64,000 nt of DNA, from positions 2,108,001-2,172,000 of the forward strand of contig JAACJO010000005.1 in NCBI GenBank assembly GCA_013368445.1, given 5' to 3'. The first letter of the stretch is position 1, and the number at the start of each line of letters is the position of its first letter. The notes below the pieces were generated by a model. It did not search any database. It saw only the letters and a program-made list of their open reading frames with translations, and was not told where the DNA came from. This document shows, one piece after another, positions 1 to 64,000 of this stretch. Source of the DNA: Leucocoprinus leucothites. Lineage: Eukaryota; Basidiomycota; Agaricomycetes; Agaricales; Agaricaceae. The position numbers were made by a program, and so were the translations under genes.

Positions 1-2
1 AG

Positions 3-1346
3 GGATGGGACACATTTGCGGACTTCATTCGGGACTGTGCCACCAGAGTTGAGAAGGCCCACCCTAAACGTACGCGTGTCGCCCATGAGGTGATCCATGG
101 ATCCGCTGACAAAGCAGAACCACGTGATATTGATATGGGCTCTCCCAAAGCGCCCAAACAGACTCCCTCTGATCGTCGGCCTGCCCCAGCCCGTCCCACC
201 TTACTGCCCAAGCAAGCGCCTGCTAAAGCGCGCGCTAGTGGCCCTCCCCAAGCTAGGGTTAGGTCTGATGGCCTAGCTCAGCGAGCACCCACCAAAGCGC
301 CCCCTCCTCCCACCTCGGTCAAGAAGTCCTTCGCCGAGGCGGCCCGCCCTGCCGGGGTTACGTCACTCATTAAGTTGGCACAATCCCACCCCGATCTCGA
401 CCCTGATCGCATCACCACTATGCATCAGGCTGCCCAAGCCGCCGCCCCCGTCACTCGGAAGCCGCGCATGACAACCGCGGGTCCTACCCGCCGCCAACTT
501 TTCCTCGACTTCGTCGGCAGTGCCGATGAGGTCACTTATCTCCATCACAAGGCCATGCGCCTTCTCAACAACTCCCTCTCCCGCGCCAAGTCAATCTTGC
601 GTGTGGAGAACATCACCAAGGCGTACAGCACGATCGCGCTGCACACCTCCTCCGTTCCCTCTGACGCCGACTGTGACGTCATTGAGTCCTCCATCCCCTC
701 CGTCTTCACCGCCCCCTTTGCGATCAAGACGCGCCGCCCCAGGTCGAGGTCCTACCTCAAGGTCCTCGACGTCCCCTACTTCATGAACGGTGTCCGCATT
801 ACGCCGAATCACGTGACCGACCACATGCGTCTGTCCGCCTTCAAGGACATTTTCGCAGATGTTTCCTCCGTGCGCATTATGCGCAACTCCACTAGAGCTG
901 ACACCGCCACCGTCTGGTTCGACCTCTGGGACTCTCAATCAGGAGCGAGCGCCAAGAAGTTCCTGGGCAAGTACCTCCACTTCGAGGGTGTTCAGTCCGT
1001 GATCCGGGCTGCGCGCGCTCACCCAGGCAGTCCACAGTGTCAGCATTGCTGGCGCTGGGGGCATTCTACCTCATCGTGCCGCGCTCATGCGTTGCGATGT
1101 GCTGCTTGCGGCGGTCCTCATCGTACTGAGAACCACCGCTCCCACCCGAGCTGTTGTAAGGGGAGTCCGAAAGCAAACCCCCCTATCCCGCCCACCGCCG
1201 CCGAGGATCCCTGTCCTCACATCAAGTGCGTCAACTGCGCCAAGCCGCATGCAGCTGACGATCGCAAGTGCCCATTCTGGCGACACCGGTTTGACCGGCT
1301 TTGGCTTGAAAACCATCGTCGCGATGCCGCTCAGTCGCGTCTGTAG
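3..1346 (+). CDS. Gag-like nucleic-acid-binding protein of GO-A, 5' partial
   Basis: Open from the first bases of the window to TAG at 1344-1346 (447 codons visible); the N-terminus is missing. Order: the end of a helical N-terminal module, a conserved linker (HGSADKAEP then DIDMGSPK), a Pro/Ala/Lys-rich low-complexity stretch, a conserved domain of about 200 residues with the signature VWFDLWDSQSG, then three Cys/His motifs: CQHC-x4-H-x4-C, CAAC-x3-H-x4-H and CVNC-x3-H-x6-C. The Cys/His block is typical of LINE ORF1 and retroelement Gag proteins that bind element RNA. No premature stop is seen, unlike every other gag copy in the window, so this copy may still be functional. The WDSQ domain and knuckles are homologous to LINE-A ORF1 (3121-4602). 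Its fold is unknown to me; an RRM-like fold is possible. Confidence 0.85.
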   Translation, partial: GWDTFADFIRDCATRVEKAHPKRTRVAHEVIHGSADKAEPRDIDMGSPKAPKQTPSDRRPAPARPTLLPKQAPAKARASGPPQARVRSDGLAQRAPTKAPPPPTSVKKSFAEAARPAGVTSLIKLAQSHPDLDPDRITTMHQAAQAAAPVTRKPRMTTAGPTRRQLFLDFVGSADEVTYLHHKAMRLLNNSLSRAKSILRVENITKAYSTIALHTSSVPSDADCDVIESSIPSVFTAPFAIKTRRPRSRSYLKVLDVPYFMNGVRITPNHVTDHMRLSAFKDIFADVSSVRIMRNSTRADTATVWFDLWDSQSGASAKKFLGKYLHFEGVQSVIRAARAHPGSPQCQHCWRWGHSTSSCRAHALRCAACGGPHRTENHRSHPSCCKGSPKANPPIPPTAAEDPCPHIKCVNCAKPHAADDRKCPFWRHRFDRLWLENHRRDAAQSRL

Positions 1347-1599
1347 GGTTCTCTTCCCTATAGGTCGCATTGTCCGCCCCTGCGCCGTGCGTGGTGGGCC
1401 CTGGAGATCCATGCCGTGCACGTCCATCCGCCGGTAAAACAGAACAGCCCGACTTGTATTGTAGTATGCTTTCATTTCGAACTATGTACCACTGCGTGAA
1501 GATGTCGTTTGTACTAGGCGGACTTCGGACTCGTATTTATACCTAGCTATGTAGATGTGTAGTTGGTAGCGGTACTTTCTGCATGTTGTAGTAGTTGGG

Positions 1600-1654
1600 C
1601 GCGGACTGCTATCGCGCACCGCGTTATAAATTTGCGACCCCGGAGGGGTCGCAT

Positions 1655-1660
<6 letters not shown>
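1600..1660 (+). other. 3' tail with 9-bp hairpin, probable RT recognition region
   Basis: Just before the poly(A) the element reads GGACTGCTATC, GCACCGC, TTATAAATT, then a perfect hairpin (1633-1641 pairs with 1645-1653, 3-base loop), then CATTGATTT. The flanking blocks recur at the LINE-A 3' end (15109-15149) and at the ends of GO-B and GO-C; the hairpin is an added module. LINE 3' ends are known to be bound by the cognate reverse transcriptase, so this is the likely cis signal for retrotransposition (inference). Confidence 0.65.
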
Positions 1661-1691
<31 letters not shown>

Positions 1692-1785
1692 TCCATGGGT
1701 CGCCATCCCTCCTTGTCCTCTTACCACCACCATCAAAAGTTGGTGTTTGTTCTGAGACACTCCTACATCGTCTATCTACAGTAAT

Positions 1786-2032
1786 ATGGGTAGGTGCAAG
1801 TCTAAAGCTACTGCCAACCAGTTTGCCGCATTCGAATCTGAGTCCGCCGTCTCTGACGACAAGCTCAACATCGCTGAGATGGCCGAAGACGACCACCTCA
1901 ACCCCTATGACAACCCACTCAACGTGCGTAGGTTCTTTGGCCCCCCCCAGGCTAACGTCCCATCACCTGGCCCCTCCCAACCGACCGCTGATGTTTTGTT
2001 GCTGTTGGTTGCTCCCCAAGTGGCTGACATTC
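1786..2032 (+). pseudogene. GO-B Gag N-terminal segment
   Basis: Starts with ATG at 1786 in the element's 5' region and encodes MGRCKSKATANQ followed by an acidic module ending in a PxPGP-rich stretch. The reading is cut at 2032 by the poly(T) of a minus-strand element and should continue at 16098. The opening MGxxKSK is shared with all other gag-only families here although the following residues differ. Homologous N-termini lie at 46435 (minus) and 59929 (plus). Confidence 0.7.
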
Positions 2033-2361
2033 TTTTTTTCTTTTTTTTTTTTAATTCAAGTGCGACCCCAGAGGGGTTGCCAATTTATAACATGGTGCGC
2101 GATAGCAGTCCATGCCTGACTATCTACTACAGGGAACCAATACCGCTACTGACTACACAAGAGCAAACAACTGGGAATACATAATAGTCTTGTCCGAGAC
2201 AATATGCGAAACGACGGCAGAAGGGGGCTAGGCATGTAATACAAAGAAGTGAGACATATACTGATATCACTGCATCTGATAGCAGGCCTTGTGGTTGGTG
2301 GGAGCCAATCTGGCGACCAGCGATGGATGGGGGATGATGCGTTGACACTAGGGAGCTCCCC

Positions 2362-3118
2362 CTAGGCCCAGGGCTGACCAGCAGAACCAGAATGACTTTG
2401 CAGCCAGTCCCGATCAAACCGGTGGCACCAGAATGCGCACTTGCGGTCAGTAGCGGCATGTTCCTTGCCACAATTGACACACTTGATGTGGGGACAGGGT
2501 TCCCTAGCGGGTGTAGGCTGAATGGGGGGGTTTGCCTTTGGTGATCCCTTACAGCAGGAGGAGGTGGTGCGGTGATTCTCGGACCGATGTGGTCCACCAC
2601 ATTGTGAGCACCTGAGCACACGGTTGCGACAGGTGGTGGTAGTGTGGCCCCAATGCCAGCATTGTTGACACTGGGGGGTCCTGGGGTGAGTGCGCGTGGC
2701 CTTGATCATGGACTGGATGCCGTCGAAGTTGAGGTATTTGCCAACCAGGCGCTTGGCGTTAGTGCCGGACTGAGAATCCCAAAGGTCAACCCAAACAGTG
2801 GCGGTGTCAGCTTTGGTGGAGTTGTGCATGATGCGCACAGAGAATACATTAGCAAATGTCTCCTTGAAGGGAGACAGACACATATGGTTGGTAACGTGTT
2901 GCGGAGTGGTGTGGATGCCACTTGTGTAGTAAGGGATGTCCAGGATCTTAAGGTAAGACCTAGACCTGGGGTGCTTGGTCTTCAGCTCAAATGGGGCAGT
3001 GAAGGCTGAAGAGAGGGAGGATTTGATCACTAATGCATCGGCATCAGTGGCGACGGAATTGGTGTACAACAAGATGGTGTCGTACACCCAAGCAATGTTC
3101 TCAACGCAAAGTGAACTC
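2362..3118 (-). pseudogene. GO-B Gag C-terminal half
   Basis: Minus-strand reading from the LINE-A insertion point to a stop at 2362-2364. It encodes the second half of the conserved Gag domain (VWVDLWDSQSG) and the full Cys/His array (CQQCWHWGH, CSQCGGPH, CVNCGKEH). This piece has no internal stop but is cut from its N-terminal half by the insertion, so no complete protein can be made. The 3' UTR and T-tract follow at 2361-2033. Confidence 0.8.
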
Positions 3119-3120
3119 AG

Positions 3121-4602
3121 AATGACGTTACGTCTTCTGGTAAGGCACATGATGTTTTGTCCGTGTCAGGTTCCCTGAAGGCAAAGAATGATATTACATC
3201 TTCTAAGCCCACTGGTCCTATCCGCATCTCCCGGGCCCCTCCTCCACTTTCCAATCACGTGACCCCAAGGAACAGGAATGGAAACTTCGAGCGCTCAGTT
3301 GGGTGTCCCTCCTCTGATGGCCAGGCTCAGCCATCAAAACCCAACCCCAAGGGCGCCTATGACATGCCGCCTCCCATTCCCCCTCCTCACTGTAAGGCAT
3401 CCACCAAGCCCCTTACAGAACATTTCAACAAGAAGAATGTGTTGTTTGCTGATGCCACCCGATGGGGTGCCCAGCTGGCGACTTCCTCTTCCAACTCCTC
3501 TTCCAACATTGATGGAGTTAAAATGTGAGAAATGATACTCACCTTCCCTGAACTATTGTATGACAAAGTCCTTGCTATGTATAAGGCAGGTTTTGGAGGT
3601 GCCCAACCTCAAGCGCCCAAACCTTCATCCACAAACGCCCCACGTGCTAAGCCTAAAATGACTACACACGGACCTACCCGTCATCAAGTTCTTATCCCTT
3701 TCGAGGGAAATATCATTGCTGACCGAATTAAAGACTTTAACAAGGCAGCCGAATTCTGTAATTGTGGTCTTACTGCCGCTCAGTCCAAACTTTGCGTCGA
3801 ATCAGTTTGTGAATCATACAACAGCATATCGATTGCTACCTCAGGTGTCACTTCCCCTGCTGACCTTGAAATCATTAAATCCTGGCTTAAAAAAGCCTGG
3901 CAATTAGGAGATGCCATCCCTATTGAGCCTCATCTCCCACAATCCAAATCGTTCCTTAAAATTGTCGGCATCCCTTACTGGGTAACCAATTCTTCCAACC
4001 CCCTCTCTCTGGCATTTGTTGAACAAGCCCTTGGACAATCATCATTGTTTGAAAACATTATCCTTGCCGCCCGTCCTCGCGTCATGAAAGCCTCCCCAAA
4101 GTCGGACACGGCTGTCATGTGGTTTGACATCTGGGACTCCCAAAATGGTACCAAGGCCAAGACATTGGTCAACCATACTATTAACTTCGGCCGACATATC
4201 GGAACTATCCATGCTACTAGTATGCACCCCGGCATTGCACAGTGCAGGAACTGCTGGCGATGGGGTCACCCCACTCATGCATGTCGTGCCCTTGGCACAC
4301 GCTGTCAAATTTGTGGTGGCCCTCACCGTGTTGAGAACCATCGATCCATGGCCTGGTATTGTAAGGCTAACCCCAAATCCAATCCCCCCTGCGATGCCAC
4401 TCCTGATAGCACCCCATGTCCTCACCTTGAGAACTTCAAATGCCTGAACTGCAAAGGCGATCATCACACAAATGACACCAAATGTCCATTCTGGAGGAAC
4501 AGGTTCGACCGAACCTGGCATTCTAACAAAGCTGCCGAATCATGCACTGCACGTGCCGTTCGCACCAATTCCAATCGCTCCGGTGGCAGAGTTGCTGTTT
4601 AA
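3121..4602 (+). pseudogene. LINE-A ORF1 (Gag-like), 5' truncated
   Basis: Open from the insertion boundary to TAA at 4600-4602, broken by one TGA at 3526-3528, where copy 2 reads CAA (KMQEMI). It has a Pro/Ser-rich N-terminal stretch, then a domain beginning MTTHGPTRHQ and containing MWFDIWDSQNG, then Cys/His motifs CRNCWRWGH, CQICGGPH and CLNCKGDH. These match the gag-only proteins closely in order and residues, showing common ancestry. Only 2 bp separate its stop from the ORF2 start at 4605. The likely role is binding LINE RNA in the ribonucleoprotein particle. Confidence 0.85.
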
Positions 4603-4604
4603 AT

Positions 4605-6840
4605 ATGTCTGGTAAGAACAAACCTACCTCTTCTGTTCGTATCTATTCACAAAACATGGGACGCTCTTATGCTCTGGTCGATACTATACTCAAGTCCAAA
4701 AAGCTGGACTTCGAAATCATTTTTCTACAGGAACCTCCATGGAATCATATTCAAAAAGCACCTTCTATGACTAACCCTGAAGGGGATGATGTCTTTGGTG
4801 CTCCTATTCACCCTGAGTGGCTGTGTATGGTTCGCCCTACCAAGCCTAACGACCCCTGACCCCGTACTCTGACTTATGTTCACAGATGACTACTTTGCAT
4901 GAGACCCATTCTTTGACAAGAGTGGGTTAATCATTGTGACATACAAATCTTGGGTCTATTCAACCAGGGTAACTATATTCATCTACTTAACATATACTCT
5001 GACTCGTCCTCATCGGCGATCAATTTCCTCTCAACAAACTTCATCGACATCCCTAATATTATTTATATGGGAGGAGATTTTAATTGTTGATCTCCAGAAT
5101 GGGACCCTTCAGCTACTTACATCCCTATGTCCGCAATAACTCTAACGGAGTTGGCGGACGGCTTCAATCTCACAAGGTCTTCACCGACTGTAATATTCCC
5201 CACCCATTTCTCTTCCATTGAAAGTCATGACAATTCGGTTATTGATCTCATTTTTTGCGCTAACAATTCCACCTCCCATATTATCGATGTTAATTTGAGG
5301 CTTCCATCGGATCACACACCATTGATTATGGATCTTCCAATCCACCCAGATTATATTAATTATAAAAAACGCATACTACCGAAAGATAGCGATGAAGAGA
5401 TGGCTTTCACTTCCCAAGTCTCTGAGCATCTAGCGGCCCTTGACTGTTTGGACATTCACTCCACCTCTTGTCTAAACAATATCTCTGACTCCATTTCTCG
5501 AATCTTTAATGAATCTTGGAATACAAACTCTAAAACTGTATGGATTACTAACCGGTCAAAGGAATGGTGGAACCCCCACTGTTCTGAGACTCTTCTTACC
5601 TACAGAAGAACAAAGGATCAAAAAGATTGGCAAGCATTCAGAGTGGCTACCAGAACCGCCAAATGCTCTTTCTTTGATGCATGCATTCATGAAATCGCAT
5701 CGACCAACAAACGACCCTGGGACCTTATGGAATAGGTAAAACAACACAAACTCCCTGCTATTGAGGGTATCCGCTACCAAGGACAACCTTGCAATGATCT
5801 TCCGGATCTATGGAACGCACTCCATTCATCATACAACTCAGCATCTGGTCGACCAGTAAGCTCTAACATTCTGAATGAAATAAAATCCCTTCCCCCCCGT
5901 TCCTGGGCAAACTTCTCCGCCCTTGAACTCACCAAGTCCCTCTCCTCATGTGCTAACTCTTCAGCACCCAGGCCTGATCATGTCTCCTGGAAACATTTAA
6001 AGTCTATCATTGCCCACAACGATTGCCTCAAAAACATAATACTCATCGCTAATGCATGTGTACGTCTCTCTCACTGGCTGAGTCACTTCAAGGACTCGGT
6101 CTCTATCATCATCCCCAAGCCGAATAAACCGGCCTATGATACACCGAAATTGTTTCATCCCATTGTTCTACTAAACACTTTAGGTAAATTAATCGAGAAG
6201 ATGATTGCTCGCCACATGCAGTATGAAGCGGTATCTCTAGATATTCTCCACCCTAACCAAATGGGCAGAGTTATCCAACGATCTACTGAAGATGCAGGAG
6301 TATTCCTCACTCATATCATTCGGGCTGGATGGGCTAAAGGTATGATTACTAGTGTCTGTGCTTTTGATATCGCCCAATTCTTCCCCTCCCTGAACCACAA
6401 AATCCTTACTAACATTCTATGACAACAGGGGTTTGCCCCAGAACTCATTAACTTCTTTTCACACTACCTCATAGGTCGATCCACCCAATTCATGTGGAAC
6501 ACTTTCCCGTCTGATGCCCATGACGCAGATGTTGGTATAGGGCAAGGCTCCGCTTTATCACCCATTCTATCTGCGCTCTATCTAGCGCCCCTCATGTTCA
6601 TATTTGATCAATGTGCTCGTATACAGTCCATTCCCTCTTCCCTTCTATCCTTTGTTGACAATGGGCTTTGTATATCTCAAGCGAAGAATTACTCTGACAC
6701 AATCTCTTCCCTCAAACTAGCCTATTCCATCATTAACTCCATTTGCACCGATCTTGGACTTGTCATTGAACATGACAAATCTGAGGTCTTTCATTTCTCC
6801 CGACAACACAATGACTCTAATCCCCCCCTCGATCTATCTG
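4605..6840 (+). pseudogene. LINE-A ORF2, endonuclease and RT part
   Basis: Starts at ATG 4605 (MSGKNK), 2 bp after ORF1, an arrangement kept in copy 2. The N-terminus is an APE-type endonuclease (IYSQNMGRS, LQEPPW, GGDFNC, SDHTPL). The reverse transcriptase follows from about 6120 (IVLLNTLGKLIEK, AFDIAQFFPS, GIGQGSALSPILS). The catalytic box reads SFVDNG: the second Asp is Asn, so this copy is dead even ignoring its stops (first TGA at 4857-4859, another TAG at about 5735 and several more). Reading is cut at 6840 by the Copia LTR and resumes at 13236. Confidence 0.85.
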
Positions 6841-7213
6841 TGTCGAAGCAGCAATGGGGAGCGTAGTGGTGAAGGTAGACGACGAGGTCGAGACTCACTT
6901 TACTAGGCAGTTGGTCTGTTATGGGAGTTGTTAGAAGTAGTAGTTGCGACTGAGAGTGTATAATTGACTGTAGGATATCGAAGAAAATACAAGGTATTTA
7001 TACTAAAGAGTTCAAATAATTTCTACTATAAAGAGAGTATTACACCATCGTTTCGAGGTGGTAAAGGGTACAAGTAAAACATATAGTGAAACATGTATAG
7101 TCTGCACAAAGCATCGGTGCGTGAACATAGTGGTATCTAATAATAGAATGCATATGTCATAATTGAGAGTGAACACGAATGTAGCAGCGTGTAGACGCGC
7201 ATGTGATTCAATA
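6841..7213 (-). repeat. Copia 3' LTR
   Basis: 373 bp, starting TGTCGAAGCAGC and ending TTCAATA on the plus strand; the last CA is changed to TA by a transition relative to the other LTR. As the element is on the minus strand, this is its 3' LTR. Confidence 0.93.
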
Positions 7214-7226
7214 CTCCTCCTCACTC
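7214..7226 (-). promoter_or_regulatory. Copia polypurine tract
   Basis: Minus strand GAGTGAGGAGGAG lies directly against the 3' LTR, the position and composition expected of the plus-strand DNA primer. Confidence 0.7.
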
Positions 7227-7290
7227 GAAATGGCGGGAGATGCATAATTGAGCGACTACGAAAGCGCTTCATTTAAGCGGCTAAAAAGCA

Positions 7291-10200
7291 CTAAAGAAAT
7301 TCGATACCTAGAGAATAAACAAATTTATTGAAGAGAATTGAACCGAGGTTTTTCGTCAGAATATCGGCAGGGTTGTTTGAGCCCTTGATAAATTCCAACT
7401 CAATGGAACCTTCTTCAACGATATCTCAGATATAGTGGTATCGTATATCAATATGCTTCGAGCGTTTTTCTTGAACAGGGTTCTCGCTCCAGAAGATAGA
7501 TCCAATATTATCACCATAGAGAATCGGAGCAGGTATTTTAAAACCTATCTCTTCAAGAAGTTGTCGGATCCACATTAGCTGGTAGCTGCAATCAGATAGC
7601 TCCATATACTCAGCTTCTGTAGATGACAAAGCGACAGTTTTCTGCTTGCAGCTAAGCCAGCTTACAGGTCCATGCGCTATTGTGACAAAGTTACCTGTAA
7701 CAGATCGTCGAGACTGTCCGTCTTGCGCCCAATCACTATCAGAACAAGCAATGATGGCCTGGTTAGAAGCTCCATCAAAAATGAGTCGATAATTGCACAT
7801 TGATCGCAAATATTGCAGCACATGGAGTCCAGCCCGGAAGTACGCATTGGAAGAGGCAGCAGATTGCTGGGAGAGTTTGACAACCGCAAAGGATATGTCA
7901 GGTCTCGATCCGATCATAAGATACATCAGCAATCTGACTAACTGTTGGTAACAAGTCCTAAACTTAGGATCTACCTTGTCGACATAGGGTTCGAAGATGA
8001 ATCCGGATGGCAGCAGTGTGAATTTCACGCCTTTAGGAATCTCAAACTTCTCAAGAACCTTATCGAGGTATTTCACTTGATCTATATAGAGTTTTCTCTC
8101 TTTTCGATCATGTGATATGTTCATGCCTAGGAACGAGGAAAGTTCACCTTGGTCACAACATTCCCAAGTAGTCATGAATTTTTGCTTCAACTCAGAGAGG
8201 AGCAGGGAATTCTTTTTACCCATAAAGAAGACATCATCCACATAGACAACCGCAAAGACACGCTCGCCGGTTTTGGGATATGTGAAATGATAAACACCAG
8301 CGTCAGACTTACAGCGCTTGAATCCAAGTTTCAGCATCAATGAAGTGAGTGCTTTCCACCAAGATAAGCCAGCTTGTTTTAGACCGTAGATCACTTTGCA
8401 TAATCTCCAGACTTTCTTCTCATGGCCAGGAAGTCGGAATCCTTCTGGCTGTTCCATATAGATCTCTTCATCCAGATCACCATATAAATAGGCTGTTTTG
8501 ATGTCAACAGAGTGAAGGTCAAAGTCCTCAAGCGCTGCAATGCCAAGAAGTAGGTGCGTGGTCTCATATCGGACAACTGGAGAAAAGAGTTCATCAAAGT
8601 CAATTCCCTCGATCTGGGAGAATCCTTTCGCAACAAGGTGAGAGCGATATCGATTATCGGACTTGATGTTGTAAACCCATCTATTTTTAATAGCTCTTCT
8701 TCCTTTTGGGAGATCAACAAGCTCATATACACCTCGCTTATGAAGCACGTCTAATTCCTCAAGCATCACTTTTTGCCATTTAGTTTGAGTATCAGTGTCT
8801 AAATTCGCGATATCTCTGAACCGTTCGGGAACTGGCCTGTTGGCGCGTTGTGCAAGAAGGAAATCGACTAATTTTACCCCCCCTTCCTTCACGAACTTCG
8901 CAAAATCGGTAGATGACAGTTTATTGTCGATACTACTATCTGGGTGAGGGATATTCCAATTTCGTAATCTGTTCCAAGCTTCCTCATCGGAAATTGCTCC
9001 AGGAATAGGTCGATATTGGGCACGATTGCATGGTAAGTTAGGATTGAGTTCCCTATATCGTCGGATGACATCAAGAGGGTTGCTCCTATCACCATACACA
9101 TTTCCTGGTCTGTTCAGAGGTTGAACATTTCGCCTAGGATGGCAATTTTCACGTTCGGTGACCCAGCGGTCGAGCCGTTCTAGTGCATCAAGATCATCCT
9201 GGACCAAAGGTCACAGTGGCGGTACCTCGGGTGGAGATGGAGACCAAGCATGTTTACGTGGACCAGGTTCCTTTTGCAAAGGTCCCAGAGAAGGAGGTAA
9301 CTCAACTTCTTCTTCCTCTTCTTTTGGATTGCGATCTTTCGGATCAGCGTAAGAAAGAGGTGGGCTTGGCGATCTAGGAGGTGAAGGTGTTTTAGGGCGT
9401 GGAGGAGCACGAGGTGAAGGGGCACGAGGCAGCTCTCCTCCTCGAGGTGCAGGCGGATGGTCTACATTTGGAACATTCGGAATAGTCGAGATAGGAGGAA
9501 TCTCAGTGCGAGGCGGCTTGGGGTAAACCACGGGTTTTTGGTCTGGACATTTTGGGAACATCTTTTCATTAAAGATGACAGTCGGCGAGATAAACTCGGC
9601 GTTCCCTCGAGTATGGCGGAGAAAGATGTACTTCTTTTCCTGATCATATCCGATGAAGATCATCAGTTCAGATTTCGCAGATAATTTATTTGGGTGCATT
9701 TCGTCTGGGAGGAACACGTATGCAGCACAACCGAATACTCGTAGGTGACTGATGTCAGGTTTATGTCCATGTACTAACTCGAAAGGAGTTTTCCATTGGA
9801 TGCGGTTCATCGATGTGTGATTGTAGATGTGGGTTGCGGTGTTAATCGCGAAATCCCACCATGAATCTGGAAGACATGCGTGAAGTCACATGGCTTGCGC
9901 CTTCTCATGCAGTGTTTGATTCAATCTTTCTACTCGCCCGTTCTGTTGATGGACACGGGGCGCACTCGGTGTGAACTCAATTTCTTTTACCCTAAGATAA
10001 TCTTGCAGGGTACCTGCTATGAATTCTCCTCCTCAATCAGATGTAAATCGACAAATCGATTTGCCAAATTGGTTCTGAATATAAGTTAGAAGCTCAACCA
10101 TGCGGGGAGCTGCTTCGGCTTTTGATTGCAGAAGCACCACGTGGGCAAATGAGGAGTAATTGTCCAATAAGGTCATGACCCATTTGTACTTGTGATAAGA

Positions 10201-12603
10201 TACGATGGGGAGCTCAAAGAGATCACTGTGAACGTGCTCAAAGGCTTCTTTTGCCCGAATTGGGTTATCATTAAAGGGTTTCTGGTGCATCTTCCCTTTC
10301 ATGCAGCCTGGACAAGGGCGTGAATGATCGGGAATTGAAACCTGAGGTCCATTCAGCGTGGAGTCTTTAATTTTGCTCAACACACGATTAGACGGATGTC
10401 CTAAACGTTGATGCCAGATGTTATAGTTAGGATGCTGAGCGATGTGGCTTGAAGCATTCGAATGTACAATTCGACATCTTACTGTTTGTAGCGTAGGCTG
10501 CCACTCAGAGCGAGGAGCCGCTGACAGGACAGCATTGCCTGACTCATCCCAAAAGATTGTACCATGTTTATCAGCCTCACTGCGCAACCCAGATTCCAAG
10601 AGTTGACCGGCAGACATGAGGTGATTGTGCATACCCTTTACATAGAACACAGGGGACAAAGAAGTCACCGCAGTGATCATTTTTCTGTTATCATGGATCT
10701 CGTGTTCGATCAAGACAGTGCCTCGACCCAATATAGATAGGGGAGCGTTTTTGTTAGCTGTCTGAATTTCACCGAATTTCCCCATTTCGATTGTAGAAAA
10801 ATTGTCCAAATAGGGTGTGAAATGTGCAGAAGCACCCGAATCAAGAATCCAAGAAGCAGCCTGTGAAGGCGCTTTCTTTCCCTTACAGTGGCAACATAAA
10901 GCTTTCTCACACTTAGATAGATTTACACAGCACAGCACAGAGGTCAAATCACAATTTAATAAAAGCCCCACAGGGGCGACTGAAATAGTGCGCAATACAA
11001 GACAAGTATATACAGGAGCCGGAGACGACGTAACTAGTCCGTGAAAATGTTCAGCGTGGCCAGGAGTGCTCACATGGGAGCAGGCTCGAGTGGGGCGACA
11101 GGCCCCTTCTCGGTCATGCTGTGGCATCACCGTATCAGTGTTAATCCAATCAGAGATAGAAGAAAAGACTTGCGTTGTCCACAACCCAGAAGTCCACCCA
11201 TCAGAATCCTCCCCCTTGGAGTTGGATTCGAGCATCGGATCAGCCGGAGGTGTCATCCTCAGCGATGGTGGGCATTCATCCATATCTCCTCCATAATAAG
11301 GAATTTCCTCAATAATGGAGCCCGTCATTTTGGCTTCGACCACGAGGTCGGCGAGCCTTTCATCCCAAATCTTTAGCACTTTATCCTTGGTAGCTTGTGA
11401 GCTTCTGTGATGATATCCCTTGGACTGAGGAGATTCGGAGATTCGCTCCTGAAGCCGCGGTGTATTCTTTCGCGCTTCTGCAACAAGGTGGCGTGTGGAT
11501 GACGAAGGGCTTGCGTTAACCGGTTCTGCCAGTGAGGCGATCCGGTTCGTGAGGAGAGGATGGTTAGCGATAGCGGGGGCAGCGAAACCGATGGCACTGG
11601 AAGCCCCATATTGAGGAGCGACGGTGGTGACTCCAGAGGAGTTGGAGGTGTTGGCATTGGTCGCAGCTTCATTAGCAGCGCCCTTGCCTTTTTTGCCTCC
11701 TCTCTTACCGCGTTTTCCTTTCTTGCCATCTCCGCCGGGATTGCCAGATTGGGGGTTACCAGGCTTCTGGCCAGCGCCCTGATTAGGAGGCTGCTGCTGC
11801 TGTGGCTGCTGCTGGGGCTGTGATCAAAACGGCCCTTGTTGTCCTTGCCCCTGGTGTTGTTGATTGCCGGGGTTCCGGTTCTGCTGCCATTGACTGTTGG
11901 AGCGGCCGGCGCGAGAAGTGGAAGCAGTCATCTTCTGGGACCAAGCAGCCTGGATGGCGCTACGGACCAGATCCCATGTGAGTTGGGACATTTGCATTTG
12001 GTTTGCAAGGATAGACTGCGCTAAGGTTTCCATCCCTTGTGGGACAGCACAAAGTAGAATCATAGCATGGATCACCTCGGGAAGTCGCGCAGTCGTGCCT
12101 TCGATCCAAGTGAATAGAGATTTGAGCTCAGCGATGGACTGAGCTGGATCCATGTTTCCGGGGAGAGACCAGGAGACGGCGCAGATGAAGTTGCCATAGA
12201 CTGATGCAGGACCTTGGGTGCCATAAAGGCGTTGGAGTTCATCCCAAGTGGTGGCGGGATCTCCTTGGACGATCAAATGGAGCATGGAATCCGGGACAGC
12301 TTGGATAAGCATGCCAATCGCAGATTGCTCAAGGAAGTTCCTTCGACGCTCTTCCTCAGTTCGAAGTGCATGGGAAGCAGCAGCTTCTGCAGCATTCGTG
12401 ACATTATTGTCAGCATCCATGACTGGAGCGACAAGAGGTGGAAGCGGAGGGACCATGCCGTTTGTGACAGTCCAACCCGTAAGAGGGGTTCCAGGGGTCG
12501 TGATCATAGAGAGGAATCCCTGCATCCTCATGGACCAAAACTGGTAGTTCTGGGGGCCTTGAAGGATGGGAATTCGAGAAGCTCCGTTGTTGATAGAAGA
12601 CAT
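7291..12603 (-). pseudogene. Copia Gag-Pol polyprotein, five in-frame TGA codons
   Basis: One continuous frame of 1,771 codons from ATG at 12603 to TAG at 7291-7293, broken only by TGA at 11824, 10033, 9886, 9211 and 7426 (lowest coordinate of each). All five fit CGA-to-TGA. Order: Copia Gag (residues 1-260, NYQFWSMRMQGF); a Gln-rich then Lys/Gly/Arg-rich stretch (about 261-310) without a clear CCHC knuckle; aspartic protease (WILDSGASAHF, about 585); integrase zinc module (HQRLGH, CPGC) and core (HQQNGRVERLNQ); RT of the RVT_2 type (KNRWVYNIK, VDIKTAYLYGDL, VVYVDDVFF); RNase H (SDSDWAQD, SSTEAEYMEL, YGDN). Apart from the stops the catalytic residues look intact, so loss of coding is recent. 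Confidence 0.92.
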
Positions 12604-12845
12604 TCTGAAAAGAAGTCATCAGTCAACATTGTTCATTAGAAGCAGCAGTGATGCACTAATCGAGCAAGGTTTCGAACCCAAATCGCCTAAGGGCTAGGGT
12701 AAGACACAGAAATGAGAAGGGATGCTGGGCCCTTCACAAGGTACAGCGGTGGCGCTAGGAAGCGGCCTTCCCATAACAGGTCAATCTAGTCCTTCTCAGA
12801 CATCAAGCACAGCGAGCTAGTCGGCTAGTGCGATATCGAGCTGGC

Positions 12846-12862
12846 GATCGGGGCCCATAACC
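12846..12862 (-). promoter_or_regulatory. Copia primer binding site, initiator-Met tRNA internal (half-tRNA) type
   Basis: Directly inside the 5' LTR the minus strand reads GGTTATGGGCCCCGATC. Its complement contains GGGCCCATAACC, the anticodon-loop region of eukaryotic initiator tRNA-Met, as in Drosophila copia, which primes from a cleaved half tRNA rather than the tRNA 3' end. Confidence 0.75.
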
Positions 12863-13235
12863 TGTCGAAGCAGCAACGGGGAGCGTAGCGGTGAAGGTAG
12901 ATGACAAGGTTGAGACTCACTTTACTAGGCAGTTGGTCTGTTATGGGAGTTGTTAGAAGTAGTAGTTGCGACTGAGAGTGTATAATTGACTGTAGAATAT
13001 CAAAGAAAATACAAGGTATTTATACTAAAGAGTTCGAATAATTTCTACTATAAAGAGAGTATTACACCATCGTTTCGAGGTGGTAAAGGGTACAAGTAAA
13101 ACATATAGTGAAACATGTATAGTCCGCACAAAGCATTGGTGCGTGAACATAGTGGTATCTAATAATAGAATGCATATGTCATAATTGAGAGTGAACACGA
13201 ATGTAGCAGCGTGTAGACACGCACGTGATTCAACA
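12863..13235 (-). repeat. Copia 5' LTR
   Basis: 373 bp, TGTCGAAGCAGC to TTCAACA on the plus strand, same length as the left LTR. It keeps more CpG than the other LTR. It is the 5' LTR of the minus-strand element and should hold its promoter. Confidence 0.93.
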
Positions 13236-14967
13236 ATCCGATGTTGGCGGTCCTCTACTACATCCTAAACGTGTCTGGTGGTACCTGGGTTTCTACTTTG
13301 ACCATTGATTATCATTTCAAGAACACGTCCAGTATTATTCTACCAAAGCATTATCCACGGTGAAAGCTATGGGTATGCTAGGCAATTCCACCCAAGGTCT
13401 CCTTCCTCTACAGAAATGTCTGCTTTATAGGTCATGCGTTATCCCCATGGCTACATATGGATTCCGACTTTGGTACTTTGAAGGCACTCATAACAAGGCA
13501 CTTCTCAAGTCCTTATCATCTATGCAAAGATGCACGGCTCTCTGGATCACAGGCGCCTTCCGCACTTCCCCATCAGGTGGCACTGAAAGTATTGCTGGAC
13601 TTATTCCAATCCACCTCCATCTTCGTAAATTAGCTGTTCACTCGTCGTATCAAATCTCTACTTTACCCTCTAATCATGCGTTACGTTCTCTTTTATCTAA
13701 CAACTTCTCTCTTAACTCCTCCCCTCATCCCCAATCGCTTTGCTTTCTCACTCCGGCCAAAAAAGCTAAAGTCAAAGGCCCCCTTATTGATGTAGATAGT
13801 TCTCTCTCTCATCTTTCTGACTCTTTTTCTCCATTCACTCCTGAATCAAAGCCTGGATCTTGTCTTATGGACATCTTTCCTGATTCTCCTGATTCTATTC
13901 ACTTTCACCCCTGCAATCGCTCGGATAAACGCGAAATGTACAAACATGTATCGTCTCTCGAATTAGTTTTTTCCTCTTCTTCTTCCGATCATAATTGTAT
14001 TTTGGTTGTTACTGATGCCTCCATCCCACTTGTAGGTTCCCTTCAGGCAGTCTCAGTGGCATATCTATATCATGGCGGATGGAAAGTGTCCCATGCAAAA
14101 CAGGCTAGTGGTTGGGTGTCGTCTACTGATGCCGAACTCTATTCCATTTGTATTGGCATCGCCAAGGCCATTTCCCTTCATTGCAACCACATCATCCTCA
14201 TCACCAACTGTCTCCCTGCAGCCAGGCTAGCAGTCGATCCCTCTATACACTCGAGTCAATCACACTCTATCCAAGTCTGCCAACTCTTATCCAACTGGCT
14301 CGCAGCCAAACCTTCTCATTCTATTGACTTCTGGGACGTCCCTTCCAAATAGTGCTGGAAGCCCCATCGAAAAGTCCACAACGACGTCACCACCACACGC
14401 ATACATGCCCCCCCTTGTTTAGGCGCCACTCTTGACTTTCTGCAATGCAAAATCACCAACGACTGCCAGAAATCCTGGGAGTCCACTTTCTGGAAGAAGA
14501 AGTACCATGGCAGCGGTTTCCTTCTTTCCAAAAAGAATTGCATGTTCCTCATCCCCACTTATGTCAAGGGGGGCACCTGGCTTCCTTTAGCCAATGAATC
14601 GCCATCATTATGCATGCGTATGTCCCGCGCCATCCTCAATCATGCTCCTATTGGAGCTTATCGCGAGAGATTCTTCCCTCTCGAGCCCAAGTCCTGTCGT
14701 TGCGGCCATCGTCTGGAAACACGACATCATATCCTGTGTTACTGCCCCCTCTATCCCTTCCGCACTCAATGGGTGCAATGCGCTTTCCCTCAGTACGAGT
14801 TCCTTGTTGAGTTCTTGAAAAAGAACCCGGCCGCTTTTGCCTTTACCAATCATGACATGCATCCACCGCCGCCTCAAGCTCCTGTGCCCGCTGAACCAAA
14901 TGAAGGTGAACTATACTCTCTTATTTCATCTCTCTTCTTTTCCTTTGAGTCCGATCTCTGTGTATGA
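13236..14967 (+). pseudogene. LINE-A ORF2, RT thumb, RNase H and C-terminal Cys/His part
   Basis: Continuation of 4605-6840 after the Copia insert. The RT C-terminal region (MGMLGNSTQG, MATYGFRLWYF) leads to RNase H (VVTDAS, STDAELYS, ILITNCLPAARL), where the third acidic residue is Asn; copy 3 has ITDC. The C-terminus carries a Cys/His cluster (CRCGHRLETRHH, CYCPLY) typical of Tad and I-type LINEs. It ends at TGA 14965-14967 after SFESDLCV. A TAG at about 14350 and an early stop near 13313 interrupt it. Confidence 0.85.
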
Positions 14968-15108
14968 CACCTCATTCAATAGTCTCTATCAAGTCTTCTC
15001 TATATTGCTGGACTAATCGTGTATAGTCTCTGTCTCAAGCGGTCTCCGACCGCTTCATGTACCCCAGCTTGCTGTAGTGTACCGTCTGTTTGTAATATCT
15101 AGTTGAAA

Positions 15109-15172
15109 GCAGACTGCGATCAAGCACCACTATATAAATTCATTGATTTAAAAAAAAAAAAAAAAAAAAAAA
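15109..15172 (+). other. LINE-A 3' tail and poly(A)
   Basis: Reads GCAGACTGCGATC, GCACCAC, TATATAAATT, CATTGATTT, then 23 A. The same blocks in the same order end the gag-only families, which otherwise have different 3' UTRs. There is no hairpin between TATAAATT and CATTGATTT here, unlike GO-A and GO-B. Confidence 0.75.
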
Positions 15173-16097
15173 GACGTGAAGTGAACTCTTCATGCAAGTG
15201 AGAGAGTCATTGAGAAGGCTTATGGCCTTGTGGTGGAGGTAAGTGATATCACTGGAATTGCCAGTGAAATTGAGGAAGAGTTGGCATTGGGTGGGGCCTA
15301 ACGTGGTCATGCGGGGCTTCTTTGCAGAAGGCACATCAGCGAGGGCAGCCTGATGCATTGCGGCGATGCAATTGGGCTTGAGGGTGGGGTGGGACTGGGC
15401 TAGCTTGATAAGTGCTGCTGCAGATGCCAGGGTACAGGCTACCTCAGCGAATGACTTCTTAGCCACTGAGGGTGGGATGGGCGCTCGCCGGGCTTGGCCA
15501 TCAGACCTAACCTTAGGAGTGGGGGGTGCTTGAATGGGCACTCTGCCACTGGTGTGGGCCTTTGCAGGCGGCGGCTTGGGCGGTAGGGAGGGACGGGCCG
15601 GGGGTGGTAAGGTGGGCACCTTGGGGGAACCCATGTTGATGTCACGTGGACTGGCTGAGTCAGCAGATCCATGGGTCGCCTCATGGACGACACGCATTGC
15701 TTTAGGGCCGGTCTCGGGCAGCCCACACTTGCACCCGAGGTCGTACATTACATCCCCGAAATCAATCAGCCCACGAGAGCTGAGCGAGTGCAAGGAGAGG
15801 GGGGCGCCATCAAGCTCCAGGTTGTCAACGATGATGATGGCCGCCTTAGCAAGGCATGTGATGGCCGCGGATGCATCCTCCTCTGCAATGGAGGAGTGGG
15901 AGTCAGAGCATTCCTCAAGCCACTTGAGGAATATCTGGAGGTTGGTGAGAGCACGCTTTGGGGTGAGCTCCTTCTTCTTTCCCTTGGAGGAGGTCACTGA
16001 TTCGGGCATGGCAGGGGGAGCGTTGACAGGGTAGAAGGTGGTTCCACCGGCTGTGAAGAGTTTGAGTGGCAACAGAATGTCAGCCACTTGGGGAGCA
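15173..16097 (-). pseudogene. GO-B Gag N-terminal and middle half
   Basis: Minus-strand gag running from about 16097 to the LINE-A insertion point. It shows a VAPQVADIL motif, a helical module (FLKWLEECSDSHSS, ITCLAKAAIIIVD), the HGSADS and INMGSPK linker, a Pro-rich stretch and the start of the WDSQ domain (MTTLGPTQCQLF, YLHHKAISLLND). It continues at 3118-2362. This N-terminal module is nearly the one found in the plus-strand element at 59929, but differs from that of the GO-B copy at 16098. Confidence 0.75.
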
Positions 16098-16517
16098 ACC
16101 GACAGCGACAAAGTCATATCCTTCCTTAAGTGGTTGGATACCATCGAAGACCCCACCAATATCATGGTTCAAGACACACAGTCCATGGTTACCTGTCTAG
16201 CCAAGGCCTCGCATGCCATAGCCAGTGAGCTGAAGATGAGCAGCACACTGATTACCTCTAACTCTCTCAACGCCGCTGGCTGGGAGATGTTTGGAGATTT
16301 CCTGGGGGACTTCGGTCATAGATTCTTGACCAAGGCCTCCCCTAAAGCAACGCGCGTCATCCACGAGGTGACCCATCGATCTGCTGACTTAGTGGGTCCA
16401 CATGACATTGACATGGGTTCCCCCAAGGCACCCACTTTACCGCCCCCAGATTGTCAGCCCGCCCTGGCCTGTCCCTCCCTACTGCCCAAGCTGGCGCCTG
16501 CAAAGGCATATGCTAGT
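16098..16517 (+). pseudogene. GO-B Gag middle segment
   Basis: Plus-strand gag resuming the element begun at 1704: FLKWLDTIEDPTN, MVTCLAKASHAIAS, then GWEMFGDFLGDFG, the HRSADL and DIDMGSPK linker and the start of the Pro/Ala/Lys stretch. Cut at 16517 by a LINE-A tail; continues at 16927. The N-terminal module resembles the one at 45920-46435 (minus). Confidence 0.7.
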
Positions 16518-16915
16518 TGCGCTTTCCCTCAGTATGAGTTCCTCATCAAGTTCTTGAAAAGGAACCCGGCTGCTTTTGCCTTCACCAATGATGACATGCG
16601 TCCACCGCTGCCCCAAGCTCCTGTGCCTGCCGAACCAAATGAAGGTGAACTATACTCTTTCATTTCATCTCTTCTCTTTTTCTTTGAGTCTGATCTCTGT
16701 GTATGACACCTTGTTCAATAGTCTCTATTGAGTCTTGTCTATGTTGCTGGACTAATCATGTATAGTCTCTGTCTTAAGCGGTCTTTGACCACTTCGTGTA
16801 CCCCAGCTTGCTGTAGTGTACCATCTGTTTGTAATATTTAGTTGAAAGCAGACTGTGATCGAGCACCGCTATATAAATTCATTGATTAAAAAAAAAAAAA
16901 AAAAAAAAAAAAAGT
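16518..16915 (+). mobile_element. LINE-A 3' fragment, severely 5' truncated
   Basis: About 398 bp holding only the last 62 codons of ORF2 (16518-16706, ending FESDLCV and TGA), the 3' UTR, the shared tail and poly(A) 16888-16913. It is flanked by TSDs 16507-16517 and 16916-16926 (CATATGCTAGT and CATGCGCTAGT). Severe 5' truncation is typical of target-primed reverse transcription. Confidence 0.88.
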
Positions 16916-16926
16916 CATGCGCTAGT

Positions 16927-18041
16927 GGCAAAGCACCTGCTCAGGTGCCCCCTGCTCCTAAGGTTAGGTCTGATGGCCAAGCCTGGTGAGTGCCCATCCC
17001 ACCCTCGGTGGCTAAGAAGTCATTCGCTGAGGTTGCCCACACTCCAGTGTCTGCAGTAGCGCTCATCAAGCTTGCCCAGTCCCACCCCACCCTTGAGCCT
17101 GACTGCGTTGCCGCAATGCATCAGACTGCTCTTGCTGACACACCTTCTGCAAAGAAGCCCCACATGACCATGTCGGGCCCCACCTGGCACCAACTCTTCC
17201 TCGATTTCACTGGCAATGCTAGTGATATCACCTACCTCCACCATAAGGCCATGCGCCTTCTTAATGACTCCCTCACTCATGCGAAGAGTTCCCTTCGCAT
17301 TGAGAACATCGCCTGAGCATACAACACCATCTTATTGTACACCAACACTGTTGCCACTGATGTGGACGCATTAGTGATCGAATCTTCCCTTTCTTCAGCC
17401 TTCACAGCTCTGTTCGAGCTGAAGACCAAACGTCCCAGGTCCAGGTCTTACCTCAAGATCCTGGACGTCCCTTACTACACAAGTGGCATCTGTACCACTC
17501 CACAACATGTCTCTGACCATATGCACTTGTCTCTCTTCAAGAAGATTTTTGCCGACATCTCCTCCATGTGCATCATGCGCAACTCTGCCAAAGCCGACAC
17601 TACCACGGTTTGGGTTGACCTTTGGGATTCTCAGTCTGGTGCTAATGCTAAGCGCCTGGTTGGCAAATACCTCAACTTCGATGGTGTGCAGACTATGATC
17701 AAGGCTGTGCGTGCTCACCCCCGGACCCCCCAGTGTCAATGATGCTGGCGTTGGGGCCACACTACCACCACCTATTGCAACCATGCGCTCAGGTGCTCAC
17801 ACTGCAGTGGGCCACATCAGTCCAAGAATCACTGCACTACCTCCTCCTACTGCAAGGGGTCGCCAAAGGCCAACCCCCCCATCCAGCCCACACCCGCCAG
17901 GGAACCCTGTCCCCATATCAAGTGTGTCAATTGCAGCAAGGAACATGCTGCTAATGACTGCAAGTGCACGTTCTGGCGCCACCGGTTTGATCGGGATTGG
18001 CTGCAAAGTCATTCTGGTCCTGCTGGTCGGCCCCGGGCCTA
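16927..18041 (+). pseudogene. GO-B Gag C-terminal half
   Basis: Continues the gag of 16098-16517. It contains the Pro-rich linker, WDSQ domain (VWVDLWDSQSG near 17630) and Cys/His array to the stop at about 18041. Stops include TGA at about 16987, 17314-17316 (an Arg or Trp position elsewhere) and TGA at 17740-17742 inside the first zinc knuckle, where homologues read a Cys/His residue after CQ. Confidence 0.75.
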
Positions 18042-18296
18042 GGGGGAGCTCCCTAGTGTCAACACATCGTCCCCCATCCATCGCCAGTTGCCAGATGGGC
18101 TCCCACCAACCTCAAGGCCTGCCATTCCAGATGCAGTGATATCGGTATATGTTTCATTTCTTTGTATCTCGTCACATGCCTAGCCCCCTTCTGCTGTCAT
18201 TTCGCGTATTGTCTCGGACAGGACTTTTATATATATTCCTGGTTGTTTGCTCTTGCATAGTTGGTAGCAGTATCAGTTCCCTGTAGTAGATAGTCG

Positions 18297-18380
18297 GGTG
18301 TGGACTGCTATCACACACTGCATTATAAATTTGGACCCCTCCGGGGTCCACTGATTTAAAAAAAAAAAAAAAAAAAAAAA
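18297..18380 (+). other. GO-B 3' tail with 8-bp hairpin and poly(A)
   Basis: GGACTGCTATC, CATTATAAATT, then a perfect hairpin (18332-18339 pairs with 18343-18350, loop TCC), ACTGATTT and 23 A. Compared with the GO-A hairpin at 1633-1653, exactly one C-G pair is absent from both arms, so pairing is kept. Confidence 0.7.
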
Positions 18381-19543
18381 CATTGCCAACACTGAAACAT
18401 GTGTCTTAACCAGCAAGCGTGACCGCTCAAAATCACCTGTGCTCTCTATCAAATCAACTAGGCACTCCGTTCATGACAATGCCAAGTCTGCCACTTCATC
18501 CAGAACTGGCTCTGATGTAGAGGAAAGTGGTGAGAGTGATTCTGATTCATCTGATGCCTCAAACCCCTCCTCCCCCATAATTTCTTGTGCTGCACTATCA
18601 TGTGCAACATCACACTCATCCCTCAGAACTCCCCCCCCCCTTTGTCACATACCAAGCAAGCTCGTGCTCGTGATGTCTGTTGAGGTCTGGACACTACACC
18701 CAAAGCCATCTCAAGAACAGCATCTATGAGCACATATGATGGCTTTAAATTGCCCATCCCCTTCCACCCTTTTGGTGAGGGATTCATAGGTGAGCTCAAT
18801 CCTCCCGATCCTTTAAACTTGAACTCTTGTGGGGATGTGTGGAGTGACCAAGAGGATGGGATACTCAGTACTGGGGCACCCACCACTCAGTTCTTTGGAC
18901 CCCCACCCACCTCAAGGCTGCCTCATGTGATCCATAGATTGACTGAGTCAGCAAATGCTGTGCCATCTGGCACTCTGGCTATCTTCTTTGCTGGTTCATC
19001 TGATACTAATGACGTCACTGCACAGCTGCAGGAATCTAGGCCTGCACAGCCACATCTCCCAGATCTTAAGGATCCATCCGACACAGCCACCAAAGAAACT
19101 GTTTTTGTCAGTGAAGCTGCCTTCAAAGTGCTCGAGGCGCTTAAATATATTACTAATTTCTTCAAGCACCATGCCACTCTGGGATTACGGCCTGGAGAGG
19201 AAGACCCAAGGTTTCCCCAAATGGGGAAGCCCATTTATTGTTTACTGATGACTATGTTTGAATCAGGCTGGGACCACTTGCCCATCAATGGCAAAAGCAG
19301 ACTCATGATTGTTGAAGTGCTGAGACAATATCTCAGCCCTCCCTCTGATATCCCTATGATGGACTCCTCCCCCCCTCCAAAGGGTAAGGGCAAAGGAAAG
19401 AAGGCACATAAACCTTCCCTATCTCTCATCTCCACCCCCCTATTTCTGCCTGGCATTGTCATTGGGCAAACTAACCCCACAGCTCGCATTGATGATGGTC
19501 CTATGATTAGACTGGGGGCCTAGAGAACCTGGGTAAGGGACAA
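18381..19543 (+). pseudogene. Unrecognised coding remnant, possibly a LINE ORF1 N-terminus
   Basis: Two overlapping frames (18439-18729 and 18726-19523) become one reading if a frameshift is placed in the C10 run at 18631-18640, with one TGA near 18681. The first part is Ser/Asp/Glu-rich (ESDSDSSDASNPSSP); the second has a helical stretch (AAFKVLEALKYITNFFKHH, LLMTMFESGWDHLP) and a basic linker (PPPKGKGKGKKAHKP). The helical part loosely resembles the N-terminal module of gag-only Gag, so it could be the missing N-terminus of a LINE ORF1. No known domain is recognised. It begins directly after the GO-B poly(A) and ends at an LTR. Confidence 0.4.
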
Positions 19544-20880
19544 TGTATTCGAGGTGGAATCGGCGGCACACTTATATCGCAGTGGACGACAAGTGTCCCA
19601 TGCAAAGCAGGCAAGCAGCTAGGCGTCTTCCACAGATGCTGAACTGTATTCCATCCGCATTGGTATCGCCAAGGCCATCTCCCTCCAGTGTAATCACATC
19701 ATCCTCATTACCAACTGTCTCCCAGCAGCCAAGCTGGTAGTTGATCCTTCTATCCACTCGAGCCAGTCACACTCTATCCAAGTCTGTCAACTTCTATCTG
19801 ACTGGCTTATGGCCAAACTATCTCAATCCATCAACTTCTGGGACATTCCTTCCAAGTGGCATTAGAAGCCCCATCTTAAAGTCCACAATGACATCACTAC
19901 CACACACATACATGCCCCTCCTCATATGGGTGCCACTCTTGACTTCTTGCGACATAAAGCCACCAATGACTACCAGAAATCCTAGGAGTCCACATTCTGG
20001 AAGAAGAAGTACTGCGGCAACGGCTTCCTTCTCTCCAAAAAGAACCGCAAATTCCTTATCCCTACTTACATCAAGGGGGGCACCTGGATTCCCCTAGCCA
20101 ACAAGTCCACATCATTATGCGCACACATGACTCATGCTGTCCTCAATCACACTCCCATTGGAGCTTATTGCAAGAGGTTCTTCCCCCTCGAGCCCAAATT
20201 CTGTTGCTGTGGCCATTGTCTGGAAACATGACATCATATCCTGTGTTACTGCCCCCTCTATCCCATTCACACACAATGGATACAATGTGCCTTCCCTCAG
20301 TATGAGTTCTTGAAAAAGAACCTGGCTGCTTTTGCCTTTACCAATCATGATACGCATCCGCCGCCGCCTCAAGTTCCTGTGCCCGCCGAACCAAATGAAG
20401 GTGAACTATATTCTTTCATTTCATCTTTTCTCTTTTCCTTTGAGTCCGATCTCTGTGTATGACACCTCGTTCAATAGTCTCTCTCGAGTGTCTTCTATAT
20501 TGCTGGACTAATCATGTATAGTCTTTGTCTTAAGCAGTCTCTGACCGCTTCGTGTACCCCAGCTTGCTGTAGCATACCATCTGTTTGTAATATTTAGTTG
20601 AAAGTGGACTGCAATCGAGCACTGCTATATAAATTCATTGATTTTTTTAAATAAAAAAAAAAAGTATTCAAGGTGGAACACAACAAGGTGATAACCTTGC
20701 TGTATTCATAACTATATACAACAATGTACAGACCAACTATACAGTACCAAAACAAATGTAAACTGATGAGGACAAACACATACAAACAATATACATAGAG
20801 TGATGCTAATAATAGTCCATAGCCGAGATGGCCGACTTACCCGAGATGACCGAGTCTGGGTGGATTACCCTCCTCTAACA
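19544..20880 (-). repeat. Copia-like LTR (about 218 bp), interrupted by a LINE-A tail
   Basis: After removal of the LINE-A insert (19560-20663 plus one TSD copy) the sequence runs from TGTATTCRAGG to CCTCTAACA, a TG...CA unit; on the minus strand it starts TGTTAGAGGAGG and contains TATA-rich sequence and an AGCAAGGTTATCACC-like end typical of Copia LTRs. The 5-bp flanks (GACAA and CTATC) do not match, so it is not a clean solo LTR. Confidence 0.5.
19560..20663 (+). mobile_element. LINE-A 3' fragment (RNase H to poly(A))
   Basis: 5'-truncated LINE-A of about 1.1 kb. It covers part of RNase H (SSTDAELYS, ILITNCLPAAK), the C-terminal region with CCCGHC-like Cys/His cluster, the stop near 20461, 3' UTR and A-rich tail. 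Several stops interrupt the frame. TSD GTATTCGAGGTGGAA (19545-19559) and GTATTCAAGGTGGAA (20664-20678) differ by one CG-to-CA change. Confidence 0.88.
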
Positions 20881-22258
20881 CTATCCAAGTCTCCCGGGCT
20901 CCCCCTCCACCTTCCAATCACATGACTCCAAGGAACAGGAATGGAAATTTCGAGCGCTCAGTTGGGCTCCCTTCTCCTGATGGCCAGGCTCAGCCATATA
21001 AGCCCAACCCTAAGGGCACCTCTGAAATGCCACCCCCTATTCCCCCTCCTGACTGCAAGGTATCCACCAAACCCCTTATGGAACATTTCAACAAGAAGAA
21101 TGTGTTGTTTGCTGATGCTGCCCAATGGGGTGTCCAGCCATCGACTTCCTCTTCCTCCTCTCCCCTTATCGATGGGGTCAAGATGCAAGAAATGATACTT
21201 GCCTTCTCCAAACTCTCTTATAACAAAGTCCTTGCCATGTATAAGGCAGTTTTTGGTAATGCTCAATCTCAAGTGCCCAAACCTTCGACCTCAAGTACCT
21301 AATGCGCTAAACCAAAAATGACAATGCACGGTCCTACCCATTGCCAAGTTCTCATTCCTTTTGAGGAAAACATTATTGCAGATCGAATCAAAGACTTTAA
21401 CAAAGCAGCTGAGTTCTGCAACCGTGGCCTTACTGCCGCTCAATCTTAACTTCACATTGAATCTGTTCGCAAATCATACAATGGCATATCCATTGCCACT
21501 TCGGGCATCACCACTCTTACTGACCTCACATTAAGTCCTGACTGAAAAAAGCCTGGCAACTCAGAGACACTATCCCCATTGAGCCCCGTCTTCCACAATC
21601 CAAATCATTCCTCAAAATTGTTGGTGTCCCTTACTGGGTAGCCAATTCCTCCAACCCTCTTTCTCCTGCTTTTGTTGAGCAGGCCCTTGGCCAATCTTCC
21701 CTCTTTGAAAATGTCATCCTCACTGCTTGCCCTTGCATCATGAAAGCCTCCCCCAAGTCAGATACAGCTGTTGTATGGTTTGACATCTGGGATTCCCAAA
21801 ATGGTACTAAGGCCAAGACATTGGTCAACTATACTATCAACTTTGGCTGACATGTCGGCACCATACAAGCTACCAGTATGCACCCTGGTATTGCACAATG
21901 CAGAAACTGCTGGTGGTGGAGCCACCCCACTTATGCGTGTTATGCCCTTGGCACTTGCTGTCAAATTTGTGGTGGTTCTCATCACATTAAAAATCATCAA
22001 TCTATGGCCTAGTGTTGCAAGGCCAATCCTAAATCCAACCCCCCTTGTGATGCCACCCCTGATGGCATCCCCTGCCCTCATCTTGAGAATTTCAAATGTC
22101 TCAACTGCAAAGGTGATCACCATGCCAATGACACTAAATACGCATTCTGGAGAAACAGGTTCAACCATACCTGGCACTCTAACAAAGCCACCAAGTCACA
22201 TACTGCATGTGCTGTCCATGCCAATACCAATCACTCCAATGGTGGAGTTACAGTTTAA
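20881..22258 (+). pseudogene. LINE-A ORF1, copy 2
   Basis: Colinear with 3230-4602. It keeps APPPPSNHMTPRNRNG near the start, the WFDIWDSQNG signature (about 21780) and Cys/His motifs, but carries many stops (for example TAA at 21300-21302 and TGA at about 21849) and at least one small deletion near 21525. The ORF1 stop (22256-22258) and ORF2 start (22261) keep the same 2-bp spacing as copy 1. Confidence 0.8.
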
Positions 22259-25200
22259 ATATGTCTGGTAAGAACAATATTATTTCTTCTGTTTGTATCT
22301 ATTCACAAAACATGGGATGCTCTTATGCCCTTGTTGACACTATTCTTGAGTCCAAGAAGCTAGACTTTGACATTATTTTTCTATAGGAACCACTGTGGAA
22401 TCACATCTGCAAAGCACCCTCTATGACTAACTCTGAAGGGGACAATGTCATAGGTACCCCTATACATCCTGAGTGGCTGTGTATGGTTTGCCCTACTAAG
22501 CCCAATGACCCCCATCTCTGTACTCTGACCTATGTTCACAGATGTCTACTTTGTATGAGACCCATCCTTTGACAAGAGTGGATTAATCACTGCGATATTC
22601 AAATTCTGGGTTTATTTAACCAGGGTAATTATATTCATTTTCTCAACATATATTCTAACTCGTCATCATTGGTGATCAATTTTCTTTCAACAAACTTCAT
22701 TGACATTCCTAATATTGTGTATATGGGAGGTGACTTCAACTGTCACTCTCCAGAATGGGATCCCTTAGCTTCTCTTCTCCCTCATTCCACCATAACTCTA
22801 ATGGAGTTAGTAGATTGTTTTAATCTAACCAGGTCCATACCAACCATCTCTTCCCCTACCCATTTTTCTTCTATTGAAGAGCATGATAACTCTGTTATCG
22901 ATCTCATTTTTTGTGCTAACAATTCAACCCTCCACATTATTGATGTGAATTCAAGACTACTTTCAGATCACGCTCCCTTGCTTATTGATCTCCTGATTCA
23001 CCTGGATCATATTAATTATAGAAAATGTGTACTGTCAAAGGACAGCAATGAAGAGACTGCTTTTTATTTCTCATGTCTCAGAGCACCTATTGGCTATTGA
23101 TTGTTTGAACATTCACTCTACTTCTTGCTTGAACAATATTTCCGACTCCATTTCCTGTATATTTTCTGATTTATAGAACACAAACTCTAAAACTGTATGG
23201 ATCACTAACCGGTCGAAAGAATGGTGGACCTCCCACTGCTCTGAGACTTTGCTTACTTACAGGAGAACCAAGGACCGAAAAGACTGGTGAGCATTCAGAG
23301 TGGCTACTCGTGCTGTCAAATGCTCTTTTTTTGATGAACACATACACGAAATAGCATCAACCGACAAACAACCCTGGGATCTTATAGAATAGGTCAAACA
23401 GTGAAAACTCCCTGCCATTGAGGGCATCTGATATCAAGGACACCCTTGCAATGATCTTCCAGACTTGTAGAATGCACTTCACTCGTCATATAACTCTGCA
23501 TCGGGATGACTGGTAAGCCCTCATATTCTGAATGAAATGAAATCCTTCCCTCCCTGTTCCTGGGCAGACTCTCCACTCTTGCACTCACCAAATCCCTTTT
23601 GTCTTGTGCTAACTCCTCAGCGCCTGGACCTGATCACATTTCTTGGTGGCATTTAAAGTCTATCATTGCCCATGATGATTGCCTCAAGAACATTATACTC
23701 ATTGCTAATGCATGCATATGTCTTTCTCATTGGCTGAGTCACTTCAAAGACTCAGTCTCTATCATCATTCCCAAGCCAAATAAACTGGCCTATGATACCC
23801 CTAAAGTGTTCTGTCCTATTGTTCTACTTAACACTTTAGGTAAACTAATCAAAAAGATGATCGTGCACTGCATGCAATTCAAAGCGGTCTCTTCAGGTGC
23901 TCTCCACCCAAATCAAATGGGCAGGGTTATTCAATGCTCCACTGAAGATGCAGGTGTTTTCCTCACTCACATCATTTGAGCCAGATGGGCCAAAGATATG
24001 ATCACTAGTGTTTGTGCCTTTGATATTGCCTGATTCTTCCCCTCCTTAAATCACGACATCCTCACTGACATCTTGTGATGCCAGGGGTTTGCCCCAGAAC
24101 TCATAAATTTTTTCTCCCATTACCTTATAGGTTAATCGACTCAATTTATGTGGAATATCTTCCTATCTGATGCCCATGACACAGATGTTGGCATAGGGCA
24201 AGGTTCAGCTCTTTCACCCATACTCTCAGCGCTCTACTTGGTGCCTCTTATGTTCATGTTTGACCAATGTGCTCATCTACAATCTATCCCCTCTTCCCTT
24301 TTATCTTTTGTTGATGACAGGCTCTGTATATCTCAAGTGAAGAATTATACTGACACTATTTCTTCCCTCAAATCAGCATACTCCATCATTAACTCCATAT
24401 GTACTGACCTTGGACTAGTTGTCAAACACAACAAATCTGAGGTTTTCCACTTCTCTCGTCGCCACAATGATTCTAATCCCCCACTCAACTTATCCAACAT
24501 CAGTGGTCCTCTCCTTCACCCAAAACGCTTCTGGCGATACCTTGGTTTCTATTTCGACTGCTGACTCTTATTTCCAGAGCACATTTGATATTACTCCACC
24601 AAAGCACTATCCATGGTGAAAGCTATGGGTATGCTAGGCAACTCAACCTGAGGACTTCTCCCTCTCCAAAAATGACTCCTATATAGGTCATGCATTGTCC
24701 CCGTGGCAACATATGGCTATTGACTATGGTACTACAAGGGTGCTCGTAACAAGGTGCTTCTTAAGTCCTTATCTGCTATGCAAAGGTGCATGGCTCTTTG
24801 GATTACCGGTGCCTTCTGCACTTCTCCATCTGGTGGTGTCAAAAGTATTGCTGGACTTATTCCTATCCATCTTCATCTTTGTAAACTAGCTATTTGTTCT
24901 TCATATTGAGTCTCTACTTTGCCTTCAAATCATGCATTACACTCTCTTTTATCTGATTGTTTCTCTCTTAATTCTTCCCCCATCCCCAATCACTTCGCCT
25001 TGTCACTACGGCCAAAAAAGCTAAAGTCAAAGGCCCTGTTATTGATGTAGATAATTCTCTTTCTCATCTCTCTGATTCTTTCTCTCCCTTCACTCCTGAA
25101 TCCAAGCCTGGGTCTCATCTCATGGACATCTATTCTGATTCTATTCATTTCCATCCTTGTAATCGCTTGGACAAGCACAAGATGTACAAATATGTATCAT

Positions 25201-25901
25201 CTCTCAACTCGATTTTTTCCTCCTCTTCTTCTGATCGTAATTGTATATCAGTTGTTACTGATGCCTCTGTTCCCCTTGTAGGTTCCCTTCAGGCAGTTTC
25301 AGTGGCAATTTATATCGTGGTGGATGACAAGTGTCCCATGCAAAACAGGCAAGCAGCCGGGCATCCTCCACAAATACCAAACTCTACTCCATTCACATTG
25401 GTATTGCCAAGGCCATCTCTCTCCAATGTGATAAAATTATCCTCATCACCAACTGTCTCCCAGCAGCCAAACTGGTGGTCGACCCCTCCATTCACTTGAG
25501 CCAGTCATATTCTATTCATGTTTGCTGACTCCTATCTGACTGGCTCGCAGCCAAACCATCTCATTCTATTGATTTCTGGGACGTCCCATCCAAGTGGTAT
25601 TGAAAGCCCTACCTCACAGTTCATAATGATGTCACTACCACACGCATCCATGCCCCTCCCCACATGGGTGCCTATCTCGACTTCTTGTGATGCAAAGTCA
25701 CCAACAATTGCCAAAAATCCTGGGAATCTACATTCTGGAAGAAGTACCATGGCAATGGTTTCCTTCTTTCAAAGAAAAATTGCAAGTTCCTCATCCCCAC
25801 TTACATCAAGGGAGGTACCTTGCTTCCCCTAGCCAACGAGTCACCATCACTTTGCACTCACATGACTTGGACTATCCTAAACCATGCTCCTATCGGAGCT
25901 T

Positions 25902-28193
25902 TTTTTTATTTATTATTTATTTTTTATTCAACATGACCCTGAAGGGGTCACAAATTTATAACGCAGTGTGCGATAGCAGTCCGTGCCCAACTACTACAAC
26001 ATGCAGAAAGTACCGCTACCAACTACACATCTACATAGCTAGGTATAAATATGAGTCTGAAGTCCACCTAGTACAAACAACATCTTCACGCAGTGGTACA
26101 TAGTTCGAAATGAAAGCATACTACAATACAAGTCAGGCTGTTCTGTTTTACCAGCGGATGGAAGTGCACGGCATGGATCTCCAGGGCCCACTATGCACAG
26201 TGCAGGGGCAGACAATGCGACCTGTAGGGAAGAGAACCCTACAGATGCGACCAAGCGGCATCATGACAATGGTTTTCAAGCCAAAGCCAGTCAAACCGGT
26301 GTTGCCAGAATGGGCATTTGCAATCGTCAGCTGCATGTGACTTGGCGCAGTTGATGCACTTGATATGAGGACAGGGATCCTCAGCAGCGGTGGGCAGGAT
26401 AGGGGGATTTGCCTTCAGACTCCCCTTACAACAGCTCAAGTGGGAGCAGTGGTTCTCAGTATGATGAGGACCACCGCAGGCGGCACATCGCAATGCACGG
26501 GCGTGGCACAATGAGGTAGAATGCCCCCAGCGCCAGCAACGCTAACACTGTGGACTGCCTGGGTGAGCGCATGCAGCCTGGATGACGGACTGAACACCCT
26601 CGAAGTGGAGGTACTTGCCCAGGAGCTTCTTGGTGCTTGCTCCTGATTGAGAGTCCCAGAGGTCGAACCAGACGGTGGCGGTGTCGGCTCTGGTGGAGTT
26701 GTGCATGATGTGCATGGAGGAAACATCTGCGAAAATGTCCTTGAAGGCAGACAATCGCATGCGGTCGGTCACGTGATTCGGCGTGATGTGGACACTGTTC
26801 ACGAAGTAGGGGACATCGAGGACCTTGAGGTAGGACCTCGACCTGGGGTGGCGCGTCTTGATCACAAAGGGGGCGGTGAAGACAGAGGGGATGGAGGACT
26901 TAATGACATCACAATCGGCATCAGAGGGAACAGAGGAGGTGTGCAGCGCAATCGTGCTGTATGCCTTGGTGATGTTCTCCACACGCAAGGTTGACTTGGT
27001 GTGGGAGAGGGAGTCGTTGAGAAGGCGCATGGCCTTGTGATGGAGGTAGGTGACCTCATCAGCACTGCCGACAAAGTCGAGGAAGAGTTGGCGGTGGGTA
27101 GGGCCTGCAGTTGTCATGCACGGCTTCCGAGTGGTGGGAGCGGCGGCTTGGGCGGCCTGATGCATAGCAGTGATGTAATCAGGATTGAGATCAGGGTGGG
27201 ATTGCGCCAGCTTGATCAGTGACGCAACTCCAGCAGGGCAGGCTGCCTTGGCGAAGGACTTCTTGACCAAGGTGGAAGGAGGGGGCGCTTTGGTGGGCGC
27301 TCGCTGGGCTTGGCCGTCAGACCTAACCCTAGCTTGGGGAGGGCCACTAGCGCGTGCTTTGACAGGCGCTTGCTTGGGCGGTAGAGTGGGACAGGCCGGG
27401 GCGGGCCGATGATCCGGGGGCATTTGCTTGGGTGCTTCAGGTTCACCCATGCTAATGTCATGAGGACCCGCTTTGTCAGCAGATCCGTGGGACAACTTGT
27501 GGTCGCCGTGTGGTTGATTAGGGCCGGTCAAAAAGCCCCCAGAGCAAAGGAAGGAGTCGACCGTGGGCCACCCCTGCTTCTGTAGAACCAAGGAGAGTGG
27601 GGTATCGCCCCAGCCTTTCCTTCTGAATTCCCATAGGCTCCCAATGAGGTAGAGAGCGAACGAGCGTCGGGCCGTGTCGGTCATGGCAGCAGCGGGATCA
27701 AGATTTGAGAACCATCTCCCAAATCGACGAAGACCTTCATAGGCAGCAAGGGCCTCCTCCTCCAAGTCAGGTCCAATGGAAGAGGGAGCAGAGGGGCCAG
27801 CCCGGGGTGCGATAGAGCCGCTGGGGGCAGCAGTGGAAGGACCTGCAGGGCTCAAAGCCACCAGAGGTTGAGTAGTAGGTGCGAGGGACGAAACGTCACC
27901 AGGCACCGGGCGAGGAGGCAACTCAAAGTCAGCCTCAGGGGGAATGGACCGAGGTCCAGAGAAGCCACGGACATTGCGTGGGTCGTCATATGGGTCGAGA
28001 TGTTTGTCCTCGGACATCTCGGTGATGTTGAGCTTGTCATCGGAGGCATTGGTGGACTCGGTTGTTTGGCGTATAGCCTGTTTGGCTTTGGACTTTTGTT
28101 TACCCATGTAGAATAGGTAGAATATGATGTGTAACTAGACGTCTAATCAAACACCAACTTTCGATGGTGGTGGTAAGAGGTCAAGGAGGGATG
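25902..28193 (-). mobile_element. GO-A gag-only element, full length with TSD
   Basis: A complete 2,292-bp gag-only element inside LINE-A ORF2, bounded by a perfect 14-bp TSD TCCTATCGGAGCTT (25888-25901 and 28194-28207). This fixes the true 5' end as CATCCCTCCTTG (28193 downward) and the 3' end as a T-rich tract on the plus strand (25902 upward). Between them lie a short 5' UTR, a Gag ORF (28107-26239) and a 3' UTR of about 310 bp. Because both ends are defined, absence of any polymerase is a property of the element and not of truncation. Confidence 0.93.
26239..28107 (-). pseudogene. GO-A Gag, near-complete (622 residues, one nonsense codon)
   Basis: ATG at 28107 to TAG at 26239. The only break is TAG at 26542-26544, where the 1-1689 copy has CAG inside the first zinc knuckle (C-Q-H-C). 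Order: MGKQKSKAKQ, an acidic segment with HLDPYDDPRNVRGFSGP, a Pro/Ser-rich region, a helical module (EEEALAAYEGLRRFGRWF, GSLWEFRRKGWGD), the HGSADKAGP and DISMGEP linker, a basic Pro/Ala stretch, the WDSQ domain and three Cys/His motifs. The N-terminus resembles the N-myristoylated MGKQNSK start of visinin-like proteins. It probably binds element RNA; membrane association is only a hypothesis. Confidence 0.88.
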
Positions 28194-28726
28194 TCCTATC
28201 GGAGCTTACCATGAGAGATTCTTCCCCCTTGAACCCATATCCTGTCATTGTGGCCATCACCTGGAAACACAACACCACATTCTATGCTACTGCCCACTTT
28301 ACCCCATTTGTACCCAGTGGGTTCAATGTGCCTTCCCTCAGTACAAGTTCCTTGTTGAGTTCTTGAAAAAGAACCCGGCTGCTTTTGCCTTCACCAATCA
28401 AGGCATGTGTCCACTGCTGCTTCAAGCCCCTGTGCCTGCCAAACCAAATGAAGGTGAACTATACTCTTTCATTTCATCTCTTCTATTTTCTTTTGATCCT
28501 GATATCTGTGTATAACACCTCGCTCTATAGTCTCTCTCAAGTCTTTTTTATCTTGCTGGACTAATCATATATAGTCCTTGTCTTAAACAGTCTCTGACTG
28601 CTTCTTGTACCCCAGCTTGCCATAGCATACTGCCTGTTTGTATTATTTAATTGAAAGTGGACTGCAATCAAGCACCGCTATATAAATTCATTGATTTAAA
28701 AAAAAAAACAAAAAAAACAAAAAAAA

Positions 28727-29096
28727 GGTCAAGCAGGACATTGAAGCCCACACTATTTCACTTCCCCAGTCCCACTATGTCCAGGAGCTCTTCAACAGAT
28801 TCAACATGTCTGACTGCAATTCTGTGAAGACTCCACTCTCTCCTGGCACAGAACTCTCCACACTTGTTCCTACTCCTTCCCAGCAAGAGGAAATGCGATC
28901 CATTCCCTACCTCTCTGCTGTAGGCTCCCTGCAGTATCTAGTCACCATGACTCACCCAGATATTGCTTATACGGTCTCCTACCTTGGGAGATTCAACCAC
29001 AACCCTCACCCTGAGCACTGGGCTGCTGTGAAGCATCTCCTGCACTATCTGAAGGGCACAAGCAATTACAAGCTCATTTACAAGGGCTGTGAAGCT
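28727..29096 (+). pseudogene. Copia pol fragment (RT end to RNase H start)
   Basis: Encodes VKQDIEAHTISLPQSHYVQ, FNMSDCNSVKTPLSPGTEL, YLSAVGSLQYLVTMTHPDI and HLLHYLKGTSNYKLIYKG, the diagnostic stretch between RT and RNase H of Copia polyproteins. No stop interrupts it. It is bounded by the LINE-A poly(A) on the left and the GO-C 5' end on the right. It differs clearly from the Copia at 6841-13235, so it is another Copia lineage. Confidence 0.85.
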
Positions 29097-31378
29097 CATC
29101 CCTTCTTGTCCTCTTACCACCACCATCTCTTGAGTTGGTGTCTTAGTTTGAACACAATACTACATTGTCTACACTAGCAAAACATGGGTAGGTGAAAGTC
29201 TAAAGCTATTAGTCATGAGATCATGAACATGGACCTCGACTCTAACATTGCATCCAGCAATGACGAGCTTGACACAATTGAAGAGGCCCCCAGGCCCTCC
29301 ACCTCCACCTAGCCTAGCTGCTCAATAGTGGAATTCAAGGCTCTGGCCGCCTCCATGAGGGCTGATGTTCAGTCACCCTCACCTCTTCCCTCGGTGCCTG
29401 CTGACGTTCCATCGCTGGTGCCTACTACTGAGCCTCCAGTGACCTTAGGTCCCAAGGCCCCACTCGTTGCTGGTAGTACCACATACTACCCAGTTCCCAC
29501 TCCTCCCCCGATTATGCCATCCACTCCATTGTCCTCCACTGGGACCATGCCTGGAGACGATGCTGCAGCCAAGTGGGCTTTCAAAGGCCTCAAGAAGTTC
29601 TCGTGCTTCATGTGAGAACTCTGACAATTCCCTCCTTGATGAGGACTATGCCAAGGTGTGTGCCAGCTATCTTGCTAGTGCTGTCTATGAATTTGAGATG
29701 AGTGGGCATGGGAGTGCACACATTTCCATGGGCAAACAGTGGGCCAGCCATGGCTGGACCACCTTTCGCTCCTTCATGCAGGGCTTTGCTCAGTTCAATG
29801 AGCTGGAAGCCTCTCCTAAAGACATACATGTCATCCATGAGGCAACCCATGGATCTGCTGACAAAGCAGAACCATGTGACATTGACATGGGCTCCCCCAA
29901 GGTACCCAAGCAAACACCCAAGGCTCTGTGGCCCACTCTGGCCCAGCCCCCTGTACTGCCCAAGCAAGCGCCCCCTAAGGCACATGCTAGTGGCCCCCCT
30001 CGAGCGCCCACAAAGGTGCCCATCCCCACTTCTGTTCCAGTGCCTCGTCAGCACTCATTTGCAGAAGCTGCTCATTCTGGCACTTTGGCACCACCTATGT
30101 CACTCATCAAGCTGGCATAGGCAAACCCCTCCCTTGACCCTGATCACATTGCTGCAATGCATCAGGCTGCCACTACCACCACCACCTCTGCCAAGAAGCC
30201 ACACATGACCACTGCCGGGCCCACCTGCTGCCAATTATTCCTTGATTTCACTGGGGATGCCAGTGAGATCACCTATCTCCACCACAAGGCCATGCACCTT
30301 CTCAATGACGCCCTCTCATGTGCCAAGTCTTCTTTGCACATTGAGAATATCACCAAGGCATACAGCACCATTGTGCTGTACACCTCTGCCGTGCCCTCAG
30401 ACTCTGACATCCCTGTCATTGAGTCTGCTATCCCCTCCATCTTTACCACCCCATTCAAGCTGAAGATGTGCTGCCCCAGGTCAAGGTCTTATCTCAAGAT
30501 CCTCAATGTCCCCTTCCACATGAACAGCATCTATATTACACCAGTTCAGATCACCAATTGCATGCAATTGTCTCCATTCAAGGACACTTTTGCTGATGTT
30601 TCATCTGTGCGCATTATGCACAACTCCCCCAAGGCCAACACTGCCACCATTTGGTTTGACCTATGGTACTCTCAGTCAGGAGCCGGCACCAAGAAGCTCC
30701 TCAACAAGTACCTCAACTTCAACGGTATGCAGGCTGTCATCAAGCCCACCCGTGCTCACCCTAGTGTTCCCCAGTGCCAGCACTGCTGGCACTTTGGTCA
30801 CTCTACTCCCACCTGCCACAACCATGCACTCAGGTGTTCCCAGTGTGGTGGTCCTCACTGTAGTGAGAATCATCGATCCACATCATCATGCTGTGAGGGG
30901 AGTCTGAAGGCAAACCCCCCCATCCTGCCCACACCTGCCAGGGAGCTCTGTTCCCACTTCTCATGTATCAACTGCAAGGGTGACCATGCAGCTGATGATT
31001 GAAAGTGCCTGTTCTGGTGCCACTGGTTCGAGCGCGATTGGCTCCACTATCACAAGGAGGACAATAGGAGGCCCTGGTAGTAGGTTGTATACCTGCTTCA
31101 ACACATCTTCCAACCCTGTTGGTATGTTGCTAGGGCTACACATGTATGTAAGCTTACTGTTAGAGGTCTGCGAGTTGGAATTTAGTTTCATTTCTTTGTT
31201 ACTATGCCATGTCTCTTTGCCATCAAGTAGTGTACTATATTCAGACAGGACTTTATCTATTCCCATCTTTGTAGTGTTTGGCTTAGGTAGTGGTACTTAG
31301 GTCCTGTACTATGTTGGCAGGCACAGACTGTAACTGGGCACCGCATAATAAATCATTGATTTAAAAAAAAAAAAAAAA
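29097..31378 (+). mobile_element. GO-C gag-only element, full length
   Basis: Starts CATCCCTTCTTGTCC, has a gag at 29184-31080, a 3' UTR distinct from GO-A and GO-B, the tail CAGACTG, GCACCGC, ATAATAAAT, CATTGATTT and poly(A) 31363-31378. The flanks share only GAAGCT (29091-29096 and 31379-31384), a weak TSD candidate. Unlike GO-A and GO-B the tail has no GACCCC hairpin. Confidence 0.8.
29184..31080 (+). pseudogene. GO-C Gag
   Basis: ATG 29184 (MGR, stop, KSKA: the fourth codon is TGA). Further damage: a TAG near 29310, a 2-bp deletion near 29612 relative to 57352, TAG at 30118-30120 and TGA at 31000-31002. Modules: MVEFKALAASMRADV-like N-terminus, helical module (AAAKWAFKGLKKF, YLASAVYEFEMSGHG), HGSADKAEP and DIDMGSPK linker, WDSQ-like domain (here WYSQSG), zinc motifs CQHCWHFGH, CSQCGGPH and CINCKGDH. 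The GO-C N-terminal module differs from those of GO-A and GO-B while the second half is alignable. Confidence 0.8.
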
Positions 31379-32238
31379 GAAGCTGTGCATGATGACTGCA
31401 GGCACCACCTGCTGCCAGCTCTTCCTCAACTTCACCAGCAGTGCTGATGAAGTCACCTATCTCCACCACAAGGCCATGTGCCTCCTTAATGACTCCCTCT
31501 CCCACACCAAGTCGATCTTGCATATGGAAAATATCATCTCTTCCATTCCCTCTGATGCTGATTGCGATGTCATTGAGGCCTCCATCCCCTCTGTCTTTAC
31601 TGCTCCCTTTGTGATCAAGACATGCTGTTCCAGGTCAAGATCCTATCTCAAGGTTCTCAACATCCCTTACTTTGTGAATGGTGTCCACATCACACTGAAT
31701 CACATGACCAACTGCATGCGATTGTCTGCCTTCAAGGACATTTTCGCAGATGTTTCCTCCATGCACATTATGTGCAACTCCTCCAGAGCCAATATCACCA
31801 CCATCTGGTTCGACCTCTGGGACTCTCAATCAGGAGTGAGTGCCAAGAAGCTCCTGGGCAAGTACCTCCACTTCAAGGGCATTCAGTCTGTTATCTGGGC
31901 CATGCACACTCACCCAGGCAGTCCACAGTGTCAGTGTTGCTGGCACTGGGGGCATTCTACCCCATCATGCCATGCCTGTGCACTGTGATGCACTGCCTGT
32001 GGCAGTCCTCATCATACTGAGAACCACCACTCCCACTCAAGCTGTTGTAAGGGAAGTCCAAAAGCAAATCCCCCCATTCCACCCACTGCCACCAGGGATC
32101 CCTGTCCCCACATCAAGTGTGTCAACTGTGTTAAGTTGCATGTAGCTGATGATTGCAAATGCCCATTCTGGTGACACTGGTTTGACTGGCTTTGGCTTGA
32201 ACACCATCATTGCAATGCCGCTTGGTCACGTCTGTAGG
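31379..32238 (+). pseudogene. GO-A Gag, 5' truncated
   Basis: Starts in the WDSQ domain (MMTAGTTCCQLF) and runs through WFDLWDSQSG and the Cys/His motifs to TAG at about 32236. TGA at 31986-31988 replaces the Arg codon of LRCAAC in the 1-1689 copy, a CGA-to-TGA change. Relative to the 1-1689 copy about ten residues after VENI are missing. Confidence 0.78.
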
Positions 32239-32360
32239 GTTCTCTTCTCTGCAGGTTGCATTGTCCACCCCCACGCTGTGCATGGTGGGCCCTGGAGATC
32301 CATGCCATGCACTTCCATCCACCAGCAAATCAGAACAAGTCGATTTGTATAGTATCTCTT

Positions 32361-32906
32361 TGTCAAGATTTGCGAAATGCTGGCGCTTACAAAGTGTGTG
32401 AAAGTTATGGAGAGGTCAGTCGTTGGCTTCAGCGTATGTGCTGTGCCCTTCCGATATTGCGTTGACCGATTTGGTCTACAAGGAAGATGACAGACAGTGC
32501 GAATTGGAATTCAACACTGAAGGAATAACAGACAGAGAATTCAGAGTGGAATCTTAGTCGATATTCAGAATGGGTAATACATGAGCTAGTAGTGACATAT
32601 TTAAGATAACGCAAAATTGGACAAATAACACGTAAATATTGCAAAACTCACAATGCGACAATAAACGAATAAACAGATAAACAAAAAGTAAATAGACAAC
32701 AACAAATGTGATGTGACAGAGAATGACAAACATAAATAGAATGGTGGAAACGAATATGAGCACAAATGAAAGGAGGATAGAATGATAAGCGGAGACAGGC
32801 TGTGAAATATTTATAGAAATGATAGATAATGAAAAATCACAGGAATTGGAAATCGAAAAAATAGTTGGAGATCAAATTGGAGAGGTTGCGATTGCAGATC
32901 GTGACA
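32361..32906 (-). repeat. Gypsy 3' LTR
   Basis: 546 bp, TGTCAAGATTTGCG to GATCGTGACA on the plus strand. It is the 3' LTR because pol is on the minus strand. It keeps more CpG near its start than the other LTR. Confidence 0.94.
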
Positions 32907-32919
32907 GTATTCCCCCTTT
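32907..32919 (-). promoter_or_regulatory. Gypsy polypurine tract
   Basis: Minus strand AAAGGGGGAATAC abuts the 3' LTR, as expected for the plus-strand primer. Confidence 0.7.
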
Positions 32920-32986
32920 AGGACCAAGCCCTTGAGGACTTACTGATCCTTGATCCCTTATCAAGATCATCTTGCCTCCTACCACC

Positions 32987-34189
32987 ATGGCTCCCCACTC
33001 CTCGAAGAAAACCCCTGACCTAAGCGCAATGACAAATGATGAACTCATGGCAGAGATTCAATGTCAGAACACCAAACAGGGAGTGAACATATGGCCAGTG
33101 ATGGCTGCGGTGTCGGGAGTGACAATGAGTCAACCCAGCAACAGTGCGACAACAAATCCAGCTTCTACTGTGACATGAAGGACCACTAGATCGCGACAGA
33201 TAGTCTGAAGCGATGATGATGATGATGATGAAGAGGAAGAGTCGCAGATATTGTCAAAGGGTAAGGGGAGAGTGCTGACAAGGGCATCAACATTGGGATC
33301 GCGCAAAGTAATGGATCATGTATCTGTTCCTGTCACGATGTTGAGTAGGGCTTCGTCAAGCTTCGCTTGGAAGAAGAACAGTGCCTGTCAGCAGAACCCA
33401 ACCGATGGGCTACCTTACTGAAAGAGTTATGTGATGTGTTTGCAATGTGTTGCTGGACAGCAGGAGTGTAAGTCGCAGTGTGGATTAGGGAAATATACAT
33501 ATTTGCAAGCAAAGAAGGGGTGTTATGATCCGCAGGATGATCCGAAAAAGGAGACCTCTAGTCAAGGAGTGAGCTCGTCACCAATCAGAATGACAACATT
33601 GAAAAAACAAAAAATAATGGTGCCTCCCATGAGTCAACTGTCACTATCGAGCTCCAGTGATTGGGGATCAAGTTTCATACCACCTCCGTCCACTCAACTG
33701 TCATCCTCTTCACAGTGGAATCTGCCTGAAATCTCACCTGCTGTGGATGATGATACATTTGGAGTGATAGAGATTAGGTCACCCACAATCATTGCTGAAC
33801 AGGACACTAGGATGGTGGTAAGTTCGTTCGCAGATTTGTGATGCAATGTTACTAAATTCATGATGAAGTCTCCTCAGCCCCTTCCACCCCAACTATCGCA
33901 GGCTCCTGGTCATTCCCCAAGTCTTTCAAGAGAAGTTGCACCATTATCATCAGTAGTGGACAATCTGGAGATCACAACGAGGGAAAATACGCAGGCGCAA
34001 CTTCAGAATTGGGTTATGTTGCAACAGCAGTTTAGCACATTGGATGAGCAGGTGTTGGCATCAAGGGAGACTACAAGGGTGTTATAGGTGCATGGAAGGA
34101 CACTTGAGAGGCTTGTGGTGATTGAGGAGGTGAAGCTAGTGATGGTGCAGGGATTGAAGGATGGTGCGGGATGTGGGTATCAGAAATGA
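32987..34189 (+). pseudogene. Antisense accessory ORF of the Gypsy element (401 codons, five stops)
   Basis: One plus-strand frame from ATG 32987 (MAPHSSKKTPDLSAMTNDEL) to TGA 34187-34189, opposite in direction to gag-pol, broken by stops at 33176, 33206, 33419, 33839 and 34085. Between stops it stays open across 1.2 kb, so it looks like a decayed gene and not noise. Visible features: an acidic run (33211-33240, GAT/GAA repeats), a Cys-rich stretch CLQCVAGQQECKSQC followed by KKGC, reminiscent of zinc-cluster proteins, a Ser/Pro-rich segment, and a likely coiled coil near the end (NLEITTRENTQAQLQNW). Function unknown. It shares no frame with pol and lies between pol and the PPT. Confidence 0.55.
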
Positions 34190-34494
34190 GGGAAGGAGGG
34201 AGTAGAAAGGAAAAGGACTATAGTGAGAAGGACTATGAAAATCACTGTTGTCATTGTTGTCTCTGCTTTTAGTGAAGAATAATTGTATACTACTCAAATG
34301 TTTTTTTTTCATTTGGTTTTTCTTGTTTTGTAATAAATGATATCTTGATGGAATGAAGTAAGTATGGTGTGAAAGAGAAGGAAATCGAAAATGAGATGTT
34401 AAGAACTGGGAATATTGACTTGGAATGAAAAGGAATGTTGCAAAAAACATGTGAAAGAATGTCTGTAAAAGATTGAAAATGATAGTGAGTAGTT
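34190..34494. other. Non-coding gap between antisense ORF and pol
   Basis: About 305 bp, AT-rich, separating the converging 3' ends of the antisense ORF and pol. I see no gene or clear signal in it. Confidence 0.5.
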
Positions 34495-37400
34495 TTAAAG
34501 TGAAGAGAGAGGTCCAGGTTTATCAGGGTACATGTGGTGGAAGTTGGAAACTAGGTCTATGGCATGTTCAAGCTCTGTCGCAGGTAACCATGACTCTGCT
34601 TTGTCCATATCTTCGTAACCAAGCCATACTACTTTGTAAAGGAGTTTACAAGTGCATCGACATCGATTGATCTTTGAATCAACCATGCAATCAACTTCAT
34701 ATTCTGGTTCTCCATCAACCTCCACTGTAGGTGGTGGTGATGTGACATGATTTGGAATGGAGCTAGGGGTGAAAGGTTTGAGCATGGAAACATGGAATAC
34801 AGGATGAACAGTGCACATAGTGTCAGGAAGTCGAAGAGTAAAAGAATGTGAACCTGGTTGGGAAATAATTTTGTAGGGTCCAAGATATTTTTCAGAGAGT
34901 TTCTTTGAAGGTCTTGTCATGCGGAAGTACTGTGCTTTGACAAAGACCTTATCACCAATCTTAAATGCAGGTGCAACAAGACGGCGATCATCAGCATTGG
35001 CCTGATAGTGATGCTGGGCATGAGTGATTTCTGACTTGAGAGTCGAATGTAGTTTGTCTAAATCCACAGCGAAGTCGCGAGCACAAGCTGATGCAAGGTC
35101 CCTCTCAGGGTGAACTGTGATATTAGGGTGGTAACCTTTATTAGCAAGGTGGTAGCAGAAGGAGAATTATTGAAAGCAAACTCAGCTATAGGTAATAGGT
35201 CGGACCAATTACTCTGTTGGTAGTTGCAATAAATGCGCAAGTACTGTTCAAGAGTTTGGTTAGTTCATTCAGTCTGACCATCACCTTCAGGATGATAACC
35301 CAACATGAAGTGTAACTTCATATCCAAAGCTTCTCCTAGCGATCAGAAAAAGTGCGAAACAAATTCCAAACTGCGATCAGAGGTAACATTAGCAGGAATA
35401 CCATGTTTGGAGAAGATATGAATGACAAAGAGTTTAGTGAGTTCTGTGGAAGTAATGGTATCGTGAGTTGGAATGAAAATCGCTTGTTTGGTTAGCCTAT
35501 CCACAATGACCAGAATTGAGTCAAACCCTGAGGACTTTGGAAGTTTTTCGATGAAATCCATAGAAATTGAATCCCAAGGTCGTGATGGTATGGGAAGTTG
35601 CTTGAGAGTTCCATAGGGATGATGGCATCGAGCTTTCGATCTTGAACAGGTAACACAACATTTGCAGTAATCCTTGACAAAGTCGCGGATATTTGGCCAT
35701 GTATACTCATGGCAAACAAGTTCTAGAGTTTTGTTTTGACCGAAATGGCCAGCGAGTGTATGGTTGTGATAGTACTGCAAAATGCACAAACTAAGATCAT
35801 TAGTATCAGGAACGTAGATTCTACCATCAAGTAACAAGAAACCCTCAGAGTCTTTGGACCAGCGACCCTCTGGATGAGTGAAATGATCGGAAACAGAATC
35901 ATCAGTGGAAATAGCAGAAAGAATGTCTGTGCAAAGTTGCGAAATGTCCATAATAAGACCAGTGCACAGCACAGGTGTATAAAGATACGAAGCACAAATA
36001 GAAGTAGAAAGTTGTTCGTTAGTAAAGACAGGTCAGAAATTGTGAGGATTAACTGTGGTGTAGCCATTATTCCCCCCTTTTGGGTAGATGTCCCAATGTC
36101 TAGTTAGGGCATCTGGTTTCGTTCCAAGCTTACCAGGTCTAAATTGAATAACAAGGTTGAACTGCGATAAGAACTCGGACCATCTGGCTTGTCTGTGCAT
36201 TAGTATCTTTGTGGTAGAGAAATACTCAAGGTTCCTATGATTGGTGACCACATTGATAGGAAGTGCAGTGCCTTTGAGATAATGGCACCAGATTCAGAAT
36301 GCTTCAAAAATTGCAAGCAGTTCCTTGTTGTGGGTGTCATAGTTAAGCTCGGATGTGGAAAATGTACGGGAATGAAAAGTGATAGGGTGAATATCTCCAT
36401 CAGGAGTGATGATAGAGAGTATAGCTGCCAGGGCATAGTCAGAGGCATCAGTTTCCACAATAATTTGTGTATCAGGAATCCAATGGGTAAGAACTGGTGC
36501 ATGCATAAAGGCCTCCTTGAGGGAGTTAAAAGAATTACAAGCTTTTTCGTTGAAATTCCACTGTATGTGTTTTTGCATGAGGCGAGTTAGTGGTACAACA
36601 ATATCAGAATAACCATAAATGAAATGATGATAGAAGTTCGCGAAACCAAGGAAGGATTGTATGTCCTTGACCTTCTTCGGTTCGGGCCAGTCCTGGATAG
36701 TTTTTACCTTTTCTTCTGACATTTTCAGACTGTCTGGAGAAAGAATGTAGCCAAGGTATTTGACTGTGTCAGTGTGGAACTCGCATTTATCAGCGTGAGC
36801 ATAAAGGCCATTTTGGCACAACCTTTTAAGGACTTCATGAATGTGTTTACAATGCGAATTAATGTCCTCCGAATATATGAGAATATCATCAAGATAAACG
36901 GTTATGCACATATCAAGAAGATCCTTGAAAATGTCATTCATGAATTGCTGGAAGGCAGCAGGAGCGTTGGTGAGACCGAAAGGCATCACAAGCCACTCGA
37001 ATGAACCAGAGTGAGTGCAGAATGCAGTTTTCCACTCATTGCCTTCAGCAATACGAACCAAATGATAAGCATGTCAGAGATCAATCTTGGTATAGATACC
37101 AGCCTTTCACGGAGAGTCCAGCAAGTCAGAAATGAGCAGTAGTGGGTAGCAATCTTTCCTAGTAATTCGGTTAAGACCACAGAAATCAACACAGAGTTGA
37201 AGAGAGCCATCTTTCTTTTTGACAAAGAGAACAAGAGCACCATGAGGAGAATTAGAAGGTCGAATAAAACCAATGGAAAGATTTTTGTCAATGAATTCTC
37301 GGAGTGCAGCAAGCTCAACCTGCAAAAGCGAATAAATCGTTCTGACAGGAGGAGAAGCGCCTTCCTCGAGATTAATGCGCAAGTCATAAGGTCAATGAGG

Positions 37401-38178
37401 TGGAAGAGTGTCAGCATGGGATTTGCTGAAAACATCTGTGAATTCATGATATTCTGAAGGAATGTTAGAAAGGTCGATGGGATCCTGTGAAGAAGAAGAA
37501 GCAGCTCCAGCCACAGATGAGCGCTGGAGATCCAGACCAAAACACATAGAGCCAGGTTGATGACAGACATGTGCAAATGCAGCCATGCCAATCAGTTGAA
37601 CGTCAGGTCGAGAAGGAGAAGAATCAGGAACTGGTGATTGTATCAGGAGCCGGCGATTCAGCAGAGATAGGCGCACAGACAGAAGGAGTAGCAAGATCTG
37701 ATTGCAGAGTAGATTGGAAAGTGATTTGACCTGAAACCCAATCAATCAACGGATTGTAGCAGGCAAGCCAATTATGTCCAAGAACCACAGAGCAAGACAG
37801 ATCAAGCTGAGTGACATAGAAGTCCAGATTTATACATTCACCAGTTGGAAATGAGATAGGGATTTTCGCAGTCTCTGAAATGAACGAATTAGATGAACCA
37901 TCAAACAATCGCAACTCTACGGGAGGAATCGGAATAGTGGGTACACAATATTTACGAATAAGCGAATTGTCTATGAAGCAATGAGTCGAACCACTATCAA
38001 TGAGTGCAGTAAGTGAAATTGGAAATAAAGAAGATTTGTCCAAAAGCAAAGAAGAAGTAAGCAAAATATGAAGAGAGTTCGGATCGGAAAGAGTGGACGT
38101 GTTGAGTTGAATACTCTCTGAAGCACAGGAGAGTTCAACGCAATCCTCAGCCTGTGCAGAGTTCTGAGGATCGCTCAC
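34495..38178 (-). pseudogene. Gypsy Pol (protease, RT, RNase H, integrase, chromodomain)
   Basis: Begins in the -1 frame relative to gag at 38178 and ends at 34495. Order: protease ([13 protein letters not shown]), RT (LVMPFGLTNAPAAFQQF, VYLDDILIYS), RNase H (VETDASDYALAA), integrase zinc module (HNHTLAGHFG, CKCCVTC) and core (MDFIEKLP, VTSDRSLEF, GDGQTE), and a chromodomain (EYEVDCMVDSK, YKVVWLGYEDMDKAESWLP). Two indel frameshifts (about 37650 and 35158) and stops at about 37392, 37107, 36294, 35343 and 35265, mostly TGA or TAG consistent with C-to-T, inactivate it. The RT catalytic box is intact. Confidence 0.92.
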
Positions 38179-38192
38179 TATTTTTTCGAACT
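38178..38192 (-). promoter_or_regulatory. Candidate -1 frameshift site between Gypsy gag and pol
   Basis: Gag ends TCG AAA AAA TAG and the pol frame runs GAA AAA ATA GTG, one base back. An A6 run directly at the stop allows slippage; the heptamer G AAA AAA is not a perfect X XXY YYZ site. Confidence 0.5.
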
Positions 38193-39755
38193 CTTGGATT
38201 GAGAGCCCGAAGGTTGCGAAGCATCCTTGGAGTCTGCATTGGCCTTGGCTTTTTGCCCTTTAGGCTTGTTTGCATTAGAAGAAGAAGTAGAATTGGAATT
38301 ATTATTAGTATTACTGGACTCGTTCTTGCGAGGACAGTCGTGAATCATGTGGTTTCCACCACAGTATAAGCATTGTCCATTTGTGATGCGATGCTGACAC
38401 TCTTGAGCAGTCAGCTTACTGTCCTTGTTGAGTTTTCTGGTGAGAGGATTGGAGGGTTGTGATGAGGAAGAAGTATTTAATGATTTCTGGAATGGTTTAG
38501 GATTGTTGGAAGGAGGATTGGAAGGTGTGTTGGACTGTTGCGATGAGTTCTGCTGGCAATTGTTGTTGTTGTTCTTCCCCTTGTTTTTATTCTGCTGGTT
38601 CTGCTGGTTCTGTGTATCAGGAGGCATCGAAGACTGATCTGGTTTTTCACCACTATGCTTCTTTTTGCGGACACAGGACCAGTAGTTGTTGTTGATTTGC
38701 ATAGTGAGACATTGCATAGCAGCAAGGGAAGAGGGTTTGCCAGTAGGAGAGCTGGAAATGATGTCAGAAATGTGATCTGGAAGGCCTCGATAATAGCAGT
38801 AAACTAGGACATTGTCGGGCCATCCCAAGATACTAGCAAGTCATGAGAACTCAACATTATACTTGGTTATAGTCCAGTTATGACCCATGTGAAGGTGTTC
38901 CAACTCCTCCGCTGCCTCTGTCTCATGATCAAGGGCCCCAAAATTCTTGCACAACTCATCCACAAACAATTGGAAATCCTGAAACCAGGAAATGACATCC
39001 CAATCATACTCCACTTGAAGAACTGTTTGAAAGTGCTGCTGAGCAGGTCCCTTGAGAAAGGTCATCGCAAAGCTAACCTTTGCATGTTCTGTAGTGAATT
39101 GCAACAGATTAGTATTGAAGTATAAGCGGCATTGAAAAAGGAACTCATCTAGTTTCTGAGGCTTGGAGCCATCAAATGTGTCAGGCTCTTTAGCCTGAAT
39201 GCATTCCATTTTAACAACAGGCTGGGGAGTATGGTTGCGATTTTCGAGGTTAGTTGCAAAATGATCCATAATGTTCAGGAATCATTCTTCAGGGTCTGGG
39301 TTTTGATGATGGTGGCAACAAGGAGGCTCATCAGGCTCATCCTCTGGATCACCTTCATTATCAGGATCATCATCGGGAGGACCTCCATCGCCATCTCCAC
39401 CTCCTGCATCAGCACTATCATTATCCAAATGTTCATCATCCTGACCCAAATCTTCAGTTTCAAAAAATTGGGTATTGCCCTCCGGTTCTTGTGCGTTATT
39501 CTCCTATTCTTCCTCGTTGTCTTCATTGTGGTCAACACTGACCTGGTCATGCTCAGGCTGGGGTTCATCTTCTTCAGACTCATGAATAGTCCTATATGAA
39601 GCTTCACACCCATTTTGAGGTGGACCTGAAAACCGAGGAGTAGAAGGAGCGCCACCTCTACCACGAGTAGAAGGTGCGCATCGAGAGGGAAGTGGATGAT
39701 TCTGGACAGAAATACCATGAGTACGAGCAGTATTGCAAGTAAGTGTTGTAGACAT
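38178..39755 (-). pseudogene. Gypsy Gag
   Basis: ATG 39755 to TAG 38178-38180, 526 codons, broken at 39504 (TAG), 39276 region (TGA) and 38838 region (TGA). N-terminus is acidic (DDEHLDNDSADAGGGDGDGG), then the retrotransposon capsid domain (LDEFLFQCRLYF, AMTFLKGPAQQHF), a long Asn/Gln/Ser-rich linker, and one zinc knuckle CLYCGGNHMIHDC (CX2CX3HX4C, one residue shorter than the usual spacing), then a basic Lys/Ala tail. Confidence 0.9.
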
Positions 39756-39782
39756 ATTAAGAGAATGATACCGAAAGTTGGG

Positions 39783-39793
39783 ATTCTGAATAT
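39783..39793 (-). promoter_or_regulatory. Gypsy primer binding site, self-priming type
   Basis: Two bases inside the 5' LTR the minus strand reads ATATTCAGAAT. No tRNA 3' end match (TGG start) is evident. Instead it is exactly complementary to ATTCTGAATAT in the LTR (40006 to 39996), which sits where transcription should start. In Tf1 the first 11 nt of the mRNA anneal to the PBS and prime. Confidence 0.65.
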
Positions 39794-39795
39794 AC

Positions 39796-40341
39796 TGTCA
39801 AGATTTGCGAAATGCTGGCACTTACAAAGCACGCAAAAGTTATGGAGAGGTCGGTCATTGGCTTCAGCATATGTGCTGTGCCCTTCCGATATCGCATTGA
39901 CTGATTTGGTCTACAAGGAAGATGACAGACAGTGCGAATTGGAATTCAACACTGAAGGAATAACAGACAGAGAATTCAGAGTGGAATCTTAGTCGATATT
40001 CAGAATGGGTAATACATGAGCTAGTAGTGACATATTTAAGATAACGCAAAATTGGACAAATAACACGTAAATATTGCAAAACTCACAATGTGACAATAAA
40101 CGAATAAACAGATAAACAAAAAGTAAATAGACAACAACAAATGCGACGTGACAGAGAATGACAAACATAAATAGAATGGTGGAAACAAATATGAGCGCAA
40201 ATGAAAGGAGGATAGAATGATGAGTGGAGACAGGCTGCAAAATATTTATAGAAATGATAGATAATGAAAAATCATGGGAATCAGAAATCGAAAAAATAGT
40301 CGGAGATCAAATTGGAGAGGTCCTGATTGCAGATCGTGACA
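39796..40341 (-). repeat. Gypsy 5' LTR
   Basis: 546 bp, TGTCAAGATTTGCG to GATCGTGACA on the plus strand. On the minus strand a TATA-like TTAAATA lies about 27-33 bases upstream of position 40006, the proposed transcription start. Confidence 0.94.
39996..40039 (-). promoter_or_regulatory. Proposed Gypsy transcription start and TATA-like box
   Basis: TTAAATA on the minus strand ends 26 bases before ATTCTGAATAT (40006-39996), whose 11 bases are complementary to the PBS at 39783-39793. The same sequences are in the other LTR (32561-32571). Start position is inferred, not measured. Confidence 0.5.
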
Positions 40342-40550
40342 CTCTTTCATCTCGGACTATGTACCACAGCATGAAGATGTTGTTTGTACTAGACAGACTT
40401 CAGACTCATATTTATATCTAGCTATGTAGATGTGTAGTTGGTAGTGGTACTTTCTGTATGTCATAGTAGTTGGGTGCAGACTGCTATCATGCACCATGTT
40501 ATAAATGGACCCCTTCGGGGTCTACTGATTTTTTTTTTAAAAAAAAAAAA

Positions 40551-41675
40551 GCCATGCACCTTCTTAATGACTCCCTCTCTCATGCAAAGAGCTTGCTTCA
40601 CATTAAGAATATTGCCAGGGCATATGACACCATCTCGTTGTACACCAACTCCATCACCACTGATGCTGAGGCATTGGTGATCGAATCCTCCCTCTCTTCA
40701 TCTTTCACAGCCCCATTCGAGCTGAAAACTAAATGTCCCAGGTCCAGGTCTTACCTTAAGATCCTGAACATCCCTTACTACATGAGTGGTATCTGCACCA
40801 CCCCACAACACATCTCTGACCATATGCGCTTGTCTCCCTTCAAGGAGATATTTGCTGACATCTCCTCCATGTGCATCATGCACAAGTCTGCCAAAGCTGA
40901 CACCACCACCATTTGGGTCAACCTTTGGGATTCTCAGTCCGGTGCTAACACCAAGTGCCTGGTCAGCAAATACCTCAACTTCAATGGCATGCAGTCTATG
41001 ATCAAGGCCATGCATGCTCACTCTGGGACCCTCCAGTGTCAATGATGCTGGCATTGGGGCCACACTACCACCACCTGTCATAACCATGCACTCAGGTGCT
41101 CACAATGTGGTGGGCCACATTGGTCCAAGAATTACCACACCACCTCCTTCTGCTATAAGGGGTCACCAAAGGCTAACCCCCCCATCCAGCCCACACCTGC
41201 CAGGGAACCCTGTCCCCACATCAAGTGCATCAATTGTGGCAAGGAACATCCTGCTACTAACCACAAATGCATGTTCTGGCGCCACCAGTTTGATTGGGAT
41301 TGGCTGCAAAGTCATTCTGGTCCTGCTGGTCAGCCCTGGGCCTAGGGAGAGCTCCCTAGTGTCAACGCATTGTCCCCCATCCTTCACCGGTCGCCGGGTG
41401 GGCCCCTACAAACCTCAAGGCTTGCTACTTTCAGATGCAGTGATATTGGTATATGTTTCATTTCTTTGTATTTCGTCACATGCCTAGTCCCCCTTCTGCT
41501 GTTGATTCATGTATTGTCTTGGACAGGACTCTTATATATATTCCCAGTTGTCTACTCTTGTGTAGTCAGTAGTGGTATTGGTTCCCTGTAGTAGATAGTT
41601 GGGTGTGGACTGCTATTGCACACCACATTATAAATTTGGACCCCTCTGGGGTCCACTGATGAAAAAAAAAAAAAA
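40551..41675 (+). mobile_element. GO-B element, 5' truncated
   Basis: Starts in gag (MHLLNDSLSHAKS) immediately after the GO-A poly(A) at 40550. It has the WDSQ domain, zinc motifs, GO-B 3' UTR, hairpin tail (GGACCCC and GGGGTCC) and poly(A) 41662-41675. It is the third element in a head-to-tail run with those at 29097 and 31379. Confidence 0.85.
40553..41345 (+). pseudogene. GO-B Gag, 5' truncated
   Basis: Gag second half ending QSHSGPAGQPWA and TAG near 41345. TGA at 41043-41045 falls in the first knuckle (CQ then stop then CWHWGH), the same site as in the copy at 17740, so the two copies share this nonsense change and may be sisters. Cys/His residues are eroded in the second motif (TSFCYKGS). 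Confidence 0.78.
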
Positions 41676-42037
41676 GCAGTGAAGGGCTTTGGGGATGGTG
41701 ATGGGATGTCAGCTGTGAGGGGAGTTACCGGCTGTGATAGAACATCAGCAGCAGGCAAGGAGGAGGGTCCAGGCGATGAGATGTCAGCCCAGGGAGAACC
41801 AATGAACCCATGAACATTGTGGGGGTTGTTGTAGGGGTCAAGATGTTTGTCCTCAGACATCTCAGCAATGTTGAGCTCATCAGCAGAGGCTTTGGTGGAC
41901 TCGGTTGTTTGGAAGGGAGGCTTGTTAGACTTAGATTTATGTTTACCCATGTAGCTACGAGTAGACACAGTAGTATTGAACTTGAAATGCAACACACCAA
42001 CTAAGAGATGGTGGTGGTAAGAGGTCAAGGAGGGATG
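41676..42037 (-). pseudogene. Gag-only element, 5' fragment of a further subfamily
   Basis: Minus strand: element 5' end CATCCCTCCTTGACC at 42037, ATG near 41951 and Gag N-terminus MGKHKSKSNKPPFQ, SEDKHLDPYNNPHNVHGF to SPSPKPFTA, then cut at 41676. Its N-terminus is closest to GO-A but the following Ser/Pro part resembles GO-B. Confidence 0.75.
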
Positions 42038-42475
42038 TATAGTACACTACTTGATGGCAAAGAGACGTGGCATAGTAACAAAGAAATAAAACTAAAGTCC
42101 AACTCACAGACCTCTAACAGTAAGCTTACATGTGTGTGTGGCCCTAGCAACATACCAACAGGGTTGGAAGATGTGTTGAAGCAGGTACACAACCTACTAC
42201 TGGGGCCTCCTATTGTCCTCCTTATGACAGCTAAGCCAATCACGGTCAAACTGGTGGTGCCAGAACGGGTACTTTCAATCATCAGCTGCATGGTCGCCCT
42301 TGCAGTTGATACATGAGATATGGGGACAGGGCTCCCTGGTGGGTATGGGCAGGATAGGGGGGTTTGTCTTTGGACTCCCCTTACAGCACAACAATGTGGA
42401 GCAATGATTCTCACTATGGTGAGGACCACCACACTGGGAACACCTGAGTGCATGGTTGTGGCAGGTGGGAGTAGA
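42038..42475 (-). pseudogene. GO-C fragment (Gag C-terminus and 3' UTR part)
   Basis: Minus-strand GO-C zinc motifs (LRCSQCGGPH, CINCKGDH, with the same TGA after AADD as other GO-C copies) and 3' UTR, ending at GTACTATA where the 5' end of the adjoining element begins. The same join occurs at 55372/55373. Confidence 0.75.
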
Positions 42476-44894
42476 TTTTTAAAAATTTAATTTAATTTAA
42501 ATCAATGAATTTATATAGCAGTGCTCAATTGCAGTCTGCTTTCAACTAAATAATACAAACAGATAGTATGCTATGGCAAACCAGGGTACACAAAGCAGTT
42601 GAAGACTGCTTAAGACAAAGACTATATACGATTAGTCCAGCAAGATAGAAAAGACTCAAAAGAGACTATAGAGCAAGGTGTTATACACAGATATCAGAAT
42701 CAAGAGAAAAGAGAAGAGAGGAGATGAAAGAGTATAGTTCACCTTCAGTTGGTTTGGCAGGCACAGGAGCTTGAAGCAGCAGTGGATGTGTGTCATGGTT
42801 GGTAAAGGCAAAAGCAGCTGGGTTCTTTTTCAAGAACTCAATGAGGAACTTGTATTGAGGGAAGGTGCATTGCATCCACTGGGTATGGATGGGATAGAGT
42901 GGGCAGTAACACAGAATATGATGTCGTGTTTCCAGGCAATGGCCACAACGACAGGATTTGGGCTCAAGGGGGAAGAATCTCTCACAGTAAGCTCCAATCA
43001 GAGCATGGTTTAGGATAGCCTGAGTCATGTGAGTGCATAATGATGGTGACTCATTGGCTAGAGGAAGCCAGGTGCCTCCTTTGACATAAGTGGGGATGAG
43101 AAACTTGCGATTCTTTTTTGAAAGAAGGAAACTGTTGCCGCAGTACTTCTTCTTCCAAAATGTAGACTCCCAGGATTTCTGGCAGTCATTGGTGGCTTTG
43201 CATCACAAGAAGTTGAGAGTAGCACCCATGTGGGGAGGGGTGTGGATGCATGTGGTAGTGACATCATTGTGGACTTTGAGGTGGGGCTTCCAATGCCACT
43301 TGGACAGGACATCCCAAAAGTCGATGGATCAAGATGGTTTGGCTGCAAGCCAATCGGATAGAAGTCAGCAAACTTGGATAGATTGTGACTGACTCGAGTG
43401 AATGGAAGGGTCAACTGCCAGCTTAGCTGCTGGAAGACAGTCAGTGATGAGAATGATTTTATCACATTGGAGGGAGATGGCTTTGGCAATGCCAATGTGA
43501 ATGGAATAGAGTTTGGTGTCTGTAGAAGATGCCCAGCCGCTTGCCTGTTTTGCATGGGACACTTGTCGTCCACTGCAATATAAATGTGCCACCAAAACTG
43601 CCTGAAGGGAACCTACAAGAGGAACAGAAGTATCAGTAATGACTGATATACAATTACGATCAGAGGAAGAGGAGGAAAAAACATAATTGAGAGATGATAC
43701 ATGTTTGTACATTTCATGCTTGTCTGAGTGATTACAAGGATGAAAATGAATGGAATCAGGGAAGATGTCCATGAGACGAGACCCAGGTTTGGATTCAGGG
43801 GTTAAAGGAGAAAAGGAATCAGAGAGATGAGGAAGTGAACTATCTACATCAACAATAGGGCCTTTGACTTTAGCCTTTTTGGCTAGAGTGAGAAGACAAA
43901 GTGATTGGGGATGAGGGGAGGAATTAAGAGAGAAACGATCAGATAAAAGAGAACGTAATGCATGGTTCAAAGGTAAAGTGGAGACTTGATACAAAGAATG
44001 AATAGCTAATTTATGAAGATGAAGGTGGATAGGAATTAGTCCAGCAATACTTTCAAGGCCACCAGATGGAGAAGTGTGGAAAGCGCTGGTGATCTAAAGA
44101 GCTGCATGCCTCTGCATAGATGAGAGAGACTTGAGAAGCAACTTGTTACAAGTGCCTTCAAAGTACCATAGTTGAAAGCCATATGTTGCCACAGGGATGA
44201 CACATGACCTATATAAAGTCATTTTTGGAGAGGGAGGAGACCTCAGGTTGAGTTACCTAGCATACCCATAGCTTTCACTGTGGATAATGCTTTGGTGGAG
44301 TAATATCAAACATGCTCTTGAAATGAGAGTTGGCGGTCGAAATAAAAACCTAGGTATCACCAGAAGCATTTTGGATGAAGGAGGGGGCCACCGATGTCAG
44401 ATAGGTCAAGTGGGGGATTAGAATTATTGTGACAATGAGAGAAGTGGAAGACCTCAGATTTGTCGTGTTTGATGACTAATCCAAGGTCAGTGCATATGGA
44501 GTTAATGATAGAGTATGCTGATTTGAGGGAAGAAATAGTGTCAGTATAGTTCTTCTTTTTTTTTTTTTTTTTTATTCAGTGGACCCCAGAGGGGTCCAAA
44601 TTTATAATGTGGTGTGCAATAGTAGTCCACGCCCAACTATCTACTACAGGGAACTGATACCACTACCGACTATGCAAGAGTAAACAACCAGGAATATATA
44701 TAATAGTCCTGTCCGAGACAATACACAAATTGACAGCAGAAGGGGGGCTAGGCATGTGACAAAATACAAAAAGATGAAACATATACCAATATCACTGCAT
44801 CTAAAAGTGGCAGGCCTTGGGGTTCGTAGGGGCCCACCTGGCGACTGGCAATGGATGGAGGACAATGTGTTGACACTAGGGAGCTCCCCCTAGG

Positions 44895-46435
44895 CCCAGG
44901 GCTGACCAGCAGGACCAGAATGACTTTGCAGCCAATCCTGATCAAACCAGTGGGGTGGGACTGGGCAAGCTTAATAAGAGCTGCTGCAGATGCTGGAGTG
45001 CAGGCGACCTTGGTAAATGACTTCTTAGCCGCTGAGGGAGGGATGGGTGCTTGCTGGGCTTGGCCATCAGGCCTAGCCTTAGGAGCAGGGGGCACTTAAG
45101 CAGGTGCTTTGCCACTAGTGCAGACCTTTGCAGGTGTAGGCTTGGGCAGCAGGGAGGGATGGGCTGGGGTAGGCCAACGATCCAGGGGTGGTAAAGTGGG
45201 CACCTTGGGGGAGCCCATGTCAATGTCACGTGGACCCACTGAGTCAGCAGATCCATGGGTTGCCTCATAGACAATGTGCATCACTTTAGGGGCGGCTTTG
45301 GTTGAGAATCTCTGACTGAGGCCCACCAAACAATCAGCAAATGTCTCCCAGCCCTTGGTGTTGAGAGAGTTCGAGGTGATCAGCATGCTGCTCATCTGTA
45401 AGGGGTCACCAAAGGCTAACCCCCCCATTCAGCCCACACCCACTGGAGAACCCTGTCCCCATATCAAGTGCATCAATTGCAGCAAGGAACATGCTGCTAC
45501 TGACCACAAATGTGCATTCTGGCACTACTGGTTTGATCAGGATTGGCTGCAAAGTCATTCTGGTCCTGCTGGCTAGCCCTGGGCCTAGGGAGAGCTCCCT
45601 AGTGTCAATGCATTGTCCCCCATCCATCGCTAGTCGCTGGATGGGCCCCTACAAACCCCAAGGCCTGCTACTTGATGTAGTGATATTGGTATATGTTTCA
45701 TTTCTTTGTATTTTGTCACATGCCTAGCCCCCCTTCTGTTGTTGATTTATGTATTGTCTTGGACAGGACCATTATATATTCCCAGTTGTTTACTCTTGTG
45801 TAGTCAGTAGCAGTATTGGTTCCCTGTAGTAGATAGTTGGGTGCAGACTGCTATCACACACCACCTTATAAATTTGGACCCCTTTGGGGTCCACTGATAT
45901 ATATATAAAAAAAAAAAAGTGTGCTGCTCATCTTCAGCTCACTGACTACAGCATGCGAGGCCTTGGCTAAGCAAGTAACCATGGCCTGTGAGTCTTGGTC
46001 TGTGATTTTGGCAGTGTAATTGATGGTGTCCAACTATGTGAAGAAGGACTAGAGGTTGGTGAGGGCACGTTTTGGGGTGAGCTCCTTCTTCTTTCCCTTG
46101 GAGGAGGTCATGGATCTGGGCATGGCAGGGGGAGTGTTGACAGGGTAGAAGGTGGTTCCACTGGCTGTGAAGGGTTTCAATGGTGACAAAATGTCAGCCA
46201 CTGGGGGAGCAACCAACAGTGATGGAACATCAGCCATCAGTTGGGTGGGGCCAGCCGATGAAACGTCAGCCTGGGGGGAGCAAAAGAACCTATGCACATT
46301 GAGTGGGTTGTTGTAGGGGTCGAGGTGGTCATCTTCAGCCATCTTGGCAATGTTGAGCCTGTTGTCAGACATGGCAGACTCAGATTTGAGCATGGCAAAC
46401 TGGTTTGCAGTGTTTCTAGAGTTGCACCTACCCAT
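44895..46435 (-). pseudogene. GO-B Gag, internally deleted
   Basis: ATG 46435 (MGRCNSRNTANQFA), HLDPYNNPLNVHRFF, SSKGKKKELTPKRALTNLQ, a helical module (MVTCLAKASHAVVSELKMSS), then (after the insert) NTKGWETFADCLVG, HGSADS and DIDMGSPK linker, Pro-rich stretch and LIKLAQSHP fused near 44950 to the last 20 codons in a shifted frame. The break lies at a CCAC microhomology. Confidence 0.75.
45398..45921 (+). mobile_element. GO-B 3' fragment
   Basis: 524-bp 5'-truncated piece with the Gag end (KGSPKANPPIQPTP, CINCSKEH, to about 45576), 3' UTR, hairpin tail and poly(A) 45907-45918. TSD TGCTGCTCATCT (45386-45397 and 45922-45933). Confidence 0.88.
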
Positions 46436-46939
46436 AGTAACATAGATAGATGATGTAAGAATGCCTCAGAACAAACACCAACTTTCAATGGTGGTGGTAA
46501 GAGGACAAGGAGGGGCATGTCAGTATAGTTCTTTGGTTGAGATATACAAAGCCCATCATCAACAAAAGATAAAAGGGAAGAGGGGATAGATTGTAGATGA
46601 GCATGTTGATCAAACATAAACATGAGAGGTGCCAAGTAGAGTACTGAGAGGATGGTTGAAAGAGCTGAACCTTGTCCTATGCCAACATCCGCACTATGGG
46701 CATCAGATAGGAAGGTATTCCACATGAATTGGGTACACCGACCTATAAGGTAGTGAGAGAAAAATTTCACGAGTTCTGGGGTGAACCCCTGGCATCACAA
46801 GATGTCAGTAAGGATATCATAGTTCAGAGAAGGGAAGAATTGGGCGATGTCAAAAGTGCAAACACTAGTGATCATACCTTTGGCCCATCTGGTCTGAATA
46901 ACATGAGTGAGGAAAACACCTGCATTCTCGGTGGAGAGG

Positions 46940-47769
46940 CCCCTGATTCAGATCTCAGCCTCCCCAGGTTGGATCACTTGCAGAAGGGGCCATTGGATTA
47001 TGTTCCAATGGTGCTATCCCTTCCTATTGTGGCCTCTAGCATCAGGGTCACATGCACAGTCCTGCCAAGAGAGAGTGATGAGGAAGTTGCTTTCCTAACG
47101 GATGTTGGATGTCTCTTCCTAGATCTTAATATGTCAGATCTGTCGACCCCTGATTCGATTGAAGCTGTGGTTTTGGCCATGGCAGACATCTTTTCTCAGA
47201 TGTGGACCACCCATGCCAAGACAATCACTATCACGAATCAGTCCAAATCATGGTGGACTGATGAGTACTCTGCAGCCAAGACCTGGTACCAGGAAACTGG
47301 TGCCAGGGCTGATTGGACTGCATTCCACCATGCCACCAGGCAGGCCAAGCAGGACTTCTTTGATGAGTGCATCGCCAAAGTGGCCACTGAGAATCAGCAA
47401 CCTTGGGACCTCATGGAATGGGTCAAGGCTCGTAAACTTCCAGTATGTGAGGCAATCTCCTATCAGGGACGTCCATGCCATACACTTGATTCCTTATGGG
47501 GCATGCTTCACAGGACATACAATGTGGCTTCTGGCAGGCTGGTTGATATGTCAATACTGGAGGACCTCCCATCTCTTGATGAGAGGGATTGGGTCCCCTT
47601 CTCGAGGGCTGAAACATGGGACATGCTCAAAGTGTGCTCCTCATGCTCAGCACCTGGTCCGGACCACATTACATGGGCCCATCTGAAGGACATCCTGGTC
47701 AATTCTGACATCATGGCCATCTTTCTATCTGTGGCCAACGCCTGCCTCACAGTTGGGTATTGGCCATTG
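46940..47769 (+). pseudogene. LINE-B ORF2, linker between endonuclease and RT
   Basis: Open for 277 codons with no stop: DYVPMVLSLPI, RESDEEVAFLTD, ITNQSKSWWTDEYSAAK, QPWDLMEWVKARKLP, SAPGPDHITWAHLKDI, to GYWP, where an insert begins. Colinear with LINE-A 5340-6090. The endonuclease is missing. It reads better than any LINE-A copy, so LINE-B inserted or stayed active more recently. Confidence 0.82.
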
Positions 47770-48145
47770 ATATGGCCAACATCTGTATAAACCTATAAAC
47801 ACACATTTTGATGTTCTATACCATCCAAAAAGGTCATCTCAAAGCTACTAGATACTGCATAAGACTATTGAGAGACCTCCCTTGTGACCAGTACAACTGT
47901 AGCAAGGAAGTGAAAACTGTAGCTACAGCTCTATTGATGTCCCAAGGATTAGTGACTATGGAATGGTTTTGCTATTTGGCAGTCATGATAGTGAGCGTAT
48001 CCTATGATCAACTATGATCTCAACTCCTTGTGTTCAATATAAAGGAGTAGTGACCAAGCTGTGAGGTCCTCGCGAACAGAGTTTTAACCTTTGCTACCAT
48101 CATTAGCAGGAAAAGCTATTGAAGAGCATGACTACATTAAGCATA

Positions 48146-48355
48146 CAGTGGCTCAAAAAACTGTCCCAATGTTTTCGCATTTTGGACATATTTGCTAATA
48201 CCAGGGCAGATATATGGCCTAGCATCCTGAAAATATTCACACAGGTACCTTGACATATTGGGAGCATATATTCCCATGATCACATGACCTTGTCCATCAA
48301 TGAATTATTAATGAATTATCGAAAATATCTACTCATTGGGACAGTTTTTTGACCC
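48146..48355 (+). repeat. Tc1 copy 1 left terminal inverted repeat
   Basis: 210 bp. Its outer end CTCAAAAAACTGTCCCAATG recurs inverted at its inner end (about 48334-48351), so each TIR has inverted ends of its own. Confidence 0.9.
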
Positions 48356-48371
48356 TCTGTTATCTACCTAC

Positions 48372-49391
48372 TCAATACTTTGTATGACCTCCTCTTGCCC
48401 TGACAACTGCCTCAATCCTTCTGGGCATGGTTTCTATCAGCCTTTGGCACCTTTCTGCTGGATTCTTATTCCACTCCTCTACTAGCCTCTCCCACAATTC
48501 AAATACTCCCTTAGGTGGTCTTTCATATGCCTTCAGCTGGTCCTTCAAGTAGGTCCAGAGGTGTTCAATGGGATTTAGGTCAGGGGATTGTGCAGGGCAT
48601 GATAGAACTTGAATGTTGTTGTCCACAAACCATTGTTGTCCCAGTTTTGAGGTGTGTTTTGGGTCATTATCCTGCTGGAATATCCTCTCCTCCTCCTCCA
48701 TCTCCAACTTTTCAAAGCTTTCCACCACCCCATTGTCCAAAATCTCGCAGTATTTCACTGCATCCATATTCCCTTGAACCTCAATCAGCTTTTTTACCCC
48801 ATTCCACCCCATACACCCCCACACCATCATGTTACCACCTCCTCCATGTTTGACAGTAGGGAGAGTGGTCCTATCTGACAGTGGTTCCCCCCTCTCCTTC
48901 CAGGTATACACCTTTCCATCTGACCCAATCCTGTTGATCTTTGTTTCATCTGTCCACAACACCCTCTTCCAGTCCTCCACTGTCCAATTCCTATGTTCAT
49001 GTGCAGAGTCAAGGCATTCCTCACAATGTTGCTTTTTGAGTAGAGGTCATTTGATCTTGGTTACAGAGCAAAATCCATTATCCTGAAGGGTATTTCTGAC
49101 AGTTTGGGGTGTGACAGGGTCAGACAGAGTAGAGTTAATGAAATTTGTAGCCTGGACAGCATTATCTAGCTTTCCAGAGGTTATTTGGTGAATTATTGCT
49201 TTTTTATCATGAGGAGAAAGCTTGGAAGGACGTCCTCCCTTGTTGTTTTCCTTGTCCCCATCAACTTCTTTATTGATCCTCCCAATAGTAGACTTGCCTA
49301 GACCAGTTTTATGTTCAATATGGCACAAGGAATAGCCATCTTTGAGAAGAGAAGTGACTTGGGAGTATTAGGTAGAGGAGATAGCTTTCAT
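48372..49391 (-). pseudogene. Tc1 transposase (DD34E), copy 1
   Basis: 340 codons from ATG 49391 (MKAISST) to TGA 48372-48374, the usual Tc1 length. N-terminal paired-like helix-turn-helix DNA-binding region (SLLKDGYSLCHIEHKTGLG, GGRPSKLSPHDKK), then the DDE domain: LWTDETKI, FQQDNDPKHTS and SPDLNPIEHLW, with 34 residues between the second Asp and Glu. Two stops: TAA at codon 8 (CAA in copy 2) and TGA at 49047-49049 (an Arg codon by C-to-T), the latter shared with copy 2. Catalytic residues are intact. Confidence 0.93.
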
Positions 49392-49528
49392 GATGTAGTG
49401 GCAGGAAGAAAGACAGTTGTAGCCATCTCAACATGTCAACCAAGGTCACATGATCTTGTTTACTACTCCCACACCTGCCCTGATGCTCCCCTGGCATGTT
49501 TCAAGATAGATACTGGGAGGCTGACAGG

Positions 49529-49738
49529 GGGTCAAAAAACTGTCCCAATGAGTAGATATTTTCGATAATTCATTAATAATTCATTGATGGACAAGGTCAT
49601 GTGATCATGGGAATATATGCTCCCAATATGTCAAGGTACCTGTGTGAATATTTTCAGGATGCTAGGCCATATATCTGCCCTGGTATTAGCAAATATGTCC
49701 AAAATGCGAAAACATTGGGACAGTTTTTTGAGCCACTG
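49529..49738 (-). repeat. Tc1 copy 1 right terminal inverted repeat
   Basis: Inverted copy of 48146-48355, nearly identical. Confidence 0.9.
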
Positions 49739-50770
49739 TACAATAGACTCTTGAAGAGACCACAAGCCTTGCTGATATAATAGCAATCAACCCTTCTGAG
49801 GGTTACTCTGTCAGTATCTGTCAGCATAATGTAGCGATTGCTCTGGAGCATTGTTGAGGCTGTCACCAGACCCCATAACCCTATAGAGCATGCAATAATA
49901 AGCCATGGCAATGCAGTGGCAGTCCAGTGGGATAATACACAACCAAAGAAACACCATAGCAATGACTTCATCATAATCATACCAGGCACAAGATCCCTAT
50001 CTAGAGCATGTGAACAGACAATATTTCCTCTATTTTTCCTATTGGACAATGTATTCAGGTTAGATGCTTGTAGTTACCGAGTTGTATTCCTTTTCTAGAC
50101 ATTCCTAACAATATAAAAGGGCCTTGCGAATGTATGGTGCAGCAAGGGAACCCCACCTGCTGTAGCTACACTTAGAAGGTTGTGTAAAGCGATAATCTAA
50201 CATTCTTGAATGCAATTAAGTGGTCTTCTCTTTGGTCTTTGACCAGTAGCAAGTCAAAAGCAATATAATCAAGCTTATTCTACAAGATTCCTATACGTTG
50301 GGAGTGAAGTTTGATCACAAAGATCACTATTGAGTGCATTGACTATGTATCAACAGTCACAGAACCTGTTGGGTACGATTCTGGTATATTCTATAAAGCT
50401 GTCAGATACAGGTGTTGAGTAGCAAGCTCATACATTGCGATATCAAAGCATTTCATTCTTAAGGACCTATAGAAGGCAGATCGTAATGCCATTGGATCAA
50501 CTAGTTATTCTCGAGCAGCATTGTCTTGTCAGTAGCTATGAAACTTTCCCCATATTAACTCTATTCTCTTCTCATCTCGACCCCAATCTCTCAATATCCC
50601 TTGTGTCATTCCATTGGTTCTTCTATTGAGGATGTTCTCCTCTTGTGTAATACTCCCCCATGAACTTGCAAAGCATGTTAGCGATGTAGTTTAGTGGTTG
50701 TGTGTGGTGTGGTGTTATATATAAATTTCACTTTTAGTCCACTATCTACATTTCTGCCTCTTCACTGTCA

Positions 50771-52835
50771 CACTTAAAGGAGTCTGTCTCAGTTATCATT
50801 CTGAAACTGGGCAAACCTTCCTATTCTATGCCAAAGTTGTTTAGGCCTATTGTGCTCCTGAACACACTTGGCAAGCTCATTGAGAAGATGCTCAGCACTC
50901 GGCTTCAGTTTGACAGCGTCAAATATGAGGTCTTCCATTCTAACCAGCTTGGTGGCATACACCAAAGATCCACTGAGGATGCTGGCCTATTCCTTACTCA
51001 CCTTGTTTGCACAGGGTGGGTGAAGGGCTTGAAGATGAGTGTTGTTGCTTTTGACATTGCACAGATCTTCCCATCATTGAACCATGACATGCTCATGGCT
51101 ATCCTTGCAAAGCAGGGGTTCCCACCTAATGTGAGGGACTTCTTCACTTTGTACCTTGTCAGTAGGGAGATGTGCTACCTGTGGGGTGTGGATTCCTCCA
51201 GCAACTTTGTAGCTGATGTGGGCATGGGTCAGGGCTCTGCCCTCTCCTCAGTCCTATCAGCACTATATCTGGCTCCAGCTATTCGGCTCTTTGAACAGCA
51301 GGCCACACACCTTGTGTGTGATGTTCTGTCCTATGTGGACAATGGCACATTCATAGCCCAAGGGAAAGACTGGGCCACAAATCTCGATGTGCTGAAAGGT
51401 GCCTATGGGATTATGTTCAACATCTTTAATCAGTTTGGGCTTGTCATGGAGCATGACAAGTCTGAGCCTTTTCACTTCTCCTGCAAGAAGGGGGACACTA
51501 ATCCACTGATTGATTTGGGGTTTGCCCCTTACACCAGTGACACACCTCTTAGACCCAAGACCTATTGGAGGTACTTGGGATTCTACTTTGATTGTCAGCT
51601 CTCCTTTCGGGAGCACATTCGCTACTACTCTACCAAAGCCATCTCCACCATTTGCATGATGGGGATGCTGGGGAACTCTCTCAGGGGTCTTACCCCTAAG
51701 CAGAAACCTCTGCTTTATAGAGCATGTCATGCCTATTGTGACATACAGCTATAGACTCTGGTACAATGAGTATGCTCATTGCAAGGTGCACCTGGCCAGC
51801 CTTACCAAGATGCAGCATCGTGCTGCTCTTTGGATTGTCAGTGCTTTCCACATCTCCCCTACAGGTGGGACTGAGGCCCTTGCCAGCCTCATCCTGGTCC
51901 ACCTGCACCTCAAGAAGCTTGCCTCGTGGTCATCATTCTGCATTGTGACTCTTTCTCACACCCACCCCCTAAGATCCTTAGTGGGCAGGGGCACTCTGGC
52001 TGGCGTGTCTATGCACTGCCACCATCTTTTGAATCTCAGGAGAGTGGCTGATCGCACCCGATCTTCTATTGTAGAAGCTGCTTCCAAGCTTCCTCAGCTT
52101 ACTGAGCAATTTGATGCAAATGCTGCCAAAGCTTGCCCAGGACACTGGCTCATGGACCACTTTGCAGACAGGGTCAAATTCGAAGAGGTTGACAATGATC
52201 AAGATGATGCTGACAAACTCTGGGCACTGGAATCTGTGTACAAACATGCCAGATCCAATCTCAACTGTGTGATGGTGGCTACTGATGCTTCAGTGCACAC
52301 CGATCATGCTATCCAGGCAGTTGCTGCTGTCTGTCTCCTGCACAGGGACAAGCCGCTCCAGCAGTTCCACCATGCAGCAGGCAAAGCCACTGCACCAGAT
52401 GCAGAACTATTTGCCCTTCAGCTCGGTGTTGAGCATGCATGCCATGTGCCCGATGCTAAGTTGATTATCCTATTCACTGACCACATCACCGTGGTGTGTT
52501 CGGCAGTAGACCCATCTACCCATTCTAGCCAAGCTCACTCCCTGGAAGTGTGTGGCTATCTGATGGAGTGGCTTGGTGCTGATGCCAAGCACACCATTGA
52601 ATTCCATGGGGTCCACCCTTATCTGAAGTGGCCCTTCCTTCAATCAGTTCATGCTTATGTGACTGATCCCTCTTTTCAGGTGAGTATTGGGGCCTGTCCC
52701 TCTACCACCCTTGGATATCTGCAAAAGGCCAAGGTTGAGGCTTGCAAAGACAAATGGACAAGACTGTTCACTCTTCCTACTTACACCAGTAAGGACTTCC
52801 TTTGTCTCTATAAGGGATATGATAAATTCATTTAG
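50771..52835 (+). pseudogene. LINE-B ORF2, RT and RNase H
   Basis: Two open stretches joined by one frameshift near 51730. RT: IVLLNTLGKLIEKML, VAFDIAQIFPSLNH, GMGQGSALSSVLSALYLAP, then SYVDNG where the second Asp is Asn; TYWRYLGFYFDCQL follows. RNase H: VMVATDASVHTD, APDAELFALQ, ILFTDHITVV (all three acids present). C-terminus continues past the stop at 52833 into a Cys/His-like end (TLCAQVCWAILNHAPI) cut at 52937. Apart from one frameshift, one stop and the Asn it is well preserved. Confidence 0.87.
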
Positions 52836-53078
52836 CCTACGTATCTCCATGGTGGAGCATGGTTGCCAAAACTCACATCTTCGACACTGTGTGCACAGGT
52901 ATGCTGGGCAATACTCAATCATGCCCCCATCAGGTCCTTTTTTTTTTTTTTTTTTTATTCAAAAAATCAATGATTTATTACACAGTGCCTGGTCGCAGTC
53001 TGTGCCCACCAACATAGTACAGGACCTAAGTACCACTACCTAAGCCAAACACTACAAAGATGGGAATAGATAAAGTCC

Positions 53079-55372
53079 ATTTTTAAAAAAAATAAATAAA
53101 TCAGTGGACCCCAAAGGGGTCCAAATTTATAATGCGGTGCACAATAGCAGTCTGTGCCCAACTACTACAACATGCAGAAAGTACTGCTACCAACTACACA
53201 TCTACATAGCTAGGTATAAATACGAGTCTGAAGTCCACTTAGTACATATGACATCTTCATGCAGTGGTACGTAGTCTAAGATGAAAGAAAGATACTATAC
53301 AAATCGACTTGTTCTGATTTGCCGGCAGATGGAAAGTGTATGGCATGAATCTCCAGGGCCCACCACACACAGTGCAGGGGAGGACAATGCGACCTGTATG
53401 GAAGAGAACCCTACAGATGCGACTGAGTGGCATTGCGACAATGGCGTTCGAGCCAAAGCCAGTCAAACTGGTGTCACCAGAATGGGCATTTGTGATCATC
53501 AGCTGCATGTGACTTGGCACAGTTGACACACTTGATGTGGGGGCAGGGATCCCTGGCAGCAGTGGGCAGAATGGGGGGATTTGCCTTTGGACTTCCCTTA
53601 CAACAGCTCAAGTGGGAGTAGTGGTTCTCAGTACGATGAGGACTGCTGCAAGTGGCGCATCACAATGCACAGGCATGGCATAATGGGGTAGAATGTCCCC
53701 AGCACCAGCAACGCTGACACTGTGGACTGCCTGGGTGAGCATGTGTGGCCCAGATCATGGACTGAACACCCTTGAAGTGGAGGTACTTGCCCAGGAGCTT
53801 CTTGGCACTTGCTCCTGATTGAGAGTCCCAGAGGTCAAACCAGACAGTGGCAGTGTTGGCTCTGGAGGAGTTGTGCATAATGTGCACAGAGGAAACATCT
53901 GCAAAAATGTCCTTGAAGGCAGACAATTGCATGTGGTCAGTTATGTGATTTGGCATAATGCAGACACCGTTTACAAAGTAAGGGATGTTAAGAACCTTAA
54001 GGTAGGATCTTGACCTTGGGCAGCACGTCTTGATTGCAAAGGGGGCAGTGAAGATGAAGGGAATGGAAGCCTCAATGATGTTGCAGTCAGCATCAGAGGG
54101 GATGGAGGAGGTGTGCAGCGCAATAGTGCTGTACACCTTGGTGATATTCTCCACATGCAAGATCAACTTGGCACAGGAGAGGGAGTCGTTGAGAAGGCAC
54201 ATGGCCTTGTGATGAAGATAGGTGACTTCATCGGCACTGCTGGTGAAGTCAAGGAAGAGTTGGCAGTGGGTGGCGCCCGCGGTTGTCATACGTGGCTTCT
54301 GGGTGGTGGGAGCGGCAGCTTGGGTGGCCTGATGCATTGCAGTGATGCAATCAGGATCAAGATTGGGGTGGAATTGCACCAACTTGATGAGTGATGCAGT
54401 CCCAGCAGGTTAATGGGCCGCCTCAGCGAAGGATTTCTTGGCTGAAGTGGGAGGAGGAGGCACCTTGGTGGGTGCTCACTGGGCCAGGCCATCAGGCCAC
54501 GACTGGGCTTGGGGAGGGCCACTAGCATGCACTTTGGGGGGGGCTTGCTTGGGCAGTAAGGGAGGACAGGCCAGGGCAGGCCAATGATCTGGGGGTGGTT
54601 GTTTGGGTGCTTCAGGTTTACCCATGCTAATGTCACATGGACCTGCTTTGTCAGCAGATCTGCGAGATGACTCGTGGTCACCATGTGGTTGATTAGGGCT
54701 GGTTGAAAAGCCCCCAGAGCGAAGGAAGGAGTTGACCATTGGCCACCCCTGCTTCTATAGTACCAAAGAGAGCTGGGTATCATCCCAGCCTCTCTTTCTG
54801 AATTCCCATAGACTCCTGACAAGGTAGAGAGTGAATGAGCATTTGGCCACATCAGTCATGATGGCAGCAGGATTGAGATGGGCCATCCATTGGCCAAATC
54901 GGCGAAGACCTTCATAGGTGGCTACAGCCTCCTCCTCCAAGTCAGGTCCAACAGAAGAGGGAGCAGAGGGGCTAGCCCAGGGTGTGAGAGAGCCACTAGG
55001 AGTGGCGGTGGAGGGACCTGCAGGACTCAAAGCCACTGGAGGTTGAGTAGTAGGTGCGAGGGATGGAACGTCACCAGACACTGGGTGAGGAGGTGACTCA
55101 AGGTCAGCCTCAGGGGGAATGGAGGACCGAGGTCCAGAGAAGCCACGGACGTTGCACAGGTCATCATATGGGTCGAGATGTTCATCATCGGACATCTTGG
55201 GGAGGTTGAGCTCGTCATTGGAGGTGTTGGATGGACTCAGTGGAGCAAGGTGGAGGCTGGTTGGCTTTAGACTTTTATTTACCCATGTAGAATAGGTAGA
55301 ATATGATGTAAAACTAGACGTCTAATCAAACACCAACTTTCAATGGTGGTGGTAAGAGGTCAAGGAGGGATG
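53079..55372 (-). mobile_element. GO-A element (-) inside GO-C
   Basis: Full-length GO-A: 5' end CATCCCTCCTTGACC at 55372, gag 55286-53411, 3' UTR, perfect hairpin tail (GGACCCC, loop TTT, GGGGTCC) and a mixed T/A tract at 53080-53101. It closely resembles 25902-28193 but is more CpG-depleted. Confidence 0.88.
53411..55286 (-). pseudogene. GO-A Gag
   Basis: ATG 55286 (MGK, stop, KSKAN: CAA changed to TAA relative to 28107). The N-terminal, helical (EEEAVATYEGLRRFGQW, RSLWEFRKRGWDD), linker, WDSQ and Cys/His modules match the copy at 26239-28107. Stops include TAG near 54755, TGA near 54476, TAA near 54411 and TGA at about 53660 (the LRC Arg codon). Confidence 0.8.
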
Positions 55373-56835
55373 TATAGTACACTACTTGATGGCAAAGAGA
55401 CATGGCATAGTAACAAAGAAATAAAACTAAAGTCCAACTCACAGACCTCTAACAGTAAGCTTACACACACGTGTAGCCCTAGCAATATACCAACAGGGTT
55501 GGAAGATGCATTGAAGCAGGTACACAACCTACTACCAGGGCCTCCTATTGTCTTCCTTATGATGGCTAAGCCAATCACGGTCAAACCAGTGGCGCCAGAA
55601 CAGGCACTTTCAATCATCAGCTGCATGGTCGCCCTTGCAGTTGATACATGAGATGTGAGGACAGAGCTCCCTGGCAGGTGTGGGCAAGATGGGGGGGTTT
55701 GCCTTTGGACTCCCCTTACAGCACAACAATGTGGAGCAATGATTCTCACTATGGTGAGGACCACCACACTGGGAACACCTGAGTGCATAGTTGCAGCAGG
55801 TGGGAGTAGAGTGACCAAAGTGCCAGCAGTGCTGGCACTGGGGAACACCGGGGTGAGCACAGGCAGGCTTGATGACAGCCTGCATACTGTTGAAGTCAAG
55901 GTACTTGTTGAGGAGCTTCTTGGTGCCAGCTCCTGACTGAGAGTCCCATAGGTTGAACCAAATGGTGGTGGTGTCAGCCTTGGGGGAGTTGCACATAATG
56001 CACATGGATGAAATGTCAGCGAAAGTGTCCTTGAATGGAGACAATCACATGCGATTGATGATCTGAACTGGCATAATACAGATGCCATTCACATGGAAGG
56101 GGACATTGAGGATCTTGAGATAAGACCTCAACCTGGGGCTGTGAGGACAGAGGGGATAGCAGACTCAACGACAGGGATGTTGGAGTCTGAGGGCATGGCA
56201 GAGGTGTACAGCACAATGGTGCTGTATGTCTTGGTGATATTCTCAATGCACAAAGAAGACTTGGCATGTGAGAGGGTGTTGTTGAGAAGGTGCATGGCCT
56301 TGTGGTGGAGATAAGTGATCTCACTGGCATCCCCAGTGAAATCAAGGAACAATTGGTGGTGGGTGGGCCCAGCAGTGGTCATGCACAGCTTCTTGGCAGA
56401 GCCGGCAGTGGCAGTGGCAGCCTGATGCATTGCAGCAACATGATCAGGGTTGAGGGAGGGGTTTGCCTGTGCCAGCTTGATGAGTGACACAGGCGGCACT
56501 AAAGCACTGGAACAAGCAGCTTCTGCAAACAAGCACTGATGAGGCACCGGAGTGGAAGTGGGGATGGGTGCCTTCATGGGCACTCGAGGGGGGCCACTAG
56601 CACATGCCTTAGGGGGCGCTTGCTTGGGTGGTATGGGGGGACGGGCTGGGGCAGGCTGCAGAGCCTTTGGCATTTGCTTGGGCACCTTGGGGGAGCCCAT
56701 GTCAATGTCACGTGGTTCTGCTTTGTTAGCAGATCCATGGGTTGCCTCATGGACAACATGTGTGTCTTTAGGGGAGGCTTCTGGCTCATTGAACCAGGTG
56801 AAGCCCTGCATGAAGGAGCGAAAGGTGGTCCAGCC

Positions 56836-59099
56836 CATCCCTCCTTGACCTCTTACCACCACTATCTATTCGTTGGTGTGCAGTTAGACTTCTAGTATAC
56901 ACTGATTCTACTCTAGCTAACATGGGTAGGCATAAATCTAAAGCTATTGCTCACAAAATTGTGACCATGGATCTCGACTCTGACATCACATCTGGCAATG
57001 ACGAGCTCGACACTATCGATGAGGCCCCCAGGCCCTCCACCTCCACCCAGCCCAGCTGCTCAATGGTGGAATTCAAGGCTCTGGCTGCCTCTATGAGGGC
57101 TGATGTTCAGTCGCCCTCACCTCTTCCCTTGGTGCCCACTGATGTTCTGTTGCTGGCACCTACTACTCAGCCTCCAGTGACCTTAGGTCCCAAGGCCCCA
57201 CTCGTTGCTGGTGGTACTATGTACTACCCAGTTCCCACTCCTCCCCTGATTGTGCCATCCACCCTGTTGTCCTCCACTGGGACCATGCCTGGAGATGATG
57301 CCGCAGCCAAGCAGGCTTTCAATGGCCTCAAGAAGTTCTTGCGCTTCATGTGTGAACTCCCTGATGATTCCCTCCTCAACAAGGACTATGCCAAGGTGTG
57401 TGCCAGCTATCTTGCTAGTGCCATCTATGAATTCAAGATGAGTGGGCATGGGAGTGCACACATTTCCATGGGCGAACAGTGGGCCAGCTGTGGCTGGACC
57501 ACCTTTCACTCCTTCATGCAGGGCTTTGCTCTGTTCAATAAGCTGGAAGCCTCCCCTAAAGACACATGTGTTGTCCACCAGGCAACCCATGGATCTGCTG
57601 ACAAAGCAGAACCATGTGACATCGACATGGGCTCCCCCAAGGTGCCCAAGCAAACATCCAAGGCTCCACGGCCTGCTCTGGCCCAGCCCCCCATACTGCC
57701 CAAGCAAGCGCCCCCTAAGGCGTGCGCTAGTGGCCCCCCTTGAGCACCTATGAAGGTGCCCATCCCCACTTCTGCTCTAGTGCCTCGTCAGCACTCGTTT
57801 GCAGAAGTCACTCGTTCTGGCGCTTTGGCACCACCTGTGTCACTCATCAAGCTGGCACAGGAAAACCCCTCCCTTGACCCTGATTGCATTACCACAATGC
57901 ATCAGGCCACCACTGCCACTGCCGGCTCTGCCAAGAAGCTGCACATGACCACTGCTGGGCCCACCTGCTGCCAATTATTCCTTGATTTCACTGGGGATGC
58001 CAGTGAGATCACTTATCTCCACCACAAGGCCATGCACCTTCTCAATGATGCCCTCTCACATGCCAAGTCTTCTTTGCACATTGAGAATATCACCAAGGCA
58101 TACAGCACCATTGTGCTGTACACCTCCACTATGCCCTCAGACTCCAACATCACTGTTGTTGAGTCTGCTATTCCCTCCATCTTCACTGCTCCTTTCGAGC
58201 TGAAGACGCACTGCCCCAGGTTGAGGTCTTATCTCAAGATCCTCAATGTCCCCTTCCATGTGAATGGTGTCTGCATTACGCCAGTTCAGATCACTGACCA
58301 CATGTGATTGTCTCCATTCAAGGACACTTTTGCTGATGTCTCATCTGTGCACATTATGCGCAACTCCCCCAAGGCTGACACCACCACCGTTTGGTTCAAC
58401 CTATGGGACTCTCAGTCAGGAGCTGGCACCAAGAAGCTCCTCAACAAGTACCTTGACTTCAACAGTATGCAGGCTGTCATCAAGCCTGCCCATGCCCACC
58501 CCGGTGTTCCCCAGTGCCAGTGCTGCTGGTGCTTTGGTCACTCTACTCCCACCTGCTGCAACTGTGCACTCAGGTGTTCCCAGTGTGGTGGTCCTCACCA
58601 TAGTGAGAATCATTGCTCCACATCGTCATGCTGTAAGGGGAGTCCAAAGGCAAACCCCCCCATCCTGCCCACACCCACTGGGGAGCCCTGTCCCCATATC
58701 TCATGTATCAACTGCAAGGGCGACCATGCAGCTGATGATTGAAAGTGCCCATTCTGGCACCACTGGTTCAACTGTGATTGGCTTAGCCATCACAAGGAGG
58801 ATAATAGGAGGCCCCAGTAGTAGGTTGTATACCTGCTTCAATGCATCTTCCAACCCCATCGGTATGTCACTAGGGTTACACATGCATGTAAGCTTACTGT
58901 TAGAGGTCTGTGAGTTGGACTTTAGTTTCATTTCCTTGTTACTATGCTATGTCTTTTTGCTGTCGAGTAGTGTACTATATTTGGACAGGACTTTATCTAT
59001 TCTCATCTCTGTAGTGTTTGGCTTGGGTAGCGGTACTTAGGCCCTGTATTATGTTGGCAAGCACGGACTGCGACTGGGCACCACATAATAAATCATTGA

Positions 59100-59132
<33 letters not shown>
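56836..59132 (+). mobile_element. GO-C gag-only element, full length with TSD
   Basis: 2,297-bp GO-C inserted in opposite orientation into another GO-C gag. TSD GGTGGTCCAGCC (56824-56835 and 59133-59144). 5' end CATCCCTCCTTGACC, gag 56922-58820, 3' UTR, tail GGACTGCGACTGGGCACC, ATAATAAAT, CATTGATTT, T run and poly(A). Confidence 0.93.
56922..58820 (+). pseudogene. GO-C Gag, complete frame with three TGA codons
   Basis: 633 codons in a single frame from ATG 56922 (MGRHKSKAIAHKIV) to TAG 58818-58820, broken only by TGA at 57741, 58305 and 58740. At each site a paralogue has Arg (SGPPRAP at 30000, DHMRLS and ADDRKC in the 1-1689 copy), so each is CGA-to-TGA. Modules: acidic N-terminus, AAKQAFNGLKKFLRFM helical region, HGSADKAEP and DIDMGSPK linker, WFNLWDSQSG, zinc motifs CQCCWCFGH, CSQCGGPH and CINCKGDH. 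Confidence 0.88.
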
Positions 59133-59133
<1 letters not shown>

Positions 59134-59800
59134 GTGGTCCAGCCATGGCTGGCCCACTGTTTGCCCATGGAAATGCGTGCACTCCTGTGCCTGCTCATCT
59201 CGAATTCATAGACAGCACTAGCAAGGTAGCTAGCACATGCCTTGGCATAGTCCTCATCGAGGAGGGAATCATCAGGGAGTTCTCACATGAAGTGTGAGAA
59301 CTTCTTGAGGCCATTGAAAGCCCACTTGGCTGCAGCATCATCTCCAGGCACGGTCCCAGCAGAGGATGATGGGGTGGATGGCACAATCAGGGGAGGAGTG
59401 GGAACTGGGTAGTACGTGGTACCACCAGCAATGAGTGGGGCCTTGGGACCTAAGGTCACTGGAGGCTGAGTAGTAGGTGCCAGCAACAGAACATCAGCGG
59501 GCACCAAGGGAAGAGGTGAGGGTGACTGAACATCAGCCCTCATGGAGGTGGCCAGAGCCTTGAATTCCGCCATTGAGCAGCTGGGCTGGATGGAAGTGGA
59601 GGGCCTAGGGCCTCTTCAATCATATTGAGCTTGTCATTACCAGATGCGATGTCGGAGTCGAGGTCCATGTTTGCAATCTTGTGACTAATAGCTTTAGACT
59701 TTTACCTACCCATGTTTCACTAGTGTAGACAATGTAGTATTGTGCTCAAACTAAGACACCAACTCAAGAGATGGTGGTGGTAAGAGGACAAGAAGGGATG

Positions 59801-59845
59801 GTGTGGATGGGATAGAGTGGGCAATAGCACAGAATATGGTGTTGT
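59801..59845 (-). pseudogene. LINE-A 45-bp scrap between two gag-only 5' ends
   Basis: Minus strand encodes HHILCYC-like C-terminal LINE-A sequence (compare 42880-42935). The GO-C (-) and the mosaic element (+) begin on either side, so it is the leftover target between two head-to-head insertions. Confidence 0.65.
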
Positions 59846-62030
59846 CATCCCTTCCTTGTCCTCTTACCACCACCATTGAAAGTTGGTTGTTGCTTTGAGG
59901 CACTTATACATCGTCTATCTACTGTAACATGGGTAGACATAAGTCTAGAAACACTGTGAATCAGTTTGCATTGCTCGAAACTGAGTCCACCACCATATCC
60001 GATAACAAGCTCAACATCGCCAAGATGGCCAACAATGACCACCTTGACCCATACAATGATCCCTGCAATATGCATGGGTTCTCTGGTCCCCCCTGGGATA
60101 ACTTTCAGTCTCCTGGCCCCCTTTCCTCAACATCTGGTGATGTTCCATCCCAGGTACCTACTACTCAACTTCTGGTGACTTCTGTCCCTGAGGCTCCCCT
60201 CAAGCCCTTCATGGCTGGTGGAACCACATTCTACCCTGTGGAGCAACCCCCTGCCCTGCCTGCCCCCCTGTCAACCTCTTCCAAGGGAAAGAAGGAGACC
60301 CTGGCCCAGAAAGGCCTTGCTGGACTACACCACTTCCTCACCTGGTTAGAGAAGTGCTCCAATTCTCACTCCTTCATTGCAGAGGAAGACACCTCTGCTG
60401 CTGCACATGCCTTGCTAAGGTGGCCATCATCATTGTTGATGAGCTGGAACTTGATGGCACCCCCATCACCTCGCACTCGCTCAGCTCTTATGGGCTGGTC
60501 GATTTCAGGGAGGTAATGTACGACCTCAGGCTCAAGTGTGGGATGCCCATGGCCAGCCCTAAAGCAATGTGCATTGTCCATGAGGTGACCCATGGTTCTG
60601 CTGACTCAGCAGGTCCACATGACATTGACATGGGCTCTCCCAAGGTGCCCACCATACCCCCTCTGGATCATTGGCCTGCCCCGGCCCATCCTCCCTTACC
60701 ACCTAAGCAAGTGCCCTCTAAAGCATGCACTAGTGGCCCTCCTCAAGCTAGGGTTAGGTCTGATGGCCAAGCTCAGTGAGCACCCACCAAGGTGTCCTCT
60801 CCCCCCACCTCAGTCAAGAAGTTCTTTGCTGAGGCAGCCTGCACCTCCACTGTGGCTGCATCACTGATCAAGCTGGTGCAGTCCTACCCCACCCTTGAGC
60901 CTGAGCATGTTGCTGTGGTGCACCAGGCTGCCCAAGCCGCCACTCCTGCTACCCAGAAGCCACACATGACAACTGCAGGCCCCATCTGCTGCCAACTCTT
61001 CCTCAACTTCACCGGCAGTGCCGATGAAGTCATTTATCTCCACCATAAGGCCATGTGCCTTCTCAATGATTCCCTCTCCCATGCCAAGTCGATCTTGCAC
61101 ATAGAGAATATCACCAAGGCATACAGCACAATCATGCTGCACACCTCCTCCATCCCCTCTGATGCTGACTGCAACATCATTGAGGCTTCCATTCCCTCCA
61201 TCTTCACTGCCCCCTTTGCAATCAAGACGTGCTGCCCAAGGTCAAGATCCTACCTTAAGGTTCTCAACATCCCTTACTTTGTGAATGGTGTCCGCATTAT
61301 GCCAAATCACATGACTGACCACATGCAATTGTCTGCCTTCAAGGACATTTTTGCAGATGTTTCCTCTGTGCACATTATGCACAACTCCTCCAGAGCCAAC
61401 ACTGCCACTGTCTGGTTTGACCTCTGGGACTCTCAATCAGGAGTGAGCACCAAGAAGCTCCTGGGCAAGTACCTCCACTTCGAGGGCATTCAGTCCATGA
61501 TCTGGGCTGTGTGCACTCATCCAGGTAGTCCAGTGTCAGCATTGCTGGCACTGGGGACATTCTACCCCATTGTGCCACACCCGTGCATTATGATGCACTG
61601 CTTGCAGCAGTCCTCATCATACTGAGAACCACTGCTCCCACTTGAGCTGTTGTAAGGGGAGTCTGAAGGCGAATCCCCCCATTCTGCCCGCTGCCACCAG
61701 GGATCCCTGTTCCCACATCAAGTGTGTCAACTGTGCCAAGTTGCATGCAGCTGACAATCGCAAATGCCCATTCTGGCAACACCGGTTTGACTAGCTTTGG
61801 CTTGAATGCCATCATTGCAATGCTGCTCAGTCGCATCTGTAGGGTTCTCTTCCCTGCAGATTGTATTATCTGCCCCCACACTATGTATGGTGGGCCCTGG
61901 AGATCCATGCCGTGCACTTTCAATCTGCTAGCAAATCAGAACAAGTCAATTTGTATAGTATTTCTTTCATCTCAGACTATGTACCACTGCGTGAAGATGT
62001 CGTTTGTACTAGATGGACTTCAGACTCGTA
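59846..62030 (+). mobile_element. Mosaic gag-only element (GO-B-like 5' half, GO-A-like 3' half)
   Basis: 5' end CATCCCTTCCTTGTCC at 59846, gag 59929-61842, GO-A-type 3' UTR cut at 62030 by Tc1 copy 2 at the expected CTCGTA target. The N-terminal modules match the GO-B copy at 15173-16097, while the WDSQ domain and 3' UTR match GO-A. Confidence 0.85.
59929..61842 (+). pseudogene. Mosaic Gag
   Basis: ATG 59929 (MGRHKSRNTVNQFALL), HLDPYNDPCNMHGFSGPP, SSKGKKETLAQKGLAG, helical module (FLTWLEKCSNSHS, then after a frameshift near 60410 CLAKVAIIIVDELELDG), HGSADS and DIDMGSPK linker, a TGA at 60777, then SPPTSVKKFFAEAA, WFDLWDSQSG and Cys/His motifs with a 1-2 bp deletion near 61530. Ends TAG about 61842. 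The switch from GO-B-like to GO-A-like lies around the Pro/Ala-rich linker. Confidence 0.8.
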
Positions 62031-63607
62031 CAGTGGCTCAAAAAACTGTCCCAATGTTTTCGCATTTTGGACATATTTGCTAATACCAGGGCAGATATAT
62101 GGCCTAGCATCCTGAAATTATTTACACAGGTACCTTGACATATTGGGAGCATATGTTCCCATGATCACATGACCTTGTACATCAATGAATTATTAATGAA
62201 TTATCGAAAATATCTACTCATTGGGACAGTTTTTTTGACCCCTTGTTATCTACCTACTCAATACTTTGTATGACCTCCTCTTGCCCCGATAACTGCCTCA
62301 ATCTTTCTGGGCATACTTTCTATCAGCCTTTGGCACCTTTCTGCTGGAATCTTATTCTACTCCTCTACTAGCCTCTCCCACAATTCAAATACTCCCTTGG
62401 GTGGTCTTTCATATGCCTTCAGCTGGTCCTTCAGGTAGGTCCAGAGGTGTTCAATGGGATTTAGGTCAGGGGATTGTGCAGGCCATGATAGAACTTGAAT
62501 ATTGTTGTCCACAAACCATTGTTGTCCCAGTTTTGAGGTGTGTTTTGGGTCATTATCCTGCTGGAATATCCTCTCCTCCTCCTCCATCTCCAACTTTTCA
62601 AAGCTTTCCACCACCCCATTGTCCAAAATCTCGCAGTATTGCACTGCATCCATATTCCCTTGAACCTCTATCAGCTTTCCTAAGCCATTCCACCCCATAT
62701 ACCCCCACACCATCATGTTACAACCTCCTCCATATTTGATAGTAGGGAGAGTGGTCCTATCTAACAGTGGTTCCCCCCTCTCCTTCCAGGTATACACCTT
62801 TCTGTCTAACCCAATCCTGTTGATCTTTGTTTCATCTGTCCACAACACCCTCTTCCAGTCCTCCACTGTCCAATTCCTATGTTCATGTGCAAAGTCAAGG
62901 CATTCCTCATGATGTTGCTTTTTGAGTAGAGGTCATTTGATCTTGGTTAGAGAGCAAAATCCATTATCCTGAAGGGTATTTCTGACAGTTTGGGGTGTGA
63001 CAGGGTCAGACAGAGTAGGGTTAATGAAATTTGTAGCCTGGAGAGCATTGTCTAGCTTTCCAGAGGTTATTTGGTGAATTATTGCTTTTTTATCATGAGG
63101 AGAAAGCTTGGAAGGACATCCTCCCTTGTTGTTTTCCTTGTCCCCATCAACTTCTTTCTTGATCCTCCCAACAGTAGAATTGCCTAGACCAGTTTTATGT
63201 TCAATCTGGCACAAGGAATAGCCATCTTTGAGAAGAGAAGTGACTTGAGACTATTGGGTAGAGGAGATAGCTTTCATGATGTAGTGGCAGGAAGAAAGAC
63301 AGTTGTAACCATCTCAACATGTCAACCAAGGTCACATAATCTTGTTTATTACTCCCACACTTGCCCTGATGCTCCCCTGGCATGTTACAAGGTAGATACT
63401 GGGAGGCTGACAGGGGGTCAAAAAACTGTCCCAATGAGTAGATATTTTCGATAATTCATTAATAATTCATTGATGTACAAGGTCATGTGATCATGGGAAC
63501 ATATGCTCCCAATATGTCAAGGTACCTGTGTAAATAGTTTCAGGATGCTAGGCCATATATCTGCCCTGGTATTAGCAAATATGTCCAAAATGCGAAAACA
63601 TTGGGAC
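62031..63607 (-). mobile_element. Tc1-like DNA transposon, copy 2, right end cut
   Basis: Starts CAGTGGCTCAAAAAACTG at 62031 after TA (62029-62030). The right TIR (from about 63415) stops at TTGGGAC, 22-23 bp before its expected end, where TGTCACAAGCC begins. Closely similar to copy 1. Confidence 0.92.
62258..63277 (-). pseudogene. Tc1 transposase (DD34E), copy 2
   Basis: 340 codons from ATG 63277 to TGA 62258-62260. DDE motifs LWTDETKI, FQQDNDPKHTS and NPIEHLW are intact. Stops: TAG at codon 9, TGA at 62933-62935 shared with copy 1, and TAG at about 62357 (Trp in copy 1). Copy 1 and copy 2 thus each carry private stops plus one in common. Confidence 0.92.
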
Positions 63608-64000
63608 TGTCACAAGCCGATCCCCAAGAATGGCTGATGGTTCAAATTTGGTATTATTTTCTTGAACTCCTATCTGCTTTTGCATATCAGTTATTTTGGT
63701 TTTTATCAGTCTTTTGCCTTCGGACTTATTCTGACATCTTCTATTTTATTAATTTATACTGCCTTGTTGAAATTTTCTGACAACTGTTTAATAGTAAATT
63801 TTATATCTTCTAGCCTTGTAAAATTTGCAGACTCCACTTTGATTATTTCTCCGTTTACTACTTTGCTTGTTTTCCTTATCCAATCCTATATTCTGCATCA
63901 TATATAAGTAGTACGACTTTGTACTTGGGTTCCTGAGTCTGATAATCAACTTAGTGATATGCTACTTTCCTCTACTCTCTGTTTGTCCTCTGCTCTCTTA
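63608..64000. repeat. Probable start of an LTR element running out of the window
   Basis: Begins TGTCACAAGCC exactly where the Tc1 TIR is interrupted; T/C-rich sequence follows with no ORF I can support. TGTCA is a common LTR start. The rest of the TIR and the second TSD copy should lie beyond position 64000. Confidence 0.4.

Follow-up and report, generated by a model that had tools for sequence, protein, structure and literature searches.

Organization of the locus

The window analyzed here, 64,000 bp of contig C5 (positions 2108001-2172000) of the 47.0-Mb, 110-contig Leucocoprinus (Leucoagaricus) leucothites (Agaricaceae) assembly, was found by tblastn to consist largely of nested copies of gag-only elements, of an autonomous LINE (LINE1), and of a second lineage (LINE2). 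A complete gag-only element of 2292 bp with a type A tail occupies positions 25902-28193 on the minus strand, as delimited by its ends and by a target site duplication (TSD) of 14 bp (left copy, 25888-25901; right copy, 28194-28207). It sits in ORF2 of a LINE1 copy that spans 20868-28695 on the plus strand (ORF1, 20868-21997; ORF2, 22225-25966 and 28192-28512; tail, 28658-28695; tblastn and tail pattern). The LINE1 ORF2 matches flanking the insertion are 25304-25966 and 28192-28512; the former runs 65 bp into the element, and no remnant of ORF2 was found in the element beyond this overrun. The 5' end of the element, CATCCCTCCTTGACC... (28163-28193, minus strand), was recognized by its end pattern and is similar to that of LINE1 (0 of 1000 shuffles as good). 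A 3' tail motif common to the element and LINE1 lies at 25954-25983 on the same strand, as determined by tail alignment and shuffles. ORF analysis and tblastn placed a Gag/ORF1 frame of 521 aa at 26542-28107 (minus strand), ending in an in-frame stop. Homology to Gag continues past this stop to about position 26254 and includes the CCHC region (zinc knuckle). The initial annotation had described one Gag-like ORF per element; gag is indeed present, but the 521-aa frame of the focal copy stops before the zinc-knuckle region.

A second complete gag-only element lies at 56836-59129 on the plus strand, with a type B tail (...ATAATAAATCATTGATTT-poly(A)) close in sequence to the LINE1 tail and a TSD at 56821-56835 and 59130-59144, in which 15 bp match and 12 are unambiguous with respect to the poly(A). 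An element with an internal deletion and nested pieces extends from about 44555 to 46517 (minus strand) between 16-bp repeats at 44539 and 46518. Joined as single elements by position were a copy at 53125-55372 (minus strand; 5' end, 55342-55372; type A tail, 53125-53154) and one at 29097-31360 (plus strand; 5' end, 29097-29127; type B tail, 31324-31360). According to tblastn and end patterns, the copy at 3-1631 (plus strand; tail, 1602-1631) probably has its 5' end outside the window at contig position 2107374. Fragments with type A tails were detected at 16921-18330 and 40527-41635 (both plus strand; tblastn and tail pattern), two further fragments at 41672-42475 (minus strand; tblastn and end pattern), one of them with an exact 5' end at 42007-42037, and a copy with gag spread over several frames at 59929-61830 (plus strand; tblastn). 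Altogether, the window holds nine gag-only 5' ends (up to six substitutions), 12 gag-only 3' tails, five LINE1 tails, and 20 gag pieces (tblastn, cross-matches to LINE1 ORF1 excluded), in agreement with the earlier report of at least ten elements or pieces of the same plan. The TSDs reported for three copies were also recovered, that of the deleted copy as 16 rather than 15 bp. Another LINE1 copy, itself interrupted, spans 3118-15147 (plus strand; ORF1, 3118-4341; ORF2, 4569-6839 and 13237-14964; tail, 15110-15147; tblastn and tail pattern). LINE2 is represented at 46969-52931 (plus strand; tblastn) by pieces at 46969-47787 and 50768-52931.

The gag-only family across the assembly

The exact 15-bp gag-only 5' end occurred 178 times in the assembly, and the reversed control sequence 0 times. 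The family plan consists of a CATCCC 5' end, one Gag/ORF1, a 3' tail, poly(A), and TSDs, with no endonuclease or reverse transcriptase (RT). TSDs of 13-18 bp, five of them with one mismatch, were identified for 14 distinct gag-only elements, namely 13 of 30 fetched gag loci (the focal copy among them) and the window element at 56836; the internally deleted window element is a 15th TSD-bearing copy. A poly(A) end, no LTR, and TSDs of variable length are the marks of a non-LTR element copied by target-primed reverse transcription (TPRT), the mode of movement that had been proposed for the family. An LTR/Ty3 origin was rejected because no LTR was seen, the TSDs measure 13-18 bp, and Gag is homologous to LINE ORF1.

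Gag matches were scored for 83 of 1113 candidates, and all counts of gag matches are lower bounds. Of 86 scored matches, 13 had full-length, stop-free gag in a frame 610 codons long or longer. Gag-only copies lie in both orientations. Among the listed 5' ends, 65 had no scored gag within 900 bp. Sixteen of these, all on the plus strand, were fetched, and in 14 gag starts roughly 85-130 bp in; the other two (L086 and L087) gave no gag match, and L087 opens gag-like by eye. In the loci L082-L097, the N-terminal halves of Gag appear mosaic by eye, with blocks such as ADVPSPLKPYTVGTRTFVPITPPPP recurring in differing subfamilies, possibly as a consequence of template switching or recombination. In L100 (reverse complement), a third gag-like tail, ...TTATAAATCTTTGATTT followed by an A-rich stretch, was noticed on the minus strand near position 4206.

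Search for a polymerase in gag-only copies

Within 6 kb downstream of gag-only gag, an endonuclease match was present in 13 of 86 cases and an ORF2 match in 6 of 86, with no distance shared among them, as judged by coordinates. The smallest gap between gag and endonuclease, 764 bp on C41, was dismissed as a candidate linkage: going by coordinates, the gag-only element (L009) closes with poly(A) and a TSD, and the endonuclease starts only some 110 bp farther on. Further gaps by coordinates measured 1764, 2002, and 2645 bp. When the search was anchored on the 5' ends, 100 of the 178 were listed; no scored ORF2 lay within 4.5 kb of any of these 100, LINE1 ORF1 lay within 3 kb of four (at 2122-2913 bp), and an endonuclease lay within 4.5 kb of two. 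Both of the latter proved to be nested insertions. In the case on C5 (L099), two gag-only 3' tails intervene between the 5' end and the endonuclease. In the case on C13, gag breaks near residue 447 and is followed by LINE1 ORF2 from residue 58, the LINE1 tail, and poly(A); after a short repeated sequence, gag restarts at residue 445 and runs on to a gag-only tail. This locus is a 5'-truncated LINE1 within a gag-only copy.

No Pfam endonuclease or RT domain was found in the Gag protein, and no copy with exact ends among those listed or fetched (100 of 178 5' ends listed) carried an EN-RT of its own; a rare RT-bearing copy could be missed among the unscored candidates and ends. In the exact-end copies examined, the earlier description of these elements as lacking a polymerase is upheld.

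LINE1 shares similar ends with the gag-only elements

LINE1 is a 7-kb LINE with ORF1 and EN-RT and resides in the same clusters as the gag-only elements. A 6991-bp copy with both ends complete and a 15-bp TSD lies within a gag-only element in L061 (C28:198000-207900); its ORF1 frame of 849 aa is shorter than in most other copies. The ORF2 of this copy matched Pfam RVT_1 (E = 6e-22) and Exo_endo_phos_2, and an RNase-H-like match fell slightly below the cut-off. Scoring of 35 of 928 ORF2 candidates yielded four intact, stop-free, full-length frames, all on C28. The LINE1 5' end pattern occurred 88 times in the assembly (control, 0). By coordinates, 33 of 53 copies of LINE1 ORF1 are followed by the endonuclease at a distance of 632-714 bp. 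Fifteen have a scored ORF2 downstream, which lies 228-232 bp away in 14 and 356 bp away in one.

The 5' ends and 3' tails of LINE1 and the gag-only elements are similar, not identical. In four comparisons, none of 1000 shuffles scored as well, although the margin was narrow when LINE1 and the focal element were compared at their 3' ends (score, 25; best shuffle, 24). The tail is conserved over about 60 nucleotides between LINE1 and the gag-only elements. A covarying hairpin in this shared tail was discarded as a supported feature: no covariation was supported (two pairs had double changes, which 497 of 500 shuffles equaled), and RNAalifold did not predict the hairpin. Type A tails carry an ACCCC/GGGGT hairpin before the poly(A) in two arm versions, of which RNAalifold keeps three pairs in a mixed alignment. 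The gag-only elements have tail sharing of the SINE/LINE type, without a covariation-backed hairpin. The initial annotation had reserved the case that these ends normally flank an RT-bearing element and that the gag-only copies derive from it by deletion. Such an element was found in part: LINE1 has similar ends and lies in the same clusters, but the gag-only elements are not its deletion copies. LINE1 is probably the RT donor for the gag-only elements, as judged from sequence.

LINE2 is 53-58% identical to LINE1 in the RT and about 46% in the endonuclease, and has an ORF1 of its own (L098, L100, and L101). Its RT matches of at least 76% identity contained stops in 11 of 12 cases and its endonuclease matches (117 aa) in 4 of 17. 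The shared tail is absent from the one LINE2 3' region read, that of L098. LINE2 was rejected as an RT-bearing form of this Gag, its ORF1 (L100 and L101) being 28-41% identical and falling outside the gag-only group. LINE-type RTs unlike LINE1, with a longer RVT_1 match, were seen outside the clusters in L058 (C29:292514) and on C12 and C81. The window also has an RVT_1 match of LTR-type length at about 36741-37223. An LTR-type family is present on many contigs in many copies with identical RVT_1 scores and 1138-codon frames, which suggests a recent burst. Public gene models of the ORFs described here (P0003 and P0007-P0010), named, for example, hypothetical or endonuclease/exonuclease, look fused or cut across nested insertions.

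Relationships, constraint, and predicted structure of Gag

Searches of the protein database returned four matches for Gag and four for LINE1 ORF1. Gag is about 25-45% identical to LINE1 ORF1 in its C-terminal part (tblastn E values down to 4e-53), and about the first 200 residues had no LINE1 ORF1 match by tblastn in the window. An unrooted tree of the C-terminal region was calculated from 28 rows; it carries a long-branch warning for LINE1 versus LINE2. The 17 gag-only rows (10 of the 30 gag loci, six window pieces, and L061) fell on one side of a single branch (99/99; 100% of 200 bootstrap trees), and LINE1, LINE2, and P0004-P0006 each formed one separate group. P0004-P0006, database Gags of 556-623 aa (610 and 623 aa for P0004 and P0005), joined the gag-only rows at 93/79, slightly below the support threshold. 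An origin of the gag-only elements as LINE1 deletion copies was rejected on the basis of the separate Gag group, the coordinates, and the nested-insertion readings.

Selection was evaluated by the NG86 method for 28 gag-only sequences, namely L061 and 27 of the 30 loci with the best scores (the partial L026, L029, and L030 were dropped), giving 378 non-independent pairs with stop codons and gaps skipped. Median dN/dS was 0.29-0.32 across all five dS bins and 0.24-0.30 when codons touching CpG were left out. Single pairs ranged from 0.21 to 0.68, the latter in the lowest bin, and dS approached saturation in the deepest bin. For comparisons with the diverged L061 subfamily, a median of 0.31 was obtained at a dS of about 1.1, and with CpG codons dropped dN was 0.19 in the C-terminal half versus 0.48 in the N-terminal half. 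Stops in gag are mostly TGA, an excess that CpG decay of CGA would give. These values, near 0.3, and the intact frames among the scored matches answer the earlier call for a dN/dS check and indicate purifying selection on Gag; they have no bearing on which copies are active.

AlphaFold2 modeling of the 521-aa frame from an eight-row alignment reached a mean pLDDT of 51.8, with 74-92 in residues 351-410, and the model, of poor overall confidence, predicted a tandem beta-alpha-beta C-terminal region. Foldseek returned three PDB matches with E values below 0.001, all tandem RRMs, from U2AF65 (the best, E = 2.6e-4) and IMP3, at low target TM scores of 0.26-0.33. In longer frames, the RRM-like region is followed by CCHC-like spacing, recognized by eye with no Pfam match above the cut-off. 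This predicted plan may fit the RRM-plus-CCHC kind of LINE ORF1p.

Both families are concentrated in single clusters

Clusters were defined as LINE ORF1, ORF2, and endonuclease matches plus 10 kb. On 13 contigs they amount to 6.6% of 28.8 Mb, and on those contigs 50 of 56 gag matches, 53 of 59 LINE1 5' ends, and 86 of the 99 gag-only 5' ends among those listed fall inside them, compared with 14 of the 74 top RVT_1 matches, mostly LTR-type by match length. The six gag matches outside were at most 31 kb, and the 13 gag-only 5' ends outside at most 78 kb, from the edge of a cluster. A further 30 gag matches fell on six small contigs. Each contig with matches has one cluster, which lies near a contig end in C6, C8, C13, and C20. 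Among the 100 of 178 exact 5' ends listed, none was on C11, C12, or C14-C19; the cluster-free contigs may be chromosome arms.

A telomeric location was rejected: among the 100 of 180 TTAGGG runs listed (in contig order to C19, with none for C8 and C13), none was inside a cluster. On C2, C3, C4, and C6, the runs listed occur at, or close to, the ends far from the clusters. All 180 runs are forward and none reverse, and one on C2 lies 40 kb inside its end. In Agaricus bisporus, of the same family, each chromosome has one repeat cluster of 110-280 kb regarded as the putative centromere, and four HaTad LINE families together with two unknown repeats occur in these clusters and nowhere else, according to the sections of the report available (PMC7473861). 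By analogy, the L. leucothites clusters are putative centromeres.

Proposed mechanism and alternatives

Taken together, the element structure, TSDs, shared ends, lack of a polymerase in the copies examined, constrained Gag, and co-clustering make it probable that the gag-only elements are a non-autonomous LINE family copied by TPRT with the endonuclease and RT of LINE1 via the shared 3' tail and clustered in putative centromeres. Gag-only RNA would be transcribed; its translation product, a Gag with RRM-like regions in tandem and a CCHC-like region, presumably binds the RNA that encodes it. The LINE1 endonuclease/RT would recognize this RNA through the shared tail and poly(A) and copy it by TPRT, and both families would insert into the single large clusters, often into one another. 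Provision of RT in trans, as earlier suggested, fits the occurrence in the same clusters of a LINE with similar ends. Shared ends also fit common descent without present trans-use.

Descent of the gag-only copies, through internal deletions, from an RT-bearing element that has the same ends would account for the similarity of the LINE1 5' and 3' ends and for the homology of its ORF1 to the C-terminal half of Gag (E values down to 4e-53). We regard this as very improbable, since the 17 gag-only rows stand apart from LINE1 and LINE2 ORF1 (99/99, unrooted), about the first 200 Gag residues have no LINE1 ORF1 match, the focal element has no ORF2 remnant, and the two endonuclease-adjacent 5' ends among the 100 listed are nested insertions. 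ORF2 may have been lost once, long ago, at the base of the family, a course compatible with copying by LINE1. The constraint on Gag might alternatively stem from an unseen or extinct RT-bearing sister from which gag-only copies were shed repeatedly, much as HAL1 arose several times from L1 (PMC5753468, in the part available); related Gags of 610 and 623 aa (P0004 and P0005) do exist. At the sensitivity used, the assembly yielded no sister of this kind, full-length frames are kept in 13 of 86 gag matches, and subfamilies with different tail types are gag-only in the copies examined. We consider this reading improbable.

The source of RT could also be LINE2, another LINE, an LTR element, or any RT recognizing poly(A), with the shared tail reflecting ancestry. 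The clusters contain LINE2 as a further lineage with EN-RT, LINE-type RTs exist outside them (L058 on C29, C12, and C81), and poly(A) alone is thought to be enough for mammalian L1, as stated in the available text of PMC3747384. Another donor is nevertheless unlikely in view of the stops in 11 of 12 LINE2 RT matches (though in just 4 of 17 LINE2 endonuclease matches), the LINE2 3' region of L098 without the shared tail, the tail conservation over some 60 nucleotides between LINE1 and gag-only elements, and the intact ORF2 copies kept by LINE1. A less unlikely alternative, which we would still not favor, is that the clusters are some other heterochromatin tolerant of insertions, with no need for targeting by Gag or endonuclease. 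No 5' end was listed for several large contigs (C11, C12, and C14-C19), the cluster is near the contig end in four (C6, C8, C13, and C20), and LTR-type matches occur in clusters as well (14 of 74). Against this stand the single cluster in each cluster-bearing contig and the single A. bisporus clusters with exclusive HaTad families, taken as centromeres in the available sections of PMC7473861. Beyond copying by LINE1, one may speculate, as a rather unlikely extension, that mushroom centromeres are built by a LINE supplying EN/RT and an old and diversified gag-only lineage with a Gag for RNA packaging and centromere targeting, inherited across related fungi; P0004-P0006 join the gag-only group (93/79, slightly below the support threshold).

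Comparison with known systems

The Drosophila element HeT-A has a poly(A) end. Like the elements described here, it encodes Gag and no polymerase, with RT presumed to act in trans, and its relative TAHRE, which has a similar Gag, bears an RT; TART or TAHRE is proposed as its source of RT (PMC5537684, available sections). HeT-A forms head-to-tail arrays at telomeres, whereas the gag-only elements lie in clusters off telomere repeats, in both orientations and with TSDs. The Gags of HeT-A and TAHRE are highly alike, whereas that of the gag-only family is about 25-45% identical to LINE1 ORF1, in the C-terminal part only. The parallel with HeT-A drawn in the initial annotation holds for the element plan, not for the location, no listed TTAGGG run lying within a cluster. 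HAL1 of mammals, a non-autonomous LINE derivative encoding only ORF1p, is an equally close precedent (PMC5753468, available part); it has several origins from L1, whereas the sampled gag-only Gags group together. With an intact, constrained Gag, no polymerase, and an RT-bearing relative present, the family fits the HeT-A/HAL1 kind.

Among fungi, Blumeria SINE2-1_BG is a non-autonomous element whose 3' tail is that of a partner LINE, Tad1-24_BG (HaTad1-3, 1-5) (PMC3747384, in the text available). It has a tRNA-type promoter; the gag-only elements code for a protein and share the 5' end too. The mushroom Marasmius oreades has an RT-less LINE, MarorLINE-6, that MarorLINE-5 may mobilize; in the accessible part of that report, no protein domains were found in its insertions, it is single-copy in the A nucleotype, and no Gag family is described (PMC9674265). 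The HaTad LINEs of A. bisporus are likewise non-LTR families confined to one large cluster per chromosome, and no gag-only family is described in the available sections of that paper (PMC7473861). Its two unclassified cluster-exclusive repeats could be gag-only counterparts. The label HaTad/Tad may be applied to LINE1 by likeness to A. bisporus only.

No fungal gag-only LINE family turned up in searches of the open-licence literature, an absence that is weak evidence, in line with the earlier remark that none was known; the nearest case is the RT-less MarorLINE-6 (PMC9674265, as far as available). ORF1-only LINE derivatives are already known; a diversified fungal case restricted to clusters, with a partner similar at both ends, was not found reported there. 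In L. leucothites, the exact 5' end is present at least 178 times, the family comprises several diverged subfamilies, Gag is constrained, and a partner with RT can be identified. Such a case opens two old questions to testing in a mushroom, namely for what reason a non-autonomous element retains Gag (packaging of its own RNA or targeting) and how retroelements gather at regional centromeres. It also offers a specific conjecture as to what the unclassified repeats exclusive to the A. bisporus clusters are. The two-part system, if true, would be a centromeric counterpart of HeT-A/TAHRE at fly telomeres.
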